DNA of 64,000 nucleotides from the NCBI GenBank assembly GCA_902530745.1, contig CACABO010000001.1, forward strand, positions 62,001 through 126,000, given 5' to 3'. This stretch comes from an uncultured Alphaproteobacteria bacterium (GTDB lineage Bacteria > Pseudomonadota > Alphaproteobacteria > HIMB59). Below are positions 1-64,000 of the stretch, one piece after another (position 1 is the first letter of the stretch; each line of letters opens with the position of its first letter). The position numbers were made by a program, and so were the translations under genes. A model generated the notes under the pieces. It made no database searches and was not told where the DNA came from. It saw only the letters and a program-made list of their open reading frames with translations.

Positions 1-1
1 T

Positions 2-1261
2 TCTTCTTTTGTATCTTCTGCATTGGGTTTTTGGATAATATTTTCTCCTGCCGCAGCAGCTACTTGGGGTGGAATGGGTAATGTGATTGGTTATGCACTT
101 GGAGCTGCGATGCCTTTAGTTTTATTCATCTTTATAGGAAAATATGTAAGAAAGGTTTTTCCAAACTCAACAGGCTTTCACGATTGTATCGAAAATCGGT
201 TTGGCAAGAACTTATCCCACTTTGTTATAATAGTTTCGTTAGTTTATATGACAGTTTTTTTAATAGCTGAAATTACAGCTATCTCAAAGTTCTTTAATTT
301 TTTAAATGATACACCTTATTGGATTTCTTCAATGATAATTATATTAATTGCTTTATCGTACGTTCTAATTGGAGGTTTGTCGGCAACAATATTCACCGAT
401 TTAATTCAATTCATATTCATTATAGGAATTTGTTTGTTTTTAGTTTTTAAAATTCCATTCCATGACTTTTCAAATAACTCTTCATTTATGATCGAAAATG
501 CACATTTATTTGATTTTAATAATCAATTCCTATGGATAACAGGTTTGACTTTTTTAATAGCAGTTACATTTACAAATCTTTTTCACCATGGTAATTGGCA
601 AAGAATTTATGCTGCTAAAGATAATAAAACACTTAGTATTGGTTTAGTTATATCTGCTTTAATTATATTTATAATTGTTTATTTCATTGGATACTCTGGA
701 CTAGTTTCAATCTCGCTTTACGCAATGGACGATCCTGATTTAACATTTGTGAAACTTTTCGGTTTACTCGAGACTTCATTTATAAAATACATTTTTGTAA
801 TATTAGCTACTTCCCTTGTATTGAGTAGTATTGATACATTAATAAATGCGATAAATTCTCAGATTGTCTCCCTGAGCACAAGTTACTCCTTAAAATCCTC
901 TTCAAATTTATACTTTATTATTGTTTTCTTGGTGGCAGTTTTCATACTATCTTCACAAGGCTACAATGTCTTATACGTGTTCTTAATTGCCGATTTAATT
1001 TGTTGTTGTTTAGTTTTACCTTTTCTGTTGGGATTATTTGGTTTTAATATCACTACTAAACAAATATACATAATTTCTTTTTTGAGCTTACTACTGGGAG
1101 TATTAATATTTCCTGACCCCTCTTATAGTAAAAATATATTGAGCAATTTTTTAAATATTAATTTCACATTTATTAATAACTATAAATTATTCTCATCATT
1201 TTTAGTGCCAATTCTATTTTCAACAATATTGACACTTTTGATGAAAAAGAAAGGTATATAA
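2..1261 (+). CDS. Sodium:solute symporter family protein (5' truncated by window edge), putative thiamine-precursor (HMP) transporter ThiV-like
   Basis: Multi-TM hydrophobic protein of SSS type; frame stays open to the window edge (SSFVSSALGFWII...), so the listed TTG start at 23 is probably not real; directly abuts thiM. Confidence 0.7.
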   Translation, partial: SSFVSSALGFWIIFSPAAAATWGGMGNVIGYALGAAMPLVLFIFIGKYVRKVFPNSTGFHDCIENRFGKNLSHFVIIVSLVYMTVFLIAEITAISKFFNFLNDTPYWISSMIIILIALSYVLIGGLSATIFTDLIQFIFIIGICLFLVFKIPFHDFSNNSSFMIENAHLFDFNNQFLWITGLTFLIAVTFTNLFHHGNWQRIYAAKDNKTLSIGLVISALIIFIIVYFIGYSGLVSISLYAMDDPDLTFVKLFGLLETSFIKYIFVILATSLVLSSIDTLINAINSQIVSLSTSYSLKSSSNLYFIIVFLVAVFILSSQGYNVLYVFLIADLICCCLVLPFLLGLFGFNITTKQIYIISFLSLLLGVLIFPDPSYSKNILSNFLNINFTFINNYKLFSSFLVPILFSTILTLLMKKKGI

Positions 1262-2058
1262 TGGAGCATATTTATAATGATTTAAAAAATTTAAGAGATA
1301 AAGGAGCGCTTGTACATTGTATTACAAATTACGTGGCAATGAACATAAACGCTAATATTCTTCTCTCTATCGGAGCATCTCCTTTGATGTCTCATGCAAC
1401 AAATGAACTTAAAGAAATAGCTGTTATATCGTCTTGTCTTGTTAATAATATTGGAACGTTAGACGACAATTGGAGGCCTAGCTTTTTAGAGGCTTCTAAA
1501 TATTATGTTGAACAAGAAAAACCAATCATATTAGACCCTGTAGGTTCAGGTGCGAGTAAGTTAAGAACACAAACTTCTCTTGACATTATTAAAAGCTCTA
1601 AAAACTTAATTATTAGAGGAAACGCATCTGAAATTCAATCACTAGTAGATCAAAATAAAATATCTTCAAAGGGAGTTGACTCATCAATTGAAAGTCACGC
1701 AGCTATTGAGTCTGGAAAAATTTTATCTAACGAGAATAATTGTGTTGTATTTATAAGCGGTAGTGATGACTTTATTATCTATGAAGATAATGTCACTAAA
1801 ATTTCAAATGGATCGAGTGTAATGACGAAGGTTACAGCTATTGGTTGCTCTTTATCGTGCATAGTAGGAGCATTTGCTGCTGTAGGTGAAAGTTTATATA
1901 AATCTGCGATAAGCTCAGCGGCTATTTTTTCAATCGCAGGAGAACTCGCAGCATCAAAATCAGAGGGGCCAGGAGATTTTCAAGTAAATTTCTTGAACAA
2001 ATTAAATAATATTACAGAAAAAGAAATTTTAGATAATTTAAAGATTACTAGTGTTTAA
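1261..2058 (+). CDS. thiM: Hydroxyethylthiazole kinase
   Basis: VHCITNYVAMNINANILLSIGASPLM and DPVGSGAS motifs; operon with thiE and thiD. Confidence 0.93.
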   Translation: MEHIYNDLKNLRDKGALVHCITNYVAMNINANILLSIGASPLMSHATNELKEIAVISSCLVNNIGTLDDNWRPSFLEASKYYVEQEKPIILDPVGSGASKLRTQTSLDIIKSSKNLIIRGNASEIQSLVDQNKISSKGVDSSIESHAAIESGKILSNENNCVVFISGSDDFIIYEDNVTKISNGSSVMTKVTAIGCSLSCIVGAFAAVGESLYKSAISSAAIFSIAGELAASKSEGPGDFQVNFLNKLNNITEKEILDNLKITSV

Positions 2059-2674
2059 ATTTTGTTTTGTTACTGACGATAAACTTACACCATTAAGTAA
2101 GTTGGATAATTATTTGAACATAATATTTGAGAGTAAGGTCGATTGTATTCAATTAAGGTTTAAAAATTTAAAAACAATTGATTTATTCAACTTAGGAAAA
2201 GATTTAAAAAAAGATTGTATTAAATTTAAAAAAACTCTCATTGTCAATGATCGTGTGGATATTGCAAAATCTATAAATGCTCATGGTGCGCATGTTGGTA
2301 TGGATGATTTACCCTACAATAAAGCTAGAAAAATATTGGGAAGAAAATCTATAATAGGAGTGTCAGCAAGTAATAAAAATGAATTTATAAAGGTAAAAAA
2401 GTTAAAGGGAGTTGACTACATAGGTGTTTCAGCCTTCTCGTCTAATACAAAAAAAGAAATGAAAAATTATTTTGGTTTAAGCGGGCTTAAAATTTGTGCC
2501 AAAGCTACAAAAATTCCTTTAATAGCAATAGGAGGTATCAATATTAGTGATGTAAATAGTATACTTAAACTAAAAATCCATGGTGTTGCTATGATATCCT
2601 CTTTATTAAAAGGTAATATTAAAAAGAATTGTATGGATGTAAGTAAAATTATTTCAAGTTATGAAAAGATATAA
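2051..2674 (+). CDS. thiE: Thiamine-phosphate synthase
   Basis: TIM-barrel ThiE motifs VDCIQLRFKN, LIVNDRVDIA, GAHVGMDD, IGVSAS; GTG start overlapping thiM. Confidence 0.92.
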   Translation: MFKFCFVTDDKLTPLSKLDNYLNIIFESKVDCIQLRFKNLKTIDLFNLGKDLKKDCIKFKKTLIVNDRVDIAKSINAHGAHVGMDDLPYNKARKILGRKSIIGVSASNKNEFIKVKKLKGVDYIGVSAFSSNTKKEMKNYFGLSGLKICAKATKIPLIAIGGINISDVNSILKLKIHGVAMISSLLKGNIKKNCMDVSKIISSYEKI

Positions 2675-3452
2675 AACTGTATTAACAATTGCAGGATCTG
2701 ACTCATCAGGAGGGGCAGGTATCCAAGCTGACATTAAAACTATAACATACTTTAAATGTTATGCGATGTCTGTAATTACTGCTTTAACTGCACAAAATAC
2801 TCAAGAGGTCAAAAGTATTTTTAATACAACCCCAAAGTTCATAAGAGAACAACTTAATACGACGTGCAGTGATATTAAACCAGACTCAATAAAGATTGGT
2901 ATGTTAAGTGATAAAAAAATTATTCAAGAAATTTCAAAATTTATTGACAACTATAAAATATCTAAAGTTGTTTTAGACCCTGTTATGGTTTCAACATCTG
3001 GTTATTTACTCTTAAAGAAAAGCGCTATATCAAGTTTAACTAAAAACCTTATAATAAAATCTATGATAATTACTCCTAATTTGAAGGAGGCAGAAATTCT
3101 TACAAATACCAAGATTAATAGTAAAGATGATATGATTAATGCAATTCAAATTTTAGAAAAAATTGGCGCTAAGGATATACTGATTAAAGGTTTAATTAAA
3201 AATGGAAAAATATTCGACTGTCTATTTATAAAAAAAAATAAAAAAATTCACTTTTTTGAGTCTAGTATCATTAAAAGTAAAAACACACATGGAACTGGGT
3301 GTACTTTATCGTCAGCAATTGCTTCGAATTTAGCTTTAGGTGAAGATATTTTAAATTCTGTCAAAAAATCAAGAAATTATATAAAAAGAGCCATAATTAA
3401 AGGAAGTTTGTATAAAATTGGTAAAGGTAGCGGCCCGGTTTACCATTTTTAA
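2661..3452 (+). CDS. thiD: Hydroxymethylpyrimidine/phosphomethylpyrimidine kinase
   Basis: TIAGSDSSGGAGIQADIKT, DPVMVSTSGY, THGTGCTLSSAIA. Confidence 0.95.
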   Translation: MKRYKTVLTIAGSDSSGGAGIQADIKTITYFKCYAMSVITALTAQNTQEVKSIFNTTPKFIREQLNTTCSDIKPDSIKIGMLSDKKIIQEISKFIDNYKISKVVLDPVMVSTSGYLLLKKSAISSLTKNLIIKSMIITPNLKEAEILTNTKINSKDDMINAIQILEKIGAKDILIKGLIKNGKIFDCLFIKKNKKIHFFESSIIKSKNTHGTGCTLSSAIASNLALGEDILNSVKKSRNYIKRAIIKGSLYKIGKGSGPVYHF

Positions 3453-3596
3453 CTTTAAATTTAGAAAAATTGCTATAAAAAGTTTACCAATATTTAGGCT
3501 TACTATTTGAATACTAATTAAAAAAATCTCAAAAAATTTTTAACTATGTTTGGATACGCTAAATATTTACTACTTAAGATTAAGAAAGGACTATAA

Positions 3597-3800
3597 ATGG
3601 CTACAGGAACAGTGAAATGGTTTAACCCAAAAAAAGGATATGGGTTTATTGCCCCTGATGGAGAAGATAAAGATATCTTTGTCCATATCACAGCTGTTCA
3701 ACAAGCAGGTTTAGACCGCCTCGATGAAGGCGACAAAGTCGAATTTGAAGTTGTTGAAGACAAAGGCAAATCCAAAGCAGATCAGTTAAAAAAAGTTTAA
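3597..3800 (+). CDS. Cold-shock protein (CspA family)
   Basis: [32 protein letters not shown] (RNP motifs). Confidence 0.97.
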
Positions 3801-4528
3801 TTGATTTTGCGAATACTTTTTATTTTATCGTAGGCTTGATTTATCTCGGATAGTCTGTCTTCAGATTTAATGATTAATTCTTGAGGAACACCCTGTGCCC
3901 TTAATTGGTCAGGGTGTAACTCTTTGCTTAATTGTATCCATCTCTTTCTAATTTCACCATCAGAAAAACTTTTCTCAACTCCTAAAATTTTGTATGGATC
4001 AATTTGTTTATCCATCCACATAGTTTTTATGCTTTCATATTGAGCTTTATTTAGTCCAAAATAATCAGAACAATTTTTAATAAATACTATCTCTAAGTCG
4101 CTGATTTCACCATCAGCCTCTGCGATATAAAAAAGTAAGTTTAAAATTTGCTCCAAAACTTGAGGCTGTCCACGAAATAGCATTCCTATTTGTTGAGCAT
4201 ATTGATGATAGTCATCTGAGCTTTTTTTAGCTTCATTAAATATTTTGCTAACATCGCTTTGAAAATCAGGAGGTATTTTAAATTTTTCTTTAAAGGCGCT
4301 TATTTCATCAGATGTAACTTGACCATCTGCTTTAGCAAGTTTAGCTGCTAAAATAATTATACCTATCGTTATAATTTCTTGTGGTGAATTAGAGGCTATA
4401 TTAGAGTCGAATTTTTGGTTTCGAATACGATCAACACTGTGACCCGCTATTACACCTAACATAGCTCCTATTGGCCCCCCAAGAGCAAAACCAAAAGTCC
4501 CAGCTAAAAGTTTTCCCCAAATGCTCAT
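3797..4528 (-). CDS. TerB/DnaJ-domain protein (DjlA-like)
   Basis: N-terminal Gly-rich hydrophobic segment, TerB-like middle, C-terminal J-domain with HPD (SKELHPDQL). Confidence 0.85.
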
Positions 4529-4558
4529 CTAAAATTTATTTTTTATAAGTCTAATTAA

Positions 4559-5596
4559 TTATTTAAGCCATTCTTTAGTTTTGTTAATTTCCTTAAGACT
4601 GCTTTCTGTGCCATGAGAAAAATGTTTGCTCATATCAGGGTAATATTTATAAGAAATTGGTTTTCTACCCATAGCAACTGCCATTTCTCTTACATGATGA
4701 GGGTCGGCACCGCAACAAATACCAATAAAATTTACATTGATGTCCATACATTGTTTGGTGAATTCAGCCATTTCAAACCTGTTACATGTTAATCCATCTA
4801 GAGCAATATGCGAAACATTACCATCTAAACAATTACAATTTGGATCCTCTATATACATGTGTGTTGGGAATTCTTCAGTTGTTCTATATGGAACAGGTAA
4901 TGCAGCCACATGGCATGAGACTTTTTCTCTAATGCTTGGCAGCAGTTTCATTGTCATTTCAGGACCACGATAACAATTAAGACCAACTACATCAGCACCA
5001 TGGTCTTCCAAAATTTTACAGGCCTCTGCAGCACTATGGCCTTCTCTTGTTTTGTCACCTTTAGGTATAGCAAGATTCACGACAGCTATTAAACCTGCAT
5101 TTTTAATTTCCTTTAATGCTAATTTAGCTTCTTCAGTCCAATTAATTGTTTCAGCAATAACAAAATCAACATTAGCTTCTTTAGCCCAAGCTATTTGTTC
5201 TTCAAACATTTTTTGACAATCAATGTGAGATTGTTTGTTATCAGGATCATAAATATTAGTATTAGCTACATTACCAGCTATCATTAAATCTAACTGGGGA
5301 AACTCAGCTGCAGCATTTTTTGCAATTTCTAATGCATTTTTTTGAAGAGGTTCTAATAATTCTTCCTTTCCAATCAAACGCAACTTTTCTCTGTGACCGT
5401 AATAAGTAAATGCTTGAACAACATCACTACCAGCTCTAATAAACTCTCTATGAAGTTGAGTTACTACTTCAGGATTATCAAGAACAACCTCAGGAACGTA
5501 AGTTCCTGCCTGTAAATATCCTCTTCTCTCCATTGCAAAAAGATAGCCTTCTGCACACAAAATAGGTCCTTCATTGAGTCTCTGTAATAGATCCAT
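4559..5596 (-). CDS. bhmT: Betaine-homocysteine S-methyltransferase-like protein
   Basis: Homocysteine S-methyltransferase domain, Zn ligands GLNC...GICCGADPHHVR; start moved from 5683 to 5596 because AGGAGG (5601-5606) lies upstream of MDLLQRLNEGPILCAEGYL. Confidence 0.85.
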   Translation of the reverse strand: MDLLQRLNEGPILCAEGYLFAMERRGYLQAGTYVPEVVLDNPEVVTQLHREFIRAGSDVVQAFTYYGHREKLRLIGKEELLEPLQKNALEIAKNAAAEFPQLDLMIAGNVANTNIYDPDNKQSHIDCQKMFEEQIAWAKEANVDFVIAETINWTEEAKLALKEIKNAGLIAVVNLAIPKGDKTREGHSAAEACKILEDHGADVVGLNCYRGPEMTMKLLPSIREKVSCHVAALPVPYRTTEEFPTHMYIEDPNCNCLDGNVSHIALDGLTCNRFEMAEFTKQCMDINVNFIGICCGADPHHVREMAVAMGRKPISYKYYPDMSKHFSHGTESSLKEINKTKEWLK

Positions 5597-5718
5597 ACTA
5601 CCTCCTAAATAATTATCTAGATTATTATAACTTTTAAAATAAATTCTATAAAAAATTTCAAAATGTTTTTGGATTTTATCCATAGAAAATAATTCAAAGA
5701 TCAGTATGTTTTAATCAA

Positions 5719-6576
5719 ATGGAATTTGAAAATAAAATCAAGAGTCTTCCAATATGGAAAAATCTTGAAAATATTGAACCTTTAGAGGGAGGAATTACAA
5801 ATCTTAATTTCCTGGTATCAGACTCTGGTTCTAAATCAGTTGTTAGATTAGGTTTAGATATACCAGAACATCTAGTTTACCGATCAAACGAAATTATTGT
5901 TAGTGAAGCAGCCTATCAAATAGGGGTGTCTCCAAAATTAATTTATAATGAACCTGGAGTATTGGTCTTAGAATTCATTGAAAGTAAAACTCTTGAACCA
6001 AAAACTGTAAGAGAAAATTTAAATAAAATTGTTCCGATCATAAGAAAAATTCATGAAGAAATACCTAACAAGTTATCAGGTCAGCCTCAAATTTTCTGGG
6101 TTTTTTATGTCATAAAGTACTACTCAAATTACTTATTAAATAATAATAGCTCTCACATTTCATTAATTCCAAGTTTGTTAAAAAAAGCAGAAAAGTTAGA
6201 AAAACTCTCCTCTCCAAGAGAAATTGTATTTGGTCATAATGATTTATTGGCTGCAAATTTTCTTGATGATGGTTCTAAAATATGGGTAGTAGATTGGGAA
6301 TATGGTGGTTTTAATGATCCTTTATTTGATATAGGAGGTTTATCTTCTAATAATGATTTAGATGAAAATCTAGAAAATGAAGTTTTAGAAATTTATTTTA
6401 AAGAAAAACCATCAAAAGACTTAATAATTAAATATAACGCAATGAAAACTGCTAGTTTATTAAGAGAGACAATGTGGAGTATGGTCTCTGAGATCACTTC
6501 TAAGATAGAATTTAATTATGCTGAGTATACTTCAGATAATCTCAAAAAATTTGAGGAGTCATTTGATAAACTATAA
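5719..6576 (+). CDS. Choline kinase/aminoglycoside phosphotransferase-like protein
   Basis: Kinase motifs FGHNDLLAANFL and VVDWEYGGFNDPLFDIGGL; overlaps the next gene start by 1 nt. Confidence 0.8.
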   Translation: MEFENKIKSLPIWKNLENIEPLEGGITNLNFLVSDSGSKSVVRLGLDIPEHLVYRSNEIIVSEAAYQIGVSPKLIYNEPGVLVLEFIESKTLEPKTVRENLNKIVPIIRKIHEEIPNKLSGQPQIFWVFYVIKYYSNYLLNNNSSHISLIPSLLKKAEKLEKLSSPREIVFGHNDLLAANFLDDGSKIWVVDWEYGGFNDPLFDIGGLSSNNDLDENLENEVLEIYFKEKPSKDLIIKYNAMKTASLLRETMWSMVSEITSKIEFNYAEYTSDNLKKFEESFDKL

Positions 6577-9008
6577 TGATAGATAGTTCAAAAATTGTAG
6601 TAATTGGGGGTGGTATAGTGGGTTGCTCTACTGCATATCACTTAGCTGATTTAGGACATGAAGTTGTACTTATTGAAAGTGGTAAATTAACATCTGGTAG
6701 TACATGGCATGCTGCTGGACTAGTTGGCCAATTAAGAACAAATGCAAATATTACTCAATTATTAGGATACTCTGTTGATCTGTATGACAAGCTTGAAAAA
6801 GAAACAGGATTAGGAACAGGATGGAAGATGAATGGTGGATTGAGACTAGCTTGTAATAAAGAGAGATGGCAGGAGGTTTTAAGACAAACTACCACAGCTC
6901 ATTCATTTGGTTTGGAGATGGAACTACTTACTCCAAAAGAGGCTCAAGATTTATGGCCAATCATGAATATAGATGATGTTTATGGAGCAGCCTTCCTTCC
7001 TACAGATGGACAAGCAAATCCGACAGATATTTCACAAGCATTGGCTAAAGGAGCTAGAAACAAAGGAGCAAAAATATTTGAGGAAACTAGAGTATCAAAG
7101 GTAATTATAAATAATGGCGTAATTGAAGGTATTGAAACATCTAAAGGTAAATTAAAGTGTGAAAAAATTGTTTGTTGTTGTGGTCAGTGGACCAGACAGT
7201 TTGCACAAGATGTTGGAGTTAATGTCCCTTTAGTATCTTTTCAACATCAATATTTGGTTACTGAAAAAATAGAGGGTGTTAAATCAGACCTTCCTACTTT
7301 AAGAGATCCTGACAGGTTAATTTATTTTAAAGAGGAAGTTGGAGGCCTTGCAATGGGAGGGTATGAACCAAACCCTTTATCATGGGCTGAAAAATCAGTC
7401 CCAGAAGATTTTCATTTTTCACTTTTAGATTCAAATTACGATCATTTTGAACAAATAATGAATAATGCTCTTGGAAGGGTCCCTAGTCTTGAAACTGCTG
7501 GAGTCAAAGAATTAATAAATGGACCAGAGAGTTTTACACCAGATGGAAACTTTATTTTAGGAGAGAGTCCTGAATTAAAAAACTTTTATGTTGGCGCAGG
7601 TTTCAACGCATATGGGATAGCTGCTGGAGGTGGAGCGGGTATGGCTCTTGCAGAATGGGTAGCTAATGGAAGACCACCTTACGATTTATGGCCAGTTGAT
7701 ATAAGAAGATTTGGAAAACCCCATCAAGATTTGGAGTGGGTAAGAAAAAGAACTTATGAGGCTTATGCTAAACATTACACTATGGCATGGCCTTTTGAGG
7801 AAAACTCCTCAGTGAGAGAATTTAAAAAATCTCCAATATATGAAAAACTTAAAAACTCAAATGCATGCTTTGGTGAAAAAATGGGTTGGGAGAGACCTAA
7901 TTGGTTTGCACCAAAAGGAAGTGAGCCTAGGGATATTTATTCCTTTGACAGACAAAATTGGTTTGAATTTGTTGGAAATGAAGTAAAGGCCGCAAGAGAG
8001 AGTGCTGTTCTAATTGATCAAACATCTTTCGCTAAGTTTATTGTATCAGGTAAAGACTCACTACAAGCTTTAGAGTATTTATGTGCAAATAAAATTGATA
8101 GACCAATCGGTTCGACAATCTATACCCAAATGTTGAATGACGATGGTGGAATTGAATGTGATTTAACAATAACAGTTATAGATAAAAATACCTTTTATAT
8201 TATAACTGGAACAGGTTTTATGACCCATGACTATGATTGGATAATTTCAAATATTCCAAATAATTTAGAAGTAGAAGTTAAAAATATAACATTTGATAAT
8301 TCAGTTTTTTCATTAATGGGACCAAATTCTAGAAAGATCCTTCAAGGGCTAACAAATACAGATTTATCAAATGATAATTTTCCATTTGCTACATGTAAAA
8401 AAATCAAAATTGCATCAAAAGATGTTTATGCAATTAGAATAACCTACATGGGTGAGTTAGGTTGGGAGCTTCATTTCCCAATAGATTTTTCCTCAGAAAT
8501 TTATTCAAAGATAATGGAATATGGAAATCAATTTGGACTAATTAATGCTGGATATCGATGTATAGAGAGTTGTCGTTTAGAAAAGGGCTACAGAGCTTGG
8601 GGTTCAGATATTGGGCCGGACCATACCCCTCTTGAGGCTGGATTAGGATGGGCAACTAAAATTAACTCTGACAGAGATTTCATTGGAAAAAAAGCACTGT
8701 TAAATCAAAAATCAAAAGGTTTGAAAAAGATTTTTGCAGGTTTTACGTGTGATGATCCAAATCAAATACTTTTAGGAAGAGAAACTATATTTAGAGATGG
8801 TAAACAAGTAGGTTGGTTATCAAGTGGGGGTTACGGATACACCATAGGCAAATCTATTGGCTATGGGTACATAAGAAGTAAAGATGTTATTGATCAAAAC
8901 TTTGTAGAAAATGGTAATTACGAATTAGAGATAGCTACTAAAAAAGTTCCCTGCAATGTGCATCTTTATCCTATCTATGATAAAGAGATGATTAAGATTA
9001 AATCTTAA
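6576..9008 (+). CDS. Dimethylglycine dehydrogenase/sarcosine dehydrogenase-like FAD oxidoreductase with C-terminal GcvT domain
   Basis: VVIGGGIVGCSTAYHLADLG FAD motif, STWHAAGLVGQLR, C-terminal GcvT domain (YMGELGWELHFP, GYRCIESCRLEKGYRAWGSDI). Confidence 0.85.
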   Translation: MIDSSKIVVIGGGIVGCSTAYHLADLGHEVVLIESGKLTSGSTWHAAGLVGQLRTNANITQLLGYSVDLYDKLEKETGLGTGWKMNGGLRLACNKERWQEVLRQTTTAHSFGLEMELLTPKEAQDLWPIMNIDDVYGAAFLPTDGQANPTDISQALAKGARNKGAKIFEETRVSKVIINNGVIEGIETSKGKLKCEKIVCCCGQWTRQFAQDVGVNVPLVSFQHQYLVTEKIEGVKSDLPTLRDPDRLIYFKEEVGGLAMGGYEPNPLSWAEKSVPEDFHFSLLDSNYDHFEQIMNNALGRVPSLETAGVKELINGPESFTPDGNFILGESPELKNFYVGAGFNAYGIAAGGGAGMALAEWVANGRPPYDLWPVDIRRFGKPHQDLEWVRKRTYEAYAKHYTMAWPFEENSSVREFKKSPIYEKLKNSNACFGEKMGWERPNWFAPKGSEPRDIYSFDRQNWFEFVGNEVKAARESAVLIDQTSFAKFIVSGKDSLQALEYLCANKIDRPIGSTIYTQMLNDDGGIECDLTITVIDKNTFYIITGTGFMTHDYDWIISNIPNNLEVEVKNITFDNSVFSLMGPNSRKILQGLTNTDLSNDNFPFATCKKIKIASKDVYAIRITYMGELGWELHFPIDFSSEIYSKIMEYGNQFGLINAGYRCIESCRLEKGYRAWGSDIGPDHTPLEAGLGWATKINSDRDFIGKKALLNQKSKGLKKIFAGFTCDDPNQILLGRETIFRDGKQVGWLSSGGYGYTIGKSIGYGYIRSKDVIDQNFVENGNYELEIATKKVPCNVHLYPIYDKEMIKIKS

Positions 9009-9543
9009 GCTCTTTTATTTTTAAAAAAGCGTATTTTGTAACAATATTTTGTGTTTTATTTGATTTTAAAATTTCTAAGATTTGTTTTTTTTTCATCGGG
9101 ATTATCTTTATATATTCTCCCTCATTAGGATTTATAATTTTAAAGTTTGTAATTCTAGGTACGTATGCAAGATAGATATCAGTAATTTCTTCTAAAATAT
9201 CTGGAGCAATAATGAGTGACTCCAACTTTTTTACCGAAATAGGTTTGACTCCAAGTTCCTCTTTGATTTCTCTAATAATAGCTTGTCTACTTGATTCTTT
9301 CTTGTTAATCCCACCTGCAACTATTTCCAGAGGGTAGGGTGAGAATTTATTAAAAAAATAATTTGGTCTCACCTGTCTTATAAAATAAAAAACTTGATCT
9401 TGTTTGTTAAAACAAATAGCTGAGACACTATTTCCATTATAAATGTAGTTTTCTCTTATCTCTTTAAAATCAAGTTTATTAGTATATTTAATAAATAATT
9501 CATAAATATTTTTATAGATCTTCCTCTTCTTAATATTTGTCAT
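8998..9543 (-). CDS. NUDIX hydrolase (ADP-ribose pyrophosphatase-like)
   Basis: Nudix box GGINKKESSRQAIIREIKEELGV. Confidence 0.88.
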   Translation of the reverse strand: MTNIKKRKIYKNIYELFIKYTNKLDFKEIRENYIYNGNSVSAICFNKQDQVFYFIRQVRPNYFFNKFSPYPLEIVAGGINKKESSRQAIIREIKEELGVKPISVKKLESLIIAPDILEEITDIYLAYVPRITNFKIINPNEGEYIKIIPMKKKQILEILKSNKTQNIVTKYAFLKIKELKI

Positions 9544-9595
9544 AGTTTTTGGATCTTGTAAGTTGTTTAACTTAGTTTATTTTATTGAAATTCAA

Positions 9596-10345
9596 ATGAA
9601 AGTTTTAGTTGCTGTCAAAAGGGTCGTTGATTACAAAGTGCAGATTAGAGTAAAAAGCGACAATAGTGGAGTAGAAACACAAAATGTTAAAATGTCTGTT
9701 AATCCACCAGATGAAAATGCCATTGAAGAGGCAGTAAAGCTTAAGGAACAGGGTCATGCGAATGAAATAATATCTGTATCTATTGGAGATGACAAATCTC
9801 AAGATGTTTTAAGAACATCCATGGCTATGGGAATTGATAGGTCTATATTGGTAAAAAGTCAAAATACATTAGAGCCATTAGCAGTTGCTAAAACATTAAA
9901 AAAAATAATTGACAAAGAAAAACCAGATCTCGTTTTAATGGGTAAACAAGCTATTGATGATGACTCAAATCAAACAGGTCAGATTTTATCTGCATTATTA
10001 AATTGGCCACAAGGATGTTTTATTTCAAATTTAAAAATTGAAAATAGTAAAGTTTTTATATCAAGGGAGATAGATGAAGGTATTGAAAACCTAGAAACTT
10101 CACTTCCAGCTGTTTTAACATGCGATTTAAGATTAAACACACCAAGGTTTGCCTCTCTTCCAAATATAATGAAGGCCAAAAAAAAACCTCTTGAGACAAT
10201 TGATATTGACACTCTTGGAATTGATACATCATCAAAAATTAAAACCTTAAAAGTAATTGAGCCTCCAAAAAGAAAAGCAGGGATTATGGTTAATGATGTT
10301 AAAGAATTGGTTCAAAAACTAAAATACGAGGCAAAAGTAATTTAA
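9596..10345 (+). CDS. etfB: Electron transfer flavoprotein subunit beta
   Basis: MKVLVAVKRVVDYKVQIRVK; ATG at 9596 preferred over the upstream start. Confidence 0.96.
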   Translation: MKVLVAVKRVVDYKVQIRVKSDNSGVETQNVKMSVNPPDENAIEEAVKLKEQGHANEIISVSIGDDKSQDVLRTSMAMGIDRSILVKSQNTLEPLAVAKTLKKIIDKEKPDLVLMGKQAIDDDSNQTGQILSALLNWPQGCFISNLKIENSKVFISREIDEGIENLETSLPAVLTCDLRLNTPRFASLPNIMKAKKKPLETIDIDTLGIDTSSKIKTLKVIEPPKRKAGIMVNDVKELVQKLKYEAKVI

Positions 10346-11299
10346 ATGTCTGTACTAGTTGTAGCGGAACATGATAACAAAAATTTAAAATCATCAACTC
10401 TTAATACTATTAGTGCTGCCGAAAAATTAAGCGAAGATATTCATCTTTTAATTTTAGGGAATAAAATTGAAGATCTAGCTAAAAGTTCAAAATCAATACA
10501 GTTAGTTAAAAAAGTAATTTTTTGTGATCATGAGAAATTAGAAAATCAAATACCAGAATTATCATCTCCTATAATTTCTAATTTAGCTGAAAATTATTCA
10601 CACATTTTAGCACCTTCTAGTACATTCGGAAAAAATCTACTACCTAGAGTATCTGCTCAGTTAGATGTCACTCAAATAAGTGATATCATAGGTATAGAGT
10701 CCCAAGATACTTTTATTAGACCTATTTACGCGGGAAACGCTATTTCTTATGTTCAAACAGATCAAAAAATTAATTTAATGACTGTCAGGCCCACTTCTTT
10801 CGAAAAATGTGAAGAAGTAGGGGGTGATGCTGTTTTAGAAAATATTACTTTCATTGATTCAGAGGCTAAAACAACATTTGTAAGTAGAGAAGTATCAAAG
10901 AGTGACAGACCTGAATTGGGTAACGCTCGAGTGGTTGTATCTGGAGGTAGAGGACTAGAAAACTCTGATAATTTTAAACTTTTATATGATTTAGCTGATA
11001 AACTTAATGCAGCTGTTGGGGCGTCGAGAGCTGCTGTTGACTCAGGGTATATTGGCAATGAATACCAAGTCGGACAAACTGGTAAAATGGTTGCTCCTGA
11101 GCTTTATATTGCCGTAGGTATATCCGGTGCAATACAGCATTTAGCGGGTATGAAAGAAAGTAAAGTCATAGTCGCTATTAATAAGGATTTAGAGGCACCA
11201 ATATTTAATATAGCTGACTACGGACTTTCTTCGGATTTATTTCAAGCAATACCTGAAATTATTAAAGAGTTAGATCTACTTAATCAGATAGAATCGTAA
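10346..11299 (+). CDS. etfA: Electron transfer flavoprotein subunit alpha
   Basis: [68 protein letters not shown]. Confidence 0.97.
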
Positions 11300-11321
11300 T
11301 ATTTAATATATAATCAATATT

Positions 11322-12959
11322 ATGAGCGAAGTGCAGAGAGAAGAATTAAATTACGACATAGTAGTAGTTGGAGCTGGTCCAGCTGGTTTATCAACAGCAA
11401 TTAAACTAAAACAACTCGATACGAATTTGTCTATTTGCGTTCTAGAAAAAGCATCTGAAGTCGGGGCTCATATTTTAAGTGGTAATGTTTTTGAAACTAA
11501 GGCTTTAGATGAGCTCATTCCAAATTGGAAAGAACTTAATAGTCCAATCAAAACATCAGTAACTTCAGAAGATTTTTTATTTTATACAAAAACTAAAAGT
11601 ATGAAGGTGCCAAACTTTTTTTTACCAAATGTTTTAAAAAATCATGGAAATTACATAATTAGCTTATCTAATCTTTGTAAGTGGTTAGGTGAATTTGCAG
11701 AAAACTTAGGAGTAGAGATTTTTCCAGGATTTGCAGCTAGTAAATTACTTTATGATAAAGATCAAAAGGTAGTTGGTGTTCAAACAGGTGATATGGGTTT
11801 AGACAAAGATTTTAAACCTAAAGATAATTATGAACCTGGGATTAATATCAAAGGTAAAGTTACAGTTTTATCAGAAGGATGTAGAGGTCACCTGGGAAAA
11901 GAGGTTCTTAAAAAATTTAATTTAGACTCCAACAACAAATCTCCTCAACAATACGGTATAGGCTTTAAAGAAATTTGGGAGATCAACTCTGAAAATCACC
12001 AACTTGGTAAAGTATCACATAGTGTGGGATGGCCTCTTGAAAGTGATACATATGGAGGTAGTTTTTGCTATCATGCTGAAAATAATCAAATATACCTAGG
12101 TTACGTAATCGGTTTGGATTATAAGAATCCATACCTTTCTCCTTATGATGAATTTCAACAGTTTAAAACTCACCCTGATATCAAAAAATTATTAGATGGT
12201 GGAAAAAGAATTTCTTATGGTGCAAGAGCTCTAATAGAGGGAGGATTGCAGAGCCTTCCACAAATGCATATGCCTGGGGCATTATTGATAGGATGTGATG
12301 CAGGTACTCTAAATATGCCAAAAATTAAAGGATCACATACCGCAATGAAAAGTGGAATAATTGCTGCAGAAGTCATCAATGATCATATAAATAGCCATAA
12401 AGAACTGTCAGAGTATGAGTCAAAATTTAAAAACTCATGGGTATTTGAAGAATTATACAAAGCAAGAAATGTAAAGCCCAGTTTTCAATGGGGCCTGATA
12501 CCAGCAATGATTTTTACTGGATTAGATCAAAAAATATTTGGAGGTAAACTTCCCTTTACCCTTCAACATAAGCACGCTGATCATGAGTCTTTGATCCCAG
12601 CTAAAAAAGCAAAAAAAATTACCTATCCTAAATATGATGGTGTTATTACTTTTGATAAACCCAGCTCAGTTTATCTATCAGGAACTAACCACGCAGATGA
12701 TCAACCTAACCATTTGTTACTTAATGATAAAGATCTGTCAACTAATTTTACTATTGAAGAATATGACGAACCTGCCCAAAGGTATTGCCCTGCAGGTGTG
12801 TATGAAGTTGAATTTGATAATGACCTCCAAAAAAAAATTTTAAAAATTAATTCTCAAAATTGTATTCATTGTAAGACATGCGATATTAAAGAACCTTCTC
12901 AAAATATTGAGTGGGTAACTCCTGAGGGTGGGGGTGGACCTATTTACTCTGGGACCTAA
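11322..12959 (+). CDS. Electron transfer flavoprotein-ubiquinone oxidoreductase
   Basis: FAD motif DIVVVGAGPAGLSTAIKLKQ; C-terminal CPAGVYEVEF...NCIHCKTCDIKEPSQNIEWVTPEGGGGP 4Fe-4S region. Confidence 0.96.
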   Translation: MSEVQREELNYDIVVVGAGPAGLSTAIKLKQLDTNLSICVLEKASEVGAHILSGNVFETKALDELIPNWKELNSPIKTSVTSEDFLFYTKTKSMKVPNFFLPNVLKNHGNYIISLSNLCKWLGEFAENLGVEIFPGFAASKLLYDKDQKVVGVQTGDMGLDKDFKPKDNYEPGINIKGKVTVLSEGCRGHLGKEVLKKFNLDSNNKSPQQYGIGFKEIWEINSENHQLGKVSHSVGWPLESDTYGGSFCYHAENNQIYLGYVIGLDYKNPYLSPYDEFQQFKTHPDIKKLLDGGKRISYGARALIEGGLQSLPQMHMPGALLIGCDAGTLNMPKIKGSHTAMKSGIIAAEVINDHINSHKELSEYESKFKNSWVFEELYKARNVKPSFQWGLIPAMIFTGLDQKIFGGKLPFTLQHKHADHESLIPAKKAKKITYPKYDGVITFDKPSSVYLSGTNHADDQPNHLLLNDKDLSTNFTIEEYDEPAQRYCPAGVYEVEFDNDLQKKILKINSQNCIHCKTCDIKEPSQNIEWVTPEGGGGPIYSGT

Positions 12960-13447
12960 TTAAAGTCGTATTCAAAGTTTTGCGAAGTTGCATTGATATT
13001 TACTAATTTAGCTCCATGCTTTATATGAAAATGTGTTGCAATAGGTGTCAAAGGAGAAAGTGTGATAAAGCGATCTATATTTTTCATCTCATCTTTAACA
13101 AGCTTTTTTGTTGTAAAAATAGTTTGTTTACCTGCTCCTCTTTTTCTTGACCAAACAGTATAGGCTACAGCAATGTTTGCGTTTTTTTCATGAAAAGCAT
13201 TTTTGCTCATTAAGTCTAATTCTTTCATTGTTTGTGGTACATCGTTACAGAATGCAAGGCAAATAAACCCCTCAACATCTTCATTAGATTTTAATCCATA
13301 AATCTTGCGGCCATACGAGGTGCGAAATTCATTGTCAATGTCTGGTCTGATTGGATCTTCGCTAGTATCCACTGAGTCTAACTCAACTAATTCTGCCTTT
13401 GAAAGCCAACTAAAAAAATTACTTAATTTATTTTTAAATTTTTCCAA
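12956..13447 (-). CDS. Small protein resembling the C-terminal (GNAT-like) domain of malonyl-CoA decarboxylase
   Basis: ITLSPLTPIATHFHIKHGAKLVNIN resembles the MCD 'LSPIPGF...ANFHLxNGAxLxRIN' region; family assigned from memory of the motif only. Confidence 0.55.
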   Translation of the reverse strand: MEKFKNKLSNFFSWLSKAELVELDSVDTSEDPIRPDIDNEFRTSYGRKIYGLKSNEDVEGFICLAFCNDVPQTMKELDLMSKNAFHEKNANIAVAYTVWSRKRGAGKQTIFTTKKLVKDEMKNIDRFITLSPLTPIATHFHIKHGAKLVNINATSQNFEYDFN

Positions 13448-13448
13448 A

Positions 13449-15212
13449 CTACAACCATTGATGCTTCATAGCTAAAACATCCTCATCACCATTTAAAATT
13501 ATGGAAGCTAAACTATCAATTTTTGGCAAAATACTTGATACATAAATGCTTGATGTAACTATTTTTGCGTCCAGAAATTCATTATCAATTTCACCTTTAT
13601 CTTTTAATTCAAGTGATTTTTTGGCAGTTTTAATCATCATCCAACCTCCAAAAATATAACCTAACATCATTAAAAAATTTACACTCGATACAGCAGGTCT
13701 TTTTTTATTGTTGGATGTAGAAACAATGTGCTCAACAACTTTTTTTGCAGAGTCAATTGAACTATCCATTTTTTTACATAACTCTTTTAATCGATCTGAA
13801 CTCGTAGATTCTTCTGTATCAGTTTTAATTTCATCAATTAATTCTAATATGCTTTTACCATTGTCTCGAAGCGTCTTCCTAAAAACTAAATCATTTGCTT
13901 GAATTGCAGTGGTGCCCTCGTATATAGGGAGGATTCTAGCATCTCTATAATGTTGTGCGATTCCTGTTTCTTCAATAAAACCCATGCCACCATGAATTTG
14001 AATAGCATTTGATGTAATCTCAAGTGACCTTTCAGTCAGCCACCCTTTGATAATTGGTATCATTAAAGATGATTTTGTTTCCCAATATTCACTCTCATCT
14101 GACTTAGTCATATCCAAAGCAAAAGCTCCATAAATTGCAAGAGCTCTCATAGCTTCGATTTCTGATTTCATGGTCGAGGACAATCGAAGCACATCTGGGT
14201 GATGAATAATAGGATCGCCTTTCTGACCATCAATTGGAACTCCTTGAACTCTATCAAAGGCATACATTTTAGATTGTTGGTAAGCTCTTTCAGAAACAGC
14301 AAGTCCTTGTACTCCAACTGAAAACCTCGCATGGTTCATCATTTCAAACATAATATTTAAACCCTGATTTTCTTCTCCAACTAAATAACCAATTGCTCCA
14401 TCCTTTTCACCAAACTGTAAAACCGCAGTAGGGGAACCTTTAACACCAAGTTTTTTTTCAATAGACAAACAGGTTACATCATTTTTTTTGCCAATACTGC
14501 CGTCATCATTTGGAATAAATTTAGGAACAAGAAAAACAGAAATACCTTTATTACCCTCTGGCGCTTCAGGTGTTCTGGCTAAAACCAAATGAATAATATT
14601 CTCAGATAAATCATGTTCCCCATAGGTAATATAAATTTTTTGTCCATAAATTTTATAATGACCATTTTCTTTTATGGCTTTAGTTTTAATCGTAGAAAGG
14701 TCTGTCCCGGATTGTGGTTCAGTTAAATTCATTGTACCTGTCCAATGACCTGATGCTAATTTTGGTATATAAAAGTCTTTTTGATCTTCTGATGCTGATT
14801 TTTGCAATGCATATATCAAACCTTGTGTTAGTAGGTGGCAAAGCGCCAATGACATATTAGAACTATGCCAAATCTCATTAACAGCGGCAGATAAAGTAAC
14901 TGGTATCTGTTGACCACCAAATTTTTCTTTGGCCTCTAAGCCAAACCACCCACCATCTCTTAAACTCTCATAAGCCTCTTTGTAGCCTTTAGGAGTTACG
15001 ACTTCACCATTATCGAGTCTTTTTGAGCCCTCATGGTCTCCTGAAAGGTTACAAGGGTCTAATACTTCAGAAGCTATTTTTCCTGCCTCTTCAAGAACAG
15101 CTTCAACTAAATCATCAGAAAATTCAGAATAATCACTAACTTTATTAAGTTTGCCTAAATCTATTAAATTTTTAATTACAAAATTTAAGTCTTTAATTGG
15201 AGCTTCGTACAT
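13449..15212 (-). CDS. Acyl-CoA dehydrogenase (large, DmdC/3-methylmercaptopropionyl-CoA dehydrogenase-like subfamily)
   Basis: MNLTEPQSGTDL, QIHGGMGFIEETGIAQHYRDARILPIYEGTTAIQANDL; ~590 aa, MYEAPIKDLNFVI N-terminus. Confidence 0.85.
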   Translation of the reverse strand: MYEAPIKDLNFVIKNLIDLGKLNKVSDYSEFSDDLVEAVLEEAGKIASEVLDPCNLSGDHEGSKRLDNGEVVTPKGYKEAYESLRDGGWFGLEAKEKFGGQQIPVTLSAAVNEIWHSSNMSLALCHLLTQGLIYALQKSASEDQKDFYIPKLASGHWTGTMNLTEPQSGTDLSTIKTKAIKENGHYKIYGQKIYITYGEHDLSENIIHLVLARTPEAPEGNKGISVFLVPKFIPNDDGSIGKKNDVTCLSIEKKLGVKGSPTAVLQFGEKDGAIGYLVGEENQGLNIMFEMMNHARFSVGVQGLAVSERAYQQSKMYAFDRVQGVPIDGQKGDPIIHHPDVLRLSSTMKSEIEAMRALAIYGAFALDMTKSDESEYWETKSSLMIPIIKGWLTERSLEITSNAIQIHGGMGFIEETGIAQHYRDARILPIYEGTTAIQANDLVFRKTLRDNGKSILELIDEIKTDTEESTSSDRLKELCKKMDSSIDSAKKVVEHIVSTSNNKKRPAVSSVNFLMMLGYIFGGWMMIKTAKKSLELKDKGEIDNEFLDAKIVTSSIYVSSILPKIDSLASIILNGDEDVLAMKHQWL

Positions 15213-15215
15213 AAC

Positions 15216-16259
15216 TTATATATATACTTTTCTTAAGTTCCTGCCTAAAGAAATTAAAATCTCGTGTTCATTAGTCCCAGTTTCGTATGCAATTCTCTCA
15301 TATCGTTGATTACTTCCAATTATTTCGACAGGTTTACCCAGATACAATTTGTTATTGGGAACTTTAGACACATCAATCGTGATCAAGTCCATTGAAACTC
15401 TTCCTAAAATTCTACATTGAAATTTATCTATATAAACAGATGCTTTATTACTTCCGCTTCTAAGAAATCCATCAGAGTAACCAAAATCTATTGTTGCAAC
15501 TTTTAAGTCTCTTTTAAGTTTGTAAGTTTGGCTATAGCCAATTGAATTTCCTTTTCTGACATTTTGAACTTGTAATATAGGTGAGTAAATACTCATAACC
15601 TGTCTTAAGTTAAATCTTTTTTTATAGAAAGGATTAATTCCGTATAGACTTTTTCCAGGTCTTACATAATTTAAATGATATTGCTTTCCTAAAAAAATTC
15701 CAGATGAATTAGCTATGCTTAAAGGTAAATTAAAATTTTTATTTAGGTCAATAAGTTTATTTAATTGTTTATTTGACTCATTTTTTTTTAAATCATCTGC
15801 AGAAGATAGGTGAGACATTAAAAAAATAATATTCTTTTTATCGATTAAATTAGAATATTTTTCAAGTTCGCTTGACTGCAATCCAAGACGATTCATTCCA
15901 GTATCAATATGCAAAACGTACTTAAGTTTTTGTGAAGTTTTTAATAAGGATAATTGATCGACATTATTAACAATAGGAATTATTTTATATTTTTTTATTT
16001 CTTTTAAATCATTGTTTGAAATCACACCTGATAAAAGGTAAATATTTATATTCTTAAAATTTTCTCTCAGTTTGATAGCATCATCTAACCTAGCAACATA
16101 AAAATCTTTACATTTATTCGTTTTTAATATTTTACAACATTCCAAAAGGCCGTGCCCATAGCCATCACCTTTTATTACGCTTATAATCTTTGAATTACCT
16201 GAAAACTTATCGATTTGCCTGTAATTATGCGACAGATTTTCTTTACTCACAAAAATCAT
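15216..16259 (-). CDS. alr: Alanine racemase
   Basis: ENLSHNYRQI, VIKGDGYGHG PLP-Lys motif, VHIDTGMNRLG-type region, MDLITIDVS; internal ATG at 16259 preferred over 16304. Confidence 0.9.
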   Translation of the reverse strand: MIFVSKENLSHNYRQIDKFSGNSKIISVIKGDGYGHGLLECCKILKTNKCKDFYVARLDDAIKLRENFKNINIYLLSGVISNNDLKEIKKYKIIPIVNNVDQLSLLKTSQKLKYVLHIDTGMNRLGLQSSELEKYSNLIDKKNIIFLMSHLSSADDLKKNESNKQLNKLIDLNKNFNLPLSIANSSGIFLGKQYHLNYVRPGKSLYGINPFYKKRFNLRQVMSIYSPILQVQNVRKGNSIGYSQTYKLKRDLKVATIDFGYSDGFLRSGSNKASVYIDKFQCRILGRVSMDLITIDVSKVPNNKLYLGKPVEIIGSNQRYERIAYETGTNEHEILISLGRNLRKVYI

Positions 16260-16384
16260 TTTTTTATTGATTTTTTGGTTTTTTTTAAAGACTAGTTGTT
16301 TCATATTATGGATTTTAAGGCTTCAACCTTGTTGTCTTATGCCCTATATTACTTCTACTATTATAATAGATATAGGAGGAGTAA

Positions 16385-17326
16385 ATGAAAAAGTTTATTT
16401 CATTATTTTACGCTCTAGTCCTGTTTGCTGGTTTTACAACTGTAGCAAAAGCAGCAGACCCGATTAGAATTCCAGTTTTAAACTGGTCAAGCCAAATCGT
16501 TATGGCTAACGTTATGGCACAAGCTTTTGAAGAGCTTGGTTATGATGTTGAATTAGTCCCTGCTGAGTCGGCAACAAGATATGAAGCTGTAAGAGTAGGT
16601 GAACTTCACGTTGCTCACGAAACTTGGGAGTCAACAATGGCACTGCCTTTTTATGAAGCTATGGACAAAGGTGGATTAATTGATGCTGGAAGTCACGACC
16701 TTATTACTTTTGAAGAAATGGGTGTTCCTAACTGGGTAATCGAAGATGGATTATGTCCTGGTCTTCCAAGCTGGGAAGCACTTAAATCTCCAGAGTGTGC
16801 AGCAAACTTTGCAACACCAGACTCTGAAGGTAAAGGTAGATGGTTAGAAGGTCCTTATGAGTGGCACACAGAAGTTATGCCTAACAGACTTAAAGGTCTT
16901 GGTATAGATGATTTATGGATGGTAAAATTTGCAGGTACTGCAGATGCATTATGGGCTGAATTAGAAGCAGCTAAAAAAGAAGGAAGAGGCACAATTATCT
17001 TTAACTGGTCTCCAAACTTTACAGATGCAGCTGGTTTTACTTTCATTGAATTTCCTCCATACTTCGAGGGATGTAGACTAGAACAAGGTGGTTCTTTAGA
17101 GACTACTGGTTGTGGTTCTCCAAAAGGTTGGCTTAAAAAAGCTGCTCACATTAAGTTCCCAATCACTCATACATCTGCATATAAGTTCTATACAAAAATG
17201 GAATTTACAGCACCTAACATTGGTGAAATGGCAAACTACGTTGACAACGAAGGCATGACTCATGCTGAAGCTGCAACTGCATATATTGCAAATAATAGAG
17301 ATCAAATCGATCTATTTATGAAGTAA
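16385..17326 (+). CDS. tmoX: Glycine-betaine/TMAO-type ABC transporter substrate-binding protein (OpuAC family, TmoX-like)
   Basis: Signal peptide; ADPIRIPVLNWSSQIVMANV, HETWEST, CPGLPSWEAL, IFNWSPNF with multiple pocket-type Trp; next to tdm-like and tmm genes; AGGAGG RBS. Confidence 0.75.
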   Translation: MKKFISLFYALVLFAGFTTVAKAADPIRIPVLNWSSQIVMANVMAQAFEELGYDVELVPAESATRYEAVRVGELHVAHETWESTMALPFYEAMDKGGLIDAGSHDLITFEEMGVPNWVIEDGLCPGLPSWEALKSPECAANFATPDSEGKGRWLEGPYEWHTEVMPNRLKGLGIDDLWMVKFAGTADALWAELEAAKKEGRGTIIFNWSPNFTDAAGFTFIEFPPYFEGCRLEQGGSLETTGCGSPKGWLKKAAHIKFPITHTSAYKFYTKMEFTAPNIGEMANYVDNEGMTHAEAATAYIANNRDQIDLFMK

Positions 17327-17339
17327 TATTTCTAATTTG

Positions 17340-17367
17340 AATTCCTCCCTCTTTTGAGGGGGGAATT
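17340..17367 (+). terminator. GC-rich stem-loop between binding-protein and ATPase genes (attenuator/mRNA-processing hairpin)
   Basis: AATTCCTCCCTC-TTTT-GAGGGGGGAATT, 12-bp stem with one G.U pair, followed by a T-rich tract. Confidence 0.75.
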
Positions 17368-17393
17368 AATTTTATTTTAGGAAAGATTAATTT

Positions 17394-18407
17394 ATGTCAC
17401 CAACTATTAGCTGTTCATCTGTCTATAAAATTTTTGGTAATAATGCTCAGACACTTTTATCTGAAAGTGGAGGGAATGTAGATGCCAAAAAATTTCAAGA
17501 AGCAGGGTGCATAGTTGGCGTTAACAATGCTTCTTTTGATGTAAATCAGGGAGAAATGCTTGTAGTTATGGGCCTCTCCGGATCAGGAAAATCAACATTA
17601 CTAAGGTGTATATCTAGATTAACAGACGCAACTTCTGGTAAAATTTTAATTGATGGTGAGGATATTTGCTTAATGAATAATAAGCAATTAATCGAACTTA
17701 GAAGAGAAAAGATGGGAATGGTATTTCAAAATTTCGCTCTTCTTCCACATAAAACAGTTTTAGAAAATATTGCTTTTCCGCTTCAAGTAAAAGGAGTCAC
17801 TACTGAAAATAGTATTCATAAAGCACTTGAAATGGTTGAGCTTGTAGGCCTAAAGGGTAGAGAAAATTACTTTCCAAGAGAACTCTCTGGTGGACAGCAA
17901 CAAAGAGTTGGAATTGCGCGGTCATTAGCAGTTGAACCTGATATTTGGTTTTTAGATGAGCCTTTCTCTGCGCTTGATCCTCTAATTAGAAAAGAAATGC
18001 AAGACGAGTTTTTGAGACTCCAGTCTGTTTTGAATAAAACAATTATGTTTGTCACTCATGACTTTGACGAAGCATTGAGGCTTGCTGATAGAATAGCTAT
18101 TATGAAAGATGGAATAATAGAACAATTAGACAAACCAGATAATATAGTTTTAAATCCTGCTACTGACTATGTTAGGAAATTTACTGAGGATGTCCCTCGT
18201 GAAAAAGTATTGAAGATAGAGTCAATCATGGATGCCACTGATCCACATGCCTCCGGAGAAATAGCTGTTAAAAAAGATGATATTATAGAAACCGTAGCAG
18301 AAAAAATTTTAAATAGTAAAGAAATTATTAAAGTTGTTGATGGTAAAAATTCAGTAGTTGGCTCTATAAACCCTTCTAAAGTTATAAAAGTTTTATTCGG
18401 TGGATAA
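17394..18407 (+). CDS. tmoV: ABC transporter ATP-binding protein (ProV/TmoV-like)
   Basis: MGLSGSGKSTLLRCISRL Walker A, LSGGQQQRVGIARSLA signature, DEPFSALDP Walker B, C-terminal CBS-like region. Confidence 0.85.
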   Translation: MSPTISCSSVYKIFGNNAQTLLSESGGNVDAKKFQEAGCIVGVNNASFDVNQGEMLVVMGLSGSGKSTLLRCISRLTDATSGKILIDGEDICLMNNKQLIELRREKMGMVFQNFALLPHKTVLENIAFPLQVKGVTTENSIHKALEMVELVGLKGRENYFPRELSGGQQQRVGIARSLAVEPDIWFLDEPFSALDPLIRKEMQDEFLRLQSVLNKTIMFVTHDFDEALRLADRIAIMKDGIIEQLDKPDNIVLNPATDYVRKFTEDVPREKVLKIESIMDATDPHASGEIAVKKDDIIETVAEKILNSKEIIKVVDGKNSVVGSINPSKVIKVLFGG

Positions 18408-20472
18408 GAATTATTTAAATATCATTAGATCTTCAAAACTAGCTCAGTTTGGTATTTTATTAATTGTATTTTTGCTTTTATACAATTTAGTTCCACATAA
18501 TGAGGGCAACTATTTTTGGAGACTTCCCTCTTTATTAGCTTTCATACCAATTAAGTTAAATGAGATTATATATGCAGCTTTATATGAATGGTTTCCTCTC
18601 AAAGTATGGGACCCCATATTTGAAATGTATGAAGAAAAAGCAGCATTTCGTGAATTCACAAAATCCATATCTAAAGGTTTATTATTTTTAATTACTTTTG
18701 TAAGAGAACTTTTATTGGGTGGTGACAAAATAATTGATGTTTTTGTTAGTGATGCTTGGCTGAAAGATAATGATTGGATGACATGGCCAGCACTTCCATG
18801 GACAGCAGCTACAGTCGGTGCTTTTTTGCTTGGGTTCCAACTTGGTGGTATCAGATTGGCTTTACTTGGAGGGATAGGATCTTTATATGTATCAATCTTT
18901 GGAAATTGGGTACCATCTATACAAACACTCTCTTTTGTTCTAATTACAACACCAATTTGTTTTGTACTAGGTCTATCCTTTGGAATATGGGGATACCTAG
19001 ATAGAAAAGTTGAGACAGCTTTGCAACCAGTACTAAATGTAATGCAAACTATGCCTCAATTTGCATATCTAGTCCCTATTATAGCTTTATTTGGTTTAGG
19101 CGATCATGCAGGTTCGATAGCTACTATAGTAATTGCTACCCCACCAATGATAAGAAATACCATTTTAGGATTAAAACGAATTTCACCTGAGGTAGTAGAA
19201 GCGGGACTTATGAGCGGTTGTACAAAAACTCAGCTTTTATTTAAAGTATTAATACCAACAGCTAGACGAGATATTTTAAACGGTGTCAATACAGTTATTA
19301 TGCAATGCCTAGCAATGGTTGTAATTGCGTCTTTCGTTGGTGCAAAAGGACTTGGTCTAAATTTAAAAATTGCCTTAAATAGTTTAAAAATTGGCAAAGC
19401 TGCTGAAGCAGGTTTTTGTATCGTCTTAATTGCTGTTATCCTTGATCGATTTACAAAAGCATGGGCGAATAAACAAGTTGATTATTTTGAAAATTTAACT
19501 TTTTTTCAAAGATATAAACTCTTAATCATCTTTGGAACCTCAATTTTAATTTTTTCAATCATTGCTTTTATAGCAAATGGTTACTTCGATAAAATTAATT
19601 ACCTATATGTCATACCTATTGAAAAAGGTTTTACTTTTGCTCACTATATTGATGCTGCTGTTGATTGGGTTTGGGAAACTTTTTTCTATTCTCTCAATTC
19701 TTTCAATAAGTTTCTTCTAACAGAAGTTCTAGGTCCTATGAAAAAAGCTTATCTAGGTATGCCAGTAGTTGCCACGTTGACTCTAACTATGGGTGTCGCT
19801 TATATCATTGGTGGAATTAGAACAAGCTTATTAGTTGGGGGCATGATGTTATTTATTGCTATGTCAAAATATTGGGACAGAGCTTTAATTACAATGTACA
19901 TGGCAACATTTGCTGTAATTATGGCATCTCTCAATGGAATAATAGTTGGATCAATATTTGCACAAACTGAGAGGGGGTCAAAAATTATTCTCTCCGTGTG
20001 TGATTTTTTTGAAACATTTCCATCCTTTGTTTATTTAATACCTGTTATCTTCTTGTTCAATATTACTGATACCTCAGTGTTAATAGCTGCAATTGTTTAT
20101 GCTACTGTTCCTGCTACTCGATATACTGTCTGGGGTCTAAATAGTGTCCCACTCTCCTTACATGAAGCAGGCACCATGTCCGGTGTCTCAAGAATACAAA
20201 GATGGACAAATATTGAAATTCCCTTAGCTTTCCCGACAATTATGCTTGGCGTTAATCAAACAGTTGTTTTCACTCTTCAAATGGTAATTTTAGGGGCGTT
20301 AATTGGAACTGAAGATTTAGGCCAACTTATTTTTGGAGCATTATCAAGAGCTCAAGACGGTCCTGGTGTTGCTATAACACTAGGTTTATTCGTTTCTTTA
20401 ATGGCTATTTCAGTAGATGTAATTGTGAGAAAATGGGCCGAGGAAAGAAAAAAAGCTCTTGGATTAGCATAG
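18400..20472 (+). CDS. tmoW: ABC transporter permease, two fused permease domains (ProW/TmoW-like)
   Basis: 690 aa with two BPD_transp-like segments (EAGLMSGCTKTQLLFKVLIPTAR and EAGTMSGVSRIQRWTNIEIPLA); GTG start overlaps tmoV by 8 nt. Confidence 0.85.
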   Translation: MDKNYLNIIRSSKLAQFGILLIVFLLLYNLVPHNEGNYFWRLPSLLAFIPIKLNEIIYAALYEWFPLKVWDPIFEMYEEKAAFREFTKSISKGLLFLITFVRELLLGGDKIIDVFVSDAWLKDNDWMTWPALPWTAATVGAFLLGFQLGGIRLALLGGIGSLYVSIFGNWVPSIQTLSFVLITTPICFVLGLSFGIWGYLDRKVETALQPVLNVMQTMPQFAYLVPIIALFGLGDHAGSIATIVIATPPMIRNTILGLKRISPEVVEAGLMSGCTKTQLLFKVLIPTARRDILNGVNTVIMQCLAMVVIASFVGAKGLGLNLKIALNSLKIGKAAEAGFCIVLIAVILDRFTKAWANKQVDYFENLTFFQRYKLLIIFGTSILIFSIIAFIANGYFDKINYLYVIPIEKGFTFAHYIDAAVDWVWETFFYSLNSFNKFLLTEVLGPMKKAYLGMPVVATLTLTMGVAYIIGGIRTSLLVGGMMLFIAMSKYWDRALITMYMATFAVIMASLNGIIVGSIFAQTERGSKIILSVCDFFETFPSFVYLIPVIFLFNITDTSVLIAAIVYATVPATRYTVWGLNSVPLSLHEAGTMSGVSRIQRWTNIEIPLAFPTIMLGVNQTVVFTLQMVILGALIGTEDLGQLIFGALSRAQDGPGVAITLGLFVSLMAISVDVIVRKWAEERKKALGLA

Positions 20473-20475
20473 AAA

Positions 20476-22827
20476 ATGATCATCCCAAGAGTTACTCAAC
20501 CTTATGAACCTGGATTACCAGCTCTTGGTGACGACTTAGAAAATTATTTGGTAATTGGTGGAGGTTCTCTCACATTAAAATTAGAACCAGATGACAAATT
20601 TAAAATAATTAATTTAGAGGGCCATCAACAGGCCGAGATTGTATGCTTTAATTCAAAGCGAGAGTGTAATCTATCACCTTTAGGTCTTAATAACGAGCAC
20701 AACGGACAATTAACAAAAAAAATCCTTACCAGCAAGGAGGAGTCAGCTCAAATAGCACGTACTAAATTAAAAAAACTTGGATATGAGGTAGAGTCTATTA
20801 ATCAATCGATTTTAGTATTTTCTCAAAATTCACTTTCAGGTTCAATTGAGGAGTTTAAAACAAACGACTCCATTGTTTGTATAATTTCTGCACCAGGCGA
20901 AAGTGAAATTACACATGAAAATATTCCTGCATCCGAACTACGAGTAATTGTTCAAAGAAATAAAAAACGTGAAGAGGGGGAATTTTTATTACCAGACCCT
21001 TTAATGGATCCTGTTGAAGAAATTTTTGTTAAAAGATATACCGCAATGGCCTATGAGGTCAAAGAAGGAGATTTTATTCAGATAATTGATGTTTATGGAA
21101 GACAATGTTCTGACTTTATGGCATTCGACTCACAGAGCCTTCAAAAAGGCCAAGAGCTCTCAATAGATACAACTAATAGTAGATATTTAATGGGTAGTGC
21201 TTTTCCAATGCCAGGTCTCCATTCTAAATATTACGATGAAAATCAAATGCCCATGGTTGAAGTCTACAGAGACACTGTCGGAAGACATGATACGTTCGGT
21301 ACTGCATGTACTTCAAAATTTTATGATGATATTGGCTATTTTGGTCATCCAAATTGCTCAGATAATTTCAATTATGTATTAGATAAGTTTACTGTGAGAA
21401 AAAGACTAGGTTGGAATGCTATAAATTTATTTTACAACACAGCCATTGATGCAAATAATGCTTTAATTTTTGATGAACCATGGTCTAGACCAGGAGACTA
21501 TGTGATGTTTAAAGCCCTGAAAAATTTAGTTTGTGTCTCCTCTGCCTGTCCAGACGACGTAGATGCAGCTAATGGATGGAATCCTACTGACATTTTTGTT
21601 AGAGTCTATAGACCGAATAGACCTTTTAGTAAAGGAATGGCATTTAGAATGAAAGCAGACTCTGATCCCAAATTAACTAAAGAAACTGGTTTTCACCCAA
21701 GAGTATCAAAACTTACTGAAAATATTGTTGAGTACAAAGGCTTCTGGTTAGCTTCTAATTATAATAATCACGGGGCGCACCAAGAGTATGAAGCTTGCAG
21801 AGAGAGGGCTATCATTATGGATCTATCAGCACTAAGAAAGTTTGAAGTACGAGGCCCAGACGCTGAAGAACTTTTACAAATGACTTGCACCAGAAACATC
21901 AGAAAACTATCTGTTGGCCAAGTTGTTTACACTGCGATGTGCTACGAGCATGGAGGTATGCTTGATGACGGTACAGTATTCAAAATGACGGATGATAATT
22001 TTAGGTGGATTTGTGGAGATGAGTATTGCGGTGAATGGTTAAGAGAAAAAGCAAAGGAACATAACTTAAAGGTATGGATTAAATCTTCTACTGATAATTT
22101 ACATAATGTTTCCGTCCAAGGGCCAAAGAGTAGAGAGATATTAAAAAAGATAATCTGGACCCCTCCTCATCAAACATCATTGACTGATTTAGAGTGGTTT
22201 AGGTTTTCTATAGCTAGGTTAAATACTTTAGATGGAATTCCTTTAATGGTTTCTAGAACTGGATATACAGGTGAACTAGGTTATGAAATATTCTGTCATC
22301 CGAGTAAAGCTGCTGAAGTTTGGGATGCTGTAATGAAAGCCGGAGAGGAGTTTGGAATTGTGCCTATGGGATTAGACGCTTTGGATTTAGTTAGAATTGA
22401 AGCTGGTTTAGTTTTTGCAAATTATGAATTCGATGATCAAACTGATCCGTTTGAGGCGGGAATTGGTTTTACAGTTCCTCTTAAATCAAAAGAGGATAAC
22501 TTTATTGGTAAAGAAGCTTTACTTGAAAGAAAGGCAAACCCTCAAAGAAAACTAGTTGGACTTGAGATTGAGGGAAATGAAACTACCGGGCATGGAGACT
22601 GTGTTCATCCTTCAAATAATGGAAGGGAGCAAGTTGGCATTATAACAAGTGGTATGAAATCCCCTGTTCTAAATAAAAATATTGCTCTTTGTAAAATCAA
22701 TGTCAAATACAGCGAGCTTAATACTGAAGTTGAAATAGGTAAGTTAGATGGTCAACAAAAAAGAATAAAGGCTAAGGTTGTACCTTTCCCATTTTATGAT
22801 CCAACTAAATCAAGAGTTAAATCCTAA
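20476..22827 (+). CDS. tdm: TMAO demethylase-like protein (DUF1989 N-terminal region + GcvT/THF-binding C-terminal domain)
   Basis: N-terminal YEVKEGDFIQIIDVYGRQCSDFMAFDS...GHPNCSDNF (DUF1989-type), C-terminal aminomethyltransferase fold (RTGYTGELGYEIFC, GLDALDLVRIEAGLVFANYEFDDQTDPFEAGIGF); sits between the TmoXVW-like transporter and tmm. Confidence 0.8.
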   Translation: MIIPRVTQPYEPGLPALGDDLENYLVIGGGSLTLKLEPDDKFKIINLEGHQQAEIVCFNSKRECNLSPLGLNNEHNGQLTKKILTSKEESAQIARTKLKKLGYEVESINQSILVFSQNSLSGSIEEFKTNDSIVCIISAPGESEITHENIPASELRVIVQRNKKREEGEFLLPDPLMDPVEEIFVKRYTAMAYEVKEGDFIQIIDVYGRQCSDFMAFDSQSLQKGQELSIDTTNSRYLMGSAFPMPGLHSKYYDENQMPMVEVYRDTVGRHDTFGTACTSKFYDDIGYFGHPNCSDNFNYVLDKFTVRKRLGWNAINLFYNTAIDANNALIFDEPWSRPGDYVMFKALKNLVCVSSACPDDVDAANGWNPTDIFVRVYRPNRPFSKGMAFRMKADSDPKLTKETGFHPRVSKLTENIVEYKGFWLASNYNNHGAHQEYEACRERAIIMDLSALRKFEVRGPDAEELLQMTCTRNIRKLSVGQVVYTAMCYEHGGMLDDGTVFKMTDDNFRWICGDEYCGEWLREKAKEHNLKVWIKSSTDNLHNVSVQGPKSREILKKIIWTPPHQTSLTDLEWFRFSIARLNTLDGIPLMVSRTGYTGELGYEIFCHPSKAAEVWDAVMKAGEEFGIVPMGLDALDLVRIEAGLVFANYEFDDQTDPFEAGIGFTVPLKSKEDNFIGKEALLERKANPQRKLVGLEIEGNETTGHGDCVHPSNNGREQVGIITSGMKSPVLNKNIALCKINVKYSELNTEVEIGKLDGQQKRIKAKVVPFPFYDPTKSRVKS

Positions 22828-22843
22828 TTTTTTTATCTTTTAA

Positions 22844-24013
22844 ATGAGTTCAATTTTTTTAGATAAATCTTCAACTTTACCAATTAGTGATAACAGGTTT
22901 GATAAAGGACCTTTTTTTGAATTTTATCATAAAGAAGATAATTCTTATGGTGTATATGCCGATCGCTATTTTCCAATATCTGTTGGAAATAAAATTAAAG
23001 ATAGTTACTGGAATTTGAGAAGAAAAGCTGTCATGTATGATGTACCTGAAAAACCTATTCAAATAGAGGGACCACAGTCAGAGGAATTTCTTGATAAAAT
23101 ATTTTGTCGCAAAATTAAAGATATGAAAGTAGGCAGGGGTAAATATGCAATTGCCTGTTATGAAAATGGCGGAATATTTATTGATGGTGTACTTTTTAGA
23201 TTAGAACAAAATAAATTTTGGTACGTCCAACCTGATGGACCCCTTGAAACTTGGTTAAAAGCTCATCAAAAAAACTATGAAGTTACTATAACTGACCCTA
23301 ATTCTCGAGTGATACAAATACAAGGTCCAATTTCTAAAGATATAATTTCAAAGCTGACAAATGGAGAAATAAACAATGATTTTAAATATTATCATTCAGG
23401 CTATTCAAAAATAGCTGATCAAAATGTATATGTCTCTAGAACAGGATGGACTTCTGAATTAGGCTTCGAAATTTATACTCTAGGAAATAAGACTAATTAT
23501 AAAAAAATTTGGGATACTATTTGTGAAATCGGATATCCGATGGGTATGACATTTGATGGTCTAGAATCAATGGATATAAGAAGAATTGAAGCAGGCATCC
23601 TAGATAACAACACAGATTTTGACTCTTCTATGAATCCTTATGAAATTGGATTAGGCTCTCTAGTTGATTTGGAAAAAGAAAGTTTTATTGGAAAAAAAGC
23701 TTTAGAATTTTTATCAACAAAATTTGGAAAGAGATTATTTGGTATAACTACCGATAAAGAAATTATTCCTAGAGCAAAAGTTTATTTATCATCAAATGAA
23801 CAAAAAATTGGATATCTCTCAGCATCAACTTGGTCTCCTACTTTAGAAAAGTATGTAGGTTATGTGCGTTTTGACTACCCTGGTGAGTGGAAAGAATTTC
23901 AAATTAAAGTTGAGTCTGTTAATGATAATTTAGTTGACTGCGAAATAATTGATTTACCATTTTATGATAAAGAAAAACTAATCCCAAAGGGGATTGACAA
24001 AAATATTCCTTAA
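22844..24013 (+). CDS. GcvT-like aminomethyltransferase family protein (DmdA/GcvT superfamily, substrate unknown)
   Basis: SRTGWTSELGFEIYT, FDGLESMDIRRIEAGILDNNTDFDSSMNPYEIGLG. Confidence 0.8.
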   Translation: MSSIFLDKSSTLPISDNRFDKGPFFEFYHKEDNSYGVYADRYFPISVGNKIKDSYWNLRRKAVMYDVPEKPIQIEGPQSEEFLDKIFCRKIKDMKVGRGKYAIACYENGGIFIDGVLFRLEQNKFWYVQPDGPLETWLKAHQKNYEVTITDPNSRVIQIQGPISKDIISKLTNGEINNDFKYYHSGYSKIADQNVYVSRTGWTSELGFEIYTLGNKTNYKKIWDTICEIGYPMGMTFDGLESMDIRRIEAGILDNNTDFDSSMNPYEIGLGSLVDLEKESFIGKKALEFLSTKFGKRLFGITTDKEIIPRAKVYLSSNEQKIGYLSASTWSPTLEKYVGYVRFDYPGEWKEFQIKVESVNDNLVDCEIIDLPFYDKEKLIPKGIDKNIP

Positions 24014-24183
24014 TCTTTATTTTTTTCTTTTCTAAAGAATGGTATTAGAAACACAAAACAAGCTACAAAGAAAAAAAGACTTCCAAACATAGCCCAGAAA
24101 CTACCAATGCTTGATATTATAAAGCCTACAGCAGAAATAATAAATAAAACCCACCCAATAAAATTAAGAGTATTATTGGACAT
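24010..24183 (-). CDS. Small hydrophobic protein (57 aa), probably two TM helices, downstream of tmm
   Basis: Hand-translated: MSNNTLNFIGWVLFIISAVGFIISSIGSFWAMFGSLFFFVACFVFLIPFFRKEKNKD*; 7 nt after the tmm stop, same strand; below the ORF-track length cutoff. Confidence 0.6.
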   Translation of the reverse strand: MSNNTLNFIGWVLFIISAVGFIISSIGSFWAMFGSLFFFVACFVFLIPFFRKEKNKD

Positions 24184-24190
24184 ATAATAT

Positions 24191-25525
24191 TTATTTTGTA
24201 TCTAAATATGTAGCCATAGAGTCATCCATGGCATCCAACCATGTAGTATGATGTGAGGGACCAGTGGTGCCAGTGACTGGCGAGGAAAAGGATTTATCTC
24301 TATAAGTCAGGATATTTTCTTCCTTATGGTGTTCCCAATCATAAAAATGTTTGCGAATTAACTCAAAGTCAATTTTTGGGTAGTCAACAGCAGAACATAA
24401 ATCCACACAATAATCTGTTTGAAAATCAATCATTTGATAGGCATCCTCTAGGGCTTCTTCCTTTTTAACCCAGTTATCAATATCCTTTGCTAACTCATCA
24501 GCTGAAGGCAGAGTTATTTTGTTCATTATTATGTCTCTTACATACCAAGCTTGGGCATCAAACATGTTAAAGGTATGAAACTGATCTTGCATACCAAGAT
24601 AAAACAAATTTTGATTATTTTGCCATACTACTCCTTTGTATAAGTTTGGAGGATACAGTCTGTTATGAGTTTTTAATTTTAGATCTTCTGGTAAAAAAGG
24701 AAAATGATGCAAGTAACCTGTACATAGTATTAAGGCATCCATTTCTTGAACTGTGCCATCTTTAAAAACTGCTTTGTTTCCATCGATCTTATCCATGTAA
24801 TGTACTTCTTTCATGCCTTCAGGCCAATTGAAACCCATTGGATTGTTTCTATAACCAATAGTAACAGTTTTAGCTCCATATTTATAGCACTGTAACGCTA
24901 CATCTTCAGCAGAGTAGCTACTTCCGAGAACGACAACGTTTTTATCTCTAAACTCTTCAGCGTCTCTGAAATCATGAGAGTGCATTATTCTCCCTGGAAA
25001 ACTATTCATCCCCTCATATTCAGGAATGTAGGGAACAGAGAAGTGACCAGTCGCAACAACTAATTTATCAAAACTTTCAGTTTTAGTTTGATCGTCTTTT
25101 TTATTTCGGTATGTAATATCAAATCCATTACCATTATCAGCAACAGAGGTAACAGTGGTGTTAAACTTTACGTATTTTTTTACATCTGAATTTTCTGCAC
25201 GACCTAAAATGTAATCTTGAAGGACGGCTCTTGGAGGGAAGGAGGGAATTGGTTTTTTGAAATGATCATCAAAAGAATAATCTGCAAATTCAAGGCACTC
25301 TTTTGGCCCATTCGACCAAAGGTATCTATACATGCTATTGTGAATTGGATCTCCATATTGATCAGACCCGGTTCTCCAAGTATAATTCCAAAGACCACCC
25401 CAACTTTCTTGTTTTTCAAAGGCAACAACCTCAGGAATATTTTCGCCTTTGCTTTGCGCTTGATGCAGAGATCTTAAAAAAGATAGTCCACAGGGACCTG
25501 TTCCAATTAGTGCAACTTTTGTCAT
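24191..25525 (-). CDS. tmm: Trimethylamine monooxygenase (flavin-containing monooxygenase)
   Basis: GTGPCGLSFLRSL, FEKQESWGGLWNYTWRTGSDQYGDPIHNSMYRYLWSNGPKECLEFADYSFDDHF, NLFYLGMQDQFHTFNMFDAQAWYVRDIIM: near-diagnostic of bacterial Tmm. Confidence 0.95.
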   Translation of the reverse strand: MTKVALIGTGPCGLSFLRSLHQAQSKGENIPEVVAFEKQESWGGLWNYTWRTGSDQYGDPIHNSMYRYLWSNGPKECLEFADYSFDDHFKKPIPSFPPRAVLQDYILGRAENSDVKKYVKFNTTVTSVADNGNGFDITYRNKKDDQTKTESFDKLVVATGHFSVPYIPEYEGMNSFPGRIMHSHDFRDAEEFRDKNVVVLGSSYSAEDVALQCYKYGAKTVTIGYRNNPMGFNWPEGMKEVHYMDKIDGNKAVFKDGTVQEMDALILCTGYLHHFPFLPEDLKLKTHNRLYPPNLYKGVVWQNNQNLFYLGMQDQFHTFNMFDAQAWYVRDIIMNKITLPSADELAKDIDNWVKKEEALEDAYQMIDFQTDYCVDLCSAVDYPKIDFELIRKHFYDWEHHKEENILTYRDKSFSSPVTGTTGPSHHTTWLDAMDDSMATYLDTK

Positions 25526-25623
25526 TATTCTCCTCCGATTTGAATTAATATTAATAATTTAATTTTTATTTCCAATCCATTTTTAGTCATACTCTGTAAT
25601 AAATACAAGGATAATAAAAATGT

Positions 25624-25642
25624 TGTTTCATATTATGGAACA
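25624..25642. promoter_or_regulatory. Putative IclR-type operator in tmm / mgd(sox) divergent promoter region
   Basis: TGTTTCAT-ATT-ATGGAACA, arms 7/8 complementary; same motif at 33743, 34585 and (half-degenerate) 16296. Confidence 0.6.
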
Positions 25643-25698
25643 GGTTTATTGTAGCATTTTATTAGGAATATATATTTTCGAAGAGGTTTAATTGAATC

Positions 25699-26955
25699 AT
25701 GCAAAAGTACTCAGTTTTTAGTTTAGTAAAAAATGCTTTCACCAACCATGAAAATTGGGAGGTAGCTTGGAAAGACCCTGAACCTAAAAAAGAATACGAT
25801 GTCATAATTGTAGGCGGCGGTGGTCATGGTCTTGCAACAGCTTATTATCTTGCAAAAGAACATGGCATCACAAACGTTGCCATACTTGAAAAGGGTTGGA
25901 TTGGTGGAGGTAATGTTGGAAGAAACACTACCATCTTGAGATCTAACTATATGTTTGATTCAAACGCTCATTTTTATGAGTTTGGTATGAAGCTTTGGGA
26001 AACACTTAGCCAAGAATTAAATTACAACGTTATGTACTCACCGAGAGGAATTATAAACCTAGCTCACTCTGATGCACAAATGAATGCTTACGCTAGAAGA
26101 GGTAACTCTATGAGATTAAATGGTATTGATGCAATTCTTCTTGGAAGGGATGATTTAAAAAAGATGATCCCATTTGCAGATTTTTCAGAAACATGTCGTT
26201 TTCCCATTCATGGTGGTTTAATGCAGCCACGTGGGGGAACTGCAAGACATGATGCAGTTGCTTGGGGATATGCGAGACAGGCAGACTCCATGGGTGTCGA
26301 TATAATTCAAAATTGTGAAGTGACAGGTTTTGATGTTAACAACGGAAAAATAGAAGGCGTTCAAACATCAAGAGGAAATATTAAAACTAAAAAAGTTGGA
26401 TTGTGTGTTGCTGGAAGCACTACACTTTTAGCAGACATGCTAAATATGAGACTTCCAATTGAAGCACATGTTCTGCAAGCTTGTGTCTCAGAACCAGTTA
26501 AACCTTTACTTCATAACGTAGTTACATTCGGAGCAGGTCACTTTTATTGTAGCCAATCTGACAAAGGTGAAATGGTTATGGGTGGTGATTTAGATGGTTA
26601 CAATAGTTATGCTCAAAGAGGAAATATGCCAATGATACAGCATGTTTTAACAGGTGGATTGGCTGTCTTCCCAAACTTTAGTAGACTCAAAATGCTTCGA
26701 ACTTGGGGAGGTATTATGGATATGTCCATGGATGGTTCTCCAATAATCGATAAAACTCATATTGAGGGGGTATATCTTAATTGCGGTTGGTGTTACGGAG
26801 GCTTTAAAGCCACTCCAAGCTCAGGTTTTGTTTTTGCACACACAATAGCACAAGATCAAGTACATGAACTCAACTCAGACTTTAACCTTGAAAGATTCCA
26901 TACTGGAAAAATTATAGATGAAAAGGGTGTAGGCCCTAAACCTTGGATCGGTTAA
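25699..26955 (+). CDS. Sarcosine oxidase beta subunit-like / N-methylglutamate dehydrogenase subunit
   Basis: DVIIVGGGGHGLATAYYLAKEHGITNVAILEKGWIGGGNVGRNTTILRSNY. Confidence 0.9.
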   Translation: MQKYSVFSLVKNAFTNHENWEVAWKDPEPKKEYDVIIVGGGGHGLATAYYLAKEHGITNVAILEKGWIGGGNVGRNTTILRSNYMFDSNAHFYEFGMKLWETLSQELNYNVMYSPRGIINLAHSDAQMNAYARRGNSMRLNGIDAILLGRDDLKKMIPFADFSETCRFPIHGGLMQPRGGTARHDAVAWGYARQADSMGVDIIQNCEVTGFDVNNGKIEGVQTSRGNIKTKKVGLCVAGSTTLLADMLNMRLPIEAHVLQACVSEPVKPLLHNVVTFGAGHFYCSQSDKGEMVMGGDLDGYNSYAQRGNMPMIQHVLTGGLAVFPNFSRLKMLRTWGGIMDMSMDGSPIIDKTHIEGVYLNCGWCYGGFKATPSSGFVFAHTIAQDQVHELNSDFNLERFHTGKIIDEKGVGPKPWIG

Positions 26956-26958
26956 TAG

Positions 26959-27231
26959 ATGTTAGAAATAAAATGCCCATACTGTGGCAAGCGCTCACAA
27001 AATGAATTTTCTTATGGCGGAGACGCTACTATAAAAAGACCTCAACTAGGAGAAGAAATTTCAACCGAGGATTGGGATAATTTTGTTTACTACAGAGATA
27101 ACCCAAGAGGAAAACACTCAGAACTATGGCATCATGTTTCTGGATGTAGACAATGGTTTAAAGTCTCAAGAGACACCGCTACACATGAAATTTTTGACAC
27201 TTGTAAAATGAACGAGGACTTTAATGTCTAA
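26959..27231 (+). CDS. Sarcosine oxidase delta subunit-like / N-methylglutamate dehydrogenase subunit
   Basis: CPYCGKRSQNEFSYGGDA Zn motif; WHHVSGCRQWFKVSRDTATHEI. Confidence 0.92.
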   Translation: MLEIKCPYCGKRSQNEFSYGGDATIKRPQLGEEISTEDWDNFVYYRDNPRGKHSELWHHVSGCRQWFKVSRDTATHEIFDTCKMNEDFNV

Positions 27232-30223
27232 CAGTTTTAGAACAACTAACTCAACTGGACTTATTAATAAGGATAAAAAAATTAATTTTACTTTTAATGG
27301 TACTATTTATCATGGCTATGAAGGAGACACTCTTGCATCTGCTTTAATTGCAAATGGTGTTCATTTAGTTGGAAGAAGTTTTAAGTATCATCGACCTCGT
27401 GGTTTTTTGGGAGTTGGTGTTGAAGAACCAAATGCAATGGTACAATTGCATGATGGTAATAAATCTGAACCTAATATCATTGCAACCGAAGTTGAATTAG
27501 TTGAGGGATTAAAAGCAAAAAGTCAAAATTGTTGGCCTTCAGTTCAATTTGATATTGGAGAAATCAATAATGTATTAAATCGTTTTTTTCCTGCAGGTTT
27601 CTATTACAAAACATTTATGTGGCCAAAAAGTTTTTGGATGAAAATCTATGAACCATTTATAAGAAAAGCTGCTGGTATGGGTAAAGCACCACTGTTACCT
27701 GACCCAGATAGGTACGAACATAATTATGAACACTGCGATGTACTAGTTGTTGGCTCTGGCCCATCAGGCCTCGCAAGTGCTCTGGCTGCCGCTAAAAATG
27801 GGGCAAGGGTTATATTAGCAGAAGACAAGCCTAATTTTGGCGGCTCTCTTCTAACTGACGAAGTTACGATTGGTAACATGTCAGGAAAAGAGTGGGCTAG
27901 TGATACCATTTCCCAACTAAAAAGTATGCCAAATGTAATATTAAAAAAAAGGTCACAAGTCTTCGGATACTATGATCACAATATGACCGTAATGATTGAG
28001 AGAGTTAGCGATCATATTGAAAATCCCTCAAAATACACACCAAGACAAAGACTACATTATATTAGAGCCGGAGAAGTAATAGTTTCAACTGGTTCTATTG
28101 AAAGACCAATATCTTTTGGAAATAATGATAGACCAGGAATTGTATTAGCCTCAGCAGCAAAAGAGTATATGAAGGTTTATGAAACATTAGTTGGTAAGAA
28201 ACCAATTATATTTACCAATAATGATACAGCATATTCAACTGCCCTTGAGTTTATTAAAAATGATATTGAACCAATCATTGTAGACACTCGAGACAGCTCA
28301 AACGGTGAATTAGTCAAGGAAGTTCAGCAAAAGGGTATTTCTATAAAATTTAATTCAGGGATCGCAGACACTAAAGGACATTTGAAGATAAATTCTGCTA
28401 TCATCGGCAAGCTTGACTCTTCAAAAGAATCTTTTATTTCAGAAGAAACAGTAGAGTGTGATTGCATTTGTATGTCCGGAGGCTGGACACCAACGGTTCA
28501 TTTATCTTCCCAAGCTGGAAATAAATTAAAGTTTAATGATGATATTGATGCGTTCGTACCGGATAAAAAAAGACAAAAAGAAACAGCAATTGGAGCAGCT
28601 AATGGTTCTTTCACCTTAAATCAATCTCTAGCTGAAGGTTTTCAAGTGGGCTTTGATTTATCAAACAAATTCACAGATCAAAATAATCCTACAAATAGTC
28701 CTAACTCAAATGAACCTAGCTATGAAAAACATGAAAAGCTCTGGTGTATGCCTTTACCATCTGGAAAAAAACCAAAACGCTTTATCGACTTTCAAAATGA
28801 CGTTGCAGTTTCTGATGTAGAGCTAGCAATTAGAGAAGGCTTCAGATCAATTGAGCACGTCAAAAGATATACAACTCTTGGGATGGCTGGCGATCAAGGC
28901 AAGACAAGTAATTTAAATGGTTTGCAATATGTATCTAAAATTGAAAAAAAGATTGTTCCAGAAGTTGGTCATACTACATTTAGACCACCATACACTCCTG
29001 TAACAATTGGAGCTATCGTGGGTAGAGAAGTTGGTAATCACTATTTACCTACAAGAAAATCTCCCATTCATACATGGCATGAGGAAAATAATGCTGTTTT
29101 TGTAGCGGCAGGTTTATGGCAAAGACCCAGATACTACCCAAGGGGTTCTGAGGACATGAACAGTGCTGTTAATAGGGAAGCTGCAAATGTAAGAAAAAAC
29201 GTTGGAATTTGTGATGTTACGACACTTGGTAAGATTGATATTAAAGGTCCGGATGCACCAGAATTCTTAAATAGAGTTTATACAAATGCATGGCTGAAAC
29301 TGCCCGTTGGAAAAGCTAGATATGGTGTAATGCTAAGGGAAGATGGCATGGTTTTTGATGATGGAACAACATCTCGATTATCTGAAAATCATTTTCATAT
29401 GACTACCACTACTGCCCAAGCTGCAAATGTTTTATCGCACTTAGAGTATTATTTACAAGTTGTATGGCCAGATTTAGATGTAAATGTCTTATCAACTACT
29501 GAACAGTGGTCTGGTATAGCAGTGGCAGGTCCAAAATCTAGAGATCTTTTATCAAAATTATTTCCTGATGTAGATATGTCAAATGAGGGTTTACCATTCA
29601 TGGGTCTTGTTGACTCTTCAATAGACGGTATCAAAGCTAGAATTTATAGAATTTCTTTTTCTGGCGAACTAGCTTATGAGGTTAATGTCGAGTCAAACTA
29701 TGGTCTTTATATTTGGAAGAAGATCATGGAAGAAGGTCAGTCATTTGATATTCAACCATACGGAACAGAGGCTCTATCAACCTTAAGAATAGAAATGGGC
29801 CATGTCGCAGGAGCAGAATTAGACGGACGCACTATTCCTTTTGATGTTGGACTGAATAGTATGGTGAGTCAGAAAAAAGATTTCATAGGTAAAAGATCTT
29901 TATCTAAAGACGCATTCACTGAGTCGGATAGACAAACTATTGTTGGACTTGTTCCACTAGACAAAAAAACAAAGATCCCAGAGGGTTCACATATTATAGA
30001 AGATAACAGTGCTGTTGCCCCAATACCTAAACTTGGACATGTTTCATCTTCTTGTTGGAGTGTTGAATATAATAATCCCTTTTCCATAGCCATAATAAAA
30101 GATGGTAAAAATAAAATTGGTAAAAATCTATATGCTGTCTCTCCTTTAAAAGATATTTCAATTCCAGTTGAGGTAGTATCCTCACACTATGTTGACCCCG
30201 AAGGCACAAGGGTGAGATCATAA
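27224..30223 (+). CDS. Sarcosine oxidase alpha subunit-like / N-methylglutamate dehydrogenase subunit
   Basis: 999 aa; RSFKYHRPRGFLGVGVEEPNA, VLVVGSGPSGLASALAAAKNGARVILAED, C-terminal GcvT domain. Confidence 0.93.
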   Translation: MSNSFRTTNSTGLINKDKKINFTFNGTIYHGYEGDTLASALIANGVHLVGRSFKYHRPRGFLGVGVEEPNAMVQLHDGNKSEPNIIATEVELVEGLKAKSQNCWPSVQFDIGEINNVLNRFFPAGFYYKTFMWPKSFWMKIYEPFIRKAAGMGKAPLLPDPDRYEHNYEHCDVLVVGSGPSGLASALAAAKNGARVILAEDKPNFGGSLLTDEVTIGNMSGKEWASDTISQLKSMPNVILKKRSQVFGYYDHNMTVMIERVSDHIENPSKYTPRQRLHYIRAGEVIVSTGSIERPISFGNNDRPGIVLASAAKEYMKVYETLVGKKPIIFTNNDTAYSTALEFIKNDIEPIIVDTRDSSNGELVKEVQQKGISIKFNSGIADTKGHLKINSAIIGKLDSSKESFISEETVECDCICMSGGWTPTVHLSSQAGNKLKFNDDIDAFVPDKKRQKETAIGAANGSFTLNQSLAEGFQVGFDLSNKFTDQNNPTNSPNSNEPSYEKHEKLWCMPLPSGKKPKRFIDFQNDVAVSDVELAIREGFRSIEHVKRYTTLGMAGDQGKTSNLNGLQYVSKIEKKIVPEVGHTTFRPPYTPVTIGAIVGREVGNHYLPTRKSPIHTWHEENNAVFVAAGLWQRPRYYPRGSEDMNSAVNREAANVRKNVGICDVTTLGKIDIKGPDAPEFLNRVYTNAWLKLPVGKARYGVMLREDGMVFDDGTTSRLSENHFHMTTTTAQAANVLSHLEYYLQVVWPDLDVNVLSTTEQWSGIAVAGPKSRDLLSKLFPDVDMSNEGLPFMGLVDSSIDGIKARIYRISFSGELAYEVNVESNYGLYIWKKIMEEGQSFDIQPYGTEALSTLRIEMGHVAGAELDGRTIPFDVGLNSMVSQKKDFIGKRSLSKDAFTESDRQTIVGLVPLDKKTKIPEGSHIIEDNSAVAPIPKLGHVSSSCWSVEYNNPFSIAIIKDGKNKIGKNLYAVSPLKDISIPVEVVSSHYVDPEGTRVRS

Positions 30224-30819
30224 TGGAACAAGCTCAAAATCTATCACCACTTCATTTTGATCATAAGCTCGGCTTGTTTGGCGACCATGAGAATAAAGAA
30301 AACCTACTAAAAATTTCGGAAATAAAAGACCTAAGTATTTTCCAAATTGCTAAATTTAAAAAAAGCTCAATTGAGATTGAAAAAGTTACCATAAATGAAC
30401 TTAATTTACCGACAGAAAGCCTAAAAGTTTCTCACAACCAAGAAACAAGAGTACTGTGGACCGGTCCTGATACCTGGTTAATTATCTCAAAAAAAATTGA
30501 CTTGAAAGACGAAATTTACAAATCGATTAGAGGTCAGGATTTTGCTATTACAGATATTTCACAATCAAGGGCTGTATTACAAATATCAGGCGTAAATGCA
30601 AAAAATGTTTTAAAAAAAGGTTCTCCAATAAATTTTAATGAAAATATGTTTAAACCAAATAATTGTGTGAACACTACATATAACGGTATTAACATATTGA
30701 TCGACTATTTAGACGACCAACCGTTTTGTTTTAACCTTTATGCATTAAGAAGTTTTGGTGGTTCTTTTTACCATAGCATTACTGACTCGTCATTAGAGTA
30801 TGGGTATGAGGGTATTTAA
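30223..30819 (+). CDS. Sarcosine oxidase gamma subunit-like / N-methylglutamate dehydrogenase subunit
   Basis: Position after alpha subunit, WTGPDTWLII, TDISQSRAVLQISG. Confidence 0.85.
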   Translation: MEQAQNLSPLHFDHKLGLFGDHENKENLLKISEIKDLSIFQIAKFKKSSIEIEKVTINELNLPTESLKVSHNQETRVLWTGPDTWLIISKKIDLKDEIYKSIRGQDFAITDISQSRAVLQISGVNAKNVLKKGSPINFNENMFKPNNCVNTTYNGINILIDYLDDQPFCFNLYALRSFGGSFYHSITDSSLEYGYEGI

Positions 30820-30824
30820 TTTTA

Positions 30825-31706
30825 ATGTGTGGTATAGTTGGAATATATTTAAAAAATAAAAAATACAATTCACAATTAGGTAAATTTCTCACTGGGATGA
30901 TGAATAGCATGGCTACGCGTGGTCCTGATAGTGCAGGTTTTGCGATATACTCATCTGAGAAAAAAAAGAAATATAAATATTCAGTCTGCTCTAATACTGA
31001 TCAGGTAAAAGAAATTTCAAAAAAACTATCTAGGCATGTAAAAGATATCAAAATAAAATCTATTTCAGATCATTTAATAATTGAAACAGCAATGAAGCCT
31101 AAGAAATTTATAGAAATTTTAAAAAACCATGAAGAATTAAGTTTAGTTGGTTATGGTAGTTGCATAGAAATATTTAAACAAGTGGGAAATCCAAAGGATG
31201 TTGTTAAAAATTTTTCACTAGAGAAGTTTTCTGGCTCACATGCTATTGGGCATACAAGGATGGCAACAGAAAGTGCAATCACGACAGATGGCTCTCATCC
31301 ATATTCCACAGGTGAGGATGAATGTCTTGTACATAACGGATCCTTGTCAAATCATAACAATTTAAGAAGATCGCTTCAGAAAAAAGGGATTGAAATAAAG
31401 TCCATGAATGATACGGAAGTCGCTGCAGGTTATATTTCAAACGGATTATCTGACAAAAAATCACTAAAAGAAACACTTTTGGATGGACTGAAGGACCTCG
31501 ATGGTTTTTACACATTTATTTCTGGAACCAAAAATGGCATGGCAATTGTTAGAGATGAGATTGCTTGTAAGCCCGCAGTTGTTGCAGAAACAAAGGATTA
31601 TGTTGCTATTGCCTCAGAGTTTCAAGCAATGGCACATTTACCAAATGTAAATTCAGCAAAAATTTTTGAACCAGAGCCCGGAAAAGTATATAGCTGGGGC
31701 AAATAA
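30825..31706 (+). CDS. Class II glutamine amidotransferase-like protein (N-methylglutamate synthase subunit A / GlxB type), copy 1
   Basis: MCGIVGIY (Cys2), MATRGPDSAGFA, GHTRMATES. Confidence 0.88.
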   Translation: MCGIVGIYLKNKKYNSQLGKFLTGMMNSMATRGPDSAGFAIYSSEKKKKYKYSVCSNTDQVKEISKKLSRHVKDIKIKSISDHLIIETAMKPKKFIEILKNHEELSLVGYGSCIEIFKQVGNPKDVVKNFSLEKFSGSHAIGHTRMATESAITTDGSHPYSTGEDECLVHNGSLSNHNNLRRSLQKKGIEIKSMNDTEVAAGYISNGLSDKKSLKETLLDGLKDLDGFYTFISGTKNGMAIVRDEIACKPAVVAETKDYVAIASEFQAMAHLPNVNSAKIFEPEPGKVYSWGK

Positions 31707-32389
31707 TGAATTTAAATTTAAAAAAAGAGTCATTGAGGAAAGTTAATGAAACTCTTCAAAGTATAGATAGAAAATCAAATAAAAAGATTTTTAAAATTTC
31801 AAATCCAGATGGAAATCACGCTATTTGTGCTGGATTAAAAGACGAGATTGAAGTCACTATTGATGGTCACACAGGATACTATTGTGCTGGTATGAACATG
31901 AATGCAAATATCATTGTAAATGGAAATGTGGGCACAGGTGTTGCCGAAAATATGATGTCTGGAACTGTTCATGTTAAGGGCAATGCATCCCAATCAGCCG
32001 GTGCTACAGCACATGGTGGAACTTTGATCATTGATGGTGATACTAGTTCACGTTGTGGGATTTCAATGAAAGGAATAGATATTATAGTTAAAGGATCGGT
32101 AGGCCATATGTCTGCATTTATGGCTCAATCTGGAAACTTAGTTATATGTGGAGATGCTGGAGACGCTCTGGGAGACAGTATCTATGAAGCAAATATTTTT
32201 ATTAAGGGTAAGGTGAAATCACTCGGTGCTGACTGCGAAGAGAAAAAAATGAATAAAAAAGATCAAAATATTTTGAGATCTCTTTTAAAAAAAGCAAGTA
32301 TAAATGAAAGTGAGATTAAAAACTTCAAAATGTATGGTTCAGCAAGAAAACTTTATAATTTTAATATAGATAATGTATCGGAGTACTGA
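31706..32389 (+). CDS. GXGXG-motif glutamate synthase-like protein (N-methylglutamate synthase subunit B / GlxC type), copy 1
   Basis: Beta-helix repeats: GTGVAENMMSGTVHVKGNASQSAGATAHGG... Confidence 0.88.
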   Translation: MNLNLKKESLRKVNETLQSIDRKSNKKIFKISNPDGNHAICAGLKDEIEVTIDGHTGYYCAGMNMNANIIVNGNVGTGVAENMMSGTVHVKGNASQSAGATAHGGTLIIDGDTSSRCGISMKGIDIIVKGSVGHMSAFMAQSGNLVICGDAGDALGDSIYEANIFIKGKVKSLGADCEEKKMNKKDQNILRSLLKKASINESEIKNFKMYGSARKLYNFNIDNVSEY

Positions 32390-33708
32390 TGGCAGAAAAA
32401 TTTAAAACTACACCAAGAAAATCTTGGACATTTGATGACTATACAAACTCTGAAATTCGAAGAGCTGCAGAAACAGGTATTTATGATATTAGAGGTGGTG
32501 GTTCAAAAAAAAGATTACCTCATTTTGACGATCTTCTTTTTTTAGGCGCATCAATGTCAAGATACCCTTTAGAGGGCTACAGAGAAAAGTGTAGCACTAA
32601 CGTCACTCTTGGAACAAGATTTGCAAAAAAACCGCTTGAATTAGATATTCCAATAACAATTGCTGGAATGAGCTTTGGAGCTCTCTCAGGACCTGCAAAA
32701 GAAGCGCTTGGAAGAGGAGCTAGTATTGCCGGGACTTCAACGACAACAGGCGATGGAGGCATGACCCCTGAGGAGAGAGGACAATCAAAGCATTTGGTTT
32801 ACCAATTACTTCCCTCAAGGTATGGAATGAACCCAGAGGATTTAAGAAAAGCAGATGCTATTGAAGTTGTGATAGGTCAAGGTGCCAAACCTGGCGGCGG
32901 AGGTATGTTACTCGGTCAAAAGATAAGTGATCGTGTTGCCGAGATGAGAACATTACCAAAAGGAATTGATCAGAGATCAGCATGTAGACATCCAGATTGG
33001 ACTGGACCAGATGATTTGGAAATTAAAATTTTAGAACTCAGGGAAATAACAGGTTGGAAAGTTCCCATATTTGTAAAAATTGCAGGATCTAGGCCTTACT
33101 ACGATACTGCTCTTGCAGTAAAAGCCGGTGCTGATGTGGTGGTGCTTGATGGCATGCAAGGAGGTACTGCAGCTACACAAGAGGTATTTATCGAAAACGT
33201 AGGTCAGCCAACATTGGCATGTATCAGGCCAGCAGTAGATGCTTTATTAGACTTAGATATGCACAGGAAGGTTCAGTTAATTATTTCAGGTGGAATTAGA
33301 AATGGTGCGGATGTTGCAAAAGCTATGGCATTGGGTGCTGATGCTGTTTCCATAGGTTCATCAGCATTAATCGCACTTGGTGATAATGATCCAAAGTGGG
33401 AGAGCGATTACAAAAAACTTGGAACAACAGCTGGTGCTTTCGATGATTGGCATGAAGGTAAAGACCCATCTGGTATAAATACACAAGACCCAAAATTAAT
33501 GAAAAGATTAGATCCAGTAAAAGGTGGAAAAAGATTATCTAATTATCTCAAGGTTATGACTCTTGAAGCCCAAACTATAGCGAGGGCATGTGGTAAAAAC
33601 GATTTAAATAATCTTGAACCTGAGGACCTATGTGCATTAACAGTTGAAGCTGCTGCAATGGCTAGAGTTCCTTTAGCGGGAACCGGTTGGGTGCCTGGTA
33701 AGATTTAA
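32389..33708 (+). CDS. FMN-binding glutamate synthase-like protein (N-methylglutamate synthase subunit C / GlxD type), copy 1, Fe-S cysteines absent
   Basis: MSFGALSGPAKEALGRGA, GQGAKPGGGGMLLGQKISDRVAEMR, SGGIRNGADVAKAMALGADAVSIGS; WHEGKDPSGINTQDP replaces the usual Cys-rich motif. Confidence 0.9.
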   Translation: MAEKFKTTPRKSWTFDDYTNSEIRRAAETGIYDIRGGGSKKRLPHFDDLLFLGASMSRYPLEGYREKCSTNVTLGTRFAKKPLELDIPITIAGMSFGALSGPAKEALGRGASIAGTSTTTGDGGMTPEERGQSKHLVYQLLPSRYGMNPEDLRKADAIEVVIGQGAKPGGGGMLLGQKISDRVAEMRTLPKGIDQRSACRHPDWTGPDDLEIKILELREITGWKVPIFVKIAGSRPYYDTALAVKAGADVVVLDGMQGGTAATQEVFIENVGQPTLACIRPAVDALLDLDMHRKVQLIISGGIRNGADVAKAMALGADAVSIGSSALIALGDNDPKWESDYKKLGTTAGAFDDWHEGKDPSGINTQDPKLMKRLDPVKGGKRLSNYLKVMTLEAQTIARACGKNDLNNLEPEDLCALTVEAAAMARVPLAGTGWVPGKI

Positions 33709-33715
33709 CCATTAG

Positions 33716-33743
33716 TTGCTAATAACTTAAACTATACTATAAT
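33716..33743 (+). promoter_or_regulatory. Candidate sigma70 promoter of the iclR gene
   Basis: TTGCTA (33716-33721), 16-nt spacer, TATAAT (33738-33743). Confidence 0.55.
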
Positions 33744-33761
33744 GTTTCACTTTGTGGAACA
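33743..33761. promoter_or_regulatory. Putative IclR-type operator overlapping the iclR promoter
   Basis: TGTTTCAC-TTT-GTGGAACA, arms 7/8 complementary. Confidence 0.65.
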
Positions 33762-33778
33762 TTGGTTGGAGGACAGTT

Positions 33779-34549
33779 TTGCAACAAGATTTAAAATATA
33801 TAAACAAATCTCTGGAAAAATCTTTTAAAATTCTTGAAATTTTATCAAAATCGATTTTCCCTTTGAAGGCATCAAATATTTCCAGAAAAGCAGTTTTATC
33901 TAGAACAACTACATTTAGACTATTGTCTGTTTTATCTCAACTTGGTTATATCCATAAAAATACTGGATCGAATACATACACTATGGGGCATAAAGCTTTT
34001 CAATTTGGAGAAACCTCAGATTATCTTCAGTCAATTTCTGAGACTTCTAAAGAAATTCTAAAAGAGGTCTCTAGTAAAACGAATTTAATTACATATTTGG
34101 CAATGCTTGAAGGCTCTCAAATAGTTCATTCCGATAAAATTTCTGACAACAATGATGATGCAACTATTAGAACTTTTAGAATGAGACTTGACGCTCATTG
34201 CTGTGCTTTGGGAAAAGTCATGCTTGCTTACAGACCTGAAAATGAAATTGCAACAATTTATCGAAGTTATAATTTTTATCCTCACACAAACAATACAATT
34301 ACAAATTTAAATGATTTAAAAAGACAACTTGGAAAAATTAGAACTAATGGTTATGCACTTAATCATGGAGAAGCTTTTGAAAACTCTTATGGAATAGGAG
34401 TTGCTATTTTAGACAAAGATAAAAGATCATTTGCCGGAATCGCTTTATCAGGAAGTAAAAATATTTTAAACCCAAAAACTATGATGGATTATGTCGATCT
34501 CCTTCAATCTGCCTCGATTAAAATTTCTCGACTAATTGTTGCCAATTGA
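33779..34549 (+). CDS. IclR family transcriptional regulator
   Basis: N-terminal HTH (KSFKILEILSKSIFPLKASNISRKAVLSRTTTFRLLSVLSQLGYI), C-terminal IclR effector domain; TTG at 33779 with GGAGG 6 nt upstream preferred over the listed 33752. Confidence 0.88.
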   Translation: MQQDLKYINKSLEKSFKILEILSKSIFPLKASNISRKAVLSRTTTFRLLSVLSQLGYIHKNTGSNTYTMGHKAFQFGETSDYLQSISETSKEILKEVSSKTNLITYLAMLEGSQIVHSDKISDNNDDATIRTFRMRLDAHCCALGKVMLAYRPENEIATIYRSYNFYPHTNNTITNLNDLKRQLGKIRTNGYALNHGEAFENSYGIGVAILDKDKRSFAGIALSGSKNILNPKTMMDYVDLLQSASIKISRLIVAN

Positions 34550-34584
34550 CGATTATTGTTGATAAATAATAGATTTTTATAAAA

Positions 34585-34611
34585 ATTTTGTTTCATAATA
34601 TGAAACAAAAT
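34585..34611. promoter_or_regulatory. Perfect palindrome, putative IclR-type operator upstream of second module
   Basis: ATTTTGTTTCAT-AAT-ATGAAACAAAAT, 12-bp perfect arms. Confidence 0.7.
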
Positions 34612-34666
34612 GTGTTTTTTTCATACCTCGCAGACAAAATGTAATTGCTTGGAGGTTACTAAAATA

Positions 34667-36013
34667 ATGAGCTTACCTACTAAATGTGACTATTTAATAA
34701 TCGGGGCTGGAATTCACGGTCTGAGCACCGCATGGCATCTTTGTAAAAAATTATCCAGCAAAGGCCAACTCAAAGAAAATTCTGTAGTCGTTTTGGAAAA
34801 ATCCAAAGTTGCAAATGGAGCAAGTGGTGTTGCATGTGGAATTGTAAGGAACAACTACTACCAGCCTGCAATGAGAAGACTAATGGCTCATTCTGTAAAT
34901 GTTTGGAATGAGAATGCAGAGGCTTTAACTTACAAGCCAGTTGGCTACATGCAGATCAACTCCGAGCTTATGCAAGAGGGCATGTCTGAAGTTTATGAGC
35001 AGCAAAAAGAAATAGGATTTGACTCTGAGTTTATCGAGGGAGCATCTGATTGTGACAAGTATATGAAAGACATGTTGCCAGATTGGCAAGCTCAAGGCAT
35101 CACTTCAGTTTTACACGAAAAGAAAACAGGATATGGAGCTAATAGAGGAGCCATAGAGGGCTTCCATAAGTTAGCTGTATCGGCTGGAGCAAAAGTTTTA
35201 GAGGGTGTGACTGTTAATAATTTAATTTCTTCTAACGGTAGTGGCGCAGTTTCGGCTGTAGAAACATCAGAGGGTAAAATTGAATGCACTCAATTAGTTG
35301 TTGCGGCTGGTCCATGGGTAAGAAAATTCTGGGAAATTTTAGAATTACCTAACACCGTAAAAATAAAAAAACCTGATGGTTCATTTACTGATGATATACC
35401 TATGTGGTCATACATGGCGCTTGAAGAGGGTGAGTTGGAAGTTGATCCAAGAAGTTATAAAACAGCAAACGGAACAGAGTACCCAGTTATTCATGTTGAT
35501 ACAGAAGCTACACTTGTCTCAAATAAAACAGGAGATGTTATACATGAAAATGTTATGTGGGGTTTTTACTATAAGCCCGATGTCTACAGAGATGGTATAC
35601 AAGGCGGTTCCTCTCCATATGACATAAATAAACCTGTAAACGACATAAGTCTTGACCCTTATGGTCATGACTCAGATGAGTTTCAACCAAGGGCTTCTTT
35701 TGAGGATAAATGGACCTCAGCTTTGGCTTTTTGCCAAAAGCAATTTGATGGATGTCACGCTAAATACAAAAAGCAAAAAGCTGGCGGTATTGGCTGTGTT
35801 ACCCCAGATCGTTTTCCCGTATTCGACCGATACAGAGAAAACGTATATATTATAGCTGATGCAAACCATGGATACAAAATGGCTGGGTTAGGTGATCTTG
35901 TATCTTATGAGTTACTTGGTGAGAAATCTGAAATTCTAGAACCTTTTAGATTTTCTCGTTATGAAGAAGGGAAGTTACATCCGGTTTCAAAGAGCCCGTT
36001 CCCTTGGAGTTGA
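34667..36013 (+). CDS. FAD-dependent oxidoreductase, DAO/sarcosine-oxidase-beta-like
   Basis: CDYLIIGAGIHGLSTAWHLC, NGASGVACGIVRNNYY, ADANHGYKMAGLGDLVS; ATG 34667 with GGAGG upstream. Confidence 0.88.
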   Translation: MSLPTKCDYLIIGAGIHGLSTAWHLCKKLSSKGQLKENSVVVLEKSKVANGASGVACGIVRNNYYQPAMRRLMAHSVNVWNENAEALTYKPVGYMQINSELMQEGMSEVYEQQKEIGFDSEFIEGASDCDKYMKDMLPDWQAQGITSVLHEKKTGYGANRGAIEGFHKLAVSAGAKVLEGVTVNNLISSNGSGAVSAVETSEGKIECTQLVVAAGPWVRKFWEILELPNTVKIKKPDGSFTDDIPMWSYMALEEGELEVDPRSYKTANGTEYPVIHVDTEATLVSNKTGDVIHENVMWGFYYKPDVYRDGIQGGSSPYDINKPVNDISLDPYGHDSDEFQPRASFEDKWTSALAFCQKQFDGCHAKYKKQKAGGIGCVTPDRFPVFDRYRENVYIIADANHGYKMAGLGDLVSYELLGEKSEILEPFRFSRYEEGKLHPVSKSPFPWS

Positions 36014-36034
36014 TGTAAAAGGAGGAGGAATAAA

Positions 36035-37504
36035 ATGACAGCGCTAGAAACGTACGTTAAGGATAAAAAGAGACAAGACTATATAAAACAAGTTAGAAAA
36101 AAAATTGATAAATTAGGAATTGAGTACATTTATTATCAATTTATTTCTGTTACAGGTCGAATTGTAGGTAAAGGTGTTCCTGCAGATCATTGGGAGAGTG
36201 TAGCCAATAAAGGTTTCCAATTAGTTTATGGAGCTACTGCTAATCTATTTACAAATAGACATGGTGATTACATAGGTTATGGACCAGAGGCTCACGAATT
36301 AGTGGGTATACCTGACCCTGAAACATTTGTTCAAATCCCATGGGATAAAAGAATTGCCAGAGTTTTTTGTACTTGTTTTAGAAACAGGGAAGAAGAAAAA
36401 GATCCTGGTGGATATCTTACATCTGATTGCAGAGGTAACTTAAAAAGAGCCCACGAAGAATTTAAAAAGAAACACAAACTAGAATTACGAGCAGGAACAG
36501 AACCTGAAATGATGTGGTTAACAAAAAACGAAGATGGTTCACCGACTGGTTCAGGTTTCTCTAAGCCCTACTGCTATCACATTGATCAATTTGAATCATT
36601 AAGACCTGTTTACATGAAAGTAATTGAGTATTCACGTGCAATGGGTTTGGACATTATCCAAGGTGACCATGAGGACGCGCCTGGACAATTAGAACTAAAT
36701 TTCAACTACGATGATGTTGTTAGAAACGCTGACAGGCTATCAACTTACAGACAAATCTGTGCTCAAGTAGCAAGAGAATTTAATTTGATTGCTTGTTTTC
36801 TGAGTAAACCATTTGTTGGCGTGTCTGCTTCTGGGTGTCACACAAATATTTCACTCTGGAAGGGCGGAAAAGATGAGTTAATACCATGTGGTAATAAGAC
36901 TATCCCAGGTATGGAAAATGTATTTCATCACCGTAGGGGAGGTACAAATGTCTTTATGCCGGACGGAAAAGATAGAAGAATCCCTGGAAAAATAGGCCTT
37001 CAAGCAATTGGTGGTGTCATGGAACACCTTCCTGCTTTAACAGCCTTGGGTTCCTCAACTGTGAATTCATATAGAAGACTTTGGGATACAGGTTTTTGGG
37101 CTCCAGTTTATGCGGACTGGGGATATCAAAACAGAACCTGTGGTTTAAGGGTATCTGCCCCTGGTAGATTTGAATATCGATCAGTTGACTCAGCCCACAA
37201 CCCATACTTAATGGGAAGCGGTCTGTTGAAAGCATTCGACCATGGTATTTCAAAGAAAATGGATCCAGGCAAACCTGAACAACAAAATATGTATGAACAA
37301 ATGAAAGCTGGTAAGCAAGTTGAAAAATTACCAATGACTCTTGGTGAGGCATTAGATCGATTAGAAACCGACAAGGTAATACAAGATGCTCTACCAGGCG
37401 ACATGATGAAAGTGTTTATGGAGTATAAAAGAGATGAGTGGGAAGAATTTTTAGCAACTCCGACTCAATGGGATCTCGATAAATACCTAGATTGCTTACC
37501 ATAA
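36035..37504 (+). CDS. Glutamine synthetase family ligase (paralogue, not GmaS)
   Basis: AGTEPEMMW, GDHEDAPGQLELNFNYDD, SGCHTNISLW, RFEYRSVDSAHNPYLM; AGGAGGAGG RBS. Confidence 0.88.
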   Translation: MTALETYVKDKKRQDYIKQVRKKIDKLGIEYIYYQFISVTGRIVGKGVPADHWESVANKGFQLVYGATANLFTNRHGDYIGYGPEAHELVGIPDPETFVQIPWDKRIARVFCTCFRNREEEKDPGGYLTSDCRGNLKRAHEEFKKKHKLELRAGTEPEMMWLTKNEDGSPTGSGFSKPYCYHIDQFESLRPVYMKVIEYSRAMGLDIIQGDHEDAPGQLELNFNYDDVVRNADRLSTYRQICAQVAREFNLIACFLSKPFVGVSASGCHTNISLWKGGKDELIPCGNKTIPGMENVFHHRRGGTNVFMPDGKDRRIPGKIGLQAIGGVMEHLPALTALGSSTVNSYRRLWDTGFWAPVYADWGYQNRTCGLRVSAPGRFEYRSVDSAHNPYLMGSGLLKAFDHGISKKMDPGKPEQQNMYEQMKAGKQVEKLPMTLGEALDRLETDKVIQDALPGDMMKVFMEYKRDEWEEFLATPTQWDLDKYLDCLP

Positions 37505-37523
37505 GATAAGATAGGAGAAAAGT

Positions 37524-38465
37524 ATGTGTGGAATAGCTGGAGTTATAAATAAAAAGAAGACAGTCAACGTCGGTGAACAAATGGGCCTTATGTTACAAGG
37601 TCTTAAACATAGGGGACCTGACTCAACAGGATATGCTATGTACGGAACACCTTTAAAAAAAGGCTTTGTAATGAGATTTAAAATATCTGAAAACGAGGCT
37701 GAAAAGGTAAATGCAACTGTCGACTCACCTGCTGATTTAAAAAATAGAAAAAATGCTGTCGACTCTATTTTAAAAAAACATGGTGCTAAAGTAACAAAAG
37801 AAAGCTCCAGCACCCCATACGCTTTCAGATATATATTTGATTTTAAAGGTGACCTCACAGATTTGGCTACTGAGATAGAAACAGTCGAAAAAACTGAAAT
37901 TTTATCAATTGGTAAGGGTCTTGAACTCATTAAAGACTTAGGCGATGCAAATACTGTATCCAATCAATATGGCCTTGATAAATTTATGGGTACACACGGT
38001 ATTGGCCATACAAGGATGGCTACCGAGTCTGATGTAGATATTAAATCTGCACACCCTTATTGGGCTTTCCCTTTTGAGGATGTGTCAGTTGTTCATAATG
38101 GTCAATTGACTAATTATTGGGGCAATCGAAGAGTACTTGAAAGAAAAGGTTACAGGTTTAATTCAAATTGTGACTCAGAAATAATTGCTGTCTATATAGC
38201 TGATAAGATGGCTAACGGCATTGAACTAGAAAAAGCTATGCATGATAGCTTGGATGAGCTCGATGGAGTTTTTACATATGTTGTAGCAACAAAGGATCAG
38301 TTAGGAATGGCAAAAGACCATATGGCCGCTAAGCCAATGGTAATCTACGAAAGTAAAGACATCGTAGCATGTGCATCAGAGGAAGTTGCTATTAGGAATA
38401 TATTTCCTCACGAAATTAAAACATATGACCCTTATGAAGCGGAGGTAAAAGTATGGCAGGCATAA
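37524..38465 (+). CDS. Class II glutamine amidotransferase-like protein (GlxB type), copy 2
   Basis: MCGIAGVI (Cys2), GLKHRGPDSTGYAMYG, GHTRMATESDVD. Confidence 0.9.
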   Translation: MCGIAGVINKKKTVNVGEQMGLMLQGLKHRGPDSTGYAMYGTPLKKGFVMRFKISENEAEKVNATVDSPADLKNRKNAVDSILKKHGAKVTKESSSTPYAFRYIFDFKGDLTDLATEIETVEKTEILSIGKGLELIKDLGDANTVSNQYGLDKFMGTHGIGHTRMATESDVDIKSAHPYWAFPFEDVSVVHNGQLTNYWGNRRVLERKGYRFNSNCDSEIIAVYIADKMANGIELEKAMHDSLDELDGVFTYVVATKDQLGMAKDHMAAKPMVIYESKDIVACASEEVAIRNIFPHEIKTYDPYEAEVKVWQA

Positions 38466-39289
38466 CAAAAAGAACTACTGCTTTTGATGATGAAAATTTA
38501 TCAGGTAGATCGCAAAAATTATATTTTGAAGTAACAGAAGAAGAAAATTATACCTACTACGGTAATCACGAAGTTGATTTTAATAAAAGAACCTCCATTG
38601 ATTGTGAAGGCATTGATGCACATGAGTTGAATCAAAAAATTAGAGATGCAATTCGAAAGGGATATGGGTCTATAGTTATTAAAAACCCTGGTGCAAAACA
38701 CTCACTTGGTGTGGGAATTCTAAATAAGTTAAACTTAATCTTTGAGGGTAGCTTAGGTTATTTTGGTATCGGTTGTATCGATGGACCAACAGTGAGAGTT
38801 AACGGAAGAGTTGGTTGGTCATGTGCTGAAAATATGATGTCAGGAAAAGTTGTTGTTGAAAACAATGCAGGATCTTGTTTTGGAGCTGCTCTTAGAGGTG
38901 GTGACCTTATAGTTAAAGGCGATGCAGGTGCAAGAACTGGAATTGATATGAAAGGTGGCACTATTCTTATTGGAGGAAATGCTGGAGCTTACACGGGATT
39001 TATGATGCAAAGAGGAAGAATTATCGTTTGTGGTGATGTAAACGCAAACATGGGTGACTCAATGTATGATGGAATCATTTTTGTAGGAGGAGAGCCTCAT
39101 TCGCTTGGAACAGACTGCGTACCTGGTGAAATGAATGAACACGAGGTTAGATGGCTAGAACAAAAAATTAAAAATGCTGAGATTGATTGCAAGGTCCCAG
39201 CTTCAAAATTTAAGAAATACGTTGCAGGAAGAATGCTCTGGAATTATGACAATCTAGAGCCAGCAGAAAAGAAAGGAATATTAGGCTAA
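38453..39289 (+). CDS. GXGXG-motif glutamate synthase-like protein (GlxC type), copy 2
   Basis: VGWSCAENMMSGKVVVENNAGSCFGAALRGGDLIVKGDAGARTGIDMKGG. Confidence 0.9.
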   Translation: MAGITKRTTAFDDENLSGRSQKLYFEVTEEENYTYYGNHEVDFNKRTSIDCEGIDAHELNQKIRDAIRKGYGSIVIKNPGAKHSLGVGILNKLNLIFEGSLGYFGIGCIDGPTVRVNGRVGWSCAENMMSGKVVVENNAGSCFGAALRGGDLIVKGDAGARTGIDMKGGTILIGGNAGAYTGFMMQRGRIIVCGDVNANMGDSMYDGIIFVGGEPHSLGTDCVPGEMNEHEVRWLEQKIKNAEIDCKVPASKFKKYVAGRMLWNYDNLEPAEKKGILG

Positions 39290-40623
39290 TGGCAAAACGT
39301 AATACACAACTATTAGGACAAAACTCAATTTTTACCCCCGAGGTAATGGACGACATTCATATCAAATCACAACTTGGTCGTTATCGTATGCGTGGTATGG
39401 CGTTAATGAAAAAAATTCCTCACTGGGATGACTTAGTTTTTTTACCAGGCACATTAACAAGATTTGTTATTGAAGGTTACAGAGAGAAGTGTCTAACAGA
39501 AACAATAATAGGTCCTAGAGCAAAAAATCCTATCAAACTTGATATTCCTGTTTACATAACAAGTATGAGTTTTGGTGCTCTTTCTTATGAAGCAAAAACT
39601 GCTTTAGCTAGAGGTTCATCAATGGCTGGAAGTGCAACTTGCTCTGGAGAAGGGGGTATGATACCTGATGAGAGAAGGTACTCTCACAAATGGTATTATC
39701 AATGTATTCAATCCAGGTATGGCTTCAACCCACACCATGCTCAATTAGCTGACGCCATTGAGGTTTTCATTGGCCAAGGTCAAAAAGTTGGGATGGGTGG
39801 TCACTTAATGGGCCAGAAAGTTACTGACCAAGTAGCTGAGATGAGATCGTTACCTGCTGGTATTGATCAAAGATCTCCTGCTAGACACCCAGACTGGATG
39901 GGACCGGACGATTTAGCTCTTAAGGTTCAAGAATTAAGAGAATTAACTGACAATCAAGTGCCAATTCAATTGAAGTTAGGTGCATCAAGAGTTTATGATG
40001 ATGTCAGAATGGCAGCAAAATGTGACCCTGACTCTATATTTTTAGACTCTATGGAAGGTTCAACAGCAGCTGGTCCACACATTGCAGCAGCTAATACTGG
40101 TATTCCTGGTATCGGTGCAATTAGAGAAGCAAGAAGAGCTTTGGACGATGTGGGAAAAACTGGTGAAATATCATTAGTATTTGCTGGAGGTATTAGAGAT
40201 GGAGCTGATATGGCTAAAGCCTTAGCTCTTGGGGCAGATGCTATTGCTATCGGTACAGCTGGATTAGTAGCACTGAACTGTAACAAAGATATTCCAGAAG
40301 CTGATTATGAAAAAGAAATGGGAGTGGAGGCAGGTTACTGCTATCACTGTCATACTGGTAGATGTCCAGTTGGTGTGGCCACACAGGATCCTGTTCTTAG
40401 AAGTAGATTAGACCCAACAGAGGCAGCAGAAAGAGTTTATAATTTGCTCAGCACTATGACTCTTGAGTGCCAAATGTTAGCAAGAGCATGTGGTAAGACA
40501 AACATTCACTCACTTGAGCCAGAAGATCTAGCTGCATTGACAATGGAGTCATCAGCAATGGCAAAAGTTCCATTAGCTGGTACAGATTTAACAGTAGGTG
40601 TAGATAACTACCACTCAATTTAG
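39289..40623 (+). CDS. FMN-binding glutamate synthase-like protein (GlxD type), copy 2, Fe-S cysteines present
   Basis: MSFGALSYEAKTALARGSSMAGSATCSGEGG, CYHCHTGRCPVGVATQDPVLRSRLDP. Confidence 0.93.
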   Translation: MAKRNTQLLGQNSIFTPEVMDDIHIKSQLGRYRMRGMALMKKIPHWDDLVFLPGTLTRFVIEGYREKCLTETIIGPRAKNPIKLDIPVYITSMSFGALSYEAKTALARGSSMAGSATCSGEGGMIPDERRYSHKWYYQCIQSRYGFNPHHAQLADAIEVFIGQGQKVGMGGHLMGQKVTDQVAEMRSLPAGIDQRSPARHPDWMGPDDLALKVQELRELTDNQVPIQLKLGASRVYDDVRMAAKCDPDSIFLDSMEGSTAAGPHIAAANTGIPGIGAIREARRALDDVGKTGEISLVFAGGIRDGADMAKALALGADAIAIGTAGLVALNCNKDIPEADYEKEMGVEAGYCYHCHTGRCPVGVATQDPVLRSRLDPTEAAERVYNLLSTMTLECQMLARACGKTNIHSLEPEDLAALTMESSAMAKVPLAGTDLTVGVDNYHSI

Positions 40624-40632
40624 GAGAGTATT

Positions 40633-41109
40633 ATGGTTAAAAAGAAAGTTACAAAAAAGAAATCAACTTCTGCAAAATCAAAAAAACCTACTAAGTCAAA
40701 AGGTTATCAAGTTGTCGGCGGAGCTAAATTAAAAGATAAGGAAATTAAAACATCAAGAGAAAAAATGATTGGCCAGCATATTGGCTATCGTTATGATGTT
40801 AACTTAATTCCTGATTACAAGCACTTAACACCATTTCTTAAACAATATATCGAAATTATGGGTTGGGATGATTTAAATTGGTTAGAGGACATCCATATGG
40901 GTTTTGAAGGTGATACCCCTGCTGTGTTTGACAGAAATGCAAACGCTTGGATCACTTTGCCAAAGAAGATTAAACTTCCAAAAAACCAACAAGATAGAGA
41001 TATGTTAGCAAGAGAACTTTTAATTAAGTTTCAAATGTCACCTAATCATCCCTTGGTACAGTTAAAAAGAACATACGCTAAGGGTGAGAACTTTAAGTTA
41101 GTTGAGTAA
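40633..41109 (+). CDS. Conserved-looking hypothetical protein with Lys-rich N-terminus
   Basis: MVKKKVTKKKSTSAKSKKPTKSKG followed by an ordered-looking domain (GQHIGYRYDVNLIPDYKHLTPFLKQYIEIMGWDDLNW); 10 nt after the GlxD-like gene. Confidence 0.75.
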   Translation: MVKKKVTKKKSTSAKSKKPTKSKGYQVVGGAKLKDKEIKTSREKMIGQHIGYRYDVNLIPDYKHLTPFLKQYIEIMGWDDLNWLEDIHMGFEGDTPAVFDRNANAWITLPKKIKLPKNQQDRDMLARELLIKFQMSPNHPLVQLKRTYAKGENFKLVE

Positions 41110-41119
41110 AATTTTATAA

Positions 41120-41143
41120 ATAAGGGAGCCTTTGCTCCCTTAT
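41120..41143. terminator. Bidirectional intrinsic-type terminator hairpin between convergent units
   Basis: ATAAGGGAGC-CTTT-GCTCCCTTAT, perfect 10-bp stem between stops at 41109 (+) and 41157 (-). Confidence 0.8.
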
Positions 41144-41156
41144 ACTTTCAAATATT

Positions 41157-41711
41157 TTAATCTTTAATTCTTATTAATTTAGATTTTTTCCAATTTGGAA
41201 TAAACTTTATAACATCTATGTCATTCCCCAAACCAGGATTAAAATTTTTATTATGCCAAAAAATATTTTCCCAATGTTCCTCATTTTTATCAAGAATAAA
41301 AGGAGAACATGACAATCTATAATTTGTAGAAAGGTGAATAAAATCTAAAATACATGAGCCGTCTTTAACTACTTTTTTTGAAATACTTGAATTTTTTGGA
41401 AAAGTAGCAAATAAAGAGTCTGAAAATTTATCTTTATCCATAAAATATTCAGAAGATAAAAATTTATTCATTTTATCAAATCTATCAGCAGGATCGTAAG
41501 TTCGTTTAAATGTGTGTTCAAATAGTTTTGTCGTGTTTACAGGATCATTTTCTGAAATTACAACAATAATTCTTAGAAGTTCATTTCCTTTTTTATCAAG
41601 CAATATTGGTGCCATAGATGAGTTTGGTCTACCATTTTGTGTTCTAAATGCCTGAATTCTAGATTGACATTGCCAATCAAGAAACTTTTCTTGTAAAACT
41701 TCAGGAGTCAT
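41157..41711 (-). CDS. Hypothetical protein co-transcribed downstream of gmaS
   Basis: 184 aa, 7 nt downstream of the gmaS stop, same strand. Confidence 0.7.
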   Translation of the reverse strand: MTPEVLQEKFLDWQCQSRIQAFRTQNGRPNSSMAPILLDKKGNELLRIIVVISENDPVNTTKLFEHTFKRTYDPADRFDKMNKFLSSEYFMDKDKFSDSLFATFPKNSSISKKVVKDGSCILDFIHLSTNYRLSCSPFILDKNEEHWENIFWHNKNFNPGLGNDIDVIKFIPNWKKSKLIRIKD

Positions 41712-41718
41712 TAATAAT

Positions 41719-43026
41719 TTAACAATCTAGAGTTGTTTCTCTTTCCCAACTAGAAAGGTGTTTATTAAAAGTACCCCAATCTAGATTTTTTAATTTTACA
41801 TAGCTATTAACTAAATCATCACCAAAACCTGCTCTAATGATTTTTGATTTATCAAAATCACGTATTGCATCAAGAAGATTTAATGGCAATTTTTTTACTT
41901 TCCCAGCCTTGTGACCCTCTGTGTACATATTAATGTCTAATCGTTTTCCAGGGTCTCTTTTATTATTTAAACCGTCCAAACCTAAAAGTAAAATACCTGC
42001 TTGAAGTAAATAAGGATTTGTAGCTCCATCCATTAATCTTAATTCAAATCTTCCTGCTCCAGGAACTCTTACCATGTGTGTCCTGTTGTTACCTGCCCAA
42101 GTAATCGAGCTTGGCGACCAAGTTGCACCTGATGTTGTTACACTACCGTTAATTCTTTTATAGGAGTTTACAGTTGGGTTAAAAACAGCAGCCATTTTGT
42201 CCGCACTTTCCATTATTCCACCTAAGAAATTGTAACCAGTTTTGGATAAACCTAATTCATCTTTTTTATCTAAAAACATATTTTTTTTGCCAAATTTATC
42301 CCAAATAGAAATATGACAATGACAGCCATTACCAGTTAAATTTGTAAAAGGTTTGGGCATGAAAGTTGCCCTTAATAAATGTTTTTCTGCAATAGATTTT
42401 ACCATGAATTTAAAAAAAGCATGTCTATCTGCAGTTACTAGACAATCTGAGAAATCCCAATTCATTTCAAATTGCCCATTCGCATCCTCATGATCATTTT
42501 GGTAAGGTTTCCATCCTAGTGAAATCATTGAGTCACATATCTCAGTGATAACATCATATCTTCTCATTAAAGCAGAGGAGTCATAGCATGGTTTTGCTTG
42601 CGTATCCCTTTGATCTGATAAAGATGTCCCGTCTTCGTTGACCAAAAAGAATTCACATTCAACACCTGACTTCATATAAAGATTTTTTTTAGCTGCTTTT
42701 TCTATTTGTCTTTTTAAGGCTATTCTTGGCGAAGCTTCTACTGGTTTACCATCCATATACAAATCAGAGGCAACCCAAGCTATTTCTTTATTCCAAGGAA
42801 GCTGGATAACACTATCACCATCAGGCATACCAAACATATCAGAGTCAGCTGGAGACATATCAAGCCATGTTGCAAAACCTGCAAATCCAGCTCCTTCAGA
42901 TTGAATTTCATCTATAGCTGTTGCAGGTACAAGCTTTGATCTAAGCACCCCAAATAAATCTACAAAGCTTACAAAAAAATATTTGACACCATTTTTTTTA
43001 GCAAATTGGTGAAGGTTAGTTGCCAT
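41719..43026 (-). CDS. gmaS: Gamma-glutamylmethylamide synthetase
   Basis: 435 aa; KYFFVSFVDLFGVLRSKLVPATAIDE, AGFATWLDMSPADSDMFGMPD, TGNGCHCHISIWD, SWERETTLDC closely match remembered GmaS sequences. Confidence 0.94.
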   Translation of the reverse strand: MATNLHQFAKKNGVKYFFVSFVDLFGVLRSKLVPATAIDEIQSEGAGFAGFATWLDMSPADSDMFGMPDGDSVIQLPWNKEIAWVASDLYMDGKPVEASPRIALKRQIEKAAKKNLYMKSGVECEFFLVNEDGTSLSDQRDTQAKPCYDSSALMRRYDVITEICDSMISLGWKPYQNDHEDANGQFEMNWDFSDCLVTADRHAFFKFMVKSIAEKHLLRATFMPKPFTNLTGNGCHCHISIWDKFGKKNMFLDKKDELGLSKTGYNFLGGIMESADKMAAVFNPTVNSYKRINGSVTTSGATWSPSSITWAGNNRTHMVRVPGAGRFELRLMDGATNPYLLQAGILLLGLDGLNNKRDPGKRLDINMYTEGHKAGKVKKLPLNLLDAIRDFDKSKIIRAGFGDDLVNSYVKLKNLDWGTFNKHLSSWERETTLDC

Positions 43027-43047
43027 TATATATCTCCTCTATTTGAA

Positions 43048-43064
43048 TATGCAAATCGTGCATA
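43048..43064. promoter_or_regulatory. Palindromic candidate operator upstream of gmaS
   Basis: TATGCA-AATCG-TGCATA, perfect 6-bp arms, 22-38 nt upstream of gmaS ATG. Confidence 0.4.
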
Positions 43065-43259
43065 CCATTAAAAAAACAATTGAACTCAATCTTTTTTTAA
43101 CATTAATTAACTTCTTTTGATTTTATAATTAAGTCAATTAAAAGTAAAATACATAAAAGTACAGGAAAGAAGATTCTATAAAGTTGTAAAAAGATTTTTT
43201 CTCTGTCCTTTTTTATTTTTATAAAAATAAAAAGTAATAATTTATAAGGAGATCATATA

Positions 43260-44537
43260 ATGACACTTGAAGAACTTGAATCGTACGTGATGATGCAAGC
43301 AAACGTCAGTATGGAAGCTTACTATTGGTGGTGTACTGCGTTAATGATTGCAATTCACGTGGGTTTCTTGATGTATGAAGTAGGATCGTCTCGTTTTAAA
43401 AACGCGGTCTCTTCAGCTACAAAAAACCTTTTAGCGTTCGCGTTTATGATACCAACCTTCTGGTTATTTGGTTGGTATATTTATTTAGCATTCCCAATGG
43501 GATTTACTCCTATTGAGCTAGAGGGTTATGGAACACCTTGGAACGTATCAATGGGACCAATGTTAAGTGACCAAGCCACAGGTGTTTTCTGGGCGGCATT
43601 TACATTATTTGCTTGTACCACAGCATCTATTTTTTCAGGATCTGTTCTTGAGAGAATAAGAATTAGCTCATTTACTTTCTTAGCTGTTGTTTTAGGATCA
43701 GTAGCTTGGATCTTAGCCGCTTCATGGGGCTGGCATCCTGATGGATGGTTAGTAACACAATTTGGATATCATGATGTTGGAGCAGCTGGTGTTGTTCACA
43801 TGGTAGCAGGTTGGTTTGCTTTCGGAGTTGTCTTAAACTTAGGTCCTAGAGTTGGTAAATACAATGCTGACGGTTCTGCGAATGAGATTGAGGGTCATGA
43901 CCTTCGTTTCTCATTTATAGGCCTGTTAATGATTATTGTTGGTTTCTTCGGATTCCTAGGTGGTTGTTTAATCTGGGCAGGTGCAGAGTTTGGTGGTTGG
44001 ATAAACATTTACGGTGCTCCAGCAACACTATCTTCTTTCGCATTCAATACCCTAATGGGTCTTGGCGGTGGAATGATTGGAGCATTTTGGATGAGTAAAG
44101 GTAACCCATTCTGGATGATGTCAGGTGGACTTGCAGGTATATTCTCCTGTGCGTCGGGACTTGATGTTTGGTATCCAGGATTAGCCTTTGTTCTTGGTTT
44201 TGTTGGCGGTGTGATAATTATTCCTGCGAATAATTGGCTACATAGTGTTTTCAAGATCGATGATCCAGTAGGAGCTATCTCTGTTCACGGAGTTGCCGGT
44301 ATATGGGGTGTGATTGCAATGGGATTATTTGCATCAGGCTATCCAGCATCTGGTGATATTCCTCCAACAAGTTTTGGTGGACAGTTAGTTGGATGTATAG
44401 TCATGTTCTTAGTAGGATTTGTACCTGGTTATGGTTTATCATTTATTATGAAAATGATGAATTGGTTACGTGTACCAGATGCAGTTCAAAAAGCAGGTAT
44501 TGATAGCGCTGAGTTAAATCTCAAGGCATATCAGTAA
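43260..44537 (+). CDS. amt: Ammonium/methylammonium transporter
   Basis: GAAGVVHMVAGWFAFGVVLNLGPRVGKY, DDPVGAISVHGVAGIWG. Confidence 0.96.
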   Translation: MTLEELESYVMMQANVSMEAYYWWCTALMIAIHVGFLMYEVGSSRFKNAVSSATKNLLAFAFMIPTFWLFGWYIYLAFPMGFTPIELEGYGTPWNVSMGPMLSDQATGVFWAAFTLFACTTASIFSGSVLERIRISSFTFLAVVLGSVAWILAASWGWHPDGWLVTQFGYHDVGAAGVVHMVAGWFAFGVVLNLGPRVGKYNADGSANEIEGHDLRFSFIGLLMIIVGFFGFLGGCLIWAGAEFGGWINIYGAPATLSSFAFNTLMGLGGGMIGAFWMSKGNPFWMMSGGLAGIFSCASGLDVWYPGLAFVLGFVGGVIIIPANNWLHSVFKIDDPVGAISVHGVAGIWGVIAMGLFASGYPASGDIPPTSFGGQLVGCIVMFLVGFVPGYGLSFIMKMMNWLRVPDAVQKAGIDSAELNLKAYQ

Positions 44538-44557
44538 CATATAAGGAAGGAGAAAAT

Positions 44558-44731
44558 ATGAATACATTTCCAGGACCTGAAAATAGTTGGGAAGGTGTGG
44601 ACGCTTATTTCACATATGCTAACAGTGAAGGTGCACTGATATTTTGGACCCTTTTTGTTATTGCTCTATGCGTGCTAGTCACTATGGCAACAGCAAGACA
44701 CGAGTCTGATACTGCAAAAAAAACAAAATAA
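44558..44731 (+). CDS. Small single-TM protein (57 aa) downstream of amt
   Basis: Hand-translated: MNTFPGPENSWEGVDAYFTYANSEGALIFWTLFVIALCVLVTMATARHESDTAKKTK*; GGAAGGAG RBS immediately upstream; missing from ORF track. Confidence 0.8.
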   Translation: MNTFPGPENSWEGVDAYFTYANSEGALIFWTLFVIALCVLVTMATARHESDTAKKTK

Positions 44732-44740
44732 TGTATAATT

Positions 44741-44766
44741 TAAGGCGGGGAATTATCCCCGCCTTA
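44741..44766. terminator. Strong hairpin after amt-microprotein unit
   Basis: TAAGGCGGGG-AATTAT-CCCCGCCTTA, perfect 10-bp stem. Confidence 0.8.
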
Positions 44767-44772
44767 TAATAA

Positions 44773-44943
44773 ATGGATTACAACACTTCAAATCTCTTTT
44801 TTCAAAATCTCATTCAATCAATAGCTGAAAATAAACTAATAGCAGCAGTTATTTGGATTGCATTTATGATTTTTATTTTAAGAAAAATAGCAAAAAAAGA
44901 TAACGAATTGATTTTAAAAAAGAAATTCTCTAGACATAAATAA
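44773..44943 (+). CDS. Small single-TM protein (56 aa)
   Basis: Hand-translated: MDYNTSNLFFQNLIQSIAENKLIAAVIWIAFMIFILRKIAKKDNELILKKKFSRHK*; 9 nt before the GATase start. Confidence 0.55.
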   Translation: MDYNTSNLFFQNLIQSIAENKLIAAVIWIAFMIFILRKIAKKDNELILKKKFSRHK

Positions 44944-44952
44944 ACAGAAAAC

Positions 44953-45693
44953 TTGAATTTACTAATTATCAGTGGCATGGATAAAAACCATGATAATGAA
45001 CATGTTAAATCAAATTCTTCTTATCAATATAGTTTTTTTGAAGAAATTATTAAAAAGCAAAATCCTCTCTCAAATATCTCGGTTTATAAACCTTATATTG
45101 AGGATGTAAATAAATTTAGTTTTGAAGATTACGATGCCTTTTTATGGACCGGAGGTCTTGGTAATATTTATGATGACAATGATCACAATAAAAATCAGTT
45201 GAAGATATTTGATAGAATAGCAACTCTAGAAAGACCAATTTGGGGAAGTTGTTGGGGTCTTCAAGTGGCTGTAACAGCATTTGGAGGAAAAATATCAAGT
45301 TCTATGAGTCCAGAGTTTGGATATTCTGAAAAAATAAAAATTATAAAAAAACATTTTGTTTATAAAAATAAAAAGAATTTATTTACTGCCCCTGGTCATC
45401 ATTACGATAGTTTAGAAACTCTTCCCAAAGACTTTGATATAATTTCTGAGAATAATCATTCTATTCAATCTATATGTCATAAAAAACAAAACATATTTTG
45501 TACTCAATATCATCCAGAACTACCATACAACTATATTGGTAAATTAATGAGTTATTGGAAAAGAAATTATTTAAAGATTATGAGTGAAAGTGAATTTGAA
45601 GCATTATTAAATAAATTACAAAGTTTTGAAAATGAAGATCAATTTAACAGAGAACTTGAATTACTGAATTGGTTAGAAAATATTAAGTTGTGA
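44953..45693 (+). CDS. Class I glutamine amidotransferase-like protein
   Basis: WTGGLGNIYDD, GSCWGLQVA nucleophile elbow, TQYHPELPY; TTG start. Confidence 0.82.
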   Translation: MNLLIISGMDKNHDNEHVKSNSSYQYSFFEEIIKKQNPLSNISVYKPYIEDVNKFSFEDYDAFLWTGGLGNIYDDNDHNKNQLKIFDRIATLERPIWGSCWGLQVAVTAFGGKISSSMSPEFGYSEKIKIIKKHFVYKNKKNLFTAPGHHYDSLETLPKDFDIISENNHSIQSICHKKQNIFCTQYHPELPYNYIGKLMSYWKRNYLKIMSESEFEALLNKLQSFENEDQFNRELELLNWLENIKL

Positions 45694-45939
45694 TTATTTT
45701 TTAGTAGCGATCATAATTAGTGATAAAAAAATCACTGCTAAAAGACCACAAAAAACTGCTGCAAAAAAAATAGTGGATATAATGAACATAAATACTTTTA
45801 TATCTGTAATCTTACTAAAAAAAAGTGGTGTCTGTAAAAACTGATCAACAGTGAGTATAAAAGTTAAAACAAAAAATCCCATCATAAAGCCTCTTTTGTA
45901 AAATTTAATCCATGATTTTTTAAAGTAATCAATATTCAT
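45694..45939 (-). CDS. Small membrane protein, function unknown
   Basis: MNIDYFKKSWIKFYKRGFMMGFFVLTFILTV... two probable TM helices; internal ATG at 45939 suggested instead of 45981. Confidence 0.55.
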   Translation of the reverse strand: MNIDYFKKSWIKFYKRGFMMGFFVLTFILTVDQFLQTPLFFSKITDIKVFMFIISTIFFAAVFCGLLAVIFLSLIMIATKK

Positions 45940-46015
45940 AATTTGAAGTAGTAATTTTATATTATGGTCATATAATTTCAATTCGATAAGATTTAAATTT
46001 TAGGAGGAAACTAAC

Positions 46016-47413
46016 TTGGGTCAATATTTTGAAAATTTTAAAGACGCCTTACCTGATGTAAAAAAAGTTAGAAAAATAAAAAAGGATTTAGAAAAAAAAG
46101 GCGTAAAATACATTTATTCTAATTGGATTGATTTTCTGGGTAGTCCAAAAACTAAGCCTATGCCTATATCTGATTTTGAGGATCTTTGTATGGGTAAAGG
46201 CCCTCAATTTGCTGTTCATTCTGTTTCCTTTGTTCCAGAATTAACTCCAGCAGATAATGATCAAATCCCTGTGCCAGATTTGGATAGTCTTGTTATATGT
46301 CCATGGGATAAAACATGTGCATGGGTTTTTGCAGATTTATATTGGAATGACAAACCTTACGATGTTTGCCCAAGAATGACGTTAAAAAAACAAATAAAGG
46401 AAAGCGCTAAATCTGACTTGAAATTTTTTGTTGGTATCGAACCTGAATTTTTCTTAATGAAGTGGGAGGGCGACAAACCAGTTAAAGCAATTGACAGAGA
46501 TCCTATAAATTTGAGAAGACAAGCTTTTGGGTATGACTCAGAGTACTCAATAGATGGAATGCATTTTTTAAAAGAAATAATAGATATTTTAAATAATGAT
46601 TTGAAATGGGATCTCCATGACGTCGTTGCTGAGGGCGCATATGGCCAGTATGAATTAGATTTCGGTTACACAGATATTTTAGGGATGGCTGATAGATTTG
46701 TATTTTTAAGAGTATTACTCAAGGAAGTTGCAAAAAAATATGGATATTTTGTATCATTTATGCCAAAGACAACTATTAGTGATTGGAGAGCTGGTGCTCA
46801 CATCAATCATAGTGCGGCATCAATTAAAAAGAAAAATAATAACATTTATAAGAATGGGAATAATTTCTCTGATAAAGCCTACAATGCTGTCGCTGGAATT
46901 TTAAAACACGGAGCAGCGATTACAGCTCTAGCGTGTCCAACTGTTAACTCATATAACGGATTTGTTCCTACAGTTGAGGGCCTTGATGGTGGCCGTCATA
47001 CATGGGCTCCTACACACATGACATACGGCAGTAATAATAGATCAGCTATGATAAGACTACCACAAAATAGATATTGTATAGAAAATAGGGCGTCTGATTT
47101 AACACAAAATCCTTATTTAACTTTTTCTTTATTAGCGGCAGCTGTTACAGAGGGTATCGACAAAAAAATGAAGCCCCCAAAACCAACTAATAAAAGTCTT
47201 TATGATTTGACCGAGAAAGAAAAAAAAGAGGTTACTACACTGCCAAGAAATTTATTAGAGGCAGTAGACGCTTTTGCTGCTGATGAATTAACTAAAAAAG
47301 TTTTTTCTGAGGCTATGATAAACAATTTTATTGGATATAAATATGATGAGTGGTCTAGATATCATACAACTACAACTGATTGGGAAATCAAAGAATATCT
47401 GAAGTTATTTTAA
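46016..47413 (+). CDS. Glutamine synthetase family ligase, third paralogue
   Basis: GIEPEFFLMKWEGD, VAEGAYGQYELDFGYTD, AHINHSAAS, NRSAMIRLPQNRYCIENRASDLTQNPYLT; TTG start with AGGAGG. Confidence 0.87.
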   Translation: MGQYFENFKDALPDVKKVRKIKKDLEKKGVKYIYSNWIDFLGSPKTKPMPISDFEDLCMGKGPQFAVHSVSFVPELTPADNDQIPVPDLDSLVICPWDKTCAWVFADLYWNDKPYDVCPRMTLKKQIKESAKSDLKFFVGIEPEFFLMKWEGDKPVKAIDRDPINLRRQAFGYDSEYSIDGMHFLKEIIDILNNDLKWDLHDVVAEGAYGQYELDFGYTDILGMADRFVFLRVLLKEVAKKYGYFVSFMPKTTISDWRAGAHINHSAASIKKKNNNIYKNGNNFSDKAYNAVAGILKHGAAITALACPTVNSYNGFVPTVEGLDGGRHTWAPTHMTYGSNNRSAMIRLPQNRYCIENRASDLTQNPYLTFSLLAAAVTEGIDKKMKPPKPTNKSLYDLTEKEKKEVTTLPRNLLEAVDAFAADELTKKVFSEAMINNFIGYKYDEWSRYHTTTTDWEIKEYLKLF

Positions 47414-48430
47414 TTGATTAGTAAAGAGGAACTACATAAATACCAACTAAATAATTTCAAATTAAAATCAGGCGACATAATAGATTTACAATTAAATTAT
47501 TTAGCATTTGGTAAACTAAATTCTGACAAATCAAATGTAATTTTATTTCCTACTAGGTATGCTGGTACACATCTTGAGCAAGGATATCTGATTGGTAATA
47601 ATTTACCCATAGATCCAGATAAATATTTCATCATTATACCAAATATGTTTTGTAATGGTGTTTCATCCTCACCCAGTAATACAGAAAAACCCTTTAATGG
47701 ACCTAATTTTCCCTTAATAACAATATATGATAACGTGCAAGCACAATACACACTTCTAAAAGAAATATTTAACATAGAAAAAATTAAATTAGTTATAGGT
47801 TGGTCAATGGGAGGACAACAAGCATTTGAGTGGGCGTCATATTTTCCAGACATGGTAGAAAATATGATTTCTATGTGTGGTCATGCTAAAACTACAGAGC
47901 ATACATATGTATTTTTAGAAGGCGTATATGCTGCTTTGACTTCAGATCCAAACTGGAATTCTGGAAATTATGAAAAACAACCTCAAAATGGAAAAACAAC
48001 AATGGCAAGAGTATGGGCTGGATGGGCGCATGGGCAAGACTGGTTTAGGGAAAAAAAATATATCGACGATGGTTACAAAGATGCAAAAGAAGTTTTGGAT
48101 AAACTTTGGAATAGAATTTATTATCGTAAGGATGCAAATGATTTATTAGCGATGATAAGAACTTGGCAAGAGCACGACATTAGCAACAATAATAAATTTA
48201 ATAATCAATTTGATAAAGCTCTTAACTCTATTACTGCGCGATGTATTTTAATGCCAGGTAAAAATGATTTATACTTCCCCCCAGAGGATAATGAAATTGA
48301 ATTGAAGAATATTAAAAATGGTGAATTACGTATCATTCCTTCAAGCTACGGTCACTATGCTGGAGCAGGTAAGTCCAAAGATGATTTAAATTTTGTTAAT
48401 GATGCTATAAAAGAAATATTGGTTACTTAA
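47414..48430 (+). CDS. Alpha/beta hydrolase of the homoserine O-acetyltransferase-like (MetX-like) family
   Basis: GWSMGGQQAFEWA nucleophile elbow, MPGKNDLYFPP, SSYGHYAGAG; start abuts the GS-like stop codon. Confidence 0.82.
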   Translation: MISKEELHKYQLNNFKLKSGDIIDLQLNYLAFGKLNSDKSNVILFPTRYAGTHLEQGYLIGNNLPIDPDKYFIIIPNMFCNGVSSSPSNTEKPFNGPNFPLITIYDNVQAQYTLLKEIFNIEKIKLVIGWSMGGQQAFEWASYFPDMVENMISMCGHAKTTEHTYVFLEGVYAALTSDPNWNSGNYEKQPQNGKTTMARVWAGWAHGQDWFREKKYIDDGYKDAKEVLDKLWNRIYYRKDANDLLAMIRTWQEHDISNNNKFNNQFDKALNSITARCILMPGKNDLYFPPEDNEIELKNIKNGELRIIPSSYGHYAGAGKSKDDLNFVNDAIKEILVT

Positions 48431-49619
48431 CAATAATTTTAAAATATTTTTTTTTGCCAATCTTGAGTATTTTATTGTTATAAGACTTATCAATCGTGAG
48501 ATTAATATCGTTAATTTGGTCATCGTCAATTTTTATACCACCACCCTCAATTAGCCTTTTTGCTTCAGATTTTGATGAGACCGTACTATTTGATGTTAGT
48601 GTATCTATGAGTTTTGAGTCTATTTTAAAGTTAATTTCATCAATATTATCGAAAGAATTATTTTCAAAAATTGATCTTGCTTTTTCTTCAGCCTCTTGTG
48701 CTGAGCTTTCTGAGTGACAATCTGTTGTAACTAAATATGCTAATTTTTTTTTCGCATTATTGATATCTTCTTTAATTAATATTATTATTTCTTCTTTGTC
48801 TAAGTCACTAAAAATAAGTAATAGTTTTTCCACATCATTATCATCCACATTTCTCCAATACTGATAGAAATCGTAAGAACTGTATTTATTTTGATCTATC
48901 CAGACAGCGCCTTGCTCGGTCTTGCCCATCTTCTTACCTGTAGAGGTAGTTAAAAGAGGTGTAGTCAGACCAAAAGCATCTTTTTTGTTTATTTTTGATA
49001 TAATTTCCATACCTAAAACGATATTACCCCATTGATCCGAGCCGCCAATTTGCAACTCACAATTTTCATGTTTATTTAAATGAAGAAAATCATAACTTTG
49101 GAGTATCATGTAATTAAATTCTAAAAATGATAATGATTGCTCTCTTTTTAGTCTCTCTTTAACACTCTCAAATGTAAGCATACGATTGATTGAAACTTGA
49201 CTTCCCAAATCTCTCAATAACTCTATGTAATTTAATTTATCAAGCCATTGATCATTATTTATAAATTTTATATTTTCTTTGAAATCTCTAAAATAATGTT
49301 CAAATATTCTTTTAAAATTCTCAATATTTTTTTGGATTGTTTCGTAAGTTAAAATTTGTCTTGAGGCATCTTTGCCAGAGGGGTCACCAATTTTTGTTGT
49401 GCCTCCACCTAATAGTACTATAGCCTGATGACCATGTTTGATTAGAGTCTTAATAGCTCTTAATTGAACAAGACTACCGGCATGTAATGCATCAGCAGTA
49501 GCATCAAATCCAATATAAAAAATAATTTTTTTCTTATTGAGTAAATTATTAAGTTCTATTTCATTAGTGCATTGATTGAATAGATTTCTATCTTTAAATA
49601 ACTGTATATAATCTATCAT
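48423..49619 (-). CDS. tyrS: Tyrosyl-tRNA synthetase
   Basis: YIGFDATADALHAGSLVQL, QIGGSDQWGNIVLG, KMGKTEQGAVW, C-terminal S4 domain. Confidence 0.96.
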   Translation of the reverse strand: MIDYIQLFKDRNLFNQCTNEIELNNLLNKKKIIFYIGFDATADALHAGSLVQLRAIKTLIKHGHQAIVLLGGGTTKIGDPSGKDASRQILTYETIQKNIENFKRIFEHYFRDFKENIKFINNDQWLDKLNYIELLRDLGSQVSINRMLTFESVKERLKREQSLSFLEFNYMILQSYDFLHLNKHENCELQIGGSDQWGNIVLGMEIISKINKKDAFGLTTPLLTTSTGKKMGKTEQGAVWIDQNKYSSYDFYQYWRNVDDNDVEKLLLIFSDLDKEEIIILIKEDINNAKKKLAYLVTTDCHSESSAQEAEEKARSIFENNSFDNIDEINFKIDSKLIDTLTSNSTVSSKSEAKRLIEGGGIKIDDDQINDINLTIDKSYNNKILKIGKKKYFKIIVK

Positions 49620-49652
49620 ATATAATAATTAACATAATTTTATAGATATCAA

Positions 49653-50702
49653 ATGGAATATATCGCCCTCGGTTGCATGTCTGGTACTTCTTTAGATGGT
49701 ATTGATTGTAGCTTGGTCAAATCTGATGGAGTTTCATATGTGACTGATATATCAAATGAATTCATTCCATATAGTGATGATCTGCAATTAAAATTACGTA
49801 ATGTAATTTTGAAAGGATACTTAGACGATACCAAAGTTATAAACCAGCTAAATCAAGAATATAAGGATTCTATAAACAATTTTATTAAAAAAAATAATTT
49901 CGAAATAGACTTAATTGCAATGCATGGACAAACAATATATCACGATCAAAAAACAAAAATTTCAATACAACTATTTGATAAGAGTATTAGATTTAACACT
50001 AACTCTCCTGTTATATGCAACTTTAGAAAAAATGATTTGTTAAATGGTGGTAATGGGGCACCAATAATGCCAGAATTCCATCGAGTCTTAGCTAATCAAC
50101 TAGATTTAAAAAAGATTATTTTTGTCAATATAGGAGGTGTTACTAATATAACTGTAATTGATAACCAAAAAATTACTGCTGGTGATAGTTCTTTTGGTAA
50201 TGCCATCGTTAATGATTTAATTTATGAAAAAACTAAAGAAAGATTTGATGTTGATGGTTCATTATCTAATAATGGTCAAAAAATTGATGTTCTATTTAAG
50301 AGAATAATAAGTGACAAGTATTTTTTAGAAAAACTTCCTAAATCTTTAGACAGAAATTATTTTCATAAATATATAGATAATTCTATTAAAGATAAAAATT
50401 TAAATGATTTAATTTATACATTACTTGAAGTTATTCCATTTGCTATTAATTCTTTGATTTCCTCGCAATCAGAATTCAAAATTATTTTAATGGGTGGTGG
50501 AAGAAAAAATCTAACTTTAAAAAAAATTTTCAGTAATTATTTTGATAATATTTCTTTAATTGATGATTTCCAAATAGATGGAGATTTTATAGAATCCCAA
50601 GGAATGGCATTACTTGGTATAAGATATATGCTAAAAAAACAATCTACATATTATGAAACTACAAAAGTTTTAAAAAATATTTACTTAGGTGAAAAGTGTT
50701 AG
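49653..50702 (+). CDS. anmK: Anhydro-N-acetylmuramic acid kinase
   Basis: ALGCMSGTSLDGIDCSLV, AMHGQTIYH, NIGGVTNIT; divergent from tyrS. Confidence 0.95.
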   Translation: MEYIALGCMSGTSLDGIDCSLVKSDGVSYVTDISNEFIPYSDDLQLKLRNVILKGYLDDTKVINQLNQEYKDSINNFIKKNNFEIDLIAMHGQTIYHDQKTKISIQLFDKSIRFNTNSPVICNFRKNDLLNGGNGAPIMPEFHRVLANQLDLKKIIFVNIGGVTNITVIDNQKITAGDSSFGNAIVNDLIYEKTKERFDVDGSLSNNGQKIDVLFKRIISDKYFLEKLPKSLDRNYFHKYIDNSIKDKNLNDLIYTLLEVIPFAINSLISSQSEFKIILMGGGRKNLTLKKIFSNYFDNISLIDDFQIDGDFIESQGMALLGIRYMLKKQSTYYETTKVLKNIYLGEKC

Positions 50703-51355
50703 CTTTTGTGCTTTTGAATATACTTATTTAAAGTATTCATAAGAGGATCTAGCTTTCCCTCAAATAAGTGATTTGATTTTGAGATAGTTTCCATTGAAAC
50801 TTCTGCATTTTTTTGTTTTTTAAATGTTTCAAAAAATTCTTTTAAGTTATCTCTTTTTACTATTTCATCTTGTTCAGCTCTAACTATCAATGTTTTTATA
50901 GGACAGGGTGATAAAAAATTAAAATCGTACAAATTTACAGGTGGGGCTATTAAAATTAATCCATCTACTTCTGGTCTTCTCATTAGAGTTTGAAATCCAA
51001 TCCAAGCACCAAAGGAGAATCCTACAATCCAACACGACCTAAAATCCTCATTTTTTTTTTGGAGCCAATCTAAAGAGACACTCGCATCATTTAGCTCTCC
51101 CTCTCCCTCAGTGAAGGCACCATCACTCTTGCCAACACCACGAAAATTTATTCTTAAAGTTGAAAAACCAGCATCTTTCATCACTTTAAATGCAGCATAA
51201 TTAACTTTAGTGTCCATAGTTCCACCATGTTTAGGATTAGGATGGAGAATTATAGCTATATTTGGTTTTTCTTGCTCACTAGGTGAGTATTTGGCTTGAA
51301 GTTTACCTTCGCCACCTTGTATAAATACTTCTGGCATAATTAAAGAAGAGATCAT
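50699..51355 (-). CDS. Alpha/beta hydrolase
   Basis: HPNPKHGGTMDTKVNY, LRINFRGVGKSDG, VGFSFGAWIG. Confidence 0.88.
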   Translation of the reverse strand: MISSLIMPEVFIQGGEGKLQAKYSPSEQEKPNIAIILHPNPKHGGTMDTKVNYAAFKVMKDAGFSTLRINFRGVGKSDGAFTEGEGELNDASVSLDWLQKKNEDFRSCWIVGFSFGAWIGFQTLMRRPEVDGLILIAPPVNLYDFNFLSPCPIKTLIVRAEQDEIVKRDNLKEFFETFKKQKNAEVSMETISKSNHLFEGKLDPLMNTLNKYIQKHKS

Positions 51356-51387
51356 AGATTACTTTTGATAAAAAAAGCAAGTTATAA

Positions 51388-52488
51388 ATGAATTCATTAG
51401 GTTTTAATAAAGATCCATCAAGCACAACAGTGGTGGTTGCTATGTCTGGTGGAGTGGATAGTTCTGTCACAGCTGGTCTATTAAAAAAAGAGGGATACAA
51501 TGTTATAGGTATAACTCTTCAGCTCTATACTTCTAATAACTCTGCAAAAAAAGGTTCTTGTTGTTCAGGTCTTGATATTTATGACGCTAGAAGAGTTGCC
51601 CAAAAATTAGATATACCCCACTATGTATTTAATTATGAAAAAACATTTAAATCAGATGTAATCGATTACTTTATCAACGCTTACGAAAATGGTGAGACAC
51701 CCATACCTTGTGTTAAGTGTAATGAGACTGTTAAGTTTAGAGATTTAATGAACTTTGCAAAAAAATTAGAGGCAGATTGTATGGCAACAGGTCATTACAT
51801 TAGAAGAAAAGGTAATATTAAAGATGCACATATGTATAGGGCTGAGGATAAATCGAAGGATCAAAGTTATTTTTTATTTGCAACAACACAGGATCAGTTA
51901 GATTACCTAAGATTTCCACTTGGTGAGATATCTAAAGCAGAAACTAGAAAAATAGCAGAGGATCTTGGTCTTATCGTTTATGACAAGAAGGATAGTCAAG
52001 ATATATGTTTCATTCCAGATGGAGATTATAAAAAATTTATTAAGTCAAATAAGAAGAAAGGTGAAATACTCGACCTTTCAGGTAATGTTTTATCTTTTCA
52101 TGACGGTATTCAAAATTTTACAGTTGGTCAAAGAAGAGGCTTAGGTATAGCAAATGAAGACCCACTTTATGTTGTTGATATTATTAAAGATAAAAACCAA
52201 ATAATTGTTGGTGATAAGAAAGATTTGTTAGGTAAATCCCTTTTATTAGGTGATTTGAATTTTATTATGCCAGAGTACGACCTTTCCAAAAAAACTGTTG
52301 AAATCCCTTGTAGTGCAAAAATTAGATCTTTATCTGAGCCAAAAAAGGGAAAACTTATTAAACAATCTACTTCCTACTCTTTTGAGTTTGATGAACCCGC
52401 AGAGGCAATTACCAAAGGTCAAGCTTGTGTTTTGTATGATAATGATAGGGTTTTAGGTGGTGGGATTATTAAACAGAAACTGAACTAA
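51388..52488 (+). CDS. mnmA: tRNA-specific 2-thiouridylase
   Basis: VVVAMSGGVDSSVTAGLLKKEGY, PIPCVKCNETVKF, ATGHYIR, SQDICFIPDGDY. Confidence 0.97.
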   Translation: MNSLGFNKDPSSTTVVVAMSGGVDSSVTAGLLKKEGYNVIGITLQLYTSNNSAKKGSCCSGLDIYDARRVAQKLDIPHYVFNYEKTFKSDVIDYFINAYENGETPIPCVKCNETVKFRDLMNFAKKLEADCMATGHYIRRKGNIKDAHMYRAEDKSKDQSYFLFATTQDQLDYLRFPLGEISKAETRKIAEDLGLIVYDKKDSQDICFIPDGDYKKFIKSNKKKGEILDLSGNVLSFHDGIQNFTVGQRRGLGIANEDPLYVVDIIKDKNQIIVGDKKDLLGKSLLLGDLNFIMPEYDLSKKTVEIPCSAKIRSLSEPKKGKLIKQSTSYSFEFDEPAEAITKGQACVLYDNDRVLGGGIIKQKLN

Positions 52489-52548
52489 TTAGGGTATTTA
52501 CTCGTATTTTCTTGTAAAAATCCTTATTTATCATATATATCGAGACCT

Positions 52549-54006
52549 ATGGCAGCTACAGAACAAACAATTAAACAAGTAAACACACTAGGTAGTAGTG
52601 ATTACAAATATGGTTTTTCTACTGAAGTAGACGAGATCCGACCTCCAAAAGGTTTAAATGAAGAAATAATAAAATTCATATCTGCCCAAAAAGATGAACC
52701 AGAGTGGATGCTTGAATGGAGATTAAATGCATTTAAAGTCTTCAACAAATTACCAAAGCCTCAATGGGCAAAATTGAATATTCCAGAAATTGATTATCAA
52801 GATTGTTATTATTACTCAATACCTAAAAGTTTAAAAGATAAACCAAAGTCACTAGATGAGATAGACCCAGAAATACTAAAAACTTATGAAAAACTTGGTA
52901 TTCCATTAAAAGAACAAAAAATGTTATCTGGTATAGCTGTTGATGCTGTTTTCGACTCCGTATCAGTTGCAACGACATATAAAAAACAACTGAGTGACTT
53001 AGGTATAGTATTTTGTTCAATTTCTGAGGCAGTAAAAACTTACCCAGAATTAGTAAAAAAATATCTAGGAAGTGTAATTCCAGTATCAGATCATTCTTTC
53101 GCAGCATTAAACTCAGCCGTTTTCACTGATGGATCGTTTATTTACATTCCTGAGGGAGTAAGGTGCCCAGTTGAATTATCAACATATTTTAGAATTAATG
53201 CAATGAATACAGGTCAATTCGAAAGAACGCTTATCATTGCTGATAAAGACAGTTATGTGAGTTACCTAGAAGGCTGTACTGCACCAATGAGAGATGAAAA
53301 CCAACTTCATGCTGCTAATGTAGAGTTAGTTGCCCTAGATAATGCTGAAATTAAGTATTCAACAGTTCAAAACTGGTACCCAGGAGATAAAGAAGGTAAG
53401 GGAGGCATCTACAACTTTGTAACCAAAAGAGGTGCCTGCAGAGGGAAAAATTCTAAAATATCTTGGACTCAAGTCGAGACAGGATCTGCAATTACATGGA
53501 AATATCCAAGCTGCATTTTACAAGGAGATAACTCAAAAGGAGAATTTTATTCAGTAGCCATAACTAACAATATGCAACAAGCTGACACTGGCACAAAAAT
53601 GATACACATTGGTAAAAACACGTCTTCTAAAATCATATCGAAAGGCATCTCAGCTGGAAAAGCTAATAATACATATAGAGGCCTTGTAAATATTTTGTCG
53701 AAAGCCAAAAATGCGAGAAATTTTACTCAATGTGACTCTCTATTAATAGGTAATCAATGTGGAGCTCATACAGTTCCATATATAGAGTCAAGTAATTCCG
53801 ACTCAATGGTTGAGCACGAGGCCACAACCTCAAAAATTAACGAAGATCAATTATTTTACTGTCAGCAAAGAGGATTAAACAGTGAGGATGCAGTGGGGTT
53901 AATTGTGAATGGTTTTTGTAAAGAGGTACTTCAACATTTACCAATGGAGTTTGCTGTTGAAGCTCAAAAATTAGTCGCAATTAGCTTAGAGGGAAGCGTT
54001 GGATAA
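52549..54006 (+). CDS. sufB: Fe-S cluster assembly protein SufB
   Basis: [54 protein letters not shown]. Confidence 0.97.
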
Positions 54007-54752
54007 TGTTAGAAATTAAAAACCTTCATGTCTCTATTGAAGAAAAAAAAATAATTAAAGGTTTGGATTTATCTATTAATAAAGGTGAGGTGCACGCACT
54101 TATGGGTCCTAACGGTTCTGGTAAAAGCACACTCTCTTACGTACTATCCGGTAAAGATAAATATGAAATAAATGATGGAACAATAGATTACAATGGTAAA
54201 AATTTATTGGAATTAGATGTTGATGAAAGAGCAAACGAGGGATTATTTCTTGCATTTCAATATCCAATGGAGATACCTGGTGTGCAAACTTCATTTTTTT
54301 TGAAAACAGCAATCAATTCTAAAAGAAAATATTTAGGTCAAAGTGAAATGGACGCATTGGAATTTGCTAAATTAATGAAATCAAAAGCAGAAGAATTGAA
54401 TATAAGTACTGAAATGCTTAAAAGAGATCTAAATGTTAACTACTCTGGTGGTGAAAAAAAGAAACAAGAAATTTTACAGATGTCTATGTTAAGTCCCAAA
54501 ATGGCTATTTTAGATGAAACAGACTCCGGTTTAGATATTGATGCCTTAAGAATTGTCTCTGAGGGAGTAAATAAATTAAGAAATAGTGATAATTCTTTCT
54601 TAGTTATCACTCATTATCAAAGACTTTTAAATTATATAAAGCCTGATTTTGTTCATATTATTGCAGATGGTAAAATCGTAAAATCTGGTGATTACTCTTT
54701 AGCTTTAGAGCTAGAAGAAAAAGGTTACGAAGAGATATCTCAAACTGCTTAA
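54006..54752 (+). CDS. sufC: Fe-S cluster assembly ATPase SufC
   Basis: MGPNGSGKSTLSYVLSG, FLAFQYPMEIPGV, NVNYSGGEKKKQEILQM, DETDSGLDIDAL. Confidence 0.97.
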   Translation: MLEIKNLHVSIEEKKIIKGLDLSINKGEVHALMGPNGSGKSTLSYVLSGKDKYEINDGTIDYNGKNLLELDVDERANEGLFLAFQYPMEIPGVQTSFFLKTAINSKRKYLGQSEMDALEFAKLMKSKAEELNISTEMLKRDLNVNYSGGEKKKQEILQMSMLSPKMAILDETDSGLDIDALRIVSEGVNKLRNSDNSFLVITHYQRLLNYIKPDFVHIIADGKIVKSGDYSLALELEEKGYEEISQTA

Positions 54753-55852
54753 TGGAACTTGTATTAAATTTAGACAAGATACAATCTGAAAGTGTATCTC
54801 AATATGCTAAAGACATCTTAGATAATCAAAACCCATATAAAAATTTTAAAATTGAAAATTATAAATACGCTCAACTTCATAAAGATGTCAAATCTGAAAT
54901 CTTACTTAGAGATATAAATTTTTCTGAACTATTAGATAATACTAAAAATATTACCTCTTCTATTTCAAATCCATTTGACTTAACAGCTAAATTAAATCTC
55001 TGGAATTACAATAATGAAGATAGCTTTTTTAGAGTTTCCTCTTTAGTAAAGAGGGAAACTAAATCTGTAAATTTAGATAAATTTGATGAAAGAAATTTAT
55101 TTTTAGATATTTCTCAAATAAATGAGAACATACATATATCTAAATCCTCTACAAACGAAGTCAATCTTATTATTTTTAATAGCAAATCAAATGATGAGTA
55201 CCCTAAATCAATTTTCTTAGATTTATTTAATAATTCTAAGTTAAATTTAGTTCACTTTAATGTTTCAAATTATAAATCTTTTTTATACTTTGAGACTAAT
55301 TTACAAGACAACTCATATTTAAATTTTGTTTCTTTTCAATCAGATAATATCCATACAAGAAACGAGTTTTATGCTTCATTAAATCAAGAGTGTAACTTTG
55401 ATTTATATGGTCTTAATATCAACAATTATGGTGTAAATGACAATTATTCTTTTATACAACATTTAAAGCCTTCTTCATCAAGTAGAGAAGTTTTTAAATC
55501 TATTGTTGAAAAGGGCGCTATTACAAACTTTCAAGGAAAGATATATGTTGACTCTATTGCTCAGAAAACTGATGGATATCAAATGAGTAGATCATTGCTT
55601 TTAGATGACATATCGAAAGCCAACAATAAACCAGAACTTGAAATTTATGCGGATGATGTAAAATGTAGTCACGGGTCTACTGTTTCCAAATTAGATGACG
55701 AGCAAATTTATTATTTTAAGTCCAGAGGTATTGATAGCGAAATAGCTAAAAAAATATTAAAAAAAGCATTTATTGTTGAGATTATTGAGTCAATTAAAGA
55801 CGATATGTTAAAGAATTATTCAAATGAGTTAATTGAAAGTTTATTATCATGA
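54752..55852 (+). CDS. sufD: Fe-S cluster assembly protein SufD
   Basis: C-terminal KPELEIYADDVKCSHGSTVSKLDDEQIYYFKSRGI. Confidence 0.94.
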   Translation: MELVLNLDKIQSESVSQYAKDILDNQNPYKNFKIENYKYAQLHKDVKSEILLRDINFSELLDNTKNITSSISNPFDLTAKLNLWNYNNEDSFFRVSSLVKRETKSVNLDKFDERNLFLDISQINENIHISKSSTNEVNLIIFNSKSNDEYPKSIFLDLFNNSKLNLVHFNVSNYKSFLYFETNLQDNSYLNFVSFQSDNIHTRNEFYASLNQECNFDLYGLNINNYGVNDNYSFIQHLKPSSSSREVFKSIVEKGAITNFQGKIYVDSIAQKTDGYQMSRSLLLDDISKANNKPELEIYADDVKCSHGSTVSKLDDEQIYYFKSRGIDSEIAKKILKKAFIVEIIESIKDDMLKNYSNELIESLLS

Positions 55853-57057
55853 ATAATATTAAATTAGATTTTCCAATTTTAGATAAAAAGATCAGAGACA
55901 AAGCTATTACTTATCTTGACTCTGCAGCAAGCACTCAGAAACCCAAACAAGTAATTAACTCTATTTCTGAATTTTTAGAAAACTCTTATGAAAATGTTCA
56001 TAGAGGAATGAATTCACTTAGTATAGATGCTACAGATTTATATGAAAAATCTAGAGATGTAGCAAAAAGTTTTATTAATTCTAATTCTACAAATGAGATA
56101 ATTTTTACAAGAGGGGCTACTGACTCTATAAATATTATTGCTAATTCATTAGCTGAAAACCTTAAAGAGGGCGATAAGATTGTTGTAACTGAATTAGAAC
56201 ATCACTCAAATTATTTGCCTTGGATGAACTTATGTAAAAAATTAGGTTTAGAATTAAAAATAATTCCTATTTCTAAAGATGGCATTTTATCTGAAGACGA
56301 TATCATTAATAATTGTGATGACTCCACAAAGGTTCTCTCTTTAACACATATGTCAAATGTAACTGGCCAAATACTTGATATTAAAAAGATTAAAAAATCA
56401 ATTAATAAAGATACTTATGTTGCCGTTGATGGTTGTCAATCAATAGCACACTTAAAAATTGACGTAAAAGATTTGGATTGTGATTTTTACTCTTTTTCAT
56501 CTCATAAACTTTATGGTCCATCTGGTATTGGAATTATGTATGGTAAAGAAGATATTTTAAATAAATTAAATCCTCCAACACTTGGAGGAGGGATGATCAA
56601 TGAAGTTTCATCTAATGATTTTTCCTATGCTATGTTACCCAATAAATTTGAACCGGGTACGCCTTCAATTGAGGCAGCAATTGGCTTTAAAACTGCTATG
56701 GAATATTTGAATAATAATAATTACCAAGACTATTTTCTGAATGAAAAAAAACTCAGATCTACATTAATTAAAGCTTTACGTGAATTCAAAGAAGTAGATA
56801 TATATGGCTCTAATGAAGATGGAAATGCTACATCGATTGTTTCTTTTAATATTAAAAACCAAAATTTTAATGATATTGCCACTTTTCTTGACCAGTATGG
56901 AATTATGATTAGAGGAGGTCACCATTGTTGCCAACCATTTATGAAAAAGTTAGGTATCCCTGGTTCTTGCAGAGTCTCTTTTGGTATTTATAACGATCTT
57001 AATGATATTGATCATTTTATAGACTCTTTGAAAAAAACTCTAAAACTTCTTCAATAA
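55849..57057 (+). CDS. sufS: Cysteine desulfurase SufS
   Basis: ITYLDSAASTQKPKQVI, SFSSHKLYGPSGIGIMYG, IMIRGGHHCCQP. Confidence 0.97.
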   Translation: MNNIKLDFPILDKKIRDKAITYLDSAASTQKPKQVINSISEFLENSYENVHRGMNSLSIDATDLYEKSRDVAKSFINSNSTNEIIFTRGATDSINIIANSLAENLKEGDKIVVTELEHHSNYLPWMNLCKKLGLELKIIPISKDGILSEDDIINNCDDSTKVLSLTHMSNVTGQILDIKKIKKSINKDTYVAVDGCQSIAHLKIDVKDLDCDFYSFSSHKLYGPSGIGIMYGKEDILNKLNPPTLGGGMINEVSSNDFSYAMLPNKFEPGTPSIEAAIGFKTAMEYLNNNNYQDYFLNEKKLRSTLIKALREFKEVDIYGSNEDGNATSIVSFNIKNQNFNDIATFLDQYGIMIRGGHHCCQPFMKKLGIPGSCRVSFGIYNDLNDIDHFIDSLKKTLKLLQ

Positions 57058-57060
57058 GCT

Positions 57061-57450
57061 ATGGATAATAAAACACTCTCTGACTTTATGCCAAAAGTAA
57101 ATTCTGAAGGTGAAATTACTTACGGAGAAAAATCGTCATCACAGTCAGTGACATTAACAAATGATCATATAATCAAAGTTCTCACAGATATAAAAGATCC
57201 TGAAATGGATATGAATATTTATGATCTTGGTTTAATTTACGACATATCAATAGATAATTTTAACAATATTAAAATTATCATGACACTGACAACAGTTAAC
57301 TGTCCAGTTGCTGATAGTTTTCCATTAGAGGTCGCTAAAAAAGTTCATGAACTAAATGATGTAGGACAAGTCAGTATAAAACTAACCTTTCAACCACCAT
57401 GGAATAAAGATATGATGAGTGAAAATGCAAAGTTAGCTTTAGGTTTTTAG
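57061..57450 (+). CDS. MIP18/DUF59 family Fe-S assembly protein (SufT-like)
   Basis: VLTDIKDPEMDMNIYDLGLIYDI, LTTVNCPVADSFP. Confidence 0.9.
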   Translation: MDNKTLSDFMPKVNSEGEITYGEKSSSQSVTLTNDHIIKVLTDIKDPEMDMNIYDLGLIYDISIDNFNNIKIIMTLTTVNCPVADSFPLEVAKKVHELNDVGQVSIKLTFQPPWNKDMMSENAKLALGF

Positions 57451-57451
57451 T

Positions 57452-57787
57452 ATGACCAGTCCATTATTTTCATTATCCAAAACTGCTGAAGAACAAATTT
57501 CTAAATTATTAGTTAATAATAGTAATGCTATTGGTTTAAAGATTGGCTTAAGCACTAAAGGTTGTGCGGGATTGAGTTATACAATGGAGTATGTGAGTAA
57601 TGATAATATACAAGGTTGTGAGCTAGTCAATGATTACAAGTTTCCTCTTTATATTGAGGACAAAGCAGTTATGTATGTAATAGGCACAGAAATGGACTTT
57701 ATTAAAGAAGAATTTGGAGAAAGGTTTATTTTTAAAAATCCTAATCAGACTAGTGAATGCGGTTGTGGTGAGAGTTTTCACGTTTAG
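57452..57787 (+). CDS. A-type Fe-S carrier (SufA/IscA-like)
   Basis: STKGCAGLSYTMEY and C-terminal CGCGESFHV. Confidence 0.93.
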   Translation: MTSPLFSLSKTAEEQISKLLVNNSNAIGLKIGLSTKGCAGLSYTMEYVSNDNIQGCELVNDYKFPLYIEDKAVMYVIGTEMDFIKEEFGERFIFKNPNQTSECGCGESFHV

Positions 57788-57802
57788 ATTTTAGTTATAT
57801 CG

Positions 57803-58657
57803 ATGGCAATCTTATTGGGTATTCTCTCAGCTTTTAGTTTTGGTGTTGGAGATTTTTTAGCAAGATTTTCATCTAAGGAAGTTGGATTTAAAAATTCACT
57901 TTTTTGGATGCTGGTTGTTGGCTCAATATTTTATTTAATTTTATTTTATTTTTTTGGAAGTGGTCTTTCTCCAAATGCGATTGGTCTAAGTAATAGTTTC
58001 CTATCAGGAATTCTAATAATGTTTGGACTTCTTTGTTTGTACAGAGGTCTCCAAATGGGACCAGTGTCAATTGTAGCCTCGATAACAGCAACCAATCCCT
58101 TTTTTGTTTTTGTTATTAGATTTTTTTTAGGAAGTGAACCCACACTTACTCAATGGATTGCCACACTTGTTGTAATATCCGGCGCAATATTTGTATCCAT
58201 AAGCGCTGATAGTTTTAAAGAAAGCCTAGGTTTGTCAAAAAAACAGATAAAAGAGTCTCTGATTGTGTCATTTATGGCCAGTGGCATGCTTGCTTTGGGT
58301 CTTATTTTTTCTCAAGAGGCCTCTAATTCTTTAGATCCAATTGAGGCTGTTATTTATGTAAGATTTTTTAGCTTATTGGGTATTGCTTCTTTATTATTTT
58401 TTATGAATTCTAAAATAACTCTAACAAAGAAAGCAGTTCCTATTTTATTTTTTCAAGGAATATTAGAAACCACAGGTTATTTTTGTTTGGTCTCAGCATA
58501 TGCTTTTGACAAAGTGAGTATTGCTGTAGTCATTTCTTCAGGTTTTGGTCTTGTAACAGTTTTATTGGCTAGACTAGTTTTAAAAGAAAAAATATCTAAA
58601 ATTCAAACTTTAGGCATCTCTTTAACTTTCATTGGTGTTGTTGGTCTTACTATCTAA
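57803..58657 (+). CDS. EamA-family (DMT) transporter
   Basis: Ten-helix DMT pattern, LYRGLQMGPVSIVASITATNPFFVFVIRF. Confidence 0.82.
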   Translation: MAILLGILSAFSFGVGDFLARFSSKEVGFKNSLFWMLVVGSIFYLILFYFFGSGLSPNAIGLSNSFLSGILIMFGLLCLYRGLQMGPVSIVASITATNPFFVFVIRFFLGSEPTLTQWIATLVVISGAIFVSISADSFKESLGLSKKQIKESLIVSFMASGMLALGLIFSQEASNSLDPIEAVIYVRFFSLLGIASLLFFMNSKITLTKKAVPILFFQGILETTGYFCLVSAYAFDKVSIAVVISSGFGLVTVLLARLVLKEKISKIQTLGISLTFIGVVGLTI

Positions 58658-59546
58658 TTAAATTTTGAAGCCTCTTTTTATCAAAACGATATGAATTCAT
58701 CGCTATAGCTAAGCAAATAATTATTCCTCCTATAATTGTATTAATATCTGGTGTTTCATTGATACCCAGAATAGGTAGCCACGCCCAAAAAATTCCTCCA
58801 ACTACTTCTAATAAAGATAGCATTGTTAGTTCTCCTGAAAGTAATTGTTTTGAACCAATGCTAAACAGAATAAGCCCAGTTGCAACAATTAAACCGTGAG
58901 TCATGCTCAACAAAACATTTCTTAAAGGTAAATAGATTTCTTGATCATTAAAAACCATTAAAAATGCGGAAATAGCTGCACAAAAAATTCCTGCATAAAT
59001 TAAAATATAAAATTTTTTAAAGTTACTTTTGCTTCTCAAAGCAACGGTGAATGCTGAAAAGCCAAGACTTGATATAAAGCCCATAATTAATCCATACAAC
59101 GATCCACTAAAGGCACTTGCATATATCATTATTAAAGTACCAATAAACGCAATAATCATAGTTATAAAATTTTGTTTTGAGATTTTCTCATTAATAAACA
59201 CTAGGGCAATTAATGATGCTAAAAAAGGCATTAACGCCAACATAAATAGAGTAACTGCGGCAGTTGTATTGCTTATTGAATAAATAAAACCAACCATGGC
59301 TGTTGTTAAACTAAGACCACCAATCACAGAAACTTTATCTATTTTGATTACATTCATAAAAAAGCCTTTTTGCTCAATAAGAATAAGATATGTGGCGATG
59401 ATAATTGCAACTGTAAGCCCTCTAATAACAAGGTAGGGGAGTTGATAGATCTGAGGGTCTATCATATTTTTGACCACCAGTGGTCCAAAACTCCATATTA
59501 ATCCACTTAAAACTACTATAATTACTGCCTTGATGTGGTCGCTCAT
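58650..59546 (-). CDS. EamA-family (DMT) transporter
   Basis: VVLSGLIWSFGPLVVKNM, LMALLPFLA-type helix, LLEVVGGIFWAWLPILGINE. Confidence 0.85.
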   Translation of the reverse strand: MSDHIKAVIIVVLSGLIWSFGPLVVKNMIDPQIYQLPYLVIRGLTVAIIIATYLILIEQKGFFMNVIKIDKVSVIGGLSLTTAMVGFIYSISNTTAAVTLFMLALMPFLASLIALVFINEKISKQNFITMIIAFIGTLIMIYASAFSGSLYGLIMGFISSLGFSAFTVALRSKSNFKKFYILIYAGIFCAAISAFLMVFNDQEIYLPLRNVLLSMTHGLIVATGLILFSIGSKQLLSGELTMLSLLEVVGGIFWAWLPILGINETPDINTIIGGIIICLAIAMNSYRFDKKRLQNLIR

Positions 59547-59587
59547 TTTAAGAAATTAACTTATTTTATAAATTAACTTTTTAATAG

Positions 59588-61372
59588 TTAATTACTGATA
59601 AAGAAATCTGAGAGAGTTTTAATATCATCAAAAGAAGTATTCTTACCCTCATTACTTCTTAGAGTAAATGAGTCTGACTCAATCTCTTTCTCACCCATTA
59701 CTAGAGAATAGGGTATCTTTTTAGAAACAGAATTTCTTATTTTATAACCCAATTTGTTATCAGATCCATCAACAATTACTCTCACACCCAGTTTTTGAAG
59801 TTCCCCTTTAATTCGGTTACTATGATCAACAAATTTTTCGGACACAGGGAGAATTGCAAGTTGTATGGGCGTAACAAATAAAGGAAGCCAGCCATTAGTG
59901 TTTTCAAGAATAATTGCTATAAACCTTTCTAGAGATCCGACAACTGCTCGGTGTATCATTATTGGAACTTGATTTTTGTCATCTTTGTCTTTGTATTTTG
60001 CGCCCAATCTATCAGGGAGATTGAAGTCAATTTGTATCGTTCCACATTGCCATTCTCGACCCAGTGAGTCCTCTAATGTAAATTCTATTTTTGGGCCATA
60101 GAATGCCCCTTCACCCTCTAAAATATTAAATTCTTTATTGTTGTCTTTTAAAACTTTTTTTAACTGATTTTCTGCATTGTCCCAGTTTTCTTGAGTACCA
60201 ATACTTTTTTCTGGGCGAGTAGAAATATTATATTTTATTTTTTCAAATCCGAACTTTTTATACACTCTCTCAATTAATAGGGTTGTCTCATTACAAACAT
60301 CATATATTTGTTCAGCAGAACAAAATATGTGGGCATCATCTTGAGTAAAACCTCTGACCCTGAATAATCCATTTAGAGCTCCTGAGGGTTCGTATCTATG
60401 ACACTTACCAAACTCCGAGTATCTAAGTGGTAAATCTTTGTAAGTTATTAGTTGAGAGTTAAATAAAACAATATGACATGGACAATTCATAGGTTTTAGT
60501 GCAAATGTCTTGTTGTCAGTTTCTGATGTAAACATATTTTCTTTAAAATTGTCCCAATGACCAGACTTTATCCAAAGCTCATTTGATACTAGCTCAGGTG
60601 TTTTTACTTCAAAATAATTAAGTTTTTGTTGCTCAGAGCGAATATATTTTTCAATATTTTGATACAATGTTAAGCCTTTATCTTTCCAAAATACATTCCC
60701 TGCTGATAAATCAGTTAGAAGGAACAAACCCATATCAGTGCCTAATCTTCTATGATTTCTTTCTTTAGCCTCTTCTAAATTTTTTAAATAAACTCGAAGT
60801 TCTTTTTCAGAATACCAAGCAGTTGCATAAATTCTTTGAAGCATTTTGTTAGTGCTAATACCTCTCCAATAAGCCCCTGATACATTTGTTATTTTAAAGC
60901 TGGCATTATAATCTTTTGTGCTTTTATGATGAGGACCTTTACAAAGGTCAGTAAAATTTTTTTGCTCGTAAAGTGTTATTTCATCGGAATTATCTAAATT
61001 ATTAATAAGTTCCAATTTATATTTATTATCTTTAAATATTTCTGATGCTTCTTTTTTAGTTACAGCCCTCTTTAAAAAGTCTCTTCCCTCTGAGAGAATT
61101 TCTTTCATTTTTTTTTCTATATTAGCTAAGTCATCATCTGATAGAGTGCTTTCCATATCAAAGTCATAATAAAAACCGTTCTTTATAAAAGGACCAATAG
61201 TTGGTTTAGCATTTGGAAAAAGAGTAATTACAGCTTCAGCCAAAATATGTGCCATATCGTGGCGCATTATATTTAATGCATCATCAGATTTAGGTTTAAT
61301 GGGAGTGCTATTTTCAACTTCAGTATCCCAATAATTATTATTCGAGTCTTTAAATGCTATTATATCGCTCAT
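59588..61372 (-). CDS. thrS: Threonyl-tRNA synthetase, apparently lacking the N-terminal TGS domain
   Basis: IMRHDMAHILAEAV, GAYWRGISTNKMLQRIYATAW, MNCPCHIVLF, RVRGFTQDDAHIFC. Confidence 0.95.
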   Translation of the reverse strand: MSDIIAFKDSNNNYWDTEVENSTPIKPKSDDALNIMRHDMAHILAEAVITLFPNAKPTIGPFIKNGFYYDFDMESTLSDDDLANIEKKMKEILSEGRDFLKRAVTKKEASEIFKDNKYKLELINNLDNSDEITLYEQKNFTDLCKGPHHKSTKDYNASFKITNVSGAYWRGISTNKMLQRIYATAWYSEKELRVYLKNLEEAKERNHRRLGTDMGLFLLTDLSAGNVFWKDKGLTLYQNIEKYIRSEQQKLNYFEVKTPELVSNELWIKSGHWDNFKENMFTSETDNKTFALKPMNCPCHIVLFNSQLITYKDLPLRYSEFGKCHRYEPSGALNGLFRVRGFTQDDAHIFCSAEQIYDVCNETTLLIERVYKKFGFEKIKYNISTRPEKSIGTQENWDNAENQLKKVLKDNNKEFNILEGEGAFYGPKIEFTLEDSLGREWQCGTIQIDFNLPDRLGAKYKDKDDKNQVPIMIHRAVVGSLERFIAIILENTNGWLPLFVTPIQLAILPVSEKFVDHSNRIKGELQKLGVRVIVDGSDNKLGYKIRNSVSKKIPYSLVMGEKEIESDSFTLRSNEGKNTSFDDIKTLSDFFISN

Positions 61373-61701
61373 AATTCTAATTTTTTATAAAAACAACTTT
61401 TTTTACCCGTATGACAAGCGCCAATTCCTTCAAGCTCAACCTCATAAATTAAAGCGTCACTGTCACAATCAGTATAAATATTAATAATATTTAGTTTATT
61501 GCCAGAAGTTTCACCTTTTAACCATAATTTTTTTTTACTTCTACTCCAAAAGTGAGCTTTTTTTGTTTTTACTGTCATTTCAATAGAATTTTTATTTGAA
61601 TAGGCCATCATAAGAATTTCATTAGTTGACTTCTCTTGAGCAATTGTAGGTATTAGCCCATCAGAATTAAAAACTAGTTGATTTATGTTGAAATTTTCCA
61701 A
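61369..61701 (-). CDS. hisI: Phosphoribosyl-AMP cyclohydrolase
   Basis: KAHFWSRSKKKLWLKGETSGN, DCDSDALIYEVE, ACHTGKKSCFY. Confidence 0.95.
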   Translation of the reverse strand: MENFNINQLVFNSDGLIPTIAQEKSTNEILMMAYSNKNSIEMTVKTKKAHFWSRSKKKLWLKGETSGNKLNIINIYTDCDSDALIYEVELEGIGACHTGKKSCFYKKLEL

Positions 61702-61767
61702 TGTCTTGATTTTTAATGATTTTTACTTTTATTAAAGTATTTTTCAATTATTAAAAGAATTTTTTCG

Positions 61768-62694
61768 ATGAATTATTATTTAGCACCAATGATGGGTTAC
61801 ACAGACTGCTATTTTAGAAGTTTAGTGGAAAACATTTATGGAAATAGTGTAACTACCTTTTCTGAAATGATAGTGGATAAAGCAATCATCCACAATGAGA
61901 CTAAAACAATAACCAAGCATTTTTTAAAAAATAATAAAAGCGCCATTCAAATTGCAGGCTCAGATCCTGAAGAAATTAAAAGAGCAATAAATATTTTAAA
62001 TAAAGTAGATATTATTAAACATGTAAATTTTAATTTAGGGTGCCCAAGTTCTAGAGTCCAAGAAAATATGCTTGGTTTAGCTTTAACCCAAAAGTATGAC
62101 TTAGTAAAAAAATGTTTATATGAATTGATCAAATATAATAAAGATGTATCGGTAAAATGTAGACTTGGTTTAGGTATGAATGAGGATAAGAGTTATATTT
62201 TTGATTATCTTAAATTGTTTAATAAAATAGGAATTAAAAAAGTATTTATACATTGTAGAAATGGTGTTTTGAACTTAGATACCAAAAAAAATAGAACAAT
62301 TCCAAAAATTAATTACAATTTATTTTTAGAGTGTTGTGATCAATTTCCTGAAATGGAACTTATTCCTAATGGTGAGGTTAATGATTTAGAAACCTTTAAA
62401 TTTTTTCAGTCAAAAAATATTACTCAATTTATGATTGGTAGGCAATTTGCGAAAGACGCCTTTTTTTTAGAAAAATTAGATCTTGAGAATGTCAAAAAGA
62501 AGACAGCTTCAATAATTAATACAATAAATGAATTAGAGCATTACAAATATTTAAATATTAATTTATTAAAAAAAAGTATATTCACTGCGCTTAGTAACAT
62601 ATCAAATTCCAAAAAAGTAAAAAAAGAAATCTCAATTATTAATAACTATAGTGGCTTACTAAATTATTTTGAGAGGAATGCCATTTGGAGTTAG
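61768..62694 (+). CDS. tRNA-dihydrouridine synthase (DusA-like)
   Basis: LAPMMGYTDCYFRSL, NFNLGCPSSRVQENMLGLALTQK, VKCRLGLG. Confidence 0.88.
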   Translation: MNYYLAPMMGYTDCYFRSLVENIYGNSVTTFSEMIVDKAIIHNETKTITKHFLKNNKSAIQIAGSDPEEIKRAINILNKVDIIKHVNFNLGCPSSRVQENMLGLALTQKYDLVKKCLYELIKYNKDVSVKCRLGLGMNEDKSYIFDYLKLFNKIGIKKVFIHCRNGVLNLDTKKNRTIPKINYNLFLECCDQFPEMELIPNGEVNDLETFKFFQSKNITQFMIGRQFAKDAFFLEKLDLENVKKKTASIINTINELEHYKYLNINLLKKSIFTALSNISNSKKVKKEISIINNYSGLLNYFERNAIWS

Positions 62695-64000
62695 AGAGAT
62701 TATATAAATCTTCAACTTTCTTATCAAAATATGAATATCTTAATAATTCTTATGATGTTTCAAAGGTTGATGCTCAATTAATACTTAACCACTACAAAAG
62801 TAATATAAAAAAATATTTTAATTCCTCTACAACTAACTTTCTCAATATAAATACACTTAAAAATGAGCTTATTTATTTAATTTTTATATCAATTCATCAA
62901 AATTTAATTTCTCAGTCTAATGGATCAAGATTGTGGTCTGTTTTATGCAAAAATATTTTAAGTAAAATCATTAATATCAATCTATACAGATCATTTAATA
63001 ATAGTTTAAAAAAATATTATTTTATTCTAGGTATGGGCAAAATTGGCGTAAGAGATTTAAATTTTGCCTCTGATATCGATATAATCATATTCTATGACTC
63101 CAAAAATAGTCCTATTTCCCTCCAAGATTTTAATAAATCTATAAAGAAAACCATTAGTGACATATCGAATATTTCTGAGTCTTTTTTTCATAAAATAGAT
63201 TTAAGGTTACGACCAGATTTTGGTGATTCATTAATTATATCTGATATGGATCAAGCAATTAATTATTATACTTCAGTAGGCAGAAATTGGGAGAGATTAG
63301 CATTTCATAGATCAAGTTTTTTGTGTGGCGATATTCAAAAATATTTCTCATTTAAGGAAGCAATAAAAAGTTTTCTATTTAGAAGAACATTTGACTATTA
63401 CGCTATAGATGAAATTAAAAAGCTTTTTGCCTCCAGTAATTCTGAACAAAAGCTAGATATAAAAAATTCTTATGGCTTTATTCGATCTTGTGAAAATATA
63501 ATACATTTTAACCAACTTCTTTGGTCTGGAAAAATAAATTCTCTTAAAGAGAGCAATATTCATAAATTACTTATAAATTTAAAAAAACATGAAAATATAA
63601 TTCCAAAAAATGACTTAAAAAATATAATAGAGGCATATTATTACTTCCGTAAAATTGAGAATTATTTACATATAAAAAAGAATACTTTTCAGAATATAAT
63701 TAACTCTAATGAAACCTATTTAAATGCAGTATTAGATAACTTTTCAAACAAATTAGAGAAGCATAAATCTGAAATTCAAACAATATATCAGCGTTTATTT
63801 TTCCCTAAAATAAATAGAGAAAGTTTACGACGTGATAAATTTAATGAGTCTAGCCAAAAAATTATTGATAGTCTTCTAAAACGAGCTGGGAACATCAATA
63901 GTTCAGAAACAGTAAAAAATGATTATTTAGAGTCTATTTCAAGTCTCATAAATATTTTATCAAAACATAATAAACGAGATGATCTAATTATAAAATTTGA
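62685..64000 (+). CDS. glnE: Glutamine-synthetase adenylyltransferase (3' truncated by window edge)
   Basis: Hand-translated open frame from TTG 62685: GMGKIGVRDLNFASDIDIIIFYD nucleotidyltransferase motif, KIDLRLRPDFGDS, GRNWERLAFHRSSFLCGD; not in ORF track because it runs off the window. Confidence 0.85.
   Translation, partial: MELERLYKSSTFLSKYEYLNNSYDVSKVDAQLILNHYKSNIKKYFNSSTTNFLNINTLKNELIYLIFISIHQNLISQSNGSRLWSVLCKNILSKIININLYRSFNNSLKKYYFILGMGKIGVRDLNFASDIDIIIFYDSKNSPISLQDFNKSIKKTISDISNISESFFHKIDLRLRPDFGDSLIISDMDQAINYYTSVGRNWERLAFHRSSFLCGDIQKYFSFKEAIKSFLFRRTFDYYAIDEIKKLFASSNSEQKLDIKNSYGFIRSCENIIHFNQLLWSGKINSLKESNIHKLLINLKKHENIIPKNDLKNIIEAYYYFRKIENYLHIKKNTFQNIINSNETYLNAVLDNFSNKLEKHKSEIQTIYQRLFFPKINRESLRRDKFNESSQKIIDSLLKRAGNINSSETVKNDYLESISSLINILSKHNKRDDLIIKF

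Follow-up and report, generated by a model that had tools for sequence, protein, structure and literature searches.

The catabolism of trimethylamine (TMA) in Ruegeria pomeroyi DSS-3 is regulated by TmaR (the master regulator, AraC-type, SPO1584) and TmoR (GntR-type, SPO1553); TmaR activates most of the tmm, tdm, mgs and mgd transcription units, and its signal is a downstream catabolite of MMA (PMC13390433). That study does not cover regulation in SAR11 or in HIMB59, a clade also known as AEGEAN-169 or SAR11 subclade V (PMC10308909). Another relevant group is the IclR family, whose members may repress, activate or do both, and whose group 1 binds operators of a GTT-11-AAC class (consensus GTTYCRYW3RYGRAAC) that mostly lie at -20 to -80 from the start; the word "methylamine" is absent from the main text of the survey that defines this class (PMC8222616). 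The literature we searched held no description of the control of methylated-amine use in SAR11-like bacteria, and no IclR regulator of methylamine genes or of HIMB59 or SAR11. Much of the turnover of dissolved organic nitrogen in the sea is methylated-amine use, and streamlined SAR11-like bacteria have few dedicated regulators. The best reading of the locus described here, judged from comparative sequence evidence, is that one IclR protein would serve as the local master regulator of TMA, TMAO and methylamine catabolism in the HIMB59 (AEGEAN-169) order.

"The window" is the whole 64,000-nucleotide stretch analysed, which comes from the HIMB59 clade of marine alphaproteobacteria. The initial annotation had proposed that an IclR-type palindrome recurs there upstream of four transcription units, and the four sequences were indeed found at the positions it gave: TGTTTCATATTATGGAACA (25624-25642), TGTTTCACTTTGTGGAACA (33743-33761), ATTTTGTTTCATAATATGAAACAAAAT (34585-34611) and GTTGTTTCATATTATGGA (16295-16312). 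The 18-nt identity it noted between positions 16295 and 25622 was borne out, and no other 18-mer of the window is repeated on the same strand. Its description of all four sites as having the same 3-nt-spaced arms holds for those before soxB/tmm, iclR and the second module, but not for the one before tmoX, in which the right arm is broken. A genome-wide motif scan had been set beforehand as a possible refutation. GTTTCAY-N3-RTGRAAC matched with 0 mismatches at three places in the genome (1,280,626 bases, 27 contigs), all within 9 kb, so that exact matches are confined to the cluster and do not appear as background. The form GTTTCAYNNNRTGRAAC was present at 0 mismatches only at 25625, 33744 and 34590 of the window, sites that precede soxB/tmm, iclR and the second module respectively; none of 100 dinucleotide-shuffled versions of the window contained an exact motif. 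When 2 mismatches were allowed, 12 matches were found in the window versus 4.8 expected. This enrichment is only mild, so we dropped the 2-mismatch counts as evidence, and the window by itself makes no case for the tmoX site.

Table 1. Positions of the predicted operators and of the genes of the methylated-amine cluster in the window.
Feature	Coordinates	Strand	Evidence or remarks
Predicted degenerate operator before tmoX (GTTTCATATTATGGATT)	16298..16314	+	full left arm; right arm imperfect, 2 mismatches
tmoX-like TMAO substrate-binding protein	16385..17326	+	best PDB match 4xz6, E 2e-65
tmoV	17394-18407		downstream of tmoX
tmoW-like permease	18400-20472		downstream of tmoX
tdm (TMAO demethylase)	20476-22827		NF053776 above cut-off
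GcvT-like gene	22844-24013		follows tmoX
tmm, trimethylamine monooxygenase	24191..25525	-	NF058570 738 bits, cut-off 675; PDB Tmm structures
Predicted tmm/soxB operator (TGTTTCAT-ATT-ATGGAACA)	25624..25642	+	exact in 35/35 distinct orthologous soxB upstreams
soxB/D/A/G-like genes and mgsABC	25699..33708	+	Mgd/Mgs assigned by gene content
Sigma-70-like promoter TTGCTA-16-TATAAT, 10/12	33716..33743	+	best consensus promoter of iclR region; abuts operator
Predicted iclR operator (TGTTTCAC-TTT-GTGGAACA)	33743..33761	+	between -10 element and Shine-Dalgarno sequence
iclR	33779..34549	+	HTH_IclR PF09339 and IclR_C PF01614
Predicted second-module operator, perfect extended palindrome (ATTTTGTTTCATAATATGAAACAAAAT)	34585..34611	+	arms exact in 43/45 distinct upstreams, two families
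Second module: dao2 (FAD oxidoreductase, DAO), gs2 (glutamine-synthetase-like), second mgsABC-like set, 158-aa ORF	34667..41109	+	
gmaS candidate	41719-43026	-	best PDB match 7cql
Ammonium transporter (amt)	43260-44537		divergent from gmaS candidate

The genes of the cluster are listed in Table 1. tmm and soxB are divergent and have a common predicted operator between them. The soxB/D/A/G-like genes are candidates for the N-methylglutamate dehydrogenase Mgd; we take the Mgd and Mgs assignments from gene content and established pathway knowledge. The structure 7cql is a type III glutamate-ammonia ligase, and we read the gene of the window that it matches best as GmaS. In the open reading frame list, iclR starts at TTG 33752 and the second module at ATG 34610, positions that the operators enclose or border on. 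Conservation points to starts further downstream, at TTG 33779 for iclR, behind GGAGGA and where the orthologues begin to align, and at ATG 34667 for the second module. Measured from the gene starts, the operator centres lie about 66 bp (soxB), 69 bp (dao2) and 27 bp (iclR) upstream. The 489-aa glutamine-synthetase-like protein of the second module resembles glutamine synthetases chiefly over two stretches that are not contiguous, and its scores fall well short of every GlnA and GmaS cut-off.

Exact motif matches occur in 42 of the 52 genomes of the family, and a reversed control pattern in none. An IclR orthologue is likewise present in 42 of 52 genomes. To score orthologous promoters we required an exact GTTTCA-N5-TGRAAC within 150 bp of the gene and counted distinct upstreams. 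Conservation in such promoters, the other check proposed at the outset, was found in 35/35 distinct soxB upstreams and, across two families, in 43/45 distinct dao2 upstreams. Control upstreams in the same cluster almost never carried an exact match (soxA 1/34, mgsA1 0/44, mgsC1 0/51, gs2 0/39, mgsA2 0/43, mgsC2 0/43). All divergent members of the genus that were checked, with IclR proteins 73-90% identical, keep the sites before soxB/tmm, iclR and dao2; this includes cases in which tmm is only 56-64% identical and its flank is unrelated. Upstream of iclR, 26 exact and 8 one-mismatch sites were found in 57 upstreams, the remainder being mostly from the second family; the arms of this operator are constant, while its spacer and inner bases differ among strains (CTTTG, TTCTG, CACTA, TACTG). 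The genomes without iclR (G026, G037, G046, G047, G050) are also without a linked soxB; they are represented by short contigs around tmoX, and several are incomplete. Two further features may be recorded: the dao2 operator occurs in tandem in two strains, 42 bp or about four helical turns apart (L046 10438/10480, L047 8364/8406), and an extra FAD oxidoreductase gene lies between mgsC and iclR in HIMB59 (L038 12560-13846).

The second family of the order provides a more distant comparison. Its IclR homologue is 43-47% identical to that of the window and its gene order differs: tmm adjoins tmoX, the neighbour of iclR is tdm, and soxB has moved to another locus. The second module is held together in both families. 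The palindrome is exact before dao2 in 18/20 second-family loci, a one-mismatch form is present in most tmm/tmoX intergenic regions, and the relocated soxB operon has an exact site in at least 6 genomes. The SoxB encoded there is 56% identical to the window's SoxB versus 47% to the sarcosine-oxidase paralogue. Between the families, the arms of the dao2 site are 98% identical (spacer 22%, flanks 31-39%) and those of the soxB site 94% (spacer 46%, flanks 39-43%), values for which the sites were aligned on the best match, a procedure that inflates arm identity. The control genes, which almost never carry the motif, speak against the procedure as the cause of the arm identity. Across divergent genomes, orthologous promoters thus retain the sites to a degree that exceeds neutral expectation, as a conserved regulon would predict. 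In the second family no site precedes iclR. Autoregulation, as proposed in the initial annotation, is consequently predicted for the HIMB59 genus, where the site precedes iclR, but not for the second family, and is by this measure lineage-specific. A choline-kinase-like gene lies between tdm and iclR in the second family (L174 8631-9506).

Several observations bear on the identity of the regulator. The genome encodes exactly one protein with an IclR helix-turn-helix domain. Both of its domains score above their cut-offs (PF09339, 37.8 bits versus 22; PF01614, 102 bits versus 24), and a phmmer comparison with 1mkm gave E 3e-27 over residues 11-252. The best matches of its AlphaFold model (pLDDT 78) are 1mkm, 2g7u and PcaR 8ejv, with a whole-chain TM of 0.5-0.6 as domain orientations differ; the prediction confirmed the fold and indicated no effector. 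The closest NCBIfam subfamilies, BhcR and PcaR/PcaU/PobR, score 107-114 bits against curated cut-offs of 350 and 285, so the protein is not a member of either. The AraC domain PF12833 is absent from four genomes of the HIMB59 order, including this one, which therefore has no TmaR; its one GntR gene (G000:C1:45022) is outside the window. A search of 395 alphaproteobacterial genomes for IclR orthologues at E 1e-35 returned only the protein's own genus and one 32% match, and with so narrow a family there is no wider footprint beyond the order. By their sequence the palindromes are of the published GTT-11-AAC class: the soxB and dao2 sites fit GTTYCRYW3RYGRAAC, and the iclR site deviates at inner positions only, in some strains (PMC8222616). 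Taken together, we consider it very probable that the palindromes are operators of the IclR protein encoded at 33779-34549, which makes these genes a predicted regulon with a predicted regulator. The proposal that this protein controls the transporter, tmm/mgd/mgs and the second module is in this predictive sense supported by site conservation, by the single IclR gene and by the motif class.

The regulon does not appear to include every gene of the pathway, since gmaS and amt have no IclR palindrome in this window, their common divergent promoter included; the gmaS candidate and amt are probably controlled otherwise. Outside the window, many members of the genus have a conserved intergenic sequence, GTTTCANNNNNTGGAAC, with an SSF-like symporter gene on one side and on the other a 142-aa gene that belongs to no known family (G000:C5:34436, equivalent to L007 1501-1517; also L236-L240, L243-L245 and L248), mostly within a longer conserved element. 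It is a possible further target of the same IclR. Two members of a single subclade (L052 9561, L053 9744) also carry an exact palindrome, flanked by a zinc-alcohol-dehydrogenase-like gene and a TctC gene that diverge from each other. Other candidates were rejected as operators: GTTTCATTATCTGAAAC, found in many second-family genomes without iclR, is within a 355-358-aa reading frame in the five genomes examined, and both GTTTCATGCCATGGAAC in G014/G043 and GTTTCAGCTTATGGAAC in G086 are coding. The sarcosine-oxidase paralogue was also rejected as an extra target, as its operon in HIMB59 genomes has no such palindrome before it and no convincing site was found.

Similarity arising by chance or from repeats in AT-rich DNA would be consistent with the mild 2-mismatch enrichment and with the exact matches elsewhere in relatives, which are often within coding sequence; the clean shuffles, the confinement of the motif to the cluster and a phylogenetic footprint that contradicts it make this explanation scarcely credible. 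A less easily dismissed objection is that the palindromes belong to another transcription factor and that the IclR gene has no part in the matter, the assignment of the motif to IclR being based on neighbourhood and class. We regard this as quite improbable: the genome offers a single IclR gene and no AraC protein, the motif fits the published IclR class, iclR itself bears a site in the genus, and iclR and a site remain beside dao2 through the rearrangement of the second family. Doubt is greatest for the tmoX site, the weakest of the four. The other three sites might alone be functional, the tmoX sequence being a remnant or a by-product of the start codon of alr, since its right arm is broken in this genome and it shares bases with the ATG at which the divergent alanine racemase gene alr is taken to start (minus strand, 16302-16304; CAT as read here), and since no site is near the tmoX start in G009 and only a distant one is found in G008. 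That is the less likely account, though one to be taken seriously. In most of the genus the site keeps a distance of 69-71 bp from the tmoX ATG, and it is a 1-mismatch palindrome in several subclades, including AG-337, as well as in most of the second family, where the neighbour is tmm and not alr; furthermore, the next gene, tmoV, lacks a site in 56 upstreams.

On the sign of control the sequence evidence is nearly balanced. The first base of the iclR operator is also the last base of the -10 hexamer (TTGCTA-16-TATAAT, ending 33743), and in the close subclade a conserved TATAAT immediately precedes the operator; occupancy should therefore block transcription. At dao2, soxB and tmoX, the operator is followed 24-30 bp further 3' by a conserved AT-rich block that resembles a -10 element, an arrangement in which the operator is upstream of the promoter-like block and which suggests activation, and the tmm/soxB region has no consensus promoter, as expected where a promoter needs an activator. 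The same regulon could instead be governed by a pure repressor, released from all sites by an inducer. The position of the operator directly after the -10 element at iclR favours this, and weak promoter-like matches upstream of or overlapping the dao2 operator (TTGACG-18-TAGATT, TTGATA-16-AAAAAT) would fit repression. Precedent within the family does not discriminate between the two, given that repressor, activator and dual modes are all known for IclR proteins (PMC8222616). Against pure repression stand the downstream -10-like blocks and the want of a consensus promoter at tmm/soxB, and we judge it somewhat less than an even prospect; activation at the targets, taken alone, is itself about an even call.

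Among IclR proteins, the classical IclR/KdgR/BlcR mode is that of a repressor released by an inducer, while PcaU/PobR-type proteins are activators. Under the dual mode that we prefer, IclR would bind GTTTCA-N5-TGRAAC before its own gene, between the divergent tmm and soxBDAG(mgd)-mgsABC units, before the module of second oxidoreductase, glutamine-synthetase-like and mgsABC-like genes and, more weakly, before tmoXVW-tdm. At its own promoter it would block transcription and so act as an autorepressor. A small pathway metabolite bound to its C-terminal domain would bring about activation at dao2, soxB and tmoX, as in the PcaU/PobR type. Our guess for the inducer, by analogy with TmaR, is a carboxylate derived from MMA, such as N-methylglutamate or gamma-glutamylmethylamide.

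With one candidate regulator and sites supported by phylogenetic footprinting, the predicted regulon lends itself to direct tests. It ties the second oxidoreductase, glutamine-synthetase-like and mgs-like module to the methylamine response, which would narrow down the likely function of that module, and it suggests that a non-homologous protein has taken the place of the regulator lately described from Roseobacters. The stronger form of this proposition is that, throughout an order of abundant marine bacteria poor in regulators, IclR replaced the AraC/GntR (TmaR/TmoR) circuit as the sole dedicated master regulator of TMA, TMAO and methylamine catabolism, repressing its own gene and activating three or more pathway units, including the undescribed second mgs-like module; this we hold to be evenly poised.

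The predicted HIMB59 regulon can be compared with known systems. Like TmaR and TmoR, the HIMB59 IclR would be a locally encoded regulator of units of the same pathway, but those two proteins are of other families, and no AraC protein is encoded in the four HIMB59-order genomes. Experimentally known relatives of the IclR protein are PcaU/PobR/PcaR, MhpR and GenR. The BhcR and PcaR/PcaU/PobR models are the best-matching IclR subfamilies, yet the window's protein falls below their cut-offs. With the catabolic regulators of the IclR family it has in common the domain architecture, the operator class and, as predicted here, control of its own and adjacent operons, whereas the pathway differs, being that of methylated-amine catabolism (PMC8222616). 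The class of mechanism is thus an ordinary and known kind of gene control, applied to a regulon undescribed in the literature searched.
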